Of a stretch of 40,596 bases of DNA, positions 1 to 40,596 are shown in pieces (position 1 is the stretch's first letter; every line of letters begins with the position of its first letter). The notes beneath the pieces were generated by a model. It was given only the letters and a program-made list of their open reading frames with translations. It was not told the origin of the DNA and searched no databases. Source of the stretch: Chloroflexota bacterium (GTDB taxonomy: Bacteria > Chloroflexota > Anaerolineae > UBA4142); the NCBI GenBank assembly GCA_023381515.1, contig JAMCQI010000055.1, positions 1 to 40,596 of the forward strand, given 5' to 3'. The translations under genes and the position numbers were made by a program.

Positions 1-2
1 TG

Positions 3-161
3 TGGCATCGGCTGGGTCGCTGTCGTTACCTGGGACTGGTGCGGTATGGGATGCAAGCCCACCTGACGGCCCTCGCCTTGAATCTCAAGCGCATCGTCTT
101 TTTACTGACGGGCGTCCCCTTTCGCCCACGGGCGCGTAAGCCCGTGCCCGCCGGCGCATAG
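3..161 (+). CDS. Transposase, C-terminal 52 residues (cut by window edge)
   Basis: The reading frame is open from base 3 to a TAG at 159-161. It encodes a tail containing RYLGLVRYGMQAHL followed by TALALNLKRIVFLL. This Arg-rich helix followed by a 'LNLKR' hydrophobic helix is the usual C-terminus of DDE transposases of the IS1182/IS5-like group, which lies after the catalytic Glu. The DDE residues themselves are outside the window, so family assignment rests on the tail alone and I cannot say whether the element is intact. A transposase at the very edge fits a contig that breaks in a repeated IS. Confidence 0.65.
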   Translation, partial: WHRLGRCRYLGLVRYGMQAHLTALALNLKRIVFLLTGVPFRPRARKPVPAGA

Positions 162-166
162 CCGGC
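127..166 (+). other. Two tandem hairpins at the transposase stop codon
   Basis: A 7-bp stem (127-133 with 140-146, 6-nt loop) is followed closely by a 6-bp stem (150-155 with 161-166, 5-nt loop) that contains the TAG stop. Both are GC-rich. There is only a short pyrimidine stretch after the second stem, so intrinsic termination is possible but not clear; they may also be structure at the end of the IS. Confidence 0.4.
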
Positions 167-487
167 TCTCTTGGCGCGCACGCAAGGGGGGTCAGAGTGC
201 CGAACTGACTGAAACCAGGGGACGCGACACTACGGCAGGCTGATCCCTGGGCGGGCAGCGACGTCCCAAACCGCCTTTCGGACCACTCCGGCTTCAAGTC
301 CCCAAAAGCCGCCATTAATCCACACTCTCTCGGGAGGCCCGGTAGAAGGCTCCGGAGCTGAATTAGGGTGGAGGTAGCGGCACCCGGGAGTGAATCCTCT
401 CCATAAACGAAGGTTGCAGGTCGATTTGGGGGGGAATGTCACCTTCGCTCTCGCGGTGCATCTAAAGGAGTGAGGCTGGGTGGGGCC
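167..487. other. No gene recognised; IS-end/intergenic region
   Basis: The open frames here are short, rich in Arg, Pro and Ser, and resemble no family I know. A metal-responsive riboswitch upstream of the transporter at 572 was considered, but no conserved cobalamin- or NiCo-type core could be recognised. The stretch probably holds the rest of the IS end and promoter DNA for the transporter. Confidence 0.4.
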
Positions 488-535
488 AAGCGACATCCCT
501 ATGCCACGCTGCAGCGTGGCATAGGGATGTCGCTT
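488..535. repeat. 48-bp perfect palindrome without spacer
   Basis: The 24-base arms are exactly complementary, with the centre of symmetry between bases 511 and 512 and no loop. The right arm ends 36 bases before the ATG of the transporter gene at 572. No strong T-run follows (only CTTTCG), so it is not a typical terminator. It could be an operator, a cruciform-forming site, a joint between two element ends, or a fold-back artefact of sequencing or assembly. Confidence 0.9.
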
Positions 536-571
536 TCGATACGTTGTTCCGGTTAATGAAGGAGGTTTTGT

Positions 572-1429
572 ATGACACCCTGGACCGCCGTGCTTTACTC
601 GTTCCTATTTGGCTTGCTGCATGGCATCCTACCGGATGAGCACACCTGGCCGATCACGTTCAGCTATGCAATCGGCGGTGCCGGCGGCAAGGAAGGAATG
701 AGAGCAGGGCTCTATTTCTCAGCCGCCTTCACCGTGCAGCGTCTCTTGGTTGCTGAATTATCTTATCTCGCATTGGCGCCGTTCCTCCTCTCTCCCATCG
801 TCAACGGCATTGTCTATATCGTCGTCGGCATTGCCATGTCTTTGGCCGGCGCAGCGGTGTTGCGCCAGAATCGCTATCTGCATCTCCATCTGCTGGGTCA
901 TCATCATAAAGACTCGGACCAGATTGAAAGGACCAGCCAGGTGCTGAGCGGCCAGCATATCGAGCCAGCGCGCCCGGTGGCTGCACCGCCGCGGCGTTGG
1001 ACCCTCATTCATGGATTCATTGCCGGGTTTGGATTCGGCGGATTCTCGATTTTCGTGAACACGGTTGCTGCGCCGGCGATGGCGAGTCCGTGGCTGGGAT
1101 TCCTGCCGGGGCTCGCCTTCGGCTTGGGGACTATGGTGATGTTAGTTGTACTGGGTGGGGTGTTTGGCGCCTCCTTGCGGCGGACTCGTGCATTTTCCGA
1201 GCAAGAGATAAAGCAGATCGGCGCGCAGACGGGCGGAAGAACCCTCTTGTTCGGCGGATGGCTTTTCGGCGTCGCCGGACTCGCAAGCTTGACGGGCTGG
1301 GACCGCTATGTACCGGTTGACCTCGGGTACGCCTTGATCGCTTTGTTCATGATCGCGATTGCCATTCCGGCTCTGGTCTACTCGGTCAGACAAGTGGTGG
1401 GGGCGAGAAAGCAGCCAGCGCCCTGTTGA
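572..1429 (+). CDS. NicO/UreH-like membrane transporter (Ni/Co-type), 285 aa
   Basis: This is a polytopic membrane protein with about six to seven hydrophobic segments. The first helix carries HGILPDEH, a His-x4-Asp signature like that of NiCoT/RcnA/UreH-type metal transporters. A His-rich loop near residues 105-115 (HLHLLGHHH, then Lys-Asp) resembles the metal-binding loop of RcnA/NicO proteins. A second HG-x-GFG motif (HGFIAGFGFGG) starts the C-terminal half. The start is well supported: AAGGAGG at 559-565 lies six bases before ATG. It is preceded by the 48-bp palindrome and converges on the regulator gene at 1462-2157, with 32 bases between the two stops. The likely role is divalent metal (Ni/Co) transport at the cytoplasmic membrane; the metal is not determined by sequence. 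Confidence 0.7.
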   Translation: MTPWTAVLYSFLFGLLHGILPDEHTWPITFSYAIGGAGGKEGMRAGLYFSAAFTVQRLLVAELSYLALAPFLLSPIVNGIVYIVVGIAMSLAGAAVLRQNRYLHLHLLGHHHKDSDQIERTSQVLSGQHIEPARPVAAPPRRWTLIHGFIAGFGFGGFSIFVNTVAAPAMASPWLGFLPGLAFGLGTMVMLVVLGGVFGASLRRTRAFSEQEIKQIGAQTGGRTLLFGGWLFGVAGLASLTGWDRYVPVDLGYALIALFMIAIAIPALVYSVRQVVGARKQPAPC

Positions 1430-1461
1430 TCGGCCAGCGGGGAGCTACACTCATCCTGCGC

Positions 1462-2157
1462 TCACTCCGGCGCAAAATGGTGCCGGGCCGGCTGATCGCG
1501 CGCATCGGCCGGAGTGAGCACCAGGAGCATCTTGGCCGGGGCCGCATCCACATTGTGCCAGCGATGGGGCAGAGGGGACTCGAAGAGTAGACTATCCCCG
1601 GGCTCCAAAAGGTAGGTCTGGTCTTCGACGGTATACGTGATCCGGCCTTCCAGACAGTACACAAATTCTTGGCCCGTATGGACGATTGGCTGCGCCCCAC
1701 TGCCTGCACTCGGCTTGATCGTGACGACGAACGGTTCGATCGTGCGCTCGCTCAAGCCGACGCCGAGGTCTTCCAGACTGCCGTGCGCGAACGCGGCTCC
1801 GCGGCGCTGACTGGCCTTGATGTAGGCTAACCGATTCTTGGGCTCCCCGGTCTCAAAGAAGGCGGTGATGGGCACGTCGAGGGCAAGAGCGAGCTGCTGC
1901 AGGGTGGCGACGCTGGGCGAGGTCTTGCTGTTCTCGATGAGGCTCAACGTGTTCACCGACAAGCCGCTCTGTTGAGCCAATAGGCGAAGCGAGAGGTCGC
2001 GTTGGGTGCGTAGGGCGCGGAGCGCCCGCCCAACGCTCGGCCCGGGGTGAGAGAGGGGTTCCCCCAAAGTAACTGCGGCCTGTGCTCGTTCACGTCGTCG
2101 CGGCGCACGCTCTGGTAAACGGACGCGCCCGCGGATGGGTGCACGCCTATTAGGCAC
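1462..2157 (-). CDS. XRE-family transcriptional regulator with C-terminal cupin, 231 aa
   Basis: An Arg-rich N-terminal tail of about 40 residues is followed by a helix-turn-helix (about residues 41-98; RDLSLRLLAQQSGLSVNTLS, then LIENSKTSPS, with the typical 'IE' before the spacer). A linker leads to a cupin_2 barrel (about 145-215; HTGQEFVYCLEGR, LEPGDSLLFESPLPHRW). This is the architecture of PuuR/SinR-like sensors, in which the cupin binds a small ligand. I chose GTG at 2157 because GGAGG lies six bases upstream; a TTG 11 codons earlier lacks an equally good site. The gene converges on the transporter at 572-1429, so regulation of that gene is possible but not shown. Confidence 0.85.
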   Translation of the reverse strand: MPNRRAPIRGRVRLPERAPRRRERAQAAVTLGEPLSHPGPSVGRALRALRTQRDLSLRLLAQQSGLSVNTLSLIENSKTSPSVATLQQLALALDVPITAFFETGEPKNRLAYIKASQRRGAAFAHGSLEDLGVGLSERTIEPFVVTIKPSAGSGAQPIVHTGQEFVYCLEGRITYTVEDQTYLLEPGDSLLFESPLPHRWHNVDAAPAKMLLVLTPADARDQPARHHFAPE

Positions 2158-2195
2158 GGTGAGCCTCCCTCCCAATAGATTAGTTGCCAACCAAT

Positions 2196-2223
2196 ATTAT
2201 AGTCATACCTGGCGCCAAGTCCA
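2196..2223 (-). promoter_or_regulatory. Probable sigma-70-type promoter of the XRE-cupin gene
   Basis: On the minus strand a perfect TATAAT (2196-2201) is preceded, after 16 bases, by TGGACT (2218-2223; four of six matches to TTGACA). It lies about 40 bases before the GTG start at 2157. Confidence 0.5.
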
Positions 2224-2409
2224 GTTTCTGTGGGATCACGGCTTTAGCAAAGGAGGAACGGGTCATCGCTCTTGAGCCGGGCCACCGACTGGCCGAGCCG
2301 GCCCTCGCGCCGATCAAGTAACCGCCGCCTTTGGCTTTCTCCATTCTTCACTGGGATTTTTCCGGAGGCAGCGGTTGGCAAACTTTCCGCTTGGCGCGAT
2401 AATCGTCTC

Positions 2410-2988
2410 ATGGAGAACAACCACAAGCTCATGGCACCCGTACTGACCGCGCTCGCCTTGTTTGTGGCGGCGTGTGGCAGCTCACCAACGGCGACACCCC
2501 GCTTGCCCACCGCCCCGGCCACGCCCCCGGTGGGCCCCACTGCGACACCAGATCAGTCTCCGAGTCCAACGTCCGTTCCGCTGTCCTCTCCTACCGGAAT
2601 TGCCCCCACCAGCGTGCCCACGCCGGCGGCGACGAGCGCGCCTTCAAGCGGCGCCTGCACCAACCGCTACACCTTTATATCCGATGCCTCCGTTCCAGAT
2701 GGGAGCATCATAATGGCAGGGCAAGTGTTCACCAAGACCTGGCAGGTACGCAACGCAGGCACCTGTATCTGGGGAGAGGGCTATACGATTTCTTTTGTGG
2801 GGGGACAGGCCATGACGTCGCTTCCCAGTTTCGCCATCCCGAGGACGGCGGCCGGCGCCACCGCCGATTTGAATGTGCTCATGACGGCGCCGTCGACGCC
2901 GGGGATCTATGAGGGCTTTTGGGTACTGAAAAACCCAGGAGGGGTCGCCCTCCCTCCGGATCTCTCAGTCAAGATCCAGGTGCCCTGA
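2410..2988 (+). CDS. Lipoprotein with NBR1-type Ig-like domain, 192 aa
   Basis: The N-terminus is Lys-containing, then hydrophobic, ending in the lipobox VAAC. A Thr/Pro/Ser-rich linker of about 70 residues (many 'PT' and 'SP' pairs) follows. The C-terminal ~110 residues form one domain with VPDGSIIMAGQVFTKTW, VRNAGTCIW and GIYEGFWVL, the pattern of the NBR1-like Ig-like domain ('F-x-K-x-W...N-x-G-x-C-x-W'), which is very common in secreted Chloroflexota proteins. I placed the start at ATG 2410 because it directly precedes the signal peptide; the frame is open further upstream. No strong ribosome-binding site is visible. The function is unknown, probably surface binding. It is a single gene on the plus strand beside a pseudogene. 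Confidence 0.75.
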   Translation: MENNHKLMAPVLTALALFVAACGSSPTATPRLPTAPATPPVGPTATPDQSPSPTSVPLSSPTGIAPTSVPTPAATSAPSSGACTNRYTFISDASVPDGSIIMAGQVFTKTWQVRNAGTCIWGEGYTISFVGGQAMTSLPSFAIPRTAAGATADLNVLMTAPSTPGIYEGFWVLKNPGGVALPPDLSVKIQVP

Positions 2989-3018
2989 TCGTCGATGGGC
3001 CACTTTGTGAGGAGAAAG

Positions 3019-3396
3019 GCAAATCTCCAGGACCACGCTGTGCTCAATTTCGCAACTCTGAATTACGCAATCGTGATAAACTGACGTATACGGTTCGATA
3101 AACGCGTTCTCAATGCGCGTTCGCTCTCCAATGATGGCTGGCCCGCGGACGATGCTGTTGATCACGACGGCCTCGTTCTGCAGAACCACGCGGCCTTCGA
3201 TGCGGGGCTCCCCGTCCAGTTGGCCCTGACTACACGATTCAAGAGTGTCCAGGACCAGACGATTTGCTTCGAGAATATTCGCCATCATAGGGTGATAGGA
3301 ACCCCTTCAGCTTTTTCACGAGGCGCGTTTGGCCCCGGTACACGTAAATGGGCGGAGGCGTCTTCCCTTGATTCCACTCAGGCTCAATCCCTTCAT
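3019..3396 (-). pseudogene. Decayed glucose-1-phosphate thymidylyltransferase (rmlA/rfbA-like) remnant
   Basis: Starting at ATG 3396, with AAGGAG 12 bases upstream, the minus strand reads MKGLSLSGIKGRRLRPFTCT then GAKRAS and a stop. This is the N-terminus of an RmlA-type nucleotidyltransferase (normally MKGLILSGGKGTRLRP...), with the G-loop already mutated. After two in-frame stops the same frame resumes at about 3285 with NILEANRLVLDTLES and RGPAIIGERTRIENAFI, then EIEHSVVLE. That is the C-terminal left-handed beta-helix of the long bacterial/archaeal form of the enzyme. The central catalytic part of about 200 codons is gone, and homology ends near 3024, just past the stop of the lipoprotein gene. 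It is a clear relic of a dTDP-sugar locus. Confidence 0.85.
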
Positions 3397-3550
3397 GATG
3401 GATGATGCTCCTTCACACACATCGCCCGCCTGAAATAGGCCCATATTCCTATTGCCGAGGGACGGTTTCTGTCATAAGTTAAAAAGACAATGTCGAAAAC
3501 CGGCAAAGGATGCTAGATAACCAAAACGACAATGACTGTCGACCTCTACA

Positions 3551-5050
3551 GTGGAGGATGACCACTTGCGGGTTGCCCCATTCGGCCGACAACGGACGAC
3601 AGCTGGTGCGCACCAAAGCAAGCCCTACTCGATTTTCATTGTTGCCCTGATCTTTCTCATCCCTCTCCTCGAGCCCCCTGCCGCGGGTGCAATCTCTATT
3701 TCTCAAACCCGGCCACGCATCCCCTCTGCCATCTCCATCAGCGCTACCCCGCGGCTGATCGGCAGTTACGTCCAAGAGCAAGACGTCTCTACCTTGTGCT
3801 CTCAGGAACAGACCTACGGCGCGCGTTTCACCTGGATCGCCATACCTTGGTATGCGATAGAGCCCAATCAGGGCAGGTTTGTCTGGACCGCCGTGGATCC
3901 TATCGTCCAAGCTGCGCGAGCCTGTGGAATGGAAATTGGCGCTCACGTTCTCTCCCGCTCCACTTGGGCGACGCTGCCGCCATCTGCGCCCGCCCCCTCC
4001 GGGGCGCTCATCTCGATGCCCCCCAAGAACTGGAACGACTATTACAACTTTGTTTATCAGCTGGCCAGCCACTACAAAGGGAGCATCAGCCGATACTCCA
4101 TCGAGAATGAAGCGCACTCGAGCACCAATTGGCCTTCCAGCCCCAATTCGTACTTTCAGATGTTGGCGAGCGGTTTTCGAGCCGTCCATGACGCCGACCC
4201 GAGTGCCCTCGTGGAGGATGCCGGTCTTTCAAGCAGCACCCTCGGCGCGCTGGTGGCAAACGACTTGCTCCAGAGCGGTAACGCGCAGGGGGCCGTCCAG
4301 TTTTGGCAGGGTTATTTCGCCGACTATCATGGGCCTTTTGGCGGGACCGTCAACAACGTGAGCGATCTTCAGGCTCTGCTCAGCCAACCCGAATTGCAGC
4401 GTTCCATCCAATGGGCCTCGCTCCTGTACGCGAACTCGCAATACTTTGACGTCCAGCAAATTCACTATTTCGCCCCGTGGGACAAGCTGTCACAAATCAC
4501 CGACTGGGTTCATAACCAACTGCGATCTCACGGTGGAGACAAGCCCTTGGATTTTTGGGAGCTGGGCTACGGTTGGGACAATATGAGCACCTACGACCCG
4601 CAAGCCCACGCCCGCGATGAAGTCAAGATTTTTGCCACGGCCCTGGGAGAAGGGGGTATCGGCGCGATCCAGTTCGAGTTCACGGATTATGCCGTCTCCA
4701 TCGGGCATCCCGGCCTTATCACGAGCGCCGGACCCCAACCACCCGCGCAGTCCTTTCAACTGGTCGCGCAGAAGCTGAATGGGGCTGTCAATCCTCAGCG
4801 TCTCAATCTGGGTTCGTCAGCTTACGGTTATCGATTCGATACTGCCCACGGCACGGTCTATGTTGTCTGGGCAGATGTCACCACCTCGATCAGCCTTCCT
4901 CTGAGCACGCGTAACGCCCGTGTGACAGACATCACCGAGACCCAGACGCTCGCCGATCCCAAGAGAATTGCCGTGACCACGAGCCCCATCGTGGTCGAAC
5001 CCTGGACCGGCTCCAACTTGCTCTATTTGCCCATCGTGCAGGCAAGATAG
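3551..5050 (+). CDS. Secreted clan-A glycoside-hydrolase-like (TIM-barrel) protein, 499 aa
   Basis: A signal-peptide-like segment (about residues 25-47, ending near AAGA) precedes a TIM-barrel domain like GH39/GH5-type clan-A hydrolases. The likely acid/base is Glu187 in RYSIENEAH (Asn-Glu after strand 4), and the likely nucleophile is Glu338 in LDFWELGYGW (after strand 7). The chain ends in LYLPIVQAR, a C-terminal 'YLP' tail seen on many secreted Chloroflexota proteins. It is a paralogue of the minus-strand gene at 19038-20591 (shared SRYSIENEAH, NWPSSP, SYFQMLA, PLD-W-E). The substrate is unknown. The start is uncertain: GTG at 3551 has no clear ribosome-binding site and gives a long n-region. 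A terminator lies just after the stop. Confidence 0.7.
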   Translation: MEDDHLRVAPFGRQRTTAGAHQSKPYSIFIVALIFLIPLLEPPAAGAISISQTRPRIPSAISISATPRLIGSYVQEQDVSTLCSQEQTYGARFTWIAIPWYAIEPNQGRFVWTAVDPIVQAARACGMEIGAHVLSRSTWATLPPSAPAPSGALISMPPKNWNDYYNFVYQLASHYKGSISRYSIENEAHSSTNWPSSPNSYFQMLASGFRAVHDADPSALVEDAGLSSSTLGALVANDLLQSGNAQGAVQFWQGYFADYHGPFGGTVNNVSDLQALLSQPELQRSIQWASLLYANSQYFDVQQIHYFAPWDKLSQITDWVHNQLRSHGGDKPLDFWELGYGWDNMSTYDPQAHARDEVKIFATALGEGGIGAIQFEFTDYAVSIGHPGLITSAGPQPPAQSFQLVAQKLNGAVNPQRLNLGSSAYGYRFDTAHGTVYVVWADVTTSISLPLSTRNARVTDITETQTLADPKRIAVTTSPIVVEPWTGSNLLYLPIVQAR

Positions 5051-5095
5051 ACAGCCGGGGGTGCTTGTCTCACTCCGGGATCACGAATGGCATAT

Positions 5096-5131
5096 GCGCC
5101 GGCAGCCTCCATGTTGCCGGCGCTAGTTTTT
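5096..5131 (+). terminator. Intrinsic terminator of the hydrolase-like gene
   Basis: A 9-bp GC-rich stem (5096-5104 pairing with 5115-5123, 10-nt loop) is followed by TAGTTTTT. It lies 45 bases after the stop at 5050. Its right arm overlaps the stop codon of the convergent giant gene (5123-5125), so the hairpin also forms in that transcript, although without a U-tract there. Confidence 0.8.
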
Positions 5132-8100
5132 GACCTGAACGGTAAGGTCCTGCCAGGGCCCATAGTTGCCACTCTTATCGACCACCGTCAACCGGATGGT
5201 ATAGGTCCCATTCGCCCGTTGGTAAGTATTCCACGTTGCCAAGAGACCGTTGGCGACGGGCTGGTACGACAGAGCGAGCTGCGTCCAGTGGGTCGGCTGG
5301 TCTCCGGTGCCGATCTCGATTTTGTAATAGGCAAAACCGGACGTCTGATTGAGGCGATCGCTGTTGGCCGTCCCGTTCAGTTGAACTGTTCCCGTGAGCA
5401 CCGCGCCCGACGTCGGGCTGCTCAGGCGATTATGCTCGAGCCGGACGAGGAGGTTGTGGGCTTCCTGAAGGTCAGGACCGAAAGCGAGTGACATTCCGAC
5501 GTCACGGGCCGCCTCTGTCCGTCCCGTCTCTTGTCGTTCGTAGAGTCGGCCCAATTCCATGAGCGCCTGCGAGTTGGTCGGGTCCATTTGCACTACCCGC
5601 TGCCAGTAAGTGATCGCTTGGCTATATAGCTGGAACGCCTGATAGAACGCGGCCAAACGGATATCGTTCGCCAGCGAGTTGGGATCGGCGTCATAGATCT
5701 CCTGGTATTTCGCTTCTAGATTGCTGTCAACGCCGCTGTGAATCGTGTAATCCCCGACGCCCACGCTGCAGTCGACGAGTCTCGGAGCATATGGGCAGTC
5801 GAGATTCAGCGTCGGGCGGCCGAACCGCTCTTGCCCATAGGCATTGAGGATCATCGCGTACGGCTCGAGGAGCGAACCATTCACCTGAGCCGCTTGCTCG
5901 AACAAGTCGATCGCCTGGGTAACGTTGTTCTGCTTGGTGAGATAGAGACTTCCCTCGCCCAGATAAGAGGCGATCTGGTTTGGATCCGCGGCTTTTGCTT
6001 GTTGGTAATACTGGTGCGCCAGGTCCACCAAATTGAAATCGCCGTACACCTGAGCGATCTGGGTCAGGATGAGGGCCTGGTTCTTGGGGTACAAGGGGAG
6101 CGCCGCGTTCAAGACGCCCAGAGCCGCGCCCATATCCCCCGTCGCCGTCAGTCCGTCCGACAAGGAAAAACGTGCTTCGAGGCCGTCGGGGATCTGTGTC
6201 TCTAGGAGAAGCGTCCTCGCCTTGAAGGTCGGCTCTATGGCGGGGCTCGGGTAGGCGGCGCTCACGTCCTGGATTGCCTGATTCATCAAATCGACCGCAT
6301 TCTGATTCCAGTGAAGCGAGAGATAGATGCTCTTCAACCGAACGTAAGAACCGATACTCGTCGGCTCTGCTGACACGGCCTTTTGAAGAAGCTGGATCGC
6401 ATCTGCTTGGTCCCCTTCGGCAATCGTCAGCTCCGCCTGGGAAACGAGCGGGGCGGCCAAGCTCGCGTCGAGGGTCCCTGCCTGACGATAGTCTGCCATC
6501 GCTTCGTCCAGCCGGCCCGACGCTTCCAGAGCCGACCCGCGCTCGACATACGCTTGAGGTGAATTGGGTGCGATCGCCAGCGCTTGTCCCAGAGTGCTCA
6601 CCGCCTGATTGAATTGTCCCTGAGCCTGGAGCGTCTGCGCTAACCCGAGATAGCCGTCGACGTTGCCCGGCCAGTAGGTAATCATCTTGCGAAAAGTGAC
6701 TTCCGATCCCGCCATGTCTCCGGCGGCCCGATCGGCCGCCCCAAGGGCGACAAGGGCTTGTGGGTCGGCGCCCGACGTGTTCTGCGCCCACCGGCTGGCT
6801 TCTTGAGCAGCGGCTTGAGCCTGGTTTTGCGCCAGATACACTTTGATAATCCCTTGACGAGCGAGATCATCTGAGGGCGATTGGGCCAGAGCCTCTCGGT
6901 AGGCTCCGCTAGCCGCAGACCAGTTCTCTTGGGCCGCATAGTAATCGCCCAACGCCGTCCGCGGTGCGGCCAGACCCGGCGCCATCGCAATGCTTCTGTT
7001 CAGCACCTGTTCCGCTTCGGGAAACTTGGCTTGCCACTCGAGCGCTTTGGCGAGCGCGGTCAGGGCATCCGTGTTACCCGGCTCGATCTGGGCGGCCCGC
7101 TGATACATCTGTATGGCCGTCCCCACTTGGCCGCGCGAAAGATCGTAATCCCCCTCCGCAATCAGCAGCTCGGCATTCCCGGGGTTGGCCGAGACAGCGG
7201 TTTGATAGGCTGCCGCGGCATCAGGGAGCCGGCCCTGTATCTGGAAGGCATGGCCGAGCCGTGTAAGGGCCGATGAATTAGTGGGATCCGCACTCACGGC
7301 CTGCTGATACGCCTGCAGCGCGCGGGCCGGGTCTGCCTGCGCCTGGTATCCATCGCCTAGAGCGACCAGAGCATCCCCGGACCCAGGAACCGCCTTGACG
7401 GCGGCCTGATAGACCTGCATCGCATCCGAATTTCTCCCCAGACTCGCGTAGAGCGAACCGAGTTGGACGTAGGCGCCGACATAGGGCAGCCCCAGCGTTC
7501 CCGTTTTCCACTCGCCCGCGGGAGCGACGTCGATTGCCGAGCGGTACATTTTCTCGGCATTCGTGCTATCGCCCTGAGACTGGAACCAATCCCCCATCGC
7601 GACATGGACCCGACTGGACGAAGGCACGGCCTTCACCGCCTGCTGGAGAGTCTGTTTGGCCGCCGGTCCGTTCCCCTGGAGGCCATAGAGATTCCCTAGC
7701 GCGAGATAGGCATCCGGCGACGTCGGAGCGTTGTCGATGCCGGCCTTGAGCTGTGCAACCGCGTCATTTACCTTGCCCTGAGCCTGGTACACCTGGGCCA
7801 GACCGACATAGCTCATTACCTCGTCAGGCGCGACTTGCATCGCTTGCTGATAGGCCGCTTGGCTGTTCTTCCAATCCGCTTGTGCCCGGTACCAATCTCC
7901 CAGCGCGGTGTAGGCGGGCCCCGAGGTCGGCGCCACCTTAACGGCCGTCTGATATTGCTCGAGGGCTTTGGAATTCAAGCCCTCGGCTTGAAACGTCATG
8001 CCGAGACCGAGATAGCCGGATGGATCCGTGGGTGCGACCCTGATTGCCTTCTGATAAGACCCCTCCGCAGACTTCCAATTGGCCTGCAAACGGAACAAAT

Positions 8101-11100
8101 CTCCCTGAGCGACCCAGGCCTGGGCCGACCCGGGAGCTATTTGTGTCGCGGCCCGCATCTCGGCCATCGCCTTGTCCGGTAAGCCCTCGGCCAGAAAGGT
8201 CTGCGCCAGTCCGATGTATCCCAGCGAGTTCAAGGGTTCTATCTTGATCGCCTGCTCGTAAGCGCCCTGCGCGGAGGGCCAATCGGCCCGTTCGCGATAG
8301 AGGTCTCCCAACGCCAAATAGCCATCGGCCGAGGCAGGCGCCAGTTGAGTCGCCTTTTGGAATTGGGCAATCGCCTGGGCCCACTGCGTTTCCGCCTCGT
8401 AGGTTTCACCCAGCCCGATGTAGATGCGCGTATCCCGGGGCAGCTTGGCCATCGCTTTGATATAGTCTTGTTCGGCGGCCGACCAGTTGCCGCGTGCGCG
8501 GTCGAGATCCCCGAGTGCGACGTAGACGGAAGGCGACGCAGGCGCCGCATTGATTCCGGCGGCGAGTTGGGCGGTGGCCGTATCCTTCTGCCCTTGCGTT
8601 TGGTAAGAGCGACCCAGGCTCACATACCCGGAGGCGCTGGCGGGCGACACGCCGATGGCTCTGAGATAAGCCGCCTGTGCCGCTACGAGGTCCCCTTGTC
8701 CCTGGTAGAGGTCTCCCAGGTCGACATAGGCTTGAGCGGAAATTGGATTTACCTCGGTGGCCTTCTGGAACTGGGCCTGAGCATCCGCCGTCCGGCCTTG
8801 CGCCGCGTAGGCCAAGCCGAGATTGATGTAACCGTTGGGGTCGGACGGGGCTAACTGGATCGCCTTCTGGTAGAACTGTGCTGCTGCTGGGTCGGCCTGG
8901 GACCGGCTCAGGTTCCCCAGTCCGATATAGGCTTGCCCCGATGACGGAAGTGCGGTCCCACCTTGAAAGTCAGCTAACCCCGAGCTGATGGTCGTCCCCG
9001 ACCCGCCGACGGACAGCGCTTGGCGGAAGGCTTGCTCGGCGTCGGCCGTCTGTCCGGACTGCTGGTAAAACCTGCCTAGATACAGCAGTGACTCGATCTG
9101 ACCTTTGTCCGCGGCCACTCCCTGCCGAAAAGCGCTAACGGCCTGATCGTTTTGGTTTTGTGATTCCAGAAAAGCACCCAAGCTGTCGTAGGTTCTGGCC
9201 ACGCCGGGGGCGATTGCGATGGCGCGCTGGTAAGCGGCTTGGGCTTGCTTGTTGCGGGTCTGGCGTGAGTAAAGATCCCCGAGTGCGATTTGCGGATCCG
9301 GAAGGCTGGCGTCGACTTGAGCGGCCTGGAGATAAGCCTTTTCCGCGTCGTCGAGTTGGCCGAGCGCTTGGGCGGCGTTACCCTGAGCAACCCAATCCAT
9401 GGCATTCTTGGGCTGCAGTTTCGTCGCGTTCGTCATGGCGGCCAAGCCGTCCTGCAATTTGCCCTGGACAATCAGACTGCGTCCCTTGGCGATGTTAACC
9501 AGATCGGACCCTGGCGCCTTGGTCAGGGCATCTGCAAAGACCGCATTCGCTTCGTTCCAGCGGAGCTGCATCGTCAGCGCATTGCCTAAAACGGCGTAGG
9601 CAAAAGCATCGCCCGGCGCGGCGGCGGTTGCCTGTCTGTATTGGCTGATAGCGTCGTCGGGCTTGGCTTGCATCTGGTACAGGTTGCCCAGAGCGATGTG
9701 GGCGCTCGCGGCACATCCGGACAATGTGAGCGCCCGTTGATAGTCATTCAGCGCATTCGCCGAATCTCCGCGCATGGCCAGGAAATCGCCGAGATTTTGG
9801 TAGGCCTCGCAAGAACCCGGCGCGATCTGTGTGGCGGTGACTAACTTCTGGTTGGCCTGGTCGGCCAGACCTTGCTGGAGATAGAGACCTGCCTCTGCCT
9901 TGTAACCGTCCGGGTCAGTCGGCGACGCGGCAAGCGCCTGCGCGAACACGCGCAGCGCGTCCTGCAGTTGGCCCGCCTGCTGCTCTATGCGGCCGATAGC
10001 GAGGAGACCATCGCTTTGAGTGGCGTCCAGCTTTGTTGCCAACTGATCTTCTGTGATCGCGCTCGTAGAGTTCCCTTCCTGCAGAAGGATTTGAGCCAGA
10101 GCCAGGTGGAGTGCCACATTGCTGTGGTCTGCTTGGATGCCCGCGTTCAATGCAGCTTTTGCTTCGGCACCGCCCGCGTGAGCCGCGAGGGCCTCTCCAA
10201 GCGCGAGCCATGCCTGCGCATTGCCAGGTTCCAGGCGCGTGGCCGTCCGGTAATCGTCGACGGCTTGAGTGGATTGTCCCAGGTTCTCGGCGGCGCGCGC
10301 GGCGGCAATCCAGGAGGTCGCTTCGCCCGTCGCCAGCGTGGTGAGTTGGGTCGCCGCGCTCTGGGCCAGTTGGGGTTGCCCCAGAGCAATGGCCAAATTC
10401 ACCTGCTCGACGAGGAGGCTGGGATCGCCGGAATGCTGCTTCTGAGCCTCATCGATTTTCTCAAGCGCCTGGCCTGGATGGCCCGTCGAAGCGTAGAGCT
10501 CTGCGAGCCCGATCACGGCGGCCGACGAATTTGGGGCCAGGGCCAACACTTTTTGATAAGTGCGCTCGGCATCGCCGTCGTTGCCTTGCGCGATTTGAAC
10601 GCTCGCGAGGGCGATGTTCAGGTCAGCAGACCCAGGGAGCAACCCGAGACCTTGCTGCAGCACTCGAGTGGCCGAGGAAAAATCGCCCCGCTCGGAATAC
10701 AGATGAGATAGGGCGACGTAGCCCGCCTCCAATGTCGGTTGTTGGCTCGTGGAGGCAAGGTAGTTGTCCGCGGGCGAAGGGGTCCCTTGCTTTTGTTTCA
10801 GATCGCCGAGCGCGATATTGATCGGCCCGGCGAGGGCAGGAGCCACCTTCGACAGACCATTCTGCAGGGTGCTGGCCGCGTCTGCGGGACTGCCCATCTG
10901 CTCGAGGAGGCCTGCCAGCCCTACGTACCCGCCCGGCATCATCGGAGAATTGGACAAGAGTTGCTGGTAAACGCTTTCTGCCTCGCCGGTGCGCCCCAAT
11001 CGCTGATAGAGGGCTCCGAGGGCCAGATTAACGGATGAATCTCCGGGGTCTAGTTCGGACGCCTGCTTGAGTTGGTCCGCTCCCTGGGTGGTTTTGCCTT

Positions 11101-14100
11101 GTTGGATCAAGAGGCTGGCCAGAGCTTGCTGGTTCTGTCCCACCCCCGGCTGTAGGTGAACTGTGTTGCTGAACGTTTGGGTGGCCTCGGCAACCTGTCC
11201 CTGGTTCTGCTGAACCAGTCCCACACCGAGCATGGCCTGCATATCGCTGGGGAGAGCAGCCAATGCGGCCTTGAAACTCTGGAGGGCTTGATCGAACTTG
11301 CCCTGGCCGAGTTGGTACTCGCCCAAGGCGGTCCACCCGTCTGCCTTGTTGAGCGAATGGTCGGCCGCGGCCTGGTACTCGACCTGAGCGCGATCGGGCT
11401 GACCCTGTTGCTGATACCAGTTGCCGAGCGCCACACGGGACCCGGCGCTATAGGGAGCCGCCATGATCGCCCGCATCAGGTAACCTTCGGCAGAAGCCAT
11501 ATCTCCACGCGCCGTGGCGATCTGAGCCAGGCCCGAATAGGCAGAATCGTTTTCCACGTTGAGGCCGAGCACGCCCTGGTAGAGGGTCTGGGACTGGGAG
11601 AGGTTCCCGAGATCGAGCTGACTGCTCGCGGCCGCACTGTGATACATCACGCCCATCTGATACCAATTGACGGCGCGCTGCGCGTCCGCGTTCGCTAAAT
11701 CAGGACGGCCCGACTGGTCGTGGAGCATCGCCAGGGCTGAGACGGCCGGGCCAAAGCCCAGACGGTAGCCCGCCAGGTTTTCGAGCTGCCGGATGGCGGC
11801 GGGTTGGCCCTGTTGGCTCGACCAGAGCTGGGCGAGTCCCTGGTAAGGGGCGAACGTGATCGGATTGAGGCGCAGCGAGGTGAGGTATTCTGAAATAGCC
11901 CGTGCGGAATCGTTCTCGCGGCTGTACAGATCGGCGAGGTCGCTGTGGGCGTTCCAGTCCCAGATGTCGAGGCTGGTCATTTTCTGAAAGGCCTGCTCCG
12001 CCTCCGTCCATCGCTGTGCATTCTCGAGCGTCCTCCCGATCTGTTCATACGTCGGACCATCCTCGAGAATCTGGTTGGATTGGTTGAAGGCGGCCAACGC
12101 TTGATCGGTGGCGCCTGTTTGCGACCACAACTGGCCTAATTGGGAATAGTACGCCGGAGTGCCGGGCGCGGTGACCTGAGCAGCCGCCGCCTGGTAGGCG
12201 CCCGCCGCCTGGTTCGTCTGCCCAAGGGACTGATACATATCGCCCAGTCGCGTTTGGTAAATCGGGTTCGCGGGTTGGCGCGCGACGGCTTGTTGAAAAG
12301 CCTTGAGAGCAGAGTTGGTATCGAGTTTGATCGCGTAAGCTTCGCCGAGCAGGGCATAAGGCTGAGCTTCGGGCAGGATGGCCGTCGCCTGCCGCCAAGC
12401 CGTGATGGCGCTGTCGAGCTGGCCGCTTTGCAGATAGGCGCGGCCCAGGCCGATCGCGGCGAGATACCGGACGTTCGGATCGCCCTGCGTCATCAACGCG
12501 CGATAAGACTGGATCGCCTGGTCCCATTGGCCCGCGGTCAGTGCGGAGTTGGCCGGGATGACGGGACTGCTCGGCGCGGTCGAGATCACCTGATAGACGC
12601 GCCGGTTCAAGGCGGTCAGAACAGGACGGAAATTGCCTGGAAGGAGCCGCAGCTGCGGCTCGAGGGGGGAATCCAGTTGAACGATCAAGTAGCCGACGTT
12701 CCATTGCTTTAGAATGCCGAGCAGACGGCTGTCGACGAACTCGGCATTTTGATAATACATGGCATCGTAGAGTCGGGCCCAACCTTCGTCCTCGCGATGA
12801 ACATAGAGAAAGGTCCGGATCCCGTTCGTGCCGTGAAACTCGACGACGCGCGCATTTGCGGAATAAGCGATCAGACAAAAGTCGGTGGGATCGCTATCGC
12901 CGAGAACCACCGTCGGCTTCGTAAGCAGACTCTGGAACGGGTGCAGGAGGGGGGCGGCCAGCTGGCAATAGTTCGTATCGAGGTTGGCCTTATAGTTGTA
13001 TAACCAGTTGAAACTCCAGCGGAGCTGGGGGGCGCCGACGACGATCGCGGCCACAAGAGAGGCGAACGCGAAGGTATGGGCGCGGCGAAGCGAGATTCTC
13101 TGCAAGCCCTCCCAGGAAAGCCAGCCCACCGTGAGCGCCGCCCCTATGCTCAACGGCCAGGCGAGGCGATAAAGCAAGGAAGGGGTGACGAGAGTGCCCA
13201 GGAATTGAGCCGTCGGCGGAAAGATCAAGAGCAACGTCGTGAACACGATCATGCCAAGCAAGAATTGGGCCGAATGCGAGCGCGCCAAGTCCTTCGTGCG
13301 CCGCATCCGGCGGTAGAGAATGGGAAGCGCCAAAAAGGCTGGAATATTGATGAGTTGAAGGATCAAACGCGGGTGGAGAATATACCAGCCATTGTCCAGC
13401 ACGAGGATGCGTTCTTTGTTAAAGGCGCCGGAAATCTCTAGGAATAGGCTGGGGTCGCGGGTATCGGTGAGGCTGGTTGCAATCACGCCGTGCGAGGGAT
13501 GCTGCGCCTCGTAGAGCAGTAGGTAAAAGGAAGAGACCAGCGAGAGGAGCAGAATAACCGTCACGATAGACACGCGCCAAAAGGTCAGCCAATTGCGGTG
13601 CATGAGCAATTCGGCGACCGCGAAACCGCCCAGCCCCAGGCCCAACAGGGCGCCGGTAATGGGGTGAGTCAATGCGGCGGCGATCGCCGCAAAGAAAAGC
13701 CAGACCAACGTCTTGCGCTGAGGCCGGTTGAAATAGTCTAGGGCCAACCCGAGCGCCACAGGCACGACGATAAACCCGCCCACGACCTTGTCGAGGCTGG
13801 AACGGACGATGATTTCATAGCCGGGGACGGTGCCTTCGTTCCAAAGGAGCAAGTAGAGGCTCCAGATGGCGATGGTCCACGCGGCCGCGGCTCGATTTCC
13901 GGTCACGCGGCGGGCGAGGTAGAACATCGCCGCAAGCGTCAAGAGAATCAAGGGCAACTGCTGTGGTCCTACGAGATTCGCGGGATCGATCCCGCTGACG
14001 ACGGACATCATCGCCTGTTGGACGAACCAGGCGCTAAAGAGAAAGCGCGGGGAGATGGGAGCGATCCCGAATCGCGGCTCGACGACAAAGATCCGCGGGT

Positions 14101-14626
14101 CATGGATAATGCTCTGTATCCAGCCCAGGTTGTCAAACTGGTCTCCATCCATCGGACTGTGGAGCTGGAAAAAGAGGAGGCCGGCCGCCAGCACCAACAC
14201 CATCACCACGAGCCACGCGGGAATGGGGTCGTTCGATCCTTCCGGCGAGGCCGGGGCGCGCCACAGCTTGACGACCGCCGCGACCGCCAGCACCGCGGTC
14301 AAAACCGCAAAGGCCCACACATACGCCATGATGTTGACGTGTGCAAAGATGGCGACTTGGGCCACAATGCCGCACACGGCCAGGCTCGCGACGAAGGCGA
14401 GCGCGAGGCGTTCCACCCAACTGCTGCGATCGCCCAGAAGGCTCACCACAGAAGCACCCGGCAGCATGAACAGCGCGAGCACCAGGATCGCCGAAAGTGC
14501 GGGTGAGGCGGAAGCCAAAGGCTGGAGTACGGGAACGGAAATCAGTGTGACGACGAGCAATATCCAGAATTCCGGATTTTGACGAAATCGACGAAACGGC
14601 GATGAGCGGTGACCTTCAAATGTCAT
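5123..14626 (-). CDS. Giant membrane protein: GT-C-like polytopic domain + ~65-70 TPRs + C-terminal Ig-like domain, 3167 aa
   Basis: Residues 1-540 hold about 13-14 hydrophobic helices. A large loop after helix 5 carries an acidic cluster (MDGDQFDNLGW, about 158-169), which recalls the first-loop Asp motif of GT-C glycosyltransferases such as ArnT/PMT. Residues 540-690 form a soluble domain. From about residue 694 to 3064 the chain is almost wholly TPR units of about 34 residues with the Leu-Gly/Ala-Tyr/Pro pattern, near 65-70 copies. The last ~100 residues look like an Ig-like domain (GAVLTGTVQLNGTA ... YTIRLTVVDKSGNYG). The frame is uninterrupted over 9.5 kb. It may be a membrane-anchored scaffold, perhaps with glycosyl- or lipid-transfer activity; the function is unproven. 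It is the last gene of the minus-strand run, 73 bases after the AlkP gene. Confidence 0.8.
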   Translation of the reverse strand: MTFEGHRSSPFRRFRQNPEFWILLVVTLISVPVLQPLASASPALSAILVLALFMLPGASVVSLLGDRSSWVERLALAFVASLAVCGIVAQVAIFAHVNIMAYVWAFAVLTAVLAVAAVVKLWRAPASPEGSNDPIPAWLVVMVLVLAAGLLFFQLHSPMDGDQFDNLGWIQSIIHDPRIFVVEPRFGIAPISPRFLFSAWFVQQAMMSVVSGIDPANLVGPQQLPLILLTLAAMFYLARRVTGNRAAAAWTIAIWSLYLLLWNEGTVPGYEIIVRSSLDKVVGGFIVVPVALGLALDYFNRPQRKTLVWLFFAAIAAALTHPITGALLGLGLGGFAVAELLMHRNWLTFWRVSIVTVILLLSLVSSFYLLLYEAQHPSHGVIATSLTDTRDPSLFLEISGAFNKERILVLDNGWYILHPRLILQLINIPAFLALPILYRRMRRTKDLARSHSAQFLLGMIVFTTLLLIFPPTAQFLGTLVTPSLLYRLAWPLSIGAALTVGWLSWEGLQRISLRRAHTFAFASLVAAIVVGAPQLRWSFNWLYNYKANLDTNYCQLAAPLLHPFQSLLTKPTVVLGDSDPTDFCLIAYSANARVVEFHGTNGIRTFLYVHREDEGWARLYDAMYYQNAEFVDSRLLGILKQWNVGYLIVQLDSPLEPQLRLLPGNFRPVLTALNRRVYQVISTAPSSPVIPANSALTAGQWDQAIQSYRALMTQGDPNVRYLAAIGLGRAYLQSGQLDSAITAWRQATAILPEAQPYALLGEAYAIKLDTNSALKAFQQAVARQPANPIYQTRLGDMYQSLGQTNQAAGAYQAAAAQVTAPGTPAYYSQLGQLWSQTGATDQALAAFNQSNQILEDGPTYEQIGRTLENAQRWTEAEQAFQKMTSLDIWDWNAHSDLADLYSRENDSARAISEYLTSLRLNPITFAPYQGLAQLWSSQQGQPAAIRQLENLAGYRLGFGPAVSALAMLHDQSGRPDLANADAQRAVNWYQMGVMYHSAAASSQLDLGNLSQSQTLYQGVLGLNVENDSAYSGLAQIATARGDMASAEGYLMRAIMAAPYSAGSRVALGNWYQQQGQPDRAQVEYQAAADHSLNKADGWTALGEYQLGQGKFDQALQSFKAALAALPSDMQAMLGVGLVQQNQGQVAEATQTFSNTVHLQPGVGQNQQALASLLIQQGKTTQGADQLKQASELDPGDSSVNLALGALYQRLGRTGEAESVYQQLLSNSPMMPGGYVGLAGLLEQMGSPADAASTLQNGLSKVAPALAGPINIALGDLKQKQGTPSPADNYLASTSQQPTLEAGYVALSHLYSERGDFSSATRVLQQGLGLLPGSADLNIALASVQIAQGNDGDAERTYQKVLALAPNSSAAVIGLAELYASTGHPGQALEKIDEAQKQHSGDPSLLVEQVNLAIALGQPQLAQSAATQLTTLATGEATSWIAAARAAENLGQSTQAVDDYRTATRLEPGNAQAWLALGEALAAHAGGAEAKAALNAGIQADHSNVALHLALAQILLQEGNSTSAITEDQLATKLDATQSDGLLAIGRIEQQAGQLQDALRVFAQALAASPTDPDGYKAEAGLYLQQGLADQANQKLVTATQIAPGSCEAYQNLGDFLAMRGDSANALNDYQRALTLSGCAASAHIALGNLYQMQAKPDDAISQYRQATAAAPGDAFAYAVLGNALTMQLRWNEANAVFADALTKAPGSDLVNIAKGRSLIVQGKLQDGLAAMTNATKLQPKNAMDWVAQGNAAQALGQLDDAEKAYLQAAQVDASLPDPQIALGDLYSRQTRNKQAQAAYQRAIAIAPGVARTYDSLGAFLESQNQNDQAVSAFRQGVAADKGQIESLLYLGRFYQQSGQTADAEQAFRQALSVGGSGTTISSGLADFQGGTALPSSGQAYIGLGNLSRSQADPAAAQFYQKAIQLAPSDPNGYINLGLAYAAQGRTADAQAQFQKATEVNPISAQAYVDLGDLYQGQGDLVAAQAAYLRAIGVSPASASGYVSLGRSYQTQGQKDTATAQLAAGINAAPASPSVYVALGDLDRARGNWSAAEQDYIKAMAKLPRDTRIYIGLGETYEAETQWAQAIAQFQKATQLAPASADGYLALGDLYRERADWPSAQGAYEQAIKIEPLNSLGYIGLAQTFLAEGLPDKAMAEMRAATQIAPGSAQAWVAQGDLFRLQANWKSAEGSYQKAIRVAPTDPSGYLGLGMTFQAEGLNSKALEQYQTAVKVAPTSGPAYTALGDWYRAQADWKNSQAAYQQAMQVAPDEVMSYVGLAQVYQAQGKVNDAVAQLKAGIDNAPTSPDAYLALGNLYGLQGNGPAAKQTLQQAVKAVPSSSRVHVAMGDWFQSQGDSTNAEKMYRSAIDVAPAGEWKTGTLGLPYVGAYVQLGSLYASLGRNSDAMQVYQAAVKAVPGSGDALVALGDGYQAQADPARALQAYQQAVSADPTNSSALTRLGHAFQIQGRLPDAAAAYQTAVSANPGNAELLIAEGDYDLSRGQVGTAIQMYQRAAQIEPGNTDALTALAKALEWQAKFPEAEQVLNRSIAMAPGLAAPRTALGDYYAAQENWSAASGAYREALAQSPSDDLARQGIIKVYLAQNQAQAAAQEASRWAQNTSGADPQALVALGAADRAAGDMAGSEVTFRKMITYWPGNVDGYLGLAQTLQAQGQFNQAVSTLGQALAIAPNSPQAYVERGSALEASGRLDEAMADYRQAGTLDASLAAPLVSQAELTIAEGDQADAIQLLQKAVSAEPTSIGSYVRLKSIYLSLHWNQNAVDLMNQAIQDVSAAYPSPAIEPTFKARTLLLETQIPDGLEARFSLSDGLTATGDMGAALGVLNAALPLYPKNQALILTQIAQVYGDFNLVDLAHQYYQQAKAADPNQIASYLGEGSLYLTKQNNVTQAIDLFEQAAQVNGSLLEPYAMILNAYGQERFGRPTLNLDCPYAPRLVDCSVGVGDYTIHSGVDSNLEAKYQEIYDADPNSLANDIRLAAFYQAFQLYSQAITYWQRVVQMDPTNSQALMELGRLYERQETGRTEAARDVGMSLAFGPDLQEAHNLLVRLEHNRLSSPTSGAVLTGTVQLNGTANSDRLNQTSGFAYYKIEIGTGDQPTHWTQLALSYQPVANGLLATWNTYQRANGTYTIRLTVVDKSGNYGPWQDLTVQVKN
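7530..8535 (-). repeat. Alternating two-TPR (68-residue) super-repeat inside the giant gene
   Basis: Ten successive TPR units alternate between two types. One begins 'ALGDxYRxxxxW-x-x-A' (for example ALGDLYRERADWPSA, ALGDWYRAQADWKNS). The other begins 'YIGLxxxxxAEGxxxKA' (for example YIGLAQTFLAEGLPDKA, YLGLGMTFQAEGLNSKA). The unit of amplification is therefore about 204 bp, two TPRs, at least in this block. Confidence 0.7.
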
Positions 14627-14653
14627 AGCTGGTTACTCGCAATGCAGCGGGTG

Positions 14654-14678
14654 GAGGAGGCGAGAGAACCGCCTCCTC
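14654..14678. other. GC-rich hairpin between the AlkP and giant TPR genes
   Basis: A 9-bp stem (14654-14662 with 14670-14678, 7-nt loop) is followed on the plus strand by four T. On the minus strand, the transcribed one here, no U-run follows. It may stabilise or attenuate the transcript entering the giant gene rather than end it. Confidence 0.5.
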
Positions 14679-14699
14679 TTTTGGCTGTGTCGGCTTGAC

Positions 14700-16409
14700 T
14701 CAACCCAGGTATCCCAGGGCTTCCAATCGCTCTCGAATGACGCGCTCTTCCTCAGGGCTCATATCCGGAGTGGGCATATTCTCGGGCGCCTCGACGGCAA
14801 CATGCGAATAGGAAAGAGACAGGGCGGACCGGAGGCCCTCGGTCATGGCGGAGGAGAGAACCTGGCCGTCCATGACGTTCGGGATGGGCGCTCCCATCAG
14901 CCCGAGGACCGTCGGGGCAATATCCTGGAGCGAGGCTCCCTCAATCGAGCTCCCCGGTTGTATCCCCGGCCCGTACATGCACAAGATACCATTCATGCGA
15001 TGCGTGCCGCTTCGGTCGGGACTGGGCTCTAGCCACCGGTTGGAGGCAAAGTCGTGGACACCATAACCCTGGTTGCGCCAATCGCGCGGGGTAAATATCA
15101 AATCAGGTGCGTTCTTCAAGTAGGGTCCGTTGTAAAGATCCCCCGGCCGATAGGTTTCCCCGACAAACGGTTCGCCCGTATCCGGGTGCCGGAGAGCGCG
15201 CAGGTCGGTGGTGATTCGTTCCAACAGCATTTCGTACTCGGCCCCAGGCCCGACAATGCCCTGCGGCTCTCGGCCCTTGAGATTAATAAAGATCGGTCCG
15301 CCATAGCCCGCCGAGTAGGCGACCGTGTGGGACCAGTCCACATCCGCGAGAGACAGAAACGCCTGTTTCGCGAGCGCCTTGAGTTTGTCGTTGTGTTGGC
15401 TCGCCGTCTCCTGGACCTGCCCTCCCATACGCAAAGCACGCATGGCATTGAGAATGTGAAGGGGCGTGATGCCGAGACGGAACATGAGATTCTTGAGGGC
15501 GACGCGCGGAGTGCGTTTGAACTTTAAATACCCCTTTTGGACCAGCCAGGCGTTGAGATGCATGTAATGGTCCAGCGGGCCAAAGCCGTGGTCCGAGACG
15601 ACCAGAACGGTTGTCTCCTCGCCGGCTTGTTTAATGAGCCTATCCAGAATCGAATCGACCTGGCGATAAACATCCTGGATCGCATGCGCGAGCGCCTCTT
15701 CAGTCCGGGGATCTCTTGACGGCGCGCCCGGCCCTTTGGCTTCCATCTGCTTCCACATAAAATGTGAGATGATATCGACGCCGATAAAGACCGTGAAAAG
15801 AAAATCCCAAGGCTCGCGCTGCATCAGGAATTCCGTCGCCTCAAGGGTCATCGCATCCCAGGCGAGGACGTCCTTGACGAACTTGTCCTCCCCGCCTTGC
15901 GAGAAGATGCCCGGCGGATAAAAGCTGAAATTCGGCACGGCGGCCTTGACCTCCGCGAGCAACTCGCGCGGGTAGGAGGCGTCGGTGGCGAACGCCGGCG
16001 TGAGCAAGCCGCTGACCATGGAGCCATTGACCGGTTCGGGCGGATAGGTGGCGGGGACATTAAAGACCGTCGTGCGGTAGCCCTGCTGACCCAAGAGCCG
16101 CCACAGGCTCGTCCCGCGCCGGTGGGTGGCGTCGACGACAAAGGTGTCGTAGGTCCCCTCGCGGCGCGCATAAAAATCGAACAGACCGTGTTTGCCCAGA
16201 TTGGTTCCAGTCGCGAGCGTGCTCCACGCCGCCGGCGTGACCGGAGGCATCACGCTCTCCAAGTCTCCGGAGGCGCCCTCTGCCATGAGCCGGCGGAACG
16301 TCGGCAGGATTCCTGCCTCGGCCCACGGGCGTATCAAATCGAATGTGGCCCCGTCCACGCCGATCATCATGACGCGGCGGGACGGGGCTCTGTTATTGGA
16401 TGTTGCCAT
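14700..16409 (-). CDS. AlkP-superfamily type I phosphodiesterase/phosphatase, 569 aa
   Basis: This is an alkaline-phosphatase-superfamily metal-dependent hydrolase. The first metal ligand is Asp19 in MMIGVDGATFD, and the nucleophile is probably Thr58 in PPVTPAAW. Further metal ligands lie in GVDIISHFMW (Asp and His) and in VVSDHGFGPLD (Asp-His). A Thr nucleophile indicates phosphate-ester or phosphodiester chemistry rather than a formylglycine sulfatase. The C-terminus ERLEALGYLG is a common tail of this subfamily. There is no signal peptide. The start is fixed by GAGGAG six bases before ATG. It lies 20 bases after the upstream gene. A related domain is fused to ATP sulfurylase at 34539-37214 (shared G-Y-x-G...NxKGREPxG). 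The substrate is unknown; such genes often sit in surface-glycan loci. Confidence 0.85.
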   Translation of the reverse strand: MATSNNRAPSRRVMMIGVDGATFDLIRPWAEAGILPTFRRLMAEGASGDLESVMPPVTPAAWSTLATGTNLGKHGLFDFYARREGTYDTFVVDATHRRGTSLWRLLGQQGYRTTVFNVPATYPPEPVNGSMVSGLLTPAFATDASYPRELLAEVKAAVPNFSFYPPGIFSQGGEDKFVKDVLAWDAMTLEATEFLMQREPWDFLFTVFIGVDIISHFMWKQMEAKGPGAPSRDPRTEEALAHAIQDVYRQVDSILDRLIKQAGEETTVLVVSDHGFGPLDHYMHLNAWLVQKGYLKFKRTPRVALKNLMFRLGITPLHILNAMRALRMGGQVQETASQHNDKLKALAKQAFLSLADVDWSHTVAYSAGYGGPIFINLKGREPQGIVGPGAEYEMLLERITTDLRALRHPDTGEPFVGETYRPGDLYNGPYLKNAPDLIFTPRDWRNQGYGVHDFASNRWLEPSPDRSGTHRMNGILCMYGPGIQPGSSIEGASLQDIAPTVLGLMGAPIPNVMDGQVLSSAMTEGLRSALSLSYSHVAVEAPENMPTPDMSPEEERVIRERLEALGYLG

Positions 16410-16429
16410 TAGAATCTCCTCAATGGATA

Positions 16430-19036
16430 TTACCGAGCGATGAATGGTAGATACAGTTGAAAAGTCGGGAGGAGCGGAGCGAATTGCAGACCAAAAGCTC
16501 CGTCCACAAAGATGGCGAAATGGACGCCGTTACTCGAATAAATCGTGCTCAGGGACCAAGGGGATGTGGAGCCGGGGGAGGCGGCGCCAAAAATCGTTTC
16601 GGGCGAATAGGAGGACGACGTGATCCGGATAGCTGGACCCCAGTTATTGATCGTGTACGGGGCCGATCCCCTTTTGTAGTACACGGTGCCATCCGGATTG
16701 TCATGGCTACTACTGGCCCGGTAGGCAACGTACAACGAGTTGTCGCCGGTATCCCAGGACAAGCCCGGCGACCAGAACGTGCCGCCGGCGTCGAGCGTGA
16801 TCGCCGTCCCCCATCCGTTGTTCCACGCGTTGTATTTCAAGCTGCCGTCCCCCCCGATGTACACGAGATGAACGATGTCTCCGCTCGCGACGATGGACAT
16901 ACCCTGGCTGTAGACCCCGAAAGCCGCGTTGCTGTCGATCATCTGCGGGCTCGACCATGCTGTCCCATCGTAGAGCAAGCCCTCCAGAGCATTCAGGTTC
17001 TTGAAAACCACATAGAGCTTGCCATGAGTGAGCGGGACGACGTACGCGCCGACCCCGGAATCCCCGCCGTTCGTGGTCGGGGCGAGGAGGACGGTGGGCG
17101 GATTCCACGCCGTGCACGTCGAGTCGGTCGATTTCACAATGTCAATTCCCGTGGTGGAGGGGGTAACGTGACGCGTGGTGATCCAGCAGTTGCCGTTCGA
17201 GTCTTGAACCACCGTGGGAAAATCGTAGCCATCGGTGGTGGGATTCCGCGTGGCCACGAGGACGGGAATCGGGTTCCCCCAGGTGATGGTCGGCGACGGG
17301 GTGTCGGACACCGTTCCTTTGCGAAAGTAGAGGTCCGTATAGGCCCCCACGATCGTATTCGCAAAAGCGGCGAACACGGTCCCCGAGTTATACCATTCGC
17401 CATGGTGCTGGTTGCCCGAGGCACTAAGCTGGCCTCCTTGCGTCCATGTCTTGCCGTCGGCGGAATAGAAATAAAACTGGCCGGTGGTCGGGGCATAGTC
17501 GCTGCGCAAGAACACCCAGTAGTACTTGCCGTCGAAGAAACCGTTGCGGAGAGGACGTATGATGGGTGTGGCTCCCCCATCGATGCCACTGTAGAAAACG
17601 ACGAGGGCGGGATGGTCGTCGGGGCTCGTCGTATCTCCGCTGCCCAATATGGAGGCAAAGGCGTTGGTTTCGTTCGAGCCGACCAGACCAATACCGAACG
17701 CAGAATGAGTCGCGACCTTGGCTTGCAGATCGCCGACGATGGTATTGTATGGATAGGAAGCATAGCCCAAGGGCAAAACCATGTCGGATGGATTTTGAAA
17801 CAGATTCAAGTTGACCGCATAGACCTCGCTGCTGGCAATATCGTCGTAGAGCTGCTTGTTGTGCGCACTGTCATCCGGATAGGAGGAAATCGGATTGTTC
17901 AACTTCTGCACGTTCACCAGATTACCGGTCCCGTAGCCATTCGCCACATGAAAGTAGATTCCCACCGACTGGATCGAGACGTTGGCCGGTATCGGCGAGG
18001 TGTCCCATTCGAGAAACGCCCGGTAGGTGAGTCCATCGGTCGGAAGCTTTCCTACGACGAGCTTGGAAACGTTGGTGTGGCGGGTGTAGGTCGTGAGATT
18101 CGTCGCTATAACTCCCTCTCCGCCTGCAAGCGAGTGATCGTTCAATACGGTCGTATCGTCGACGACGACTGGGAATTGGCGCTGAGGACCGGCGAGCCAC
18201 GCCTTTCCCGCCGGATCGACGACCTTGACGAGATCGTAATAGCCGTTCTCTTGAACAATCTCATAGTGGAGGCCGTAATTCTCGTTCTGTGGGTGGTTCA
18301 ACTCGTACATGACCGGCCGGGGCACGCTCCAGAGGGCCGGCCCACCTGGCTGGAAAAAGGCGATCGAACCGTCGGGCATGCTCTTCCACGCGACGCCCTG
18401 CACGGAAAACCTCTTTTCGATTTGGCCGATGCGGGTCGCCACCGCGGGTCGAGAGATGACGAATTCCTCGAGCATTTCGCGCGACGAAAGCGTGTAACGG
18501 AGGTCGATACCCGGGTAGATGTTGTCATACTGAACCGTATTCCCGACTGCGGTGGGTGTGGCGTCATTCAGAGTTCCCCAAGGTTGTTGGGGGTTAATTC
18601 CAAAGTCTACCTGTCCGCCCTTGACGACATACCGAGCGAGATAGGGCGAAGACGAGTCTCCTTTGAAGTACGCTTGGTAATCGTCTTGCGTCATCTGGAA
18701 GCGATAGGCCGGCTCGGTGGAGGCGGTCACGCGGGTGTCAATGTTCTGCCACTGCCCATTCTGATCCTGGTAATGCACCGGATCGGTCGAGATTCGGACC
18801 GCTCGCTTCGTGTCGCTGACCTGGTAGATGGTGGCAAAGCGGGTTCTGTCCTGGACGAGTTCATTCCAGGGAGCAATGCCCGCTGCACTCACCGCAGGGG
18901 ACGAAAGCGTGCGACCGGGGCCACTGCCAAGCGTGGCGAGCGTATAGAGCACGACCAATTCGAGTGCAACGGAGAACGGTGCGAGAGCTCTGGAATTCTT
19001 GAGGCTGGCTGGCTTGTTTTCGTGATATGAGATCAT
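16430..19036 (-). CDS. Secreted protein: DNRLRE-like beta domain + beta-propeller, YLP tail, 868 aa
   Basis: The ATG at 19036 lies one base after the stop of the upstream gene, which indicates translational coupling; an upstream in-frame ATG would overlap that gene. A membrane/signal segment spans about residues 20-42. The N-terminal ~220 residues contain VHYQDQNGQWQNIDT and YDNIYPGIDLRY, which is typical of proteins preceding a DNRLRE domain. A DNRLRE-like beta-sandwich follows (about 280-480; AFLEWDTSPIP, VQKLNNPISSY). The rest has repeated Trp/Gly/Asp blades (WNPPTVLLAP, DIVHLVYIGGDG, SLYVAYRASSS) like a sialidase-type beta-propeller. The protein ends LYLPFIAR, matching the tail of the hydrolase at 3551. 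No catalytic site was identified; a surface carbohydrate- or protein-binding role is an inference. Confidence 0.65.
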   Translation of the reverse strand: MISYHENKPASLKNSRALAPFSVALELVVLYTLATLGSGPGRTLSSPAVSAAGIAPWNELVQDRTRFATIYQVSDTKRAVRISTDPVHYQDQNGQWQNIDTRVTASTEPAYRFQMTQDDYQAYFKGDSSSPYLARYVVKGGQVDFGINPQQPWGTLNDATPTAVGNTVQYDNIYPGIDLRYTLSSREMLEEFVISRPAVATRIGQIEKRFSVQGVAWKSMPDGSIAFFQPGGPALWSVPRPVMYELNHPQNENYGLHYEIVQENGYYDLVKVVDPAGKAWLAGPQRQFPVVVDDTTVLNDHSLAGGEGVIATNLTTYTRHTNVSKLVVGKLPTDGLTYRAFLEWDTSPIPANVSIQSVGIYFHVANGYGTGNLVNVQKLNNPISSYPDDSAHNKQLYDDIASSEVYAVNLNLFQNPSDMVLPLGYASYPYNTIVGDLQAKVATHSAFGIGLVGSNETNAFASILGSGDTTSPDDHPALVVFYSGIDGGATPIIRPLRNGFFDGKYYWVFLRSDYAPTTGQFYFYSADGKTWTQGGQLSASGNQHHGEWYNSGTVFAAFANTIVGAYTDLYFRKGTVSDTPSPTITWGNPIPVLVATRNPTTDGYDFPTVVQDSNGNCWITTRHVTPSTTGIDIVKSTDSTCTAWNPPTVLLAPTTNGGDSGVGAYVVPLTHGKLYVVFKNLNALEGLLYDGTAWSSPQMIDSNAAFGVYSQGMSIVASGDIVHLVYIGGDGSLKYNAWNNGWGTAITLDAGGTFWSPGLSWDTGDNSLYVAYRASSSHDNPDGTVYYKRGSAPYTINNWGPAIRITSSSYSPETIFGAASPGSTSPWSLSTIYSSNGVHFAIFVDGAFGLQFAPLLPTFQLYLPFIAR

Positions 19037-19037
19037 G

Positions 19038-20591
19038 CTATGGCGCCTGTACATAGATGGGATTGATGCCGACATCGAGAGCTTGGGGATTGGCCGTCGT
19101 GGTCTGCCCCATATAGTCAGTCACGTTTACTTGAGCGGCTTGGATCGGCAGTTGAACGCGCGTGGGCTGAGTGCTCCAAAGGGCATAGACCGTTCCATTG
19201 CTCCTGTCGTAGCGATAAGCCCACACTCCCGGCCCGAGATTCAACCGCTCCGACCGGACGGTTCCGTTCAGCTCGTTTGCGACCACCTTGAAGGACGTGG
19301 CGGCGGGGCGCGGCCCGCTGTCCGTGATCAGGCCCGGGTGCCCCTCGGCCGTGAACGCGAAATCGGTGAACAGCCAACTGAGAGCGCGCAGGCCCCCTTC
19401 GCCGATGGCCACGGCCATATACTTGGGTATCTCCCGCGCCTGGGTCTGCGGATCAAAGGTCTTGACATCGGTCCACGCAAAGCCCATTTCCCAAAGATCC
19501 AGAGGCTTGTCATCCCCTTGGGCCCGCAACTGGCTGTGAATCCAACCCATGATGGTCGGCAAGTCAGACCACGGACCAAAGTAATGCAATTGCTCGACAT
19601 CGTAATACTGGTGGTTGGCGAACAATAGGGGCGCCCACGCGAAGAGGCGCTGGACCTCCGGATCTTGAAACAACTTGTTCATATCCGTGGCGGTGTTCAC
19701 GACGATGGGTTCGCCGTTCCCGGCCGAGGGAGCAAAAGTGGCGAAATAGGTTCGCAGGAAATCGACCGCTTGCTGTTGCTGGCCGGATTTCACGAGATAG
19801 TTCGCGTACAGCACTCCCAGCCCGCTGCTCGATATGGCGGAGTCCTCGACGATGGCATGAGGGTCCGCCGCGTGGATCGCACGATAGGCCGTCGCGAGCA
19901 TTTGAAAGTACGATTGTGGGCTGGAGGGCCAGTTCGAGGAGGCATGGGCCTCGTTTTCAATGGAATACCGGCTGATGATTCCTTTGTAGTGGGTGGCTAA
20001 TTGAAAGACAAAGTTGTAATAGTCATTCATGTCCTTGGGGGGCATGGAGGCGATGGCCTTGGTGGGAATGTTGGGAACCGGCAAGGTGGCCCATGAATTT
20101 CGGGAGAGAACGTGCACTCCGATGTCGAACCCACAATTGTGCATGGTCATAATGACGCTGTCGGCCGTCTTCCAGGAAAAGACTCCCTTGACGGGCTCGA
20201 TGACGTTCCAGGGAACAGCCGTCCACGTAAAGCGCGCCCCGTAACTCGCCATCTCCTGGCAGTACTGCCCCACCTGTTTCGGCGGCACGTACGTACCGAT
20301 GAGCCTCTCCGGCCCGCTCGTGGACGGAGGGAGAGTAGGCGAGGCGGACGGCGCTGGCGTTCCCAATGGCTGGGCAGGCACGACGAGTGTCGGCGTTTCT
20401 GACGGACTCGTCGGCGCGGGGGACGTGGGTGTCAGAGACGGTCCGGCGGGCGCGGTCCTCGTCGGTCGCCGAATAGCCCGGCAACCGAAAAGGGATAGGG
20501 AGAGACCAAAGAGTATCACGAGGCCGCCTCCGACGACAAGCCCTTTACGAGAATGGCCGGGACCGGCTTGGACAAACAAATCACGTCTCAC
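19038..20591 (-). CDS. Clan-A glycoside-hydrolase-like lipoprotein, 517 aa
   Basis: The signal segment ends in LSLFGC (lipobox Cys37), followed by a Pro/Thr/Ser-rich linker (about 40-93) and a TIM-barrel domain. The likely acid/base is Glu214 in RYSIENEAH and the likely nucleophile is Glu368 in LDLWEMGFAW. It is a clear paralogue of the plus-strand secreted protein at 3551-5050, but it is lipid-anchored and lacks the YLP tail. The GTG start at 20591 has GAGG five bases upstream. It lies 27 bases after the MFS gene and one base before the next gene. The substrate is unknown; the position suggests trimming or binding of a surface glycan. Confidence 0.75.
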   Translation of the reverse strand: MRRDLFVQAGPGHSRKGLVVGGGLVILFGLSLSLFGCRAIRRPTRTAPAGPSLTPTSPAPTSPSETPTLVVPAQPLGTPAPSASPTLPPSTSGPERLIGTYVPPKQVGQYCQEMASYGARFTWTAVPWNVIEPVKGVFSWKTADSVIMTMHNCGFDIGVHVLSRNSWATLPVPNIPTKAIASMPPKDMNDYYNFVFQLATHYKGIISRYSIENEAHASSNWPSSPQSYFQMLATAYRAIHAADPHAIVEDSAISSSGLGVLYANYLVKSGQQQQAVDFLRTYFATFAPSAGNGEPIVVNTATDMNKLFQDPEVQRLFAWAPLLFANHQYYDVEQLHYFGPWSDLPTIMGWIHSQLRAQGDDKPLDLWEMGFAWTDVKTFDPQTQAREIPKYMAVAIGEGGLRALSWLFTDFAFTAEGHPGLITDSGPRPAATSFKVVANELNGTVRSERLNLGPGVWAYRYDRSNGTVYALWSTQPTRVQLPIQAAQVNVTDYMGQTTTANPQALDVGINPIYVQAP

Positions 20592-20618
20592 GATAACCTC
20601 AGCGTGTCTAACTCGAAT

Positions 20619-21893
20619 TCAGCCCGGGAAGGAATCCAGGGACGATGCGGCCGGTTCCGCGGCGGGAGCGCGCCGCAAGGAAGGTATCCATTGATTCAGC
20701 GCGAGCGTGCCGAGCAAGCATCCGACCGCGCCCAACTGCAAGGCGAGGGGCGCGCCCCACAAGCTCGCCAGCAAGCCGGCAAACAATCCGCCAGACCGGG
20801 GCATCCCCGCGTCGGAGAGAGTCAGCACCGACATGACCCGGCCCCGCAAGTCGTCCTGGACGCGCGTTTGAACAAGCGTGTACGCGACCACTTTGAGAGC
20901 GACGACTGCGCCGCTGACCAGGATCAGGGCGAGACAGGCCAGCAACATATTTCGAAAGAAGGTAAATCCCACCAAGGCCACGGGTGCGGCCAGGCCAAGC
21001 CAGATCAAGGCCCGGCTCTGTCCGCCCGACGAAGAGTGGGCGATCGCCAATGAACCGAGAATTGCCCCGATACCGGCCGCCATCACGAGAAACCCCAGGC
21101 CGGGAGCGCCGCTGCCGACAATATCTCGGGCAAAGATCGGCAACAGGGTTTGGTACGGCACGATGAAGAGATTGATGATGACAATGGAGGCGATGGCGGC
21201 CAGGAGGACCGGGGCTCGGCCCAGATACCGCGCGCCATCTGTGATGTTGGTCTTGAACGAGACCTCGCGCGCGACCGAGAGCCGCTCCGGCAAGTGCATC
21301 GCCAAAAGCGCCGCGGCAATGAGAAGAAAACTCACTCCGTTGAGAGCAAAGCAGACCGCTTCCCCCCAGACGGCCACGATCACTCCGGCGACGGCCGGAC
21401 CGATCACGCGCGCGACGTTAAACCCGGTGGTACTGATCGCAATGGCGTTCTCCAATTCGCCGGGACCGACCGTCTCCGCCAACAAGGCCTGCCGGACCGG
21501 TTGATCGATGGAAGCGAAAGCGCTCATCGTCAAATCGACGACGATCACATGCCACAGCTGGACCTGATGGCTCCACGTGAGCGCGGCCAAGACAAAGGGC
21601 GGAATGATCTGGCCGATTTGACTCAGTAGCAAGACGCCACGACGCGGGAACCGGTCCGCGACCACTCCGGCCAGGAGGGTCAGCGGAGCCAATGGCACCA
21701 GGATGACAAAACCGACCAGCCCCAACGCGAACGCCGAATTGGTGATACGATAGACCAGCCATCCCTCCGCGACTTGCTGCATATAGGTGCCGACGAAGGA
21801 CGCGACCAGTCCAAAGAGATATAGTCGAAACTCTCGGTACTGGAGCGCACGAAAGGTCGGCCTGGTCCGATTTGCTGCGCGAGCCCTTGCCAT
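20619..21893 (-). CDS. MFS exporter (DHA3/EntS-like), 424 aa
   Basis: A polytopic protein with about 12 hydrophobic helices. The N-terminus ends in FRALQYREFRLYLFGLVAS, the usual opening of DHA3-type MFS exporters. The A-loop motif between helices 2 and 3 reads GVVADRFPRRGVLL (G-x-x-x-D-R-x-x-R-R). The family exports siderophores, macrolides and other small products by proton antiport. The start is supported by GAGGAAGAA directly before ATG. It follows the GT2 gene by seven bases, so it is probably the export step of this pathway or of the glycan branch. Confidence 0.85.
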   Translation of the reverse strand: MARARAANRTRPTFRALQYREFRLYLFGLVASFVGTYMQQVAEGWLVYRITNSAFALGLVGFVILVPLAPLTLLAGVVADRFPRRGVLLLSQIGQIIPPFVLAALTWSHQVQLWHVIVVDLTMSAFASIDQPVRQALLAETVGPGELENAIAISTTGFNVARVIGPAVAGVIVAVWGEAVCFALNGVSFLLIAAALLAMHLPERLSVAREVSFKTNITDGARYLGRAPVLLAAIASIVIINLFIVPYQTLLPIFARDIVGSGAPGLGFLVMAAGIGAILGSLAIAHSSSGGQSRALIWLGLAAPVALVGFTFFRNMLLACLALILVSGAVVALKVVAYTLVQTRVQDDLRGRVMSVLTLSDAGMPRSGGLFAGLLASLWGAPLALQLGAVGCLLGTLALNQWIPSLRRAPAAEPAASSLDSFPG

Positions 21894-21900
21894 TTCTTCC

Positions 21901-22992
21901 TCAGACCGGATCCGTTGCGGCGGGTTCGGACCACACGGCGCCGTCTGCTTTCCAATCCAGGCGTTTCAAGCTGTCGACCACCCAGCCGGGCGGGGCAATT
22001 CGGCGGCTCATCGTCAGCTTGCGACGCTCGCGATAGGCGGGCATTTTCAGAAAGGCCGCCATCACGCTGATGACGAGAAGCGGAGTTGCGGCGAGCGCGT
22101 ACGACGCCTTGCCGAGTGCCGTCTGCCGGTGCTGCCCCGCTCGGAGCAATTTGCCGAGCATGAGCCGGGGGAGCAACCGGATGAACTCGGATGGGTAGCA
22201 CAGTTTGTAAAAGACCAGGATCATATTCCGGGTGGACAGATAGGCGCGCCGGATGCTGCGCCAGCTCCACTGGAAAAGCCATATGGTGTCATGATAGACG
22301 AGCGACCGGGGCGCCAGGAATACCTCATACCCCGAGGCGTTCAGGCGGAGCCCCAAATCGATATCGTCGAAATAGGCAAAAAACCCTTCATCCGACCAAT
22401 AGCCCAATTCGTCGAGCACCTGCGGGTTGATAAGGCAAGCGGCACAATAGGCGCTCAATACGGGAATCGGAGGTGTCGCCGCATCCACGGAAACGATGCG
22501 GAAATCCTGGATGCTGAGCGGGGTCAGGTCGCAAACATACGCGCGCTGAACGGGAGCCTCCCGGCGCTGGGGCTGGTATTCGGGCCACTGCGGCAGGATC
22601 ATGTTGCTCTCGACAATGCCGGCGCGCGGATGGGCCCGGGCGACCTCGACCAGCTCGGCCAGCCAGCGCCGATGGGCGACGATATCTTGGTTCGCGTAGG
22701 CGATATAGCGCCCGCGGAGGTGGGGACGGGCCAGCCGCAGCGCGGTGTTCGGCCCATAGTTGCGATCCAGGCGAATCAAACGGACCGCGGAAAAATTCTG
22801 CTCAATATATTCTGCCGTCCCATCCGCCGAAGCATTGTCGATCGCCACAACTTCGTACGGCTGCGACATTTCCTGATCCAACAGGGTCGTCAGGCAATCG
22901 CCGACCTGCCGGCGACCGTTGTGCGTTACGACAAGGACGCTGACGAGCGGTTCGTGAGAACTATTGGCCGTGCCCATTTCCGAGTTCACCAC
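21901..22992 (-). CDS. Family 2 glycosyltransferase, 363 aa
   Basis: The GT-A fold opens with VSVLVVTHNG, then EVVAIDNASADGT (nucleotide-sugar binding), YANQDIV in the DxD position, and FFAYFDDIDLGLRL, the acceptor/base motif of WbbL-like rhamnosyltransferases. A hydrophobic helix follows near residues 300-318, so membrane association is likely. The GTG start at 22992 has GGAG seven bases upstream and overlaps the GNAT gene by 32 bases; an ATG five codons later is an alternative. It transfers a sugar to an unknown acceptor. The pseudogene of a dTDP-sugar enzyme at 3019-3396 is a possible relic of the same surface-sugar system. Confidence 0.85.
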   Translation of the reverse strand: MVNSEMGTANSSHEPLVSVLVVTHNGRRQVGDCLTTLLDQEMSQPYEVVAIDNASADGTAEYIEQNFSAVRLIRLDRNYGPNTALRLARPHLRGRYIAYANQDIVAHRRWLAELVEVARAHPRAGIVESNMILPQWPEYQPQRREAPVQRAYVCDLTPLSIQDFRIVSVDAATPPIPVLSAYCAACLINPQVLDELGYWSDEGFFAYFDDIDLGLRLNASGYEVFLAPRSLVYHDTIWLFQWSWRSIRRAYLSTRNMILVFYKLCYPSEFIRLLPRLMLGKLLRAGQHRQTALGKASYALAATPLLVISVMAAFLKMPAYRERRKLTMSRRIAPPGWVVDSLKRLDWKADGAVWSEPAATDPV

Positions 22993-23506
22993 TATCCCAC
23001 TCCTCTCTCAACAGGCCCAAAATGACCTTGTCATGGAACCTGCCTTGGGTGAAAACGGCCTTCCGTAAGACTCCTTCCTCGACAAAGCCAAAGAACTTGG
23101 CGAGCTCAATAGTCTTGTTAAACGAATAGCAGGCCCCGTAAATTCGGTGCAGATTCAACTCCTCGAATCCGTACCTGAGCACCAACTCGAGAGCTTCTTC
23201 GATATACCCTCTGCCCCGTTCGTTCGAGTCCAGAAGACCGGGGCCTATTTCCGCTTCTTGGTTGCGCCGGTCGATTTTGTCCATGCCAATGATCCCCACG
23301 GGCTTGCCTTGCACCGTCTCAATCACATAGATAAACCGGTTCGGGTCGGCGATTAGCTTCTCAAACCACTCTTGCTGCCCGGCCGGGTTGATGATCGAGG
23401 TGGTGAAGAAAAAGCGTCTATTGTCGGGATCGTTGCGCCAGCATGCGATCTGTTCCAGGTCGCGCTCGCTGACCGGTCTCAGGGTGATCTTTTTGCCTCT
23501 CAGCAT
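22961..23506 (-). CDS. GNAT acetyltransferase (RimJ/RimL type), 181 aa
   Basis: This is a full-length GNAT fold: ITLRPVSERDLEQIACWRND at the start, VIETVQGKPVGIIG, the acetyl-CoA loop region around ERGRGYIEEALELVLRYGF, and a C-terminal NLHRIYGACYSFNKTIELAK then FFGFVEEGVLR, typical of RimJ/RimL-type N-acetyltransferases. It starts one base after the degenerate SDR gene and overlaps the GT2 gene. In sugar pathways such enzymes acetylate an amino sugar, which would fit the DegT aminotransferase at 38248-39414, but the acceptor is not known. Confidence 0.85.
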   Translation of the reverse strand: MLRGKKITLRPVSERDLEQIACWRNDPDNRRFFFTTSIINPAGQQEWFEKLIADPNRFIYVIETVQGKPVGIIGMDKIDRRNQEAEIGPGLLDSNERGRGYIEEALELVLRYGFEELNLHRIYGACYSFNKTIELAKFFGFVEEGVLRKAVFTQGRFHDKVILGLLREEWDSGELGNGHGQ

Positions 23507-23507
23507 A

Positions 23508-24200
23508 CTATGTACCTTTCGTTATGGCCTGCGCACCTGCCAAGGGGATGACCTCGCCGTTCACGAAGGAGGCCTCTGGGGACGCGAGGAAAAGGATGGT
23601 TTCGACTGCCCTGGTGAGCGTGATCGAGTCCATGGTCCCACCCTCAGGGATGAGCACAACGTTGGAGGCAATTTCGCGTCGTCCGTACTCTTTCGCGAGG
23701 CTGCGGCACAATGCACAGAGAGCATTTTGTAGGGTAAAGTGAATCGCATGTCCAGGGGCTGCTGGATTTTCGTCCTGAACGAGAAAGAGGATCCGACCGC
23801 CTTGCTTGGATGACAGGAATTCTTGGACCGCGCGCTGAGAGATAAGAAAGGCGGCACGCAGCTCGGCGATTACTGTCCCATTCCAACTTGCCAGTGGCAT
23901 GTCTGCCAGCGAGCAGGCCGTGTCCACTTCGCGGATGGAAAAAGTGCTCATCACAACGCGGAGGCCCGTTGTCCTGGCACTTGCGGTTTCAAAAAGCCGG
24001 TCAGCCTCTTCTTCGCGGGACAATTCGGCAGTAAGATAAGAGAGGCGAGCATTGCCATCCGGCTGCGTCTCGCCGGGCAAAAGACAGTTAATCACGCGGG
24101 CGCCTCTCCGGCTCGCCGTCTCGGCCAACATGCGGCCGAGCGGGCTTGCTGGTCCGGTCACGATGAAACCCTGGTCATCAAAATCAAGCGACATTTTCAT
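23508..24200 (-). CDS. Degenerate short-chain dehydrogenase-like protein, catalytic residues missing, 230 aa
   Basis: The Rossmann fold is recognisable (GFIVTGPASPLGRMLAETAS; ISQRAVQEFLSS; LCRSLAKEYG; SPEASFVNGEVIPLAGA). The glycine motif is altered to TGPASPLG and the NAG motif is absent (VVMSTFS). Aligned with the neighbouring FabG, the catalytic Tyr becomes His154 and the Lys becomes Gln158 (HFTLQNAL in place of YAVSKAGL). The length is near normal and the frame is intact, so this is not simple decay. It may be a structural partner, perhaps of FabG at 25532-26368, or a binding protein. It lies 12 bases after the ketosynthase gene. Confidence 0.75.
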   Translation of the reverse strand: MKMSLDFDDQGFIVTGPASPLGRMLAETASRRGARVINCLLPGETQPDGNARLSYLTAELSREEEADRLFETASARTTGLRVVMSTFSIREVDTACSLADMPLASWNGTVIAELRAAFLISQRAVQEFLSSKQGGRILFLVQDENPAAPGHAIHFTLQNALCALCRSLAKEYGRREIASNVVLIPEGGTMDSITLTRAVETILFLASPEASFVNGEVIPLAGAQAITKGT

Positions 24201-24212
24201 GAATCCCGATCC

Positions 24213-25511
24213 CTAATTAGAGCCCCGTTCCAGGACGAGGCAGCTGTTCAACCCGCCAAACCCAAACGAGTTCGACATCGCAATGCGAATCCGATGTTCG
24301 CGCGCTTGGTTCGGAACAAAATCCAGATCCAGCCCATCATCCGGGGCATCTAAATTGATGGTCGGATGCACAAAGTTGTTTTCCATCTCAAGAATCGTGG
24401 CGACGAGTTCCACCAGGGCGGCCGCATAAAGGAGGTGCCCCGTCATGGATTTGGTCGAATTCACCGGGATTTCGTACGCGTGATCCCCCAGTACCGCTTT
24501 GATTCCGGAAACCTCGACGAGGTCGCCTAATTGCGTGGACGTCGCATGTGCATTCACATAGTCGACCTGTTCGGGATTAATGCGAGCGTCCTCGAGAGCC
24601 GCGCGCATGGCCCGCATCTGCCCCTCCTGCGAAGGTCGAATCTGGCGCGTCGCGTCCGAAGAGGCTCCGCCGCCGAGCAATTTGGCGTGAATACGCTTTC
24701 CGCGACGCCGCGCACTGCCGAGGGTCTCGAGGACGACGGCGGCGGAGCCTTCACTGGGGACAAAACCCTCACGGCGGCGGTCGAAGGGCCGGCTCGCCTT
24801 TGTCGCCTCCTCGTTGAACGATTCCGAGGAGAGCGCGCCCAGGGTGGCCCAGCTGTGCAGCAGCATCGGATCGAGGGCGCCGCTTGTAGCGGTGACGACG
24901 ACGGCATCGGCGCGCCCCGAGCGAATCATGTCCATCCCCGTAATCAAGGCAATGTTTGCGCTACCACAGGCATTGCCGACGGTCCAACTCGGACCCTTGA
25001 GGGTCAGCAGGTCGCAAACCCGGGCCAAGACATCCGTATCGAGGACCATTACACCGTAGAGCGGCTCGATGAAATCGGGCTCTTCGTTAAACGTCGTCGC
25101 GTTTTGCAGGATATAAGGCGCGTTGAGATTCGTCCCGCCCAGAATATGGCCAAACCGGTCCGGCGGCAGAGCCGGGTCAGGCAATTCGGCATCCACAAAA
25201 GCCTGCAGCGCAGCGGCCACGGCGAGCTGCGCGGCGAGCGGGGTCGAGCGCAGGATGACGGTGGCCGCGTTCTTCAAGCGATCCGGATAATTTCGGCCTG
25301 CGTGCTTCAAATGAGCGGCGAAATCAAACTCGCTCATATCGCCGCCGATCTTGGAGCCGATCCGGTCCGAGCGGTGCTTCCAGTGCGTAATACCGGAGCG
25401 TCCTGCCGAAAGTGCATCATAGAATTCGGCGACGGTTTGGCCGTTCGGGCAGATTACCCCCATTCCGGTGACGACGACCGTCCTGTCTGTGCCCATCTCA
25501 TTGTGATCCAT
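24213..25511 (-). CDS. Beta-ketoacyl-ACP synthase (KAS II-like), active Cys present, 432 aa
   Basis: A thiolase-fold ketosynthase of normal KAS II length. It carries the active-site Cys182 in VGNACGSANIA and two catalytic His in VNAHATSTQLGD and STKSMTGHLL. The C-terminal SNSFGFGGLNSCLVLER is canonical. It should condense malonyl-ACP with an acyl chain. It is clearly paralogous to the Ser-variant ketosynthase at 27487-28785, with the same length and motifs along the whole chain, so the two could form a heterodimer like KS-alpha/KS-beta of type II PKS. The start is supported by GAGG five bases before ATG. It lies 20 bases after FabG. Confidence 0.9.
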   Translation of the reverse strand: MDHNEMGTDRTVVVTGMGVICPNGQTVAEFYDALSAGRSGITHWKHRSDRIGSKIGGDMSEFDFAAHLKHAGRNYPDRLKNAATVILRSTPLAAQLAVAAALQAFVDAELPDPALPPDRFGHILGGTNLNAPYILQNATTFNEEPDFIEPLYGVMVLDTDVLARVCDLLTLKGPSWTVGNACGSANIALITGMDMIRSGRADAVVVTATSGALDPMLLHSWATLGALSSESFNEEATKASRPFDRRREGFVPSEGSAAVVLETLGSARRRGKRIHAKLLGGGASSDATRQIRPSQEGQMRAMRAALEDARINPEQVDYVNAHATSTQLGDLVEVSGIKAVLGDHAYEIPVNSTKSMTGHLLYAAALVELVATILEMENNFVHPTINLDAPDDGLDLDFVPNQAREHRIRIAMSNSFGFGGLNSCLVLERGSN

Positions 25512-25531
25512 AATGTCCTCGGTCGTTCATG

Positions 25532-26368
25532 TTACTTGACCTGTGCTGCGTAAGCCGGAATATCCTTAGCTCCGCCCGAGACAAAAACCGCCGTCCCATT
25601 GATGAACGCGGAGCAGGACGAGGCGAGGAAGAGCGCCACAGAAGCGATTTCCTGCACGAGGCCCGCGCGTTTCTGCGGACCCCAGTCGATGAGCGCCTGA
25701 AGCTGCTTTTCAGGCATGTCCTTGTTTAGGTCGGTCCGCAGAAACCCCGCCACGACGATATGCGCTCGAATGCCCTTGTCGCCATATTCCTGGGCGATGG
25801 TCTTGGTGAGTCCCAATAGCCCCGCCTTACTCACCGCATAGCTCGCCATTCCCGTACCGCCGTCTTGGGCGACCGAGCCGATGGAGATGATTGAACCGCC
25901 AGAGCCTTGAGCGAGGAATTGTTTGACTGCTCGCCGCGACACGAGGAAGGCGCCTGTCAGATTTGTCCCCAGCAGCGCATCCCACTCTGAAATGGGAACC
26001 TGAAGGATCAAGTTGCCTTGCCCAGCTTCCGGCCCGGCGGTGAGCCTGCCGGCGTTATTAATCACGACATCCACTCTGCCAAAAGCTTGGAGTGTGCGGT
26101 CAAATAAGGCTTCGACGTCATCTTCGCTCGTAATATCAGCTCGCATGGCGATAACGGCCCCTGGTTCGGAAAACCGCTCAGCTTCGGCTGCCACTTGAGC
26201 CGCTGGTCGGATATCGCGCGCACAAAATGCCACGCGGGCACGTTTGGCTGCCGCGGCGAGAACGATGCTCCTACCGATCCCCCGCGAACCGCCAGTGACC
26301 ACCAGCACCTTGCCGGAGAGATCGCGCCCGACTCCGTGGGACTCGCTGTTGGACGGCTGTGTCGTCAT
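25532..26368 (-). CDS. fabG: 3-oxoacyl-ACP reductase-like SDR (FabG type), 278 aa
   Basis: A classical SDR: cofactor motif TGGSRGIG (about residues 25-32), NNAG (104-107), and a catalytic set of Ser165, Tyr177 and Lys181 in SYAVSKAG, then PxxI-type cofactor contacts and a C-terminal FINGTAVFVSGGA. It reduces beta-ketoacyl-ACP with NADPH. I chose ATG 26368 (GGGGAG just upstream), 19 bases after the malonyl transferase; a longer frame upstream is Arg/Pro-rich and overlaps that gene. It supplies the keto-reduction step of the discrete synthase. No dehydratase gene (FabZ/FabA-like) is seen in the window. Confidence 0.85.
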   Translation of the reverse strand: MTTQPSNSESHGVGRDLSGKVLVVTGGSRGIGRSIVLAAAAKRARVAFCARDIRPAAQVAAEAERFSEPGAVIAMRADITSEDDVEALFDRTLQAFGRVDVVINNAGRLTAGPEAGQGNLILQVPISEWDALLGTNLTGAFLVSRRAVKQFLAQGSGGSIISIGSVAQDGGTGMASYAVSKAGLLGLTKTIAQEYGDKGIRAHIVVAGFLRTDLNKDMPEKQLQALIDWGPQKRAGLVQEIASVALFLASSCSAFINGTAVFVSGGAKDIPAYAAQVK

Positions 26369-26387
26369 ATGCTCCCCATGTCCATCG

Positions 26388-27461
26388 TCAGGCTGCAGTG
26401 GCGACATGTCCATCCTCAAATGCTTTCCGGTCGGTCGTCGACGCGGTGCTCCGCGGCCGCGCCCGGCTGGAGGACGCCATTTCAAATGTCTCTGTGATGG
26501 CCGTGCGCGAGACGCGCTGGACGAAATTGAGCAGGCTCTTGCCCGGTCCGCACTGGATAAAGTGATCTACCCCTGTATTGACAAGGTAATCCAGGCTCTC
26601 TTCGAAGAGAACGGGATGGGTCAATTGCAGAACGAGAGACTCTCGGACGCTGTCCGCATCGGTCAATGGACGCGCCGTGACATTGTCAATCACCGGGAGC
26701 TTGGGATCCCTAATTCCCGCCGCGTCGACAAGCCGGGCAAACGTGGGGGCCATCGGCGCGAGCAGGTCGCAGTGAAAAGGAACGCTGACGGGCACCTCGA
26801 CCGCGCCGCCGCCTTCTTCCTCGCACCGGTCTGCGGCGGCGAGCACTGCCGGTCGCTCGCCCGAGATCACGGTCTGCCCTGGCGAGTTGTGCAGGGCGAC
26901 GCCGACGATGCCGATCGAGCGCACGGAGACGCACGCATCGTAGATCGTCTGCCGATCCAGGCCCATGATCGCCATCATCGCGCCCTTGCCATCCGGCACG
27001 GTACGTTGCATGAGCCGGCCCCGTGCGGCGACGAGCCGCACTGCTTTTTCAAACTCGATGGCGCCCGCGACGACAAGGGCGGCATACTGTCCCAGGCTGT
27101 GCCCGGCCAACGCATCCGGCACCAGCCCCTGGGCAATCAGGCGATAGGCCTCGGCCACGGTGAGCGATAAAATCATCGGCTGCTGGATTTCCGTGCGTCG
27201 CAATTCCTCGGGCGAACCATGCGCCATGACGACCGAGAGTGGATACCCGAGCGTGCGATCGGCCAGCTGAAAAGTCGCTTGGCATTCCGGGCAAACCATG
27301 GCCGTCCCCGCGGCGAGAGGAGGTAGCGCACCGCCCGCCAGCCCGTCCGCGGGCCGGGATTGGGCCAGCTTGCGCAAACAATCCTCACACGAAGCGGCGA
27401 GGGCTCCGCTCATCCCAGCCGCTTGACTACCCTGACCCGAAAAGAGAAAGGCTCGTTTCAT
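26388..27461 (-). CDS. fabD: ACP S-malonyltransferase-like acyltransferase with extra CxxC pairs, 357 aa
   Basis: It transfers malonyl from CoA to ACP. Visible motifs are FLFSGQGSQ at the N-terminus, nucleophile Ser122 in GHSLGQYAAL, Arg in AARGRLMQ, and the catalytic His in VPFHCDLL. Between the GQGSQ loop and the 'ADRTLGY' helix there is an insertion with two CxxC pairs (Cys25/Cys28 in CEDC; Cys57/Cys60 in CPEC), suggesting a small zinc-binding knuckle that ordinary FabD lacks. The tail of about 35 residues is Ser/Arg/Thr-rich. I start at the ATG giving MKRAFLFSGQ; an ATG seven codons earlier, four bases after the ketosynthase stop, is equally possible. Confidence 0.85.
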   Translation of the reverse strand: MKRAFLFSGQGSQAAGMSGALAASCEDCLRKLAQSRPADGLAGGALPPLAAGTAMVCPECQATFQLADRTLGYPLSVVMAHGSPEELRRTEIQQPMILSLTVAEAYRLIAQGLVPDALAGHSLGQYAALVVAGAIEFEKAVRLVAARGRLMQRTVPDGKGAMMAIMGLDRQTIYDACVSVRSIGIVGVALHNSPGQTVISGERPAVLAAADRCEEEGGGAVEVPVSVPFHCDLLAPMAPTFARLVDAAGIRDPKLPVIDNVTARPLTDADSVRESLVLQLTHPVLFEESLDYLVNTGVDHFIQCGPGKSLLNFVQRVSRTAITETFEMASSSRARPRSTASTTDRKAFEDGHVATAA

Positions 27462-27486
27462 ATCACCCGTTTCCTGCTGCATGCTT

Positions 27487-28785
27487 CTACGAAGCTCGTC
27501 CGATGACCACCGACGCGTTCAGCCCGCCGAAGCCGAACGAGTTCGACAAGGCATACTCGATACGATAGTCACGCGCCTCTTTCGGCACAAAATCCAGGTC
27601 CAATTCCGGATCCGGCTCTTCCAGGTTGATCGTCGGATGGACAAAGCCATGCTCCATCTGGAGGATGGTCGCGACAAACTCGACGATCCCGGCAGCCGAC
27701 AGGCAGTGCCCGGTCATCGACTTGGTCGCATTGACCGGCACGTCGTAGGCGTGTTCCCCGAAAACCGTCTTGATGGCGTTAACTTCAACCGCGTCGCCTA
27801 ACCGGGAAGAAGTGGCATGGGCATTCACGTAATTGATCTCCTCCGGATCGAGAGAAGCATCGGCGAGCGCGGCCTGCATCGCCCACGCCTGGCCGTCTGC
27901 ATTCGGGATGGACGACCGGGATACATCAGAAGTCGAAGCCGCCCCGAGCACCTCGGCGTAGATTCGGGCGCTCCGCGCCCGTGCACTCTCGTACGTTTCG
28001 AGCACGACGGCCGCTGCCCCTTCGCTTGGAACAAAGCCCTCGCGCCGTGAGTCGAAGGGCCGGCTGGCGCGCCATGGTTCGGCGTTGAAGGACCGCGTGG
28101 CAAGCGCGTCCAGCATGACCCAGCCTTGGAGGACTGTCGAGTCCGGAATACAAGCGCCTCCTGAGACGAGGGCAGCCTCCGCTCGTCCGGCCCGCAATTG
28201 GTCGATAGCGCTGAGCAACGCCAGATTTCCGCTCGCCGACGCCCCGCCGACTGTAAAGCTGGGTCCCCGCACTCCAAGAATCTCGGAGATGACCGAGAGC
28301 ACGTCGGTGTCGAGAAACAAGAGGCCGAAGAGTGGATCGACATACTCTGGCTCTTCTCTACAGGCAAGCACGCTCTCTTGAATATACTGCTGGTTCAGAT
28401 TGCTGCCCGCAAGCACGTGCGCCACACGCTCGCTTGCCACTCGAGATTGCGCAAGGCCTGCATCCGTGAAGGCTTGCATCGCCGCCGCCGCCGTCAGTCG
28501 TCCAGAGAGCGGAGCGGGCCCCAATAGTCTCTGGGCGCGCTCCACCAACTCTTGGGGATAGTTGCCTCCCACACGCGCCAGGTGCTCGCCGAGATGAAAG
28601 TCACTCATGTCGCCGCCGACCCTCAACGGGATGCGGGTATCGACACACTTCCATTGGGTAATGCCGGACAGTCCAGCCTGAAGGGAGGCGAGATATTCGG
28701 CAAGAGTCTCACCTGTGCGGGTGAGGACGCCCATGCCCGTCACCACCACACGATGTTCACAACGATCGGACCATTTCCAGTTCAT
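27487..28785 (-). CDS. Ketosynthase-like protein with active Cys replaced by Ser (decarboxylating KS of HCS cassette), 432 aa
   Basis: A full ketosynthase fold with both catalytic His (VNAHATSSRLGD; ATKSMTGHCL), but the nucleophile position reads VGGASASGNLA, so Ser183 stands where its paralogue at 24213 has Cys182. In HMG-synthase beta-branching cassettes (PksF-type proteins) a Cys-to-Ser KS decarboxylates malonyl-ACP to acetyl-ACP, and this gene has exactly that change beside the other cassette genes. The ATG start at 28785 overlaps the stop of the PPTase gene in an ATGA. A KS-beta (chain-length-factor) role with the Cys-containing paralogue is the main alternative. Confidence 0.85.
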   Translation of the reverse strand: MNWKWSDRCEHRVVVTGMGVLTRTGETLAEYLASLQAGLSGITQWKCVDTRIPLRVGGDMSDFHLGEHLARVGGNYPQELVERAQRLLGPAPLSGRLTAAAAMQAFTDAGLAQSRVASERVAHVLAGSNLNQQYIQESVLACREEPEYVDPLFGLLFLDTDVLSVISEILGVRGPSFTVGGASASGNLALLSAIDQLRAGRAEAALVSGGACIPDSTVLQGWVMLDALATRSFNAEPWRASRPFDSRREGFVPSEGAAAVVLETYESARARSARIYAEVLGAASTSDVSRSSIPNADGQAWAMQAALADASLDPEEINYVNAHATSSRLGDAVEVNAIKTVFGEHAYDVPVNATKSMTGHCLSAAGIVEFVATILQMEHGFVHPTINLEEPDPELDLDFVPKEARDYRIEYALSNSFGFGGLNASVVIGRAS

Positions 28786-29495
28786 AACGGCATCTCCACC
28801 GGCGCGATCTTTGCGATCGACATCACGTACTTTCCATCCGGTCCGCCGATCTGCCGGGTGCGTACCCACAGTTGGGGATCACGGATGCGGTCGGAAAGGG
28901 CGCCTTTCACCCGGACAAGCGTGCGTCCTTGCGCTAAATTCTGGACTCGGATTTCGATGGCCTCCGGACCGATGTCTTGACCTGCCAACAACGCTTTCCA
29001 AACAGCTTCCTTGGCGGTCCACGCGGCGAGCCCCGCGATCTCCGGTCCCTCCTGCGCCTCGGAGAGCAATCGGCGCTCGCGCGGCGAAAACGCATACGAG
29101 CTCTCCGCCACCTCGTTGGGCCTTGTGTGCTCTACATCAATCCCCGCAAGGAGCGGACCCTCTTCCTGGGCGAACCAGGCACAAGCAGCGGCCAGGCGAC
29201 TGGAATGGGAAATGGAAACGCGGACGCGGCCCCCCGGTCCGTCCATGATCACACGGGGGGCACACCCCGGTGGACTAGAGATTTCCAGCGCGGGTAAGGC
29301 CCCGCGGCCTCCCAGGATCGGTCGAATCGCCTTCCGCGCCGCGAGCCGCCCAATCACAAAGTGCCGGCGGCGGCGTTCAGTCGGCAAGGCACGCGCTTGT
29401 TCGCGCTCGGCGGCCGTTAGCACATGCGCCAGCGCCTCGAGTGGCTCACCCGGATCGGGAACGACGGCGACCCGGAGGGACCTAGGCGGCGCCAT
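28782..29495 (-). CDS. Sfp-type 4'-phosphopantetheinyl transferase, 237 aa
   Basis: It moves the phosphopantetheine arm of CoA to the serine of carrier proteins. Visible motifs are RRRHFVIGRLAARKAI in the N-terminal half, VSISHS, the magnesium-binding GIDVE, and WTAKEAVWKALLAG (W-x-x-KEA). The length is typical of the two-domain Sfp/EntD type used in secondary metabolism. The ATG overlaps the ACP 2 stop by 14 bases and the gene ends in an ATGA with the KS gene. Its place directly after an ACP gene indicates a dedicated activating enzyme for the two ACPs of this cluster. Confidence 0.9.
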   Translation of the reverse strand: MAPPRSLRVAVVPDPGEPLEALAHVLTAAEREQARALPTERRRRHFVIGRLAARKAIRPILGGRGALPALEISSPPGCAPRVIMDGPGGRVRVSISHSSRLAAACAWFAQEEGPLLAGIDVEHTRPNEVAESSYAFSPRERRLLSEAQEGPEIAGLAAWTAKEAVWKALLAGQDIGPEAIEIRVQNLAQGRTLVRVKGALSDRIRDPQLWVRTRQIGGPDGKYVMSIAKIAPVEMPL

Positions 29496-29760
29496 AGACC
29501 TTTGCCGTGATTGACATCTGGTTCGCCGCCGTTTCGAATGCGCTCACCAGTTGGCCAAGGTTTTGCGCGTTGGAAAGCTCACGGCGCGGGAGTTTGATTT
29601 GAAGCTGTTTCATCGAGCGCGACACCACCTCAACAATCTCGAGAGAATCGGCGCCAAAATCACGCATACTATCCGTTTCGCGGATATCCTTCCCCCGCGC
29701 GCCTTCTATGATCGCCAGGACGTTCGCCTGGACGATCGCGAAAATCTCTGCCCGACTCAT
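29482..29760 (-). CDS. Acyl carrier protein 2 (HCS donor-ACP type), 92 aa
   Basis: A single carrier domain with the phosphopantetheine Ser39 in DFGADSLEIVEV. The third helix region reads IKLPRRELSNAQNLGQLV; an 'IPR-x-EL...N-x-x-x-L' pattern is characteristic of the donor ACPs of HMG-synthase cassettes (AcpK-like) rather than housekeeping AcpP. It is highly similar along its length to ACP 1 at 30511-30768. AAGGAG lies eight bases before ATG. It is followed by an overlapping PPTase gene. Confidence 0.88.
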   Translation of the reverse strand: MSRAEIFAIVQANVLAIIEGARGKDIRETDSMRDFGADSLEIVEVVSRSMKQLQIKLPRRELSNAQNLGQLVSAFETAANQMSITAKVYGAA

Positions 29761-29812
29761 CTACCCTACTCCTTTGCAGATTGTGCAAGAGCCACGGGAT
29801 ATGGCTCGCCGT

Positions 29813-30355
29813 TCAGATCAAAGACCCCTGCATAGCAACATAGCCCAGTTCTTCCAACTTGGCCATTACCTTCGCCGCGCTCTGCTCCGGAGTCTCGTGG
29901 TCGCTTTCAATCACGACCTCGGGATTCAGTGGAGGTTCGTAGGGATCGTCAATTCCCGTAAAATTCTTGATCTCGCCCGCGAGCGCCTTTTTGTAGAGGC
30001 CTTTGACATCCCGGTTGGCGAGCACCTCGACGCGGCACTTGGCATACACCTCGACAAAGCGCTTGATCTTGACGCGGTTCTCGTCTCGAATGGCACGGTA
30101 AGGAGAAATGGCTGCCGCAATCGCGACCACATCGTTACGCGTCAAAAGGTCGCAGACGAATCCGATGCGGCGGATATTCGTATCCCGGTCTTCTTTACTA
30201 AATCCCAGCCCCTTGGACAGATTTTCCCTCACGACATCTCCATCCAACAGCTCCACTCTGTGACCGCGAGCGCGGAGATCTTGTGCGATCAAGTGTGAGA
30301 CTGTCGTCTTGCCTGCCCCGGATAGCCCGGTGAACCAGATAGTAAACCCTGCCAT
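29813..30355 (-). CDS. cysC: Adenylylsulfate (APS) kinase, 180 aa
   Basis: It phosphorylates APS to PAPS with ATP. The P-loop GLSGAGKTT is at about residues 9-17, followed by [26 protein letters not shown] (APS-binding region), ISPYRAIR, and [13 protein letters not shown], all diagnostic of CysC. The length is normal. I use the ATG giving [10 protein letters not shown]; ten extra in-frame codons lie upstream. It sits between the two ACP genes, and its substrate comes from the sulfurylase domain at 34539-37214. No PAPS reductase or sulfotransferase is found nearby. About 155 bases before the start hold no convincing gene. Confidence 0.92.
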
Positions 30356-30510
30356 CGACGCGTTCACTCCGACGTTTCCTCTCAATAATCAGTGTTTGGA
30401 AGACCGGAATCATGGTGGGTCCGCCGGCGGCTCCACGTCGATTTTCAAATGGAGCCGTCGGTCCAGACCCAAGCTCGTCGGGCCAAAGGCGAGCTGCTTC
30501 TCCCGTTCAT

Positions 30511-30768
30511 CTAGCTGACAAGCACCCGAGTGGCGGCCCGCTCAAAAATGGTCACCAGATCCCCTAGATTCTGTGCATCGAGCAACTCGGTGCGCGGCAC
30601 TTTGATCCGCAATTGCTTCATGGAGCGGGATACCACCTCGACAATTTCGAGCGAATCTGCCCCATAGTCGCGCATGCTGTTGGCTTCGGTGATATCCTTA
30701 TCTTTGGACCCCTCGATGACCACCTGCACGTTCGCCTTGATCACTTGGAAAATCTCTGCTCGGTTCAT
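30511..30768 (-). CDS. Acyl carrier protein 1 (HCS donor-ACP type), 85 aa
   Basis: A carrier domain with Ser39 in DYGADSLEIVEV and the helix-3 segment IKVPRTELLDAQNLGDLV, the same donor-type pattern as ACP 2. ATG at 30768 has a strong GGGAGG five to six bases upstream, which decides the start over an ATG five codons earlier. In beta-branching systems the donor ACP carries the acetyl group that the HCS adds to a beta-ketoacyl acceptor ACP; with two ACPs present, one could be donor and the other acceptor. Confidence 0.9.
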   Translation of the reverse strand: MNRAEIFQVIKANVQVVIEGSKDKDITEANSMRDYGADSLEIVEVVSRSMKQLRIKVPRTELLDAQNLGDLVTIFERAATRVLVS

Positions 30769-30779
30769 TTTATCCTCCC

Positions 30780-30890
30780 TCAAGTGTTGTGTTTGCTGCT
30801 AAAGCCGAAATGGTTACGCAAGAACCATTGTCCGAAACGGTTTGGAAAGAGCACCTCCTCCGTCATGCGCCCAGCAAGTTCCCAGGTCAT
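30780..30890 (-). CDS. Possible small ORF between enoyl reductase and ACP 1, 36 aa
   Basis: ATG at 30890 lies three bases after the stop of the enoyl-reductase gene, and the TGA at 30780-30782 lies 11 bases before the ACP 1 start, so the ORF fills the gap exactly. It reads MTWELAGRMTEEVLFPNRFG and then 16 more residues with three aromatic residues and several basic ones. A G-rich stretch upstream may serve as a weak ribosome-binding site, or translation may be coupled. I recognise no family. It could be a real small protein or chance. Confidence 0.4.
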   Translation of the reverse strand: MTWELAGRMTEEVLFPNRFGQWFLRNHFGFSSKHNT

Positions 30891-30893
30891 TGT

Positions 30894-31712
30894 CTAGCCC
30901 CCATCCTTTGGAAAGGCTTGCGGTAATCCGCGGCGAGTGACAAATTCCATCGGACCGATCAGGGACCATCCTTCGTCAATCGTTATGACCTGCCCTGTGA
31001 TAGCGTCCATCAATCCCGAGCACAATGCGACGGCTGCCCTGGCGACCTCCTGCGGCTCGAGGAACAGCCCTTCGACTTCTTTCTGCATAGAGTCAATAAC
31101 GGCATCGCCAAAGGTGGAGCGGGAACTCGCCGTGTCCAAGAAACCGGGACGAATGGCGTTCACACGAACTCCCGCGCCCTTGAGCCGGACTGCGAGGTAG
31201 CGACATAGAGTCTCGAGCACGGCCTTGGAGCTGCCAGCCAAATCGTAGCCCGAATGACAGACTTGCGCCCCGTCGCTCGACACCGCAAGCACATAACGGG
31301 GGTATTTGCCAATAACTTCCTGAGCGGCCTGAACATAATCAATCAGGGGCCAAGCCGAGTAACCCAGGGAGAGATCGAAGCTGTTCTTCTTGAGATCTTT
31401 AACTCCGGTAATCACCTTGGAAAAGGCGACATTGCTTATGAAGATGTCCAATGTCCCCACGGTCTCGCGGATCGTGTGCAGAACCTCGCGTGTTTGATCC
31501 GCGTCGGCCACATCCGCTTCCAGAATGTGCGGGGGTTCCAGTCCCTGTCTAGAATATTCATTTAACAGAGCCCGTTCATCCGCACTTTGCCAATGGTGTG
31601 TGAGGAACACGGTAGCGCCCGCCTGCGCAAATTCCAGACCGATGGCCCGGCCCAGGCCGCGAGTTCCGCCCGTGACGAGCACGCTCCTTCCACTCATTTC
31701 GATTTCGATCAT
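30894..31712 (-). CDS. Enoyl-ACP reductase-like SDR (FabL type), 272 aa
   Basis: A Rossmann SDR (VTGGTRGLGRAI) with the active-site spacing Tyr156-x6-Lys163 (GYDLAGSSKAV). Y-x6-K is the enoyl-reductase spacing of FabI/FabL, in contrast to Y-x3-K of keto-reductases. Other FabL-like features are FISNVAFSKV in place of NNAG and LCRYLAVRLKGAGVRVNAI. It should reduce the double bond of an enoyl-ACP; here the likely substrate is the beta-methyl enoyl chain left by ECH2. Its ATG overlaps the ECH2 stop in ATGA. Confidence 0.78.
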   Translation of the reverse strand: MIEIEMSGRSVLVTGGTRGLGRAIGLEFAQAGATVFLTHHWQSADERALLNEYSRQGLEPPHILEADVADADQTREVLHTIRETVGTLDIFISNVAFSKVITGVKDLKKNSFDLSLGYSAWPLIDYVQAAQEVIGKYPRYVLAVSSDGAQVCHSGYDLAGSSKAVLETLCRYLAVRLKGAGVRVNAIRPGFLDTASSRSTFGDAVIDSMQKEVEGLFLEPQEVARAAVALCSGLMDAITGQVITIDEGWSLIGPMEFVTRRGLPQAFPKDGG

Positions 31713-32509
31713 GATCCGCTTCCCTCAGACGCTGAAAGCGTGACGTATCGTTCTGCAATGACGCGCCGGATTTCCGTAGACGAGAACAGCGTCCTCTGCA
31801 TTGCAATTTCATGGGGCAGGACCTGTTGAAAGTCCTCTCGGCGTCTTGTCGAGAGCACACCTTTCAAGAGCAAGAGCGATGCGCGTGGCACAGATTCGAG
31901 GTCTGTGGCAATTTCGAGGGCACGTGTGCGGACTTGATCCTTTGGGACGATGGCGTGTGCAAGGGGACCGCCATTCGCTTTCAACTCATGTCCTTTCACG
32001 AGTCTCCCTGTCAAGATCAGCTCCCGCGCGAGTGGAACTCCCACTGTTTCCTCGAGGGCGACGATGGCCCCCGGGCCGGGCGTGAAACCGAGCGCCATGA
32101 AATTCATCCCGTAAAGGCTCTGTTCGGCGAGGACGGGGATATCACACCACAAGCCGAGGATAAATCCGCCGCCAATCCCATGACCTGCCATTGCGGCCAC
32201 CGTCGGAACCGGTATGGACAGCAGGAGCGGAGGCAACTCGAGAATGTGTTCGGCGGGAAAGCTTTTCCCGGGATGGCCCGTATCCTCCTGTGTTTGAATC
32301 AAATAGCCGCGACTGGCACCGGCCGAAAAGTATCGACTGCCACCCTCCACGACCACCGCATGAAGCGTCGCGTCGCGCTTGATGGTTTCCACCCAGTCCG
32401 CGAGTTGAGGGACAAAGCCGGTTCCCATGTAGGGCTCCTCATCCGTGGAAATCCTGAGTGACGCGACATGTTCGCTAATACGAGTGATACCTAAAGCCAA
32501 TGTGTTCAT
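31709..32509 (-). CDS. ECH2: crotonase-fold decarboxylase of beta-branching cassette (PksI-like), 266 aa
   Basis: An enoyl-CoA hydratase/isomerase-fold protein. It has a substrate/oxyanion segment FSAGASRGYL, a GHGIGGGFILGLWCD helix, and YGMNFMALGFTPGPGA. The NFM-x-x-GFTPG motif, without the catalytic Glu of true hydratases, is characteristic of ECH2 decarboxylases (PksI-type), which remove CO2 from the 3-methylglutaconyl-type intermediate to leave a beta-methyl enoyl-ACP. ATG 32509 follows ECH1 by ten bases; an upstream in-frame extension overlaps ECH1 and is Arg-rich. Confidence 0.88.
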   Translation of the reverse strand: MNTLALGITRISEHVASLRISTDEEPYMGTGFVPQLADWVETIKRDATLHAVVVEGGSRYFSAGASRGYLIQTQEDTGHPGKSFPAEHILELPPLLLSIPVPTVAAMAGHGIGGGFILGLWCDIPVLAEQSLYGMNFMALGFTPGPGAIVALEETVGVPLARELILTGRLVKGHELKANGGPLAHAIVPKDQVRTRALEIATDLESVPRASLLLLKGVLSTRRREDFQQVLPHEIAMQRTLFSSTEIRRVIAERYVTLSASEGSGS

Positions 32510-32519
32510 ATTGTTGCAT

Positions 32520-33293
32520 CTAGGTCCACGGAGTTTCGCCTTCCAGGAAACGCGCAATCCTCTCGCGGGTGGATTCGCTCTCTGCAAGAGCGGAAAAGCG
32601 TGCGATCGCCTCTCTTTGGTAAGCGGCAAAAGAACCGTAGTGATCTGCCACCAGGGCCTTGAGCGCTGCTGTTGCCCGCGCATCCGCTCGGATCAAGCGC
32701 CGGGCATGTTGCCGCAAGGCACTTTCGAGATCCTCGGTCACTTGATCGACCAGGCCGAATTTGAGTGCGTCGACGGCGTTCAGAGGGCTAGCCCCCAAAG
32801 CCAACATGCGCGCTTGGGCCACACCCATGCGCCGAGCCACATAGGGGAAAACCGTCGCCGGGATCAACCCCATGATGGTCTCGGGAAGGGAGAAACTTGC
32901 CCGCGGCGAGGCCAGGACGATGTCCGCCGCGGCCGCCAGTCCGACTCCTGCACCCATCGCTGCCCCGTCGACCAATGCGATCACCGGGCGTGGTGTTCTT
33001 TCAATCATCTCGAGGAGGTGAGCAAAGTGGTCCAGGATGTCGTGTGCGATGCCGGGTGAAATTGCCACCGTAAGGTCAAATCCAGAGCAAAACGAGCCGG
33101 GCCCACCTTCCACGGTCACGAGCGGCGATTCCCTGTCCAATTCCAGCGACTGGGTCAAGCGCACGATCAGGTCTGGTGTGATTCGATCTTCGTCGGCGTC
33201 GTTCCGCAGGACCAGGCAAAGCGCAGGTACCTCGCTCTCTTTTCTCACGGATGGGACCGAAACGCCGATCGAAGAAGCGGTATTCAGCTCCAT
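32520..33293 (-). CDS. ECH1: crotonase-fold dehydratase of beta-branching cassette (PksH-like), 257 aa
   Basis: A crotonase-fold enzyme: oxyanion loop GGPGSFCSGFDL, then DGAAMGAGVGLAAAADIVLA and FSLPETIMGLIPA, with Glu138 in the usual catalytic position. In the cassette it dehydrates the HMG-like acyl-ACP made by HCS. It starts with AGGAG six bases before ATG and overlaps the HCS stop by ten bases. The pair ECH1-ECH2 directly after HCS is the standard order in polyketide beta-branching clusters. Confidence 0.85.
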   Translation of the reverse strand: MELNTASSIGVSVPSVRKESEVPALCLVLRNDADEDRITPDLIVRLTQSLELDRESPLVTVEGGPGSFCSGFDLTVAISPGIAHDILDHFAHLLEMIERTPRPVIALVDGAAMGAGVGLAAAADIVLASPRASFSLPETIMGLIPATVFPYVARRMGVAQARMLALGASPLNAVDALKFGLVDQVTEDLESALRQHARRLIRADARATAALKALVADHYGSFAAYQREAIARFSALAESESTRERIARFLEGETPWT

Positions 33294-34513
33294 CGATAAC
33301 TCCTGTAAAAATCCTTCACCTTGTCAAGAACAAGGCGCTTTCTACCGCAATAGACATCAGCATAGTGTCCGGGAGGTGTGGAGAAATCGGGCTCGAAATC
33401 CCGGGCAGTGAGGCTCTGCTCCGTCCGGATCTCTGCGGCGCAATACTCTTCGAAACTGACCTTGCGCCGCGCCGACAAATGGTCGCTAATCTTTCGGACA
33501 GCCAGAACCTCGCGTGCCGTCTCCTGCACATAGCCGCTATAGAGCTCAGCGCATGCACCTGAGCCGTAGGAAAAGCAACCGATTCGGATTCCAGGCTGCA
33601 GATCGGGTAGGGATTCCATTAATCCGACGAGACCCGCGTACAAATTGGCGGAGTAGGTATTGCCCAACTGGCGCGTGTAGACCAGTGAAGGTTGTACCAT
33701 CCTCTCGAAACTCGAGCGGAATTCGTCCCGGCCTACAACGCCTCCATCGGACTCCAGCAGGACTTGGTGAGCCTGCTGAATCAATGGAACCACCGGCGTA
33801 TGGTAGATCATGTGGCCAATGTGTTCATGAAAACTGCTCGGTTGGGCAACCTGGCGATACTTGTCCCACGCTAGCTCTACCAAGTCAAGGTAGGACGCCA
33901 ATGACAAGGCAGCATCGATGTGCTCGGTCGTGGCCGTGGGGCGGGCTGTGTCGTAGACTTCGCGTGTCGCATAGCCGCTGAAAGTCTCCAGCTCAAACAG
34001 CCTGGGCTCGGCGGAGACCGAGAGGGCCACGGCATTGGGGCCGATCGAGAGTTCTGCGAGTTCCCCAAAGTGACGCCGGGGAAGATCTGTCATTATGACC
34101 AAGGCCTTTTTTCCGGGTGCCACACCGGACCGGACCCATGCCGCTGCCATTTGGAGAGCGGCGGTGCCTGCGTAGCAGGCTTGTTTGATTTCGAAATTGC
34201 GGCAATGAGCTCCCAATTTCAGGTACTTGTGTATGTAGGTGCTCAAGCTCTTACCGTGATCCATCCCTGTTTCGGTTGCGACAACCAAGAGCTCAAAAGC
34301 GCCAGGCTCACTCTCCGCGATAATGGGCTCGGCCGCATTGGCTCCCATCGTCACAGGGTCCTCGTAGCTGGGAAGGACGGATCGTCGCAGGAAGCCTGTC
34401 ACGTCCAGGTCCTTGAGATGGAAATTCGCACGAGCGGCGACAATGTCAGCGTAATCGATGGTCAGCGTGCTGGCGTACAAATTGAGATCGTCAATGCCGA
34501 CTGCGGTATACAT
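33284..34513 (-). CDS. HMG-CoA-synthase-like enzyme (HCS, PksG-like), 409 aa
   Basis: It condenses an acetyl-donor ACP with a beta-ketoacyl-ACP. The catalytic triad is visible: Glu81 (VATETGMDHGKSLSTYIH), Cys113 (EIKQACYAGTAALQ) and His238 (HMIYHTPVVP). The N-terminal LPSYEDPVTMGANAA and the GNTYSANLYAGL segment also fit. These match polyketide HCS proteins (PksG, MupH, CurD type) better than eukaryotic mevalonate enzymes by eye. I chose ATG 34513 (GAAAGAAGA upstream), 25 bases after the sulfurylase-AlkP gene; a longer frame overlaps that gene. It defines this cluster as a beta-branching system. Confidence 0.92.
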   Translation of the reverse strand: MYTAVGIDDLNLYASTLTIDYADIVAARANFHLKDLDVTGFLRRSVLPSYEDPVTMGANAAEPIIAESEPGAFELLVVATETGMDHGKSLSTYIHKYLKLGAHCRNFEIKQACYAGTAALQMAAAWVRSGVAPGKKALVIMTDLPRRHFGELAELSIGPNAVALSVSAEPRLFELETFSGYATREVYDTARPTATTEHIDAALSLASYLDLVELAWDKYRQVAQPSSFHEHIGHMIYHTPVVPLIQQAHQVLLESDGGVVGRDEFRSSFERMVQPSLVYTRQLGNTYSANLYAGLVGLMESLPDLQPGIRIGCFSYGSGACAELYSGYVQETAREVLAVRKISDHLSARRKVSFEEYCAAEIRTEQSLTARDFEPDFSTPPGHYADVYCGRKRLVLDKVKDFYRSYRWS

Positions 34514-34538
34514 GCGCTCTTCTTTCAGATCCTGCAAG

Positions 34539-37214
34539 CTAAGCAGAGACCGGAGATTCGACGGCGACGGGTTCTTCAACCTCGATCACTCGTCCCAGTA
34601 TATCCTGCGGAATGGGTTGCCCGAACTCATTGAGCACGGTGGGTGCAATATCGACGAGCTTGGCTCCTGTCACTGTGCGTCCGCCCAGGTCTCGCTTCGG
34701 GTCGTAGTAGACAAAGATCCCGTGCTGCGCGTGATTGGCATCGTCCGGTCCGGTGTCGTTCTCAAAGGTGTGCAAGGTGTTCAGCCCAATCGAGCCGACG
34801 GCCCGCCAGAACAGGTCGCCGAAGATGACGATCAGGTCAGGAGGCACGTTCTTGGCATCCTGGTAGATGCGCTGAGGTTTGTAGACCCGGGTCGGAATCG
34901 GGCGCCCCTTGTCGTCGGGGATCTTGCACAGCTTTTCGACCAGCTCATCCCGCACATCTTCGTAATGGCTCGGTTCGATCGTCCCATTCGGTTCGCGCCC
35001 TTTGACGTTCAAAAAGACACGGCCATAGTATCCCCCGCTGCCCCAGGCGCGGGTCTTGGCCCAATCCACTTGGACCTTTTCCAACGGCACCACCCCTTGC
35101 GGCTTTTCCTTCAAGACGAGATAGCCCTCATTTATCAGCCACTCGTTGAGCGTGATGCCGCCATCCATTCGTTTCGCCCCGTGATCGCTCATCACGATGA
35201 CGCTCGTATCGTCGTCAATCAGTTCCAGGACGCCGCCTATTTGCTTGTCGAGCCAGACATAGTAGTCGTGAATCGAATTGACCAGGGAATTGCCGGGCTC
35301 GTGCTTGGCGTGGTTCACATCGTGATATTTCCAAAAGCCGTGGTGCAGCCGGTCCACCCCGATTTCGACCGCCATTAAGAAATCCCAGGGCTTTTCTTTC
35401 ATGAAATGCCGGATCACCTTGAAACGCTCTTCGGTCATTTCGTAAATCTTGCCGAGCAGCCACTGCTTGTCATCCGTTCGAAAGTTGGGCACGTCGACCA
35501 TATAGTTCGGCGCGATCTTGGCGATTTCTTCCCGGATGTTGTCGGGAAATGTGTATTTGGACTGGGTGCTCGGAGAAAGGAAGCAACCTACGCGGATCCC
35601 ATTGACCGGCTTGGGTGGATATGAAGGGGGTACTCCGACCAGGATAGACTGCTTGCCCGCTCTCCCCAGGTAATCCCAGACCTGCGGTTCCTCGACCGAG
35701 CGGCCATTGGCAATCGACATGTTCTCATACGAGTGATCCGACCGATTGCGGAAACCATAGATTCCGAGTTGGCCGGGATCTTTCGACGACATTGAGCAGG
35801 CCCACGCGGGAACGGTGATCGGGGGGATCACGCTTTCCAGCTTGCCCCATACGCCCTCGTTGCGAAGGCGCCTGATATTCGGCATCTCGCTGCCGAATTG
35901 GTCGAAGATGAGCGAAGGTTCGCAAGAGTCCAGCCCGAGGACGAGGACGCGCTTTTTGGAAGGATGAGAGACGAGGGCGGGAGCATGAAGCGGGCTTGGT
36001 TTTTCTTCATCCTTCATCCCTCCGCCTTCATCCTTTGCTGTCATTCCCTCGATCAACACCCGGGCCACCTCCGGCCGCGTGAACTCGGGCGGGAGCATCT
36101 CTCCCTGGCGCAGCATCGCGCGGACCTGAGTGCCGGAGAGAATCAGGTGGTCCTCCTCGCCATGCGGGCAGGTCTTGGCCGACACGATCTGGCCGCACTT
36201 CTTGCAGTAAAAGGTGTGCTCGAAGAGGAGAGGGGTGATCCCAATCTCCTCGGGTTTGAATTCGTCAAAGATCTTTTGGGCATCGTAGGTTCCATAATAC
36301 TGCCCCACCCCCGCATGGTCCCGGCCGATGATGATGTGCGTGCAGCCGTAATTCTTGCGGCAGAGGGCATGGAAGATGGCTTCCCGGGGACCGGCATAGC
36401 GCATGGCGGCGGGAAAGACGCCGAGGAGGACCCTGTCGGGAGGGTAATAGTCCCGGAGGAGTTCCTGGTAGCTTTGCATGCGGACGGAAGCCGGAATATC
36501 GTCGGGTTTGGTTTCGCCGACGAGGGGGTGGAGGAAGAGGCCGTCACAGATTTCGAGGGCGGTCTTTTGGATGTATTCGTGGGCGCGGTGGACGGGATTG
36601 CGGGTCTGAAAGGCGACAATGCGTTTCCAGCCGCGGGCGGCGAAGAGCTTGCGGGTTTCGAGGGGAGAGTGCCGGAATTCGGGGAATTCGGGGTGCTCGG
36701 GCAGGGCGAGCACGCGCACCTCTCCCCCCAGATAGACCTCCCCTTGTTGGTAGAGGCGGCTCACGCCTGGGTGCTTGACCTCCGTCGTCCGGTACACAAG
36801 TTGTGCCTCCCGCGTCTTGTCGTAATCGAACCTGTCCTCGACCGTCATCACTGCTAGCACATGGCTGTTTGCTTCGGTCAAAGCAATCTCTTCGCCGAGC
36901 CGGAGTCCGCCGGCCAATTCGCGCGAGACCGGCAGTGTGATCGGAATGGTCCAGGGTAGGCCGTTTGCAAGGCGCATCGACTCAACCACCGAATCATAGT
37001 CGCGCCGGGTCATAAAGCCGGTCAGGGGAGAAAACGCGCCTGCGCCGAGCAATTCCACGTCCGAGACGTTCATGGAGTGGAGGTCAATCTTCTTCAGCCG
37101 AGCAGCTCGTTCAATGGCGGCATCACGTTCGGCGCCGTGCAGCATTTGATCCATCAAGACACCGCCATGGGGTGCGATTTCGCCGATGACCCTTTCACTG
37201 TGCATTTCAGACAC
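34539..37214 (-). CDS. ATP sulfurylase fused to AlkP-superfamily phosphodiesterase, 891 aa
   Basis: Residues 1-390 are a complete sulfate adenylyltransferase: [11 protein letters not shown] (203-213), [17 protein letters not shown], and a zinc ribbon CKKCG...CPH (337-351). It makes APS and pyrophosphate from sulfate and ATP. A polar linker (391-421) joins an AlkP domain (422 to about 870) with metal/nucleophile motifs [26 protein letters not shown] and [12 protein letters not shown] Thr nucleophile points to a phosphodiesterase or phosphatase, not a sulfatase. One possible role is removal of pyrophosphate to pull APS synthesis, but the substrate is unproven. The GTG start has GAGG about nine bases upstream. 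It lies between a TauE permease and the HCS gene. Confidence 0.88.
35960..36036. repeat. Imperfect inverted, GGATGAAG-rich repeat encoding the interdomain linker
   Basis: Two arms (about 35960-35990 and 36005-36036), both built of GGATGA/ATGAAG and G-rich units, face each other across a T-rich loop. They encode the Lys/Asp/Glu-rich linker between the sulfurylase and AlkP domains. The low-complexity, palindrome-like form resembles small interspersed repeats more than selected protein sequence. Confidence 0.45.
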
Positions 37215-37244
37215 GATTAGTTACCTCGATAATAGGGTTGCTTC

Positions 37245-38036
37245 TTAGATAGCCCCGGTCAGCCGAACCCCGGAGAAAAACAGGGCCAAGGCGAGCAGCA
37301 AGCGCAGGGCATTGTCCGGCATCCAGGCACTGAGCCGACTTCCGAGAATGACGCCGGGGATCGAGCCCACGGAAAGCCAAGCGGCCAAGCGGAGGTCGGC
37401 GTTTCCGACAAACAGGTGGCCGAGCGCGGCCACAGTGGCCAGGATGGCAGCATGAAACAGATCCGTTCCGACGAGTTGTTTGGCCGGCGCCGAGTAGAGA
37501 ATGACCAAGAATACCATGACCAGACTGCCGGCGCCGATCGACGTCAGTCCGACGACGAGGCCCGTCGCCGCGCCGAGCAGCACGGTCCAAATTCGGCGCC
37601 GTTGGCGTGAGGAAGAAGCCGCCACGTTCGGGTGGCGATCGTTCGTGCGATGGACAAAGATGCGTGTCAGCATCATGGCGGCCACCAGAATCAGTGTGCC
37701 CGCCAAAATCCGGTTCAGGATGTTTTCTGCCGATCCTCCGCCCCACTCTTTAATGATCTTGACGAGAAAAGTCCCGACGAGGGCCGACGGCAGGCTCCCA
37801 ACGAGCAAAAAGGACGCGATCTCGAAATTCACGGTCTGCATCTGCCAATGCTGGAGTGCTCCAGCCCATTTGGTCAGAGACGCATACAGCAGGTCTGTTC
37901 CGATGGCTATGGAAGGAGGGACTCGCATGACCATGACGAGAATTGGTACCATGACCACCCCTCCACCGACTCCGGTCATGCCGATCAGGGTCCCCACCAA
38001 GAGGCCCATTAGCGCCAGCTCAAGGTTCGATATCAT
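37245..38036 (-). CDS. TauE/SafE-family membrane permease, 263 aa
   Basis: About eight hydrophobic helices in two similar halves. The first half begins GTLIGMTGVGGGVVMVPIL and the second VVGLTSIGAGSLVMVFLVI, the repeated family signature. Members move sulfite, sulfoacetate, taurine-derived anions or sulfate-like anions. Directly upstream of ATP sulfurylase (30 bases), a role in sulfur-anion supply for PAPS synthesis is likely, but the direction of transport cannot be read from the sequence. A 13-bp interrupted palindrome (38038-38050) lies just before the ATG. The 211 bases between this gene and the DegT stop hold no convincing gene. Confidence 0.85.
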   Translation of the reverse strand: MISNLELALMGLLVGTLIGMTGVGGGVVMVPILVMVMRVPPSIAIGTDLLYASLTKWAGALQHWQMQTVNFEIASFLLVGSLPSALVGTFLVKIIKEWGGGSAENILNRILAGTLILVAAMMLTRIFVHRTNDRHPNVAASSSRQRRRIWTVLLGAATGLVVGLTSIGAGSLVMVFLVILYSAPAKQLVGTDLFHAAILATVAALGHLFVGNADLRLAAWLSVGSIPGVILGSRLSAWMPDNALRLLLALALFFSGVRLTGAI

Positions 38037-38037
38037 T

Positions 38038-38050
38038 CAGAGAATCTCTG
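38038..38050. promoter_or_regulatory. Short interrupted palindrome before the TauE-like gene
   Basis: CAGAGA and TCTCTG flank a single base, immediately upstream of ATG 38036 and overlapping the ribosome-binding region. It could be an operator or a small RNA stem; no regulator is assigned. Confidence 0.3.
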
Positions 38051-38247
38051 CTCTTCTTGCTGTAGATCGCTTACTATATCAGACGAACTGATTGCACAAC
38101 TATGGGAAACCAGCGAGGCCGACGTTTTCGGGAATGACAAGATGCGCTCGGCGAGGTCTCCGCATCAGACGATGCCCCGCGACCACGCTGTCGCCGGAGC
38201 CTTTCTTGCCTGGGGCCGTCGTCGTGCAGCCCCGAGGCGATTTCGAA

Positions 38248-39414
38248 CTAGACAGATGCAGGTGTGTGCATCGGGACGGACGAACGTGTGGTCCGGACCA
38301 TAAAACTGGAGTTGGGGAATGAACGAATGGCATCGACGATGTAATCTACCTCTTGGTTTGTCAGGCCCGCATGCATCGGAAGCGAGAGAATGCGCTCGAA
38401 AGTCTGCTCTGCCTTGGGCAGCTGAGGTTGGCTGCCATAGCATTTGTACGTATGGATCGGCCGGTAGTGGACCCCGGTGCCAATTCCTTTCTCCTCGAGG
38501 TATGCGTTGAGCTCGTCGCGAGCTTCCGTTTGGACACAATAAATGTGCCAACTGGATTTGGACTCGGCGGTATCATCCGGAGGCAATTGAATCCACTCAA
38601 GGTCCCGCAGCCCCTCATTGTAAAGACGCTTGATCTCTCTGCGGCGCGCGTTCATCGCGTCGAGCTTGCGCAGTTGGACCAGGCCAATGGCCGCGGCAAT
38701 ATCGTTCATGTGGGATTTCCATCCGATCTCATTCACCGCGTAATCCCAGAGGTAGGTCCGGTTGCCGTCGGTGCGATCCCAGGTGCCTTTGTCGATTCCC
38801 ATCCAACGCAGGCGCTTGGCGCGATCGATCAGTGCCTTGTCCTGCACGGCGATGGCTCCGCCATCGCCGGTGGCAAGATTCTTGACGGCTTGGAAGCTAA
38901 AGCAAGCGAGATCGCCGAGCGAGCCACATTTCTTGCCTTGATAGACGGAGCCAAACGCGTGCGCTGCATCTTCGACGATCGGAATATCGCCGGCTATCTC
39001 GCGGAGGCGGTCGATTTCCACTGGCCGGCCGCCGTAATGGACGGGGATGATCGCGCGGGTCCGACGCGTGATCTTGCGAGCCACATCCTCCAGATCGACG
39101 TTGAGCGTGAACGGGTCAATATCGGCGAAAATTGGGACCGCGCGATTGTAGACCACCACATGGGCCGTCGAGACAAAGGTCATCGTCGGGACAATGACCT
39201 CATCACCCGGCTGGATGCCCAGAAGGTGGAGTGACAGGTCGAGCGCGGCCGTGGCTGAATTCAGAGCCGCCATGTAGGGCACGCCAACATACTGGGCGAG
39301 TTGTCGTTCGAATTCAGCCGTCTTGGGCCCGAGCCCGATCCACCCCGAGCGAAGGACTGTGGCGACCGCCTGAACCTCTTCTTCGTCCATATACGGCTTG
39401 AAAAGTTGGATCAC
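38248..39414 (-). CDS. DegT/DnrJ/EryC1/StrS-family PLP aminotransferase, 388 aa
   Basis: A sugar aminotransferase of the DegT family: the N-terminal IQLFKPYMDEEEVQAV, GWIGLGPKTAEFE, substrate-loop Asn-Ser-Ala-Thr-Ala-Ala, VEDAAHAFG (Asp149 binds the PLP nitrogen), and PLP-binding Lys178 in FSFQAVKNLATGDGG. It typically aminates a keto-sugar nucleotide. The GTG start at 39414 is chosen for the GGAGG seven bases upstream and the match to the family N-terminus. The C-terminus has about 20 extra residues. It is the first gene of the 34-kb minus-strand run, separated by 211 bases from the next, so its membership in the same operon is uncertain. Confidence 0.9.
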   Translation of the reverse strand: MIQLFKPYMDEEEVQAVATVLRSGWIGLGPKTAEFERQLAQYVGVPYMAALNSATAALDLSLHLLGIQPGDEVIVPTMTFVSTAHVVVYNRAVPIFADIDPFTLNVDLEDVARKITRRTRAIIPVHYGGRPVEIDRLREIAGDIPIVEDAAHAFGSVYQGKKCGSLGDLACFSFQAVKNLATGDGGAIAVQDKALIDRAKRLRWMGIDKGTWDRTDGNRTYLWDYAVNEIGWKSHMNDIAAAIGLVQLRKLDAMNARRREIKRLYNEGLRDLEWIQLPPDDTAESKSSWHIYCVQTEARDELNAYLEEKGIGTGVHYRPIHTYKCYGSQPQLPKAEQTFERILSLPMHAGLTNQEVDYIVDAIRSFPNSSFMVRTTRSSVPMHTPASV

Positions 39415-40317
39415 TTTCTTACCTCCTCTAGCCTTTATCTCACGAGGGCTGTGCTTGGGAGCACTCTCCCTCACCGCACAAACAAGATTGTCGAATTCGC
39501 CAATAGCCAACGCCGTTAATACAACGGGCGAGCCGATACTTCCCGTGCATCAAGTGCACCACCCTCCGCCCGTAGCAGATGGCGGGAGTGCAGGAACTGT
39601 TTTGGCTAAAGGCTGTCGCTAACGTGGAAAGCGTGACGGCCGATCAACTGGATGCCGGATTTCACCTGCTTTTCCGAGGATAATTCGCACACCAACTCGC
39701 GAACATCGTTTCAGCGTCCGAATGCGAAATGTACAGGGTTGGTTTCCTCGGTGAGCAGAGATGGCGGAGCATGGGGGCGCGCTCGGCACCGCAAAAGTTC
39801 ATTTGAGTCGACTGGCCAAGAAGAGGATGTGAGAAGGGGGAAATGGCCTGGCTTGTCTGGGCAACCCACAGGCTGAGGGGGCAAGGACCCCAGGGGTCGA
39901 TCTTTTTCAATCCGACCCTAGCCGTAACTAGGGCGGTTCGGCGAATGTGCTTTCTTATGTCGAGCATTAGAGTGTGGCGCATAGTATCTTAGGTTCCGAC
40001 CTTTGAAAATAGGATCGTTCTTGCACAGCGGCCAAGCATGTAAGTTCAACTCATGAGAGGTGCGGTCCCATGCGAACCAACAAGCACGTTGGAGTGAATA
40101 TAGCAGAGCCAGCGTTTCGAAACCGTTTCAAGTTGGCCCCCTTCCGCGTTTTTCGTGGCAGGCGGCACCGTGGGTCCTTGTGTCTGGTTATGTGGAGCAC
40201 CAAGGGAATCGGCCAACCTTCAATGAAGAACGGTCGAATGGAGGTGGGTGGTCTGGACAAAACGTTCAACAAGGAATCCTCTTTGCGTTATGAACTATAG
40301 AATCCTTGGTAAGAGAT
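39415..40317. other. No convincing gene; upstream region of the minus-strand run
   Basis: Open frames here are short, with unnatural composition (many Arg, Cys, Trp), and none matches a known family. A 6-bp CCCTAG/CTAGGG hairpin lies at 39916-39933. Promoters for the DegT gene should lie in the first ~100 bases, but I see no strong match. Confidence 0.4.
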
Positions 40318-40346
40318 TTGGGGTTTCTCGAGTGTCGCGATATAAT
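40318..40346 (+). promoter_or_regulatory. Possible sigma-70-type promoter
   Basis: A perfect TATAAT (40341-40346) stands 17 bases after TTGGGG (40318-40323; three of six matches to TTGACA). It lies about 85 bases upstream of the small Cys-rich ORF at 40432. Confidence 0.4.
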
Positions 40347-40431
40347 CGGGGAGCGTAAAGCTACATCGAACAATTCCGCCGACTGTGCCAATGGCATTTG
40401 GCGTGGGAACGCGACGGCAAGAGGAGAAAAC

Positions 40432-40587
40432 ATGTTCTGTAAGTGTCTCGACTGTGAATCGGTGATTCTTATACCTGACCCCTTTGTCAAGACCATTTGT
40501 ACCCGAAATCAAGGTGGAACATGTGAGCGATTCTCAGGCTGTCTCGATCAAGGCTGGACCCCGTACACACTCGCTGGAGTGCGATAA
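40432..40587 (+). CDS. Small Cys-rich protein, 51 aa (hypothetical)
   Basis: ATG 40432 is preceded by GAGGAG five bases upstream, an ideal ribosome-binding site, and a possible promoter lies at 40318-40346. The product begins MFCKCLDCESVILIPDPFVK and holds six Cys (residues 3, 5, 8, 23, 31 and 37), which could bind a metal. The frame closes at TAA 40585-40587, ten bases before the window ends. No family is recognised. The ribosome-binding site and Cys pattern favour a real gene, but the length makes it uncertain. Confidence 0.45.
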   Translation: MFCKCLDCESVILIPDPFVKTICTRNQGGTCERFSGCLDQGWTPYTLAGVR

Positions 40588-40596
40588 CCCAGGCTC

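What the first reader, a model, noticed from the sequence alone, without database searches (positions are those of the whole stretch)
24213..34513. HMG-synthase beta-branching cassette built around a discrete (type II) synthase, with no modular PKS
Seen: HCS with Glu81/Cys113/His238, ECH1, ECH2 with NFM-x-x-GFTPG, two donor-type ACPs and a Cys-to-Ser KS, all co-directional. Known: HCS cassettes (PksF/G/H/I, MupG/H/J/K, CurB-F) normally act in trans on acceptor ACPs of type I modular PKS lines. Here the neighbours are stand-alone KS, AT, KR, ER and PPTase. Inference: a dissociated fatty-acid-like pathway in which beta-keto groups are replaced by methyl branches, perhaps iteratively, giving isoprenoid-like branched chains from acetate units.
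Basis: partly seen in the sequence, partly recalled or inferred. Interest (0 to 1): 0.95.

Follow-up and report, generated by a model that had tools for sequence, protein, structure and literature searches.

The report
Stand-alone beta-branching acyl synthase operon
A bacterial operon encodes separate small enzymes, with no giant modular synthase in the 40-kb window, that would likely build an acyl chain and add a side branch to it by HMG-synthase chemistry; similar stand-alone gene sets occur in several other bacterial phyla, including genomes in which no modular synthase was found, so a class of branched lipids may have gone unnoticed.

Summary
Window 24213-34513 (minus strand) is a tight operon of discrete HCS, ECH1, ECH2, ER, two ACPs, PPTase, Ser-KS (KS1), AT, KR and a second, Cys-KS (KS2). 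No PKS/NRPS was found in the window; the 3167-aa ORF is a TPR protein. The HCS groups with polyketide beta-branching HCSs, not with MvaS. New: (1) 32 related loci of discrete type were fetched; 24 hold all seven core genes, many add a dehydratase and an alpha-oxoamine synthase, and 6 of 28 such genomes show no type I PKS hit. (2) The cassette KS is Cys in 31 of 31 discrete loci and Ser in 15 of 15 loci classed as modular/trans-AT; the window has one of each. (3) The window's ECH2 has Gln where 41 of 41 readable relatives have the decarboxylase His, so a methyl branch is doubtful; a retained carboxymethyl (3-methylglutaryl-like) branch is at least as likely. (4) KR here, and DH plus a second ER in many relatives, argue against branching at every round. 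The isoprenoid-like product is unproven. No genome was held for the window, so a PKS elsewhere in it is not excluded.

The parts
33284..34513 (-). HCS (3-hydroxy-3-methylglutaryl-ACP synthase, beta-branching type), 409 aa, Glu/Cys/His intact
32520..33293 (-). ECH1, predicted dehydratase; Asp and Glu of the dehydratase site present
   Evidence: matched to PksH D68/E137 (PMC7501309, passages) by motif, not by an alignment with PksH
31709..32509 (-). ECH2 (PksI/CurF-type fold) with Gln at the catalytic His230/His240 position (codon 31796-31798, CAG)
30894..31712 (-). FabL-like SDR, predicted enoyl reductase (Tyr-x6-Lys, motif recalled)
30511..30768 (-). ACP1, donor-type discrete ACP
29813..30385 (-). 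APS kinase, between the two ACP genes
29482..29760 (-). ACP2, donor-type discrete ACP (55 of 85 aligned residues identical to ACP1)
28782..29495 (-). 4'-phosphopantetheinyl transferase
27487..28785 (-). KS1, active-site Cys replaced by Ser (codon 28237-28239, TCG); predicted malonyl-ACP decarboxylase
26388..27482 (-). discrete acyltransferase, FabD-like (254.1 bits, cut-off 260.9), predicted malonyl-loading
25532..26368 (-). KR, FabG-like (YxxxK, motif recalled)
24213..25511 (-). KS2, intact Cys-His-His; predicted condensing enzyme
23508..24200 (-). SDR3, degenerate short-chain dehydrogenase (no YxxxK), 12 bp after KS2
22961..23506 (-). GNAT acyltransferase, 1 bp after SDR3; same apparent operon
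34539..37214 (-). ATP sulfurylase - type I phosphodiesterase fusion, 25 bp before HCS

Best explanation
The operon encodes stand-alone KS, AT, KR, ER, ACP and HMG-synthase-cassette proteins, and together they would likely work as a dissociated (type II) synthase that builds a beta-ketoacyl chain on small ACPs and turns its beta-keto group into a carbon branch without a modular PKS. Predicted steps: AT loads malonyl on ACP1/ACP2; KS1 (Ser) decarboxylates malonyl-ACP to acetyl-ACP, the donor; KS2 (Cys) condenses acyl and malonyl units to a beta-ketoacyl-ACP; HCS adds the acetyl unit to the beta-keto group; ECH1 dehydrates the HMG-type product; the ER reduces the double bond. Relatives with a His-bearing ECH2 should decarboxylate to a beta-methyl branch. 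The window's ECH2 has Gln there, so its branch is more likely kept as carboxymethyl (from acetoacetyl-ACP: 3-methylglutaconyl, then 3-methylglutaryl). KR serves ordinary rounds or hydroxyl products. Shown: gene set, order, catalytic residues, kinship, no PKS found in the window, recurrence of the set in other phyla. Inferred: every reaction, substrate length, number of branches and the product.
For: Discrete domain calls and tight operon. HCS: CurD 246 and PksG 242 bits, against 166 or less for MvaS and mevalonate HCSs (an 'HMG-CoA synthase-like protein', 8s81, scores 209.5); in the tree the window sits in a 19-row clade (99*) whose seven locus rows are all discrete-type, separated from MvaS by a 100* branch. 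KS: discrete-type KSs form a 61-row clade (95*) apart from the 13 Ser-KSs of loci classed as modular/trans-AT (97*); Cys in 31 of 31 discrete loci, Ser in 15 of 15 others. 24 of 32 discrete loci carry KS, KR, HCS, ECH1, ECH2, ER and ACP together. 6 of 28 discrete-type genomes have no type I PKS linker hit; the same search rings in 4 of 14 control genomes. ECH2: Gln against His in 41 of 41 readable other rows; PksI H230A is severely impaired (PMC7501309, passages); Art21 ECH with Gln cannot decarboxylate (PMC11425284, passages).
Against: No genome is held for the window, so a PKS elsewhere cannot be excluded. 22 of 28 discrete-type genomes do have type I PKS hits, and Kibdelosporangium, 'R. rhodnii' and Byssovorax loci have a type I synthase next door. 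8 of 32 discrete loci lack at least one core gene; L139 lacks both ECH1 and ECH2, L006 and L057 lack the ER. No acceptor-type ACP is visible: both ACPs look like donors. No dehydratase in the window. The Gln could be a one-base error (CAG against CAC/CAT), and no second sequence of this gene was available. In Art21, Gln changed to His gave no decarboxylase activity, so Gln alone does not explain the loss there. No biochemistry exists.
Confidence: 0.55

Rival explanations
1. Branching happens once, on acetoacetyl-ACP, giving 3-methylcrotonyl- then isovaleryl-ACP as an iso starter that the same KS/KR/DH/ER extends; an ACP-bound analogue of the myxobacterial MvaS route.
For: Many relatives keep KR, DH and two ERs beside one HCS cassette, as expected if only one round is branched; an alpha-oxoamine synthase hit lies nearby in 18 of 32 loci, which would fit an iso-branched sphingoid-like base.
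Against: Window ECH2 lacks the decarboxylase His; no dehydratase in the window.
Confidence: 0.25
2. One reading: HCS branching at every round, giving isoprenoid-like beta-methyl chains from acetate.
For: All parts for repeated KS2-HCS-ECH1-ECH2-ER rounds are in one operon, and no dehydratase was found in the window.
Against: KR present; a DH hit in 28 of 32 related loci; ECH2 Gln.
Confidence: 0.1
3. The cassette is an accessory of a type I PKS elsewhere in the genome.
For: 22 of 28 discrete-type genomes have type I PKS hits; type I KS-AT frames of 1297-2625 aa lie next to the set in L001, L005, L030 and L147, and a 754-aa KS-AT frame in L152.
Against: None found within 24 kb downstream or 6 kb upstream of the cassette here; 6 of 28 genomes, including the strain Rubrivivax rivuli KYPY4, have no hit (several of the six may be incomplete assemblies); the set carries its own Cys-KS, AT, KR and ER.
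Confidence: 0.15
4. A short-acyl supply line for a surface glycan: 3-methylglutaryl or 3-hydroxybutyryl groups are passed by the GNAT to an aminosugar, with PAPS-dependent sulfation.
For: DegT aminotransferase, GNAT, GT2, MFS, ATP sulfurylase and APS kinase lie on the same strand, most of them in the same tight run; a cluster-encoded HMG-CoA synthase (Cpz5) supplies 3-methylglutaryl-CoA for caprazamycin (PMC9636800, abstract and passages); a Gln-ECH2 fits a retained carboxyl.
Against: APS kinase and ATP sulfurylase were found in 0 of 32 related loci (DegT, GNAT and GT2 were not tabulated); no sulfotransferase seen among the 33 proteins scanned; acyl substrate of the GNAT unknown.
Confidence: 0.2

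Closest known systems
trans-acting HCS cassettes of modular PKSs (PksF-I, BonF-I, VirC-E, CurB-F)
   Same: HCS, ECH1, ECH2 fold, Ser-KS and donor-type ACP are all present; HCS nearest CurD/PksG, ECH2 nearest PksI/CurF
   Different: No modular acceptor found; own Cys-KS, AT, KR and SDR-type ER; ECH2 catalytic His replaced; in the discrete relatives the single cassette KS is Cys, not Ser
Type II fatty acid synthase
   Same: Discrete KS, AT, KR, ER, ACP; KS2 is FabF-like, ER FabL-like
   Different: An HCS/ECH1/ECH2 branch step replaces or supplements KR/DH/ER; the KSs form their own clade
M. xanthus MvaS/Liu/Aib isovaleryl-CoA route (Aib part recalled)
   Same: HMG-type intermediate built from acetate units and then dehydrated (PMC9636800, passages)
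   Different: HCS of another clade; ACP-borne set; no AibA/B-type decarboxylase seen among the proteins scanned
Caprazamycin Cpz5 pathway
   Same: HCS in a cluster used to make a 3-methylglutaryl group (PMC9636800, passages)
   Different: CoA-based as described there; its genes were not compared with the window in any call

Membership tests
beta-branching HCS cassette | HCS of the polyketide type with Glu/Cys/His | tested here: met
beta-branching HCS cassette | ECH1 dehydratase residues | tested here: met
   the window has both; over all 41 ECH1 rows, window included, Glu in 41 and Asp in 37
beta-branching HCS cassette | ECH2 decarboxylase with catalytic His | tested here: not met
   Gln in the window; of 42 other rows 41 have His and one is truncated
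beta-branching HCS cassette | Cys-to-Ser decarboxylating KS | tested here: met
   KS1 is Ser; its activity is not testable here
beta-branching HCS cassette | acts on acceptor ACPs of a modular PKS | tested here: inconclusive
   no modular PKS found in the window, but the rest of the genome is not held
mevalonate-pathway HMG-CoA synthase | groups with MvaS-type HCS or passes TIGR01835 | tested here: not met
   244 bits against cut-off 360.35; tree (the outgroup is six myxobacterial MvaS-type rows, no Gram-positive mevalonate HCS was included)
type II fatty acid synthase | discrete condensing KS (Cys-His-His), KR, ER, AT, ACP | tested here: met
type II fatty acid synthase | dedicated dehydratase | tested here: not met
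   none found in the window; hits in 28 of 32 related loci

The most novel reading that the evidence does not exclude
A widespread, so far unnamed family of type II beta-branching acyl synthases, spread over about six phyla and often coupled to an alpha-oxoamine synthase, makes beta-branched lipids (sphingoid-like amino ketones in many lineages). The window's probably Chloroflexota version is a derived form that re-evolved a Ser-decarboxylase KS from a Cys-KS and lost the ECH2 decarboxylase His, so that it makes carboxymethyl-branched (3-methylglutaryl-like) acyl chains.
Probability: 0.35. Interest if true: 0.88.

Novelty: new variant of a known kind. Interest (0 to 1): 0.74.

Why it matters
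HCS beta-branching is known from modular assembly lines. A self-contained dissociated version, with a gene set that recurs across phyla and is present in genomes without any type I PKS hit, would add a carbon-branching step to the fatty acid synthase repertoire, predict an unknown class of branched (often amino) lipids, give small soluble proteins for studying donor/acceptor ACP choice, and suggest a split in evolution: Cys-KS in discrete sets, Ser-KS in modular ones.

Tried and rejected
Modular PKS in the window: not found; the 3167-aa ORF is TPR repeats plus DUF6077. Mevalonate HCS: rejected. Single origin of all Ser-KSs: the quick tree favours two changes, but the AU test does not reject one clade (p 0.259 with 86 rows; p 0.112 with 55 rows after dropping long branches and the Thr row and thinning; the groups were named after the tree was seen), so the independent Cys-to-Ser change is only favoured. 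Lys80 of PksI as a criterion: dropped, since PksI K80A is active and the loop aligns poorly. Viral contigs: no HCS relative. Plasmids: 47 records matched, all under 60% identity; the two opened (Methylosinus, Azospirillum) have the HCS beside a gene 10.9 kb or 12.9 kb long, which I take for PKS genes, not discrete sets. Promoter/terminator scan: no excess over shuffles. Chloroflexota neighbourhoods could not be fetched: none of the 74 loci of the single genome scan is titled Chloroflexota and the genome search needs a genome handle. Literature: listings (titles and starts of abstracts) showed no paper on a discrete type II HCS synthase in the held open-access library; most subscription papers are not covered. 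Seven papers were seen in passages only; the passages of haliangicin (PMC4768178) and Micromonospora FAMEs (PMC3252875) gave no precedent.
Full report
CHECK OF THE OBSERVATION. Six-frame ORFs and Pfam/NCBIfam scans give, on the minus strand and in transcription order: DegT aminotransferase, TauE/SafE permease, ATP sulfurylase-phosphodiesterase fusion, HCS, ECH1, ECH2, FabL-like ER, ACP1, APS kinase, ACP2, PPTase, KS1, AT, KR, KS2, a degenerate SDR, GNAT, GT2 and MFS. The 15 gaps from HCS to MFS run from -32 to 125 bp and 12 are 20 bp or less, so this reads as one operon. The only giant ORF (3167 aa, 5123-14626) is a TPR protein, not a synthase. No modular PKS/NRPS was found among the 33 proteins scanned.

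TWO KSs. KS1 is Ser, KS2 is Cys; both keep both His and the Lys. Of the 120 KS1 relatives listed (7990 passed; the best 120 are shown), 116 have Cys, 3 have Ser (the window's own, P0122 at 90% and P0123 at about 75% identity) and 1 has Thr (P0124). In the tree (86 rows, 31 of them from those 120) these four form a clade (100*) inside a 39-row, otherwise Cys clade (99*), away from the 13 Ser-KSs of modular/trans-AT loci (97*). Two changes between Cys and not-Cys are counted, but the AU test does not reject one origin (p 0.259; p 0.112 on a thinned set of 55 rows without the long branches and the Thr row). An independent Cys-to-Ser change is therefore favoured, not proven. Judged by equal contig lengths in the list, four relative contigs appear to hold two KSs each, all eight Cys; that linkage is inferred from length only.

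HCS KINSHIP. Nearest solved structures are CurD (246 bits) and PksG (242); an 'HMG-CoA synthase-like protein' (8s81) has 209.5, and MvaS/mevalonate enzymes 166 or less. TIGR01835 scores 244 bits, below its cut-off of 360.35. In a 61-row tree rooted on six myxobacterial MvaS-type rows, the window lies in a 19-row clade (99*) whose seven locus rows (L001, L003, L004, L006, L030, L132, L152) are all of discrete type; the other 11 rows are database proteins without context. Gram-positive mevalonate HCSs were not in the tree.

NOT A ONE-OFF. One scan of genome contigs with an HCS alignment (the window plus 24 of the 120 listed homologs; 694 found) gave 74 loci, modular and MvaS-type ones included. 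Further HCS searches matched (threshold in brackets; each count includes the centre genome itself, and at most four candidates per genome were scored): 5 of 5 genomes of a small phylum, 4 of these at 1e-117 or better (1e-70); 5 of 396 in the phylum of an Acidobacteriota locus (1e-70), of which G175, G180 and G346 are discrete, G075 a partial set and G005 modular; 15 of 377 in the phylum of the Byssovorax genome (1e-100), 14 classed as discrete (one cut by a contig end before any KS); 2 of 200 in the order of Rubrivivax (1e-90), one discrete; 3 of 116 in the phylum of the Parachlamydiaceae genome (1e-90), two discrete; 1 of 96, the centre alone, in the family of the alphaproteobacterial MAG (1e-90). 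So the set is sporadic in most groups. Of 32 discrete-type loci tabulated by BLAST hits (L147 stands for L004), HCS is in 32, KR 31, KS 31, ECH2 31, ECH1 30, ACP 29, ER 29, DH 28, AT 27, alpha-oxoamine synthase 18; 24 hold all seven of KS, KR, HCS, ECH1, ECH2, ER and ACP. The eight that do not: L109 and L132 are cut by contig ends, L137 shows no ACP, L003 no ECH1, L006 and L057 no ER, L114 no KR or ER, L139 no ECH1 or ECH2. In the myxobacterial and acidobacterial loci the usual order is AT-DH-KS-KR-HCS-ECH1-ECH2-ER, then ACP and a second ER, with the alpha-oxoamine synthase at either end; loci of the window's own clade are ordered differently. Named carriers: Kibdelosporangium (3 species), Actinomadura (2), Rubrivivax rivuli, a record titled Rhodococcus rhodnii, and MAGs of Parachlamydiaceae, Byssovorax, Myxococcales and Alphaproteobacteria. 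The alphaproteobacterial set ends in an acyl reductase and an aldehyde dehydrogenase instead. Assignment of loci to 'discrete' or 'modular/trans-AT' was mine, from open-frame size, domain hits and record titles.

KS RULE. The cassette KS is Cys in 31 of 31 discrete loci that hold one, and Ser in 15 of 15 modular/trans-AT loci (12 + 3; nine near-identical Synoicihabitans loci counted once). For four of the 15 (L012, L031, L032, L033) the fetched stretch shows no multi-domain KS protein, so their class is less sure. Cassettes whose KS is fused to an AT (L007, L008, L010, L022) and loci without a stand-alone KS were not counted. The window is the only locus seen with one of each.

DOES IT NEED A MODULAR PKS? 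A type I KS linker (PF16197) was sought in 28 genomes with discrete-type sets: no hit in 6 (G007 = Rubrivivax rivuli, G009, G180, G346, G639, G772) and hits in 22 (21 over the cut-off); completeness of these genomes was not told. The KS hits listed for G007 (5 of 6) and G009 (3 of 4) lie in frames of 474 aa or less. Against this, in the window's own clade type I synthases lie next door: KS-AT-alpha-oxoamine synthase and AT-triple-DH proteins in Kibdelosporangium (Pfam on L001), KS-AT-KS in Byssovorax. All seven genomes of that clade in the search have at least one hit. For the window itself the question stays open.

THE ECH2 SURPRISE. PksI depends on His230, described as conserved in all reported methyl-branch decarboxylases; H230A is severely impaired (PMC7501309, passages). 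In the gap-free stretch E..MH...F the window reads EIAMQRTLF. Of 42 other ECH2 rows 41 have His and one is truncated. The predicted fold is confidently ECH2 (pLDDT 89.3; best PDB matches CurF ECH2 and PksI). In the survey of PMC11425284 (passages) all 48 single-domain ECH2s have His and all 23 ECH-TE didomain proteins have Gln; the one tested, Art21, cannot decarboxylate, and its Gln-to-His form could not either. Retained carboxymethyl branches are known from bongkrekic acid, where they arise despite an active ECH2 (PMC12560621, passages). So the window's cassette may stop at the carboxylated branch; after the ER this would be 3-methylglutaryl-ACP from acetoacetyl-ACP. A one-base error (CAG, 31796-31798) is not excluded.

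ACPs. Both window ACPs and the six window-type relatives printed (L001, L003, L004, L006, L030, L152) read G(A/T)DSLE..EV.SR(S/T)MK.L, without the Trp flag described for acceptor ACPs (flag as described in PMC10006238, passages, which also reports acceptors lacking it). ACPs of the other loci did not pass that print filter and were not examined. 29 of 32 discrete loci show one ACP and 3 show none, so one ACP kind may serve as both donor and acceptor; this is inference.

HOST. The window's host is likely Chloroflexota: the four organism-named relatives of the ATP sulfurylase fusion among 120 listed are Chloroflexota/Anaerolineae/Anaerolineales, and two of the three organism-named KS relatives are Caldilineaceae, the third Myxococcota. 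The two organism-named HCS relatives are a cyanobacterial and a Vicinamibacteria MAG, so the HCS itself does not tell.

VERDICT. A real, recurring arrangement that I did not find described in the papers searched: HCS beta-branching in a dissociated synthase. It is a new variant of known parts. Branch type, number of branches and product remain predictions.

Noticed in passing
window 29813-30385, 34539-37214, 37248-38036: APS kinase between the two ACPs, an ATP sulfurylase-phosphodiesterase fusion and a TauE permease lie on the operon strand; APS kinase and ATP sulfurylase hits were found in 0 of 32 related loci, and no sulfotransferase was seen among the proteins scanned.
   Followed up: partly
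window 34539-37214: The ATP sulfurylase-phosphodiesterase fusion is common: the 120 listed homologs carry both domains at about 60-83% identity (the search's length filter favours long proteins). Its function is unexplained.
   Followed up: partly
window 23508-24200: SDR without YxxxK right after KS2; SDR3-like hits occur in 5 of 32 related loci. A structural partner of the KR?
   Followed up: no
window 5123-14626: 3167-aa protein with DUF6077 and long TPR arrays.
   Followed up: no
L001, L005, L026, L030, L108, L109, L111-L113, L135, L138-L145: Cassette next to alpha-oxoamine synthase hits (18 of 32 loci), pointing to branched amino-ketone lipids.
   Followed up: partly
L030 / G008: The record titled Rhodococcus rhodnii NRRL B-16535 belongs to a 12.4-Mb genome and its HCS and KS are nearly those of Kibdelosporangium; the label may be wrong.
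   Followed up: no
P0124: A close KS1 relative has Thr in place of Cys/Ser.
   Followed up: no
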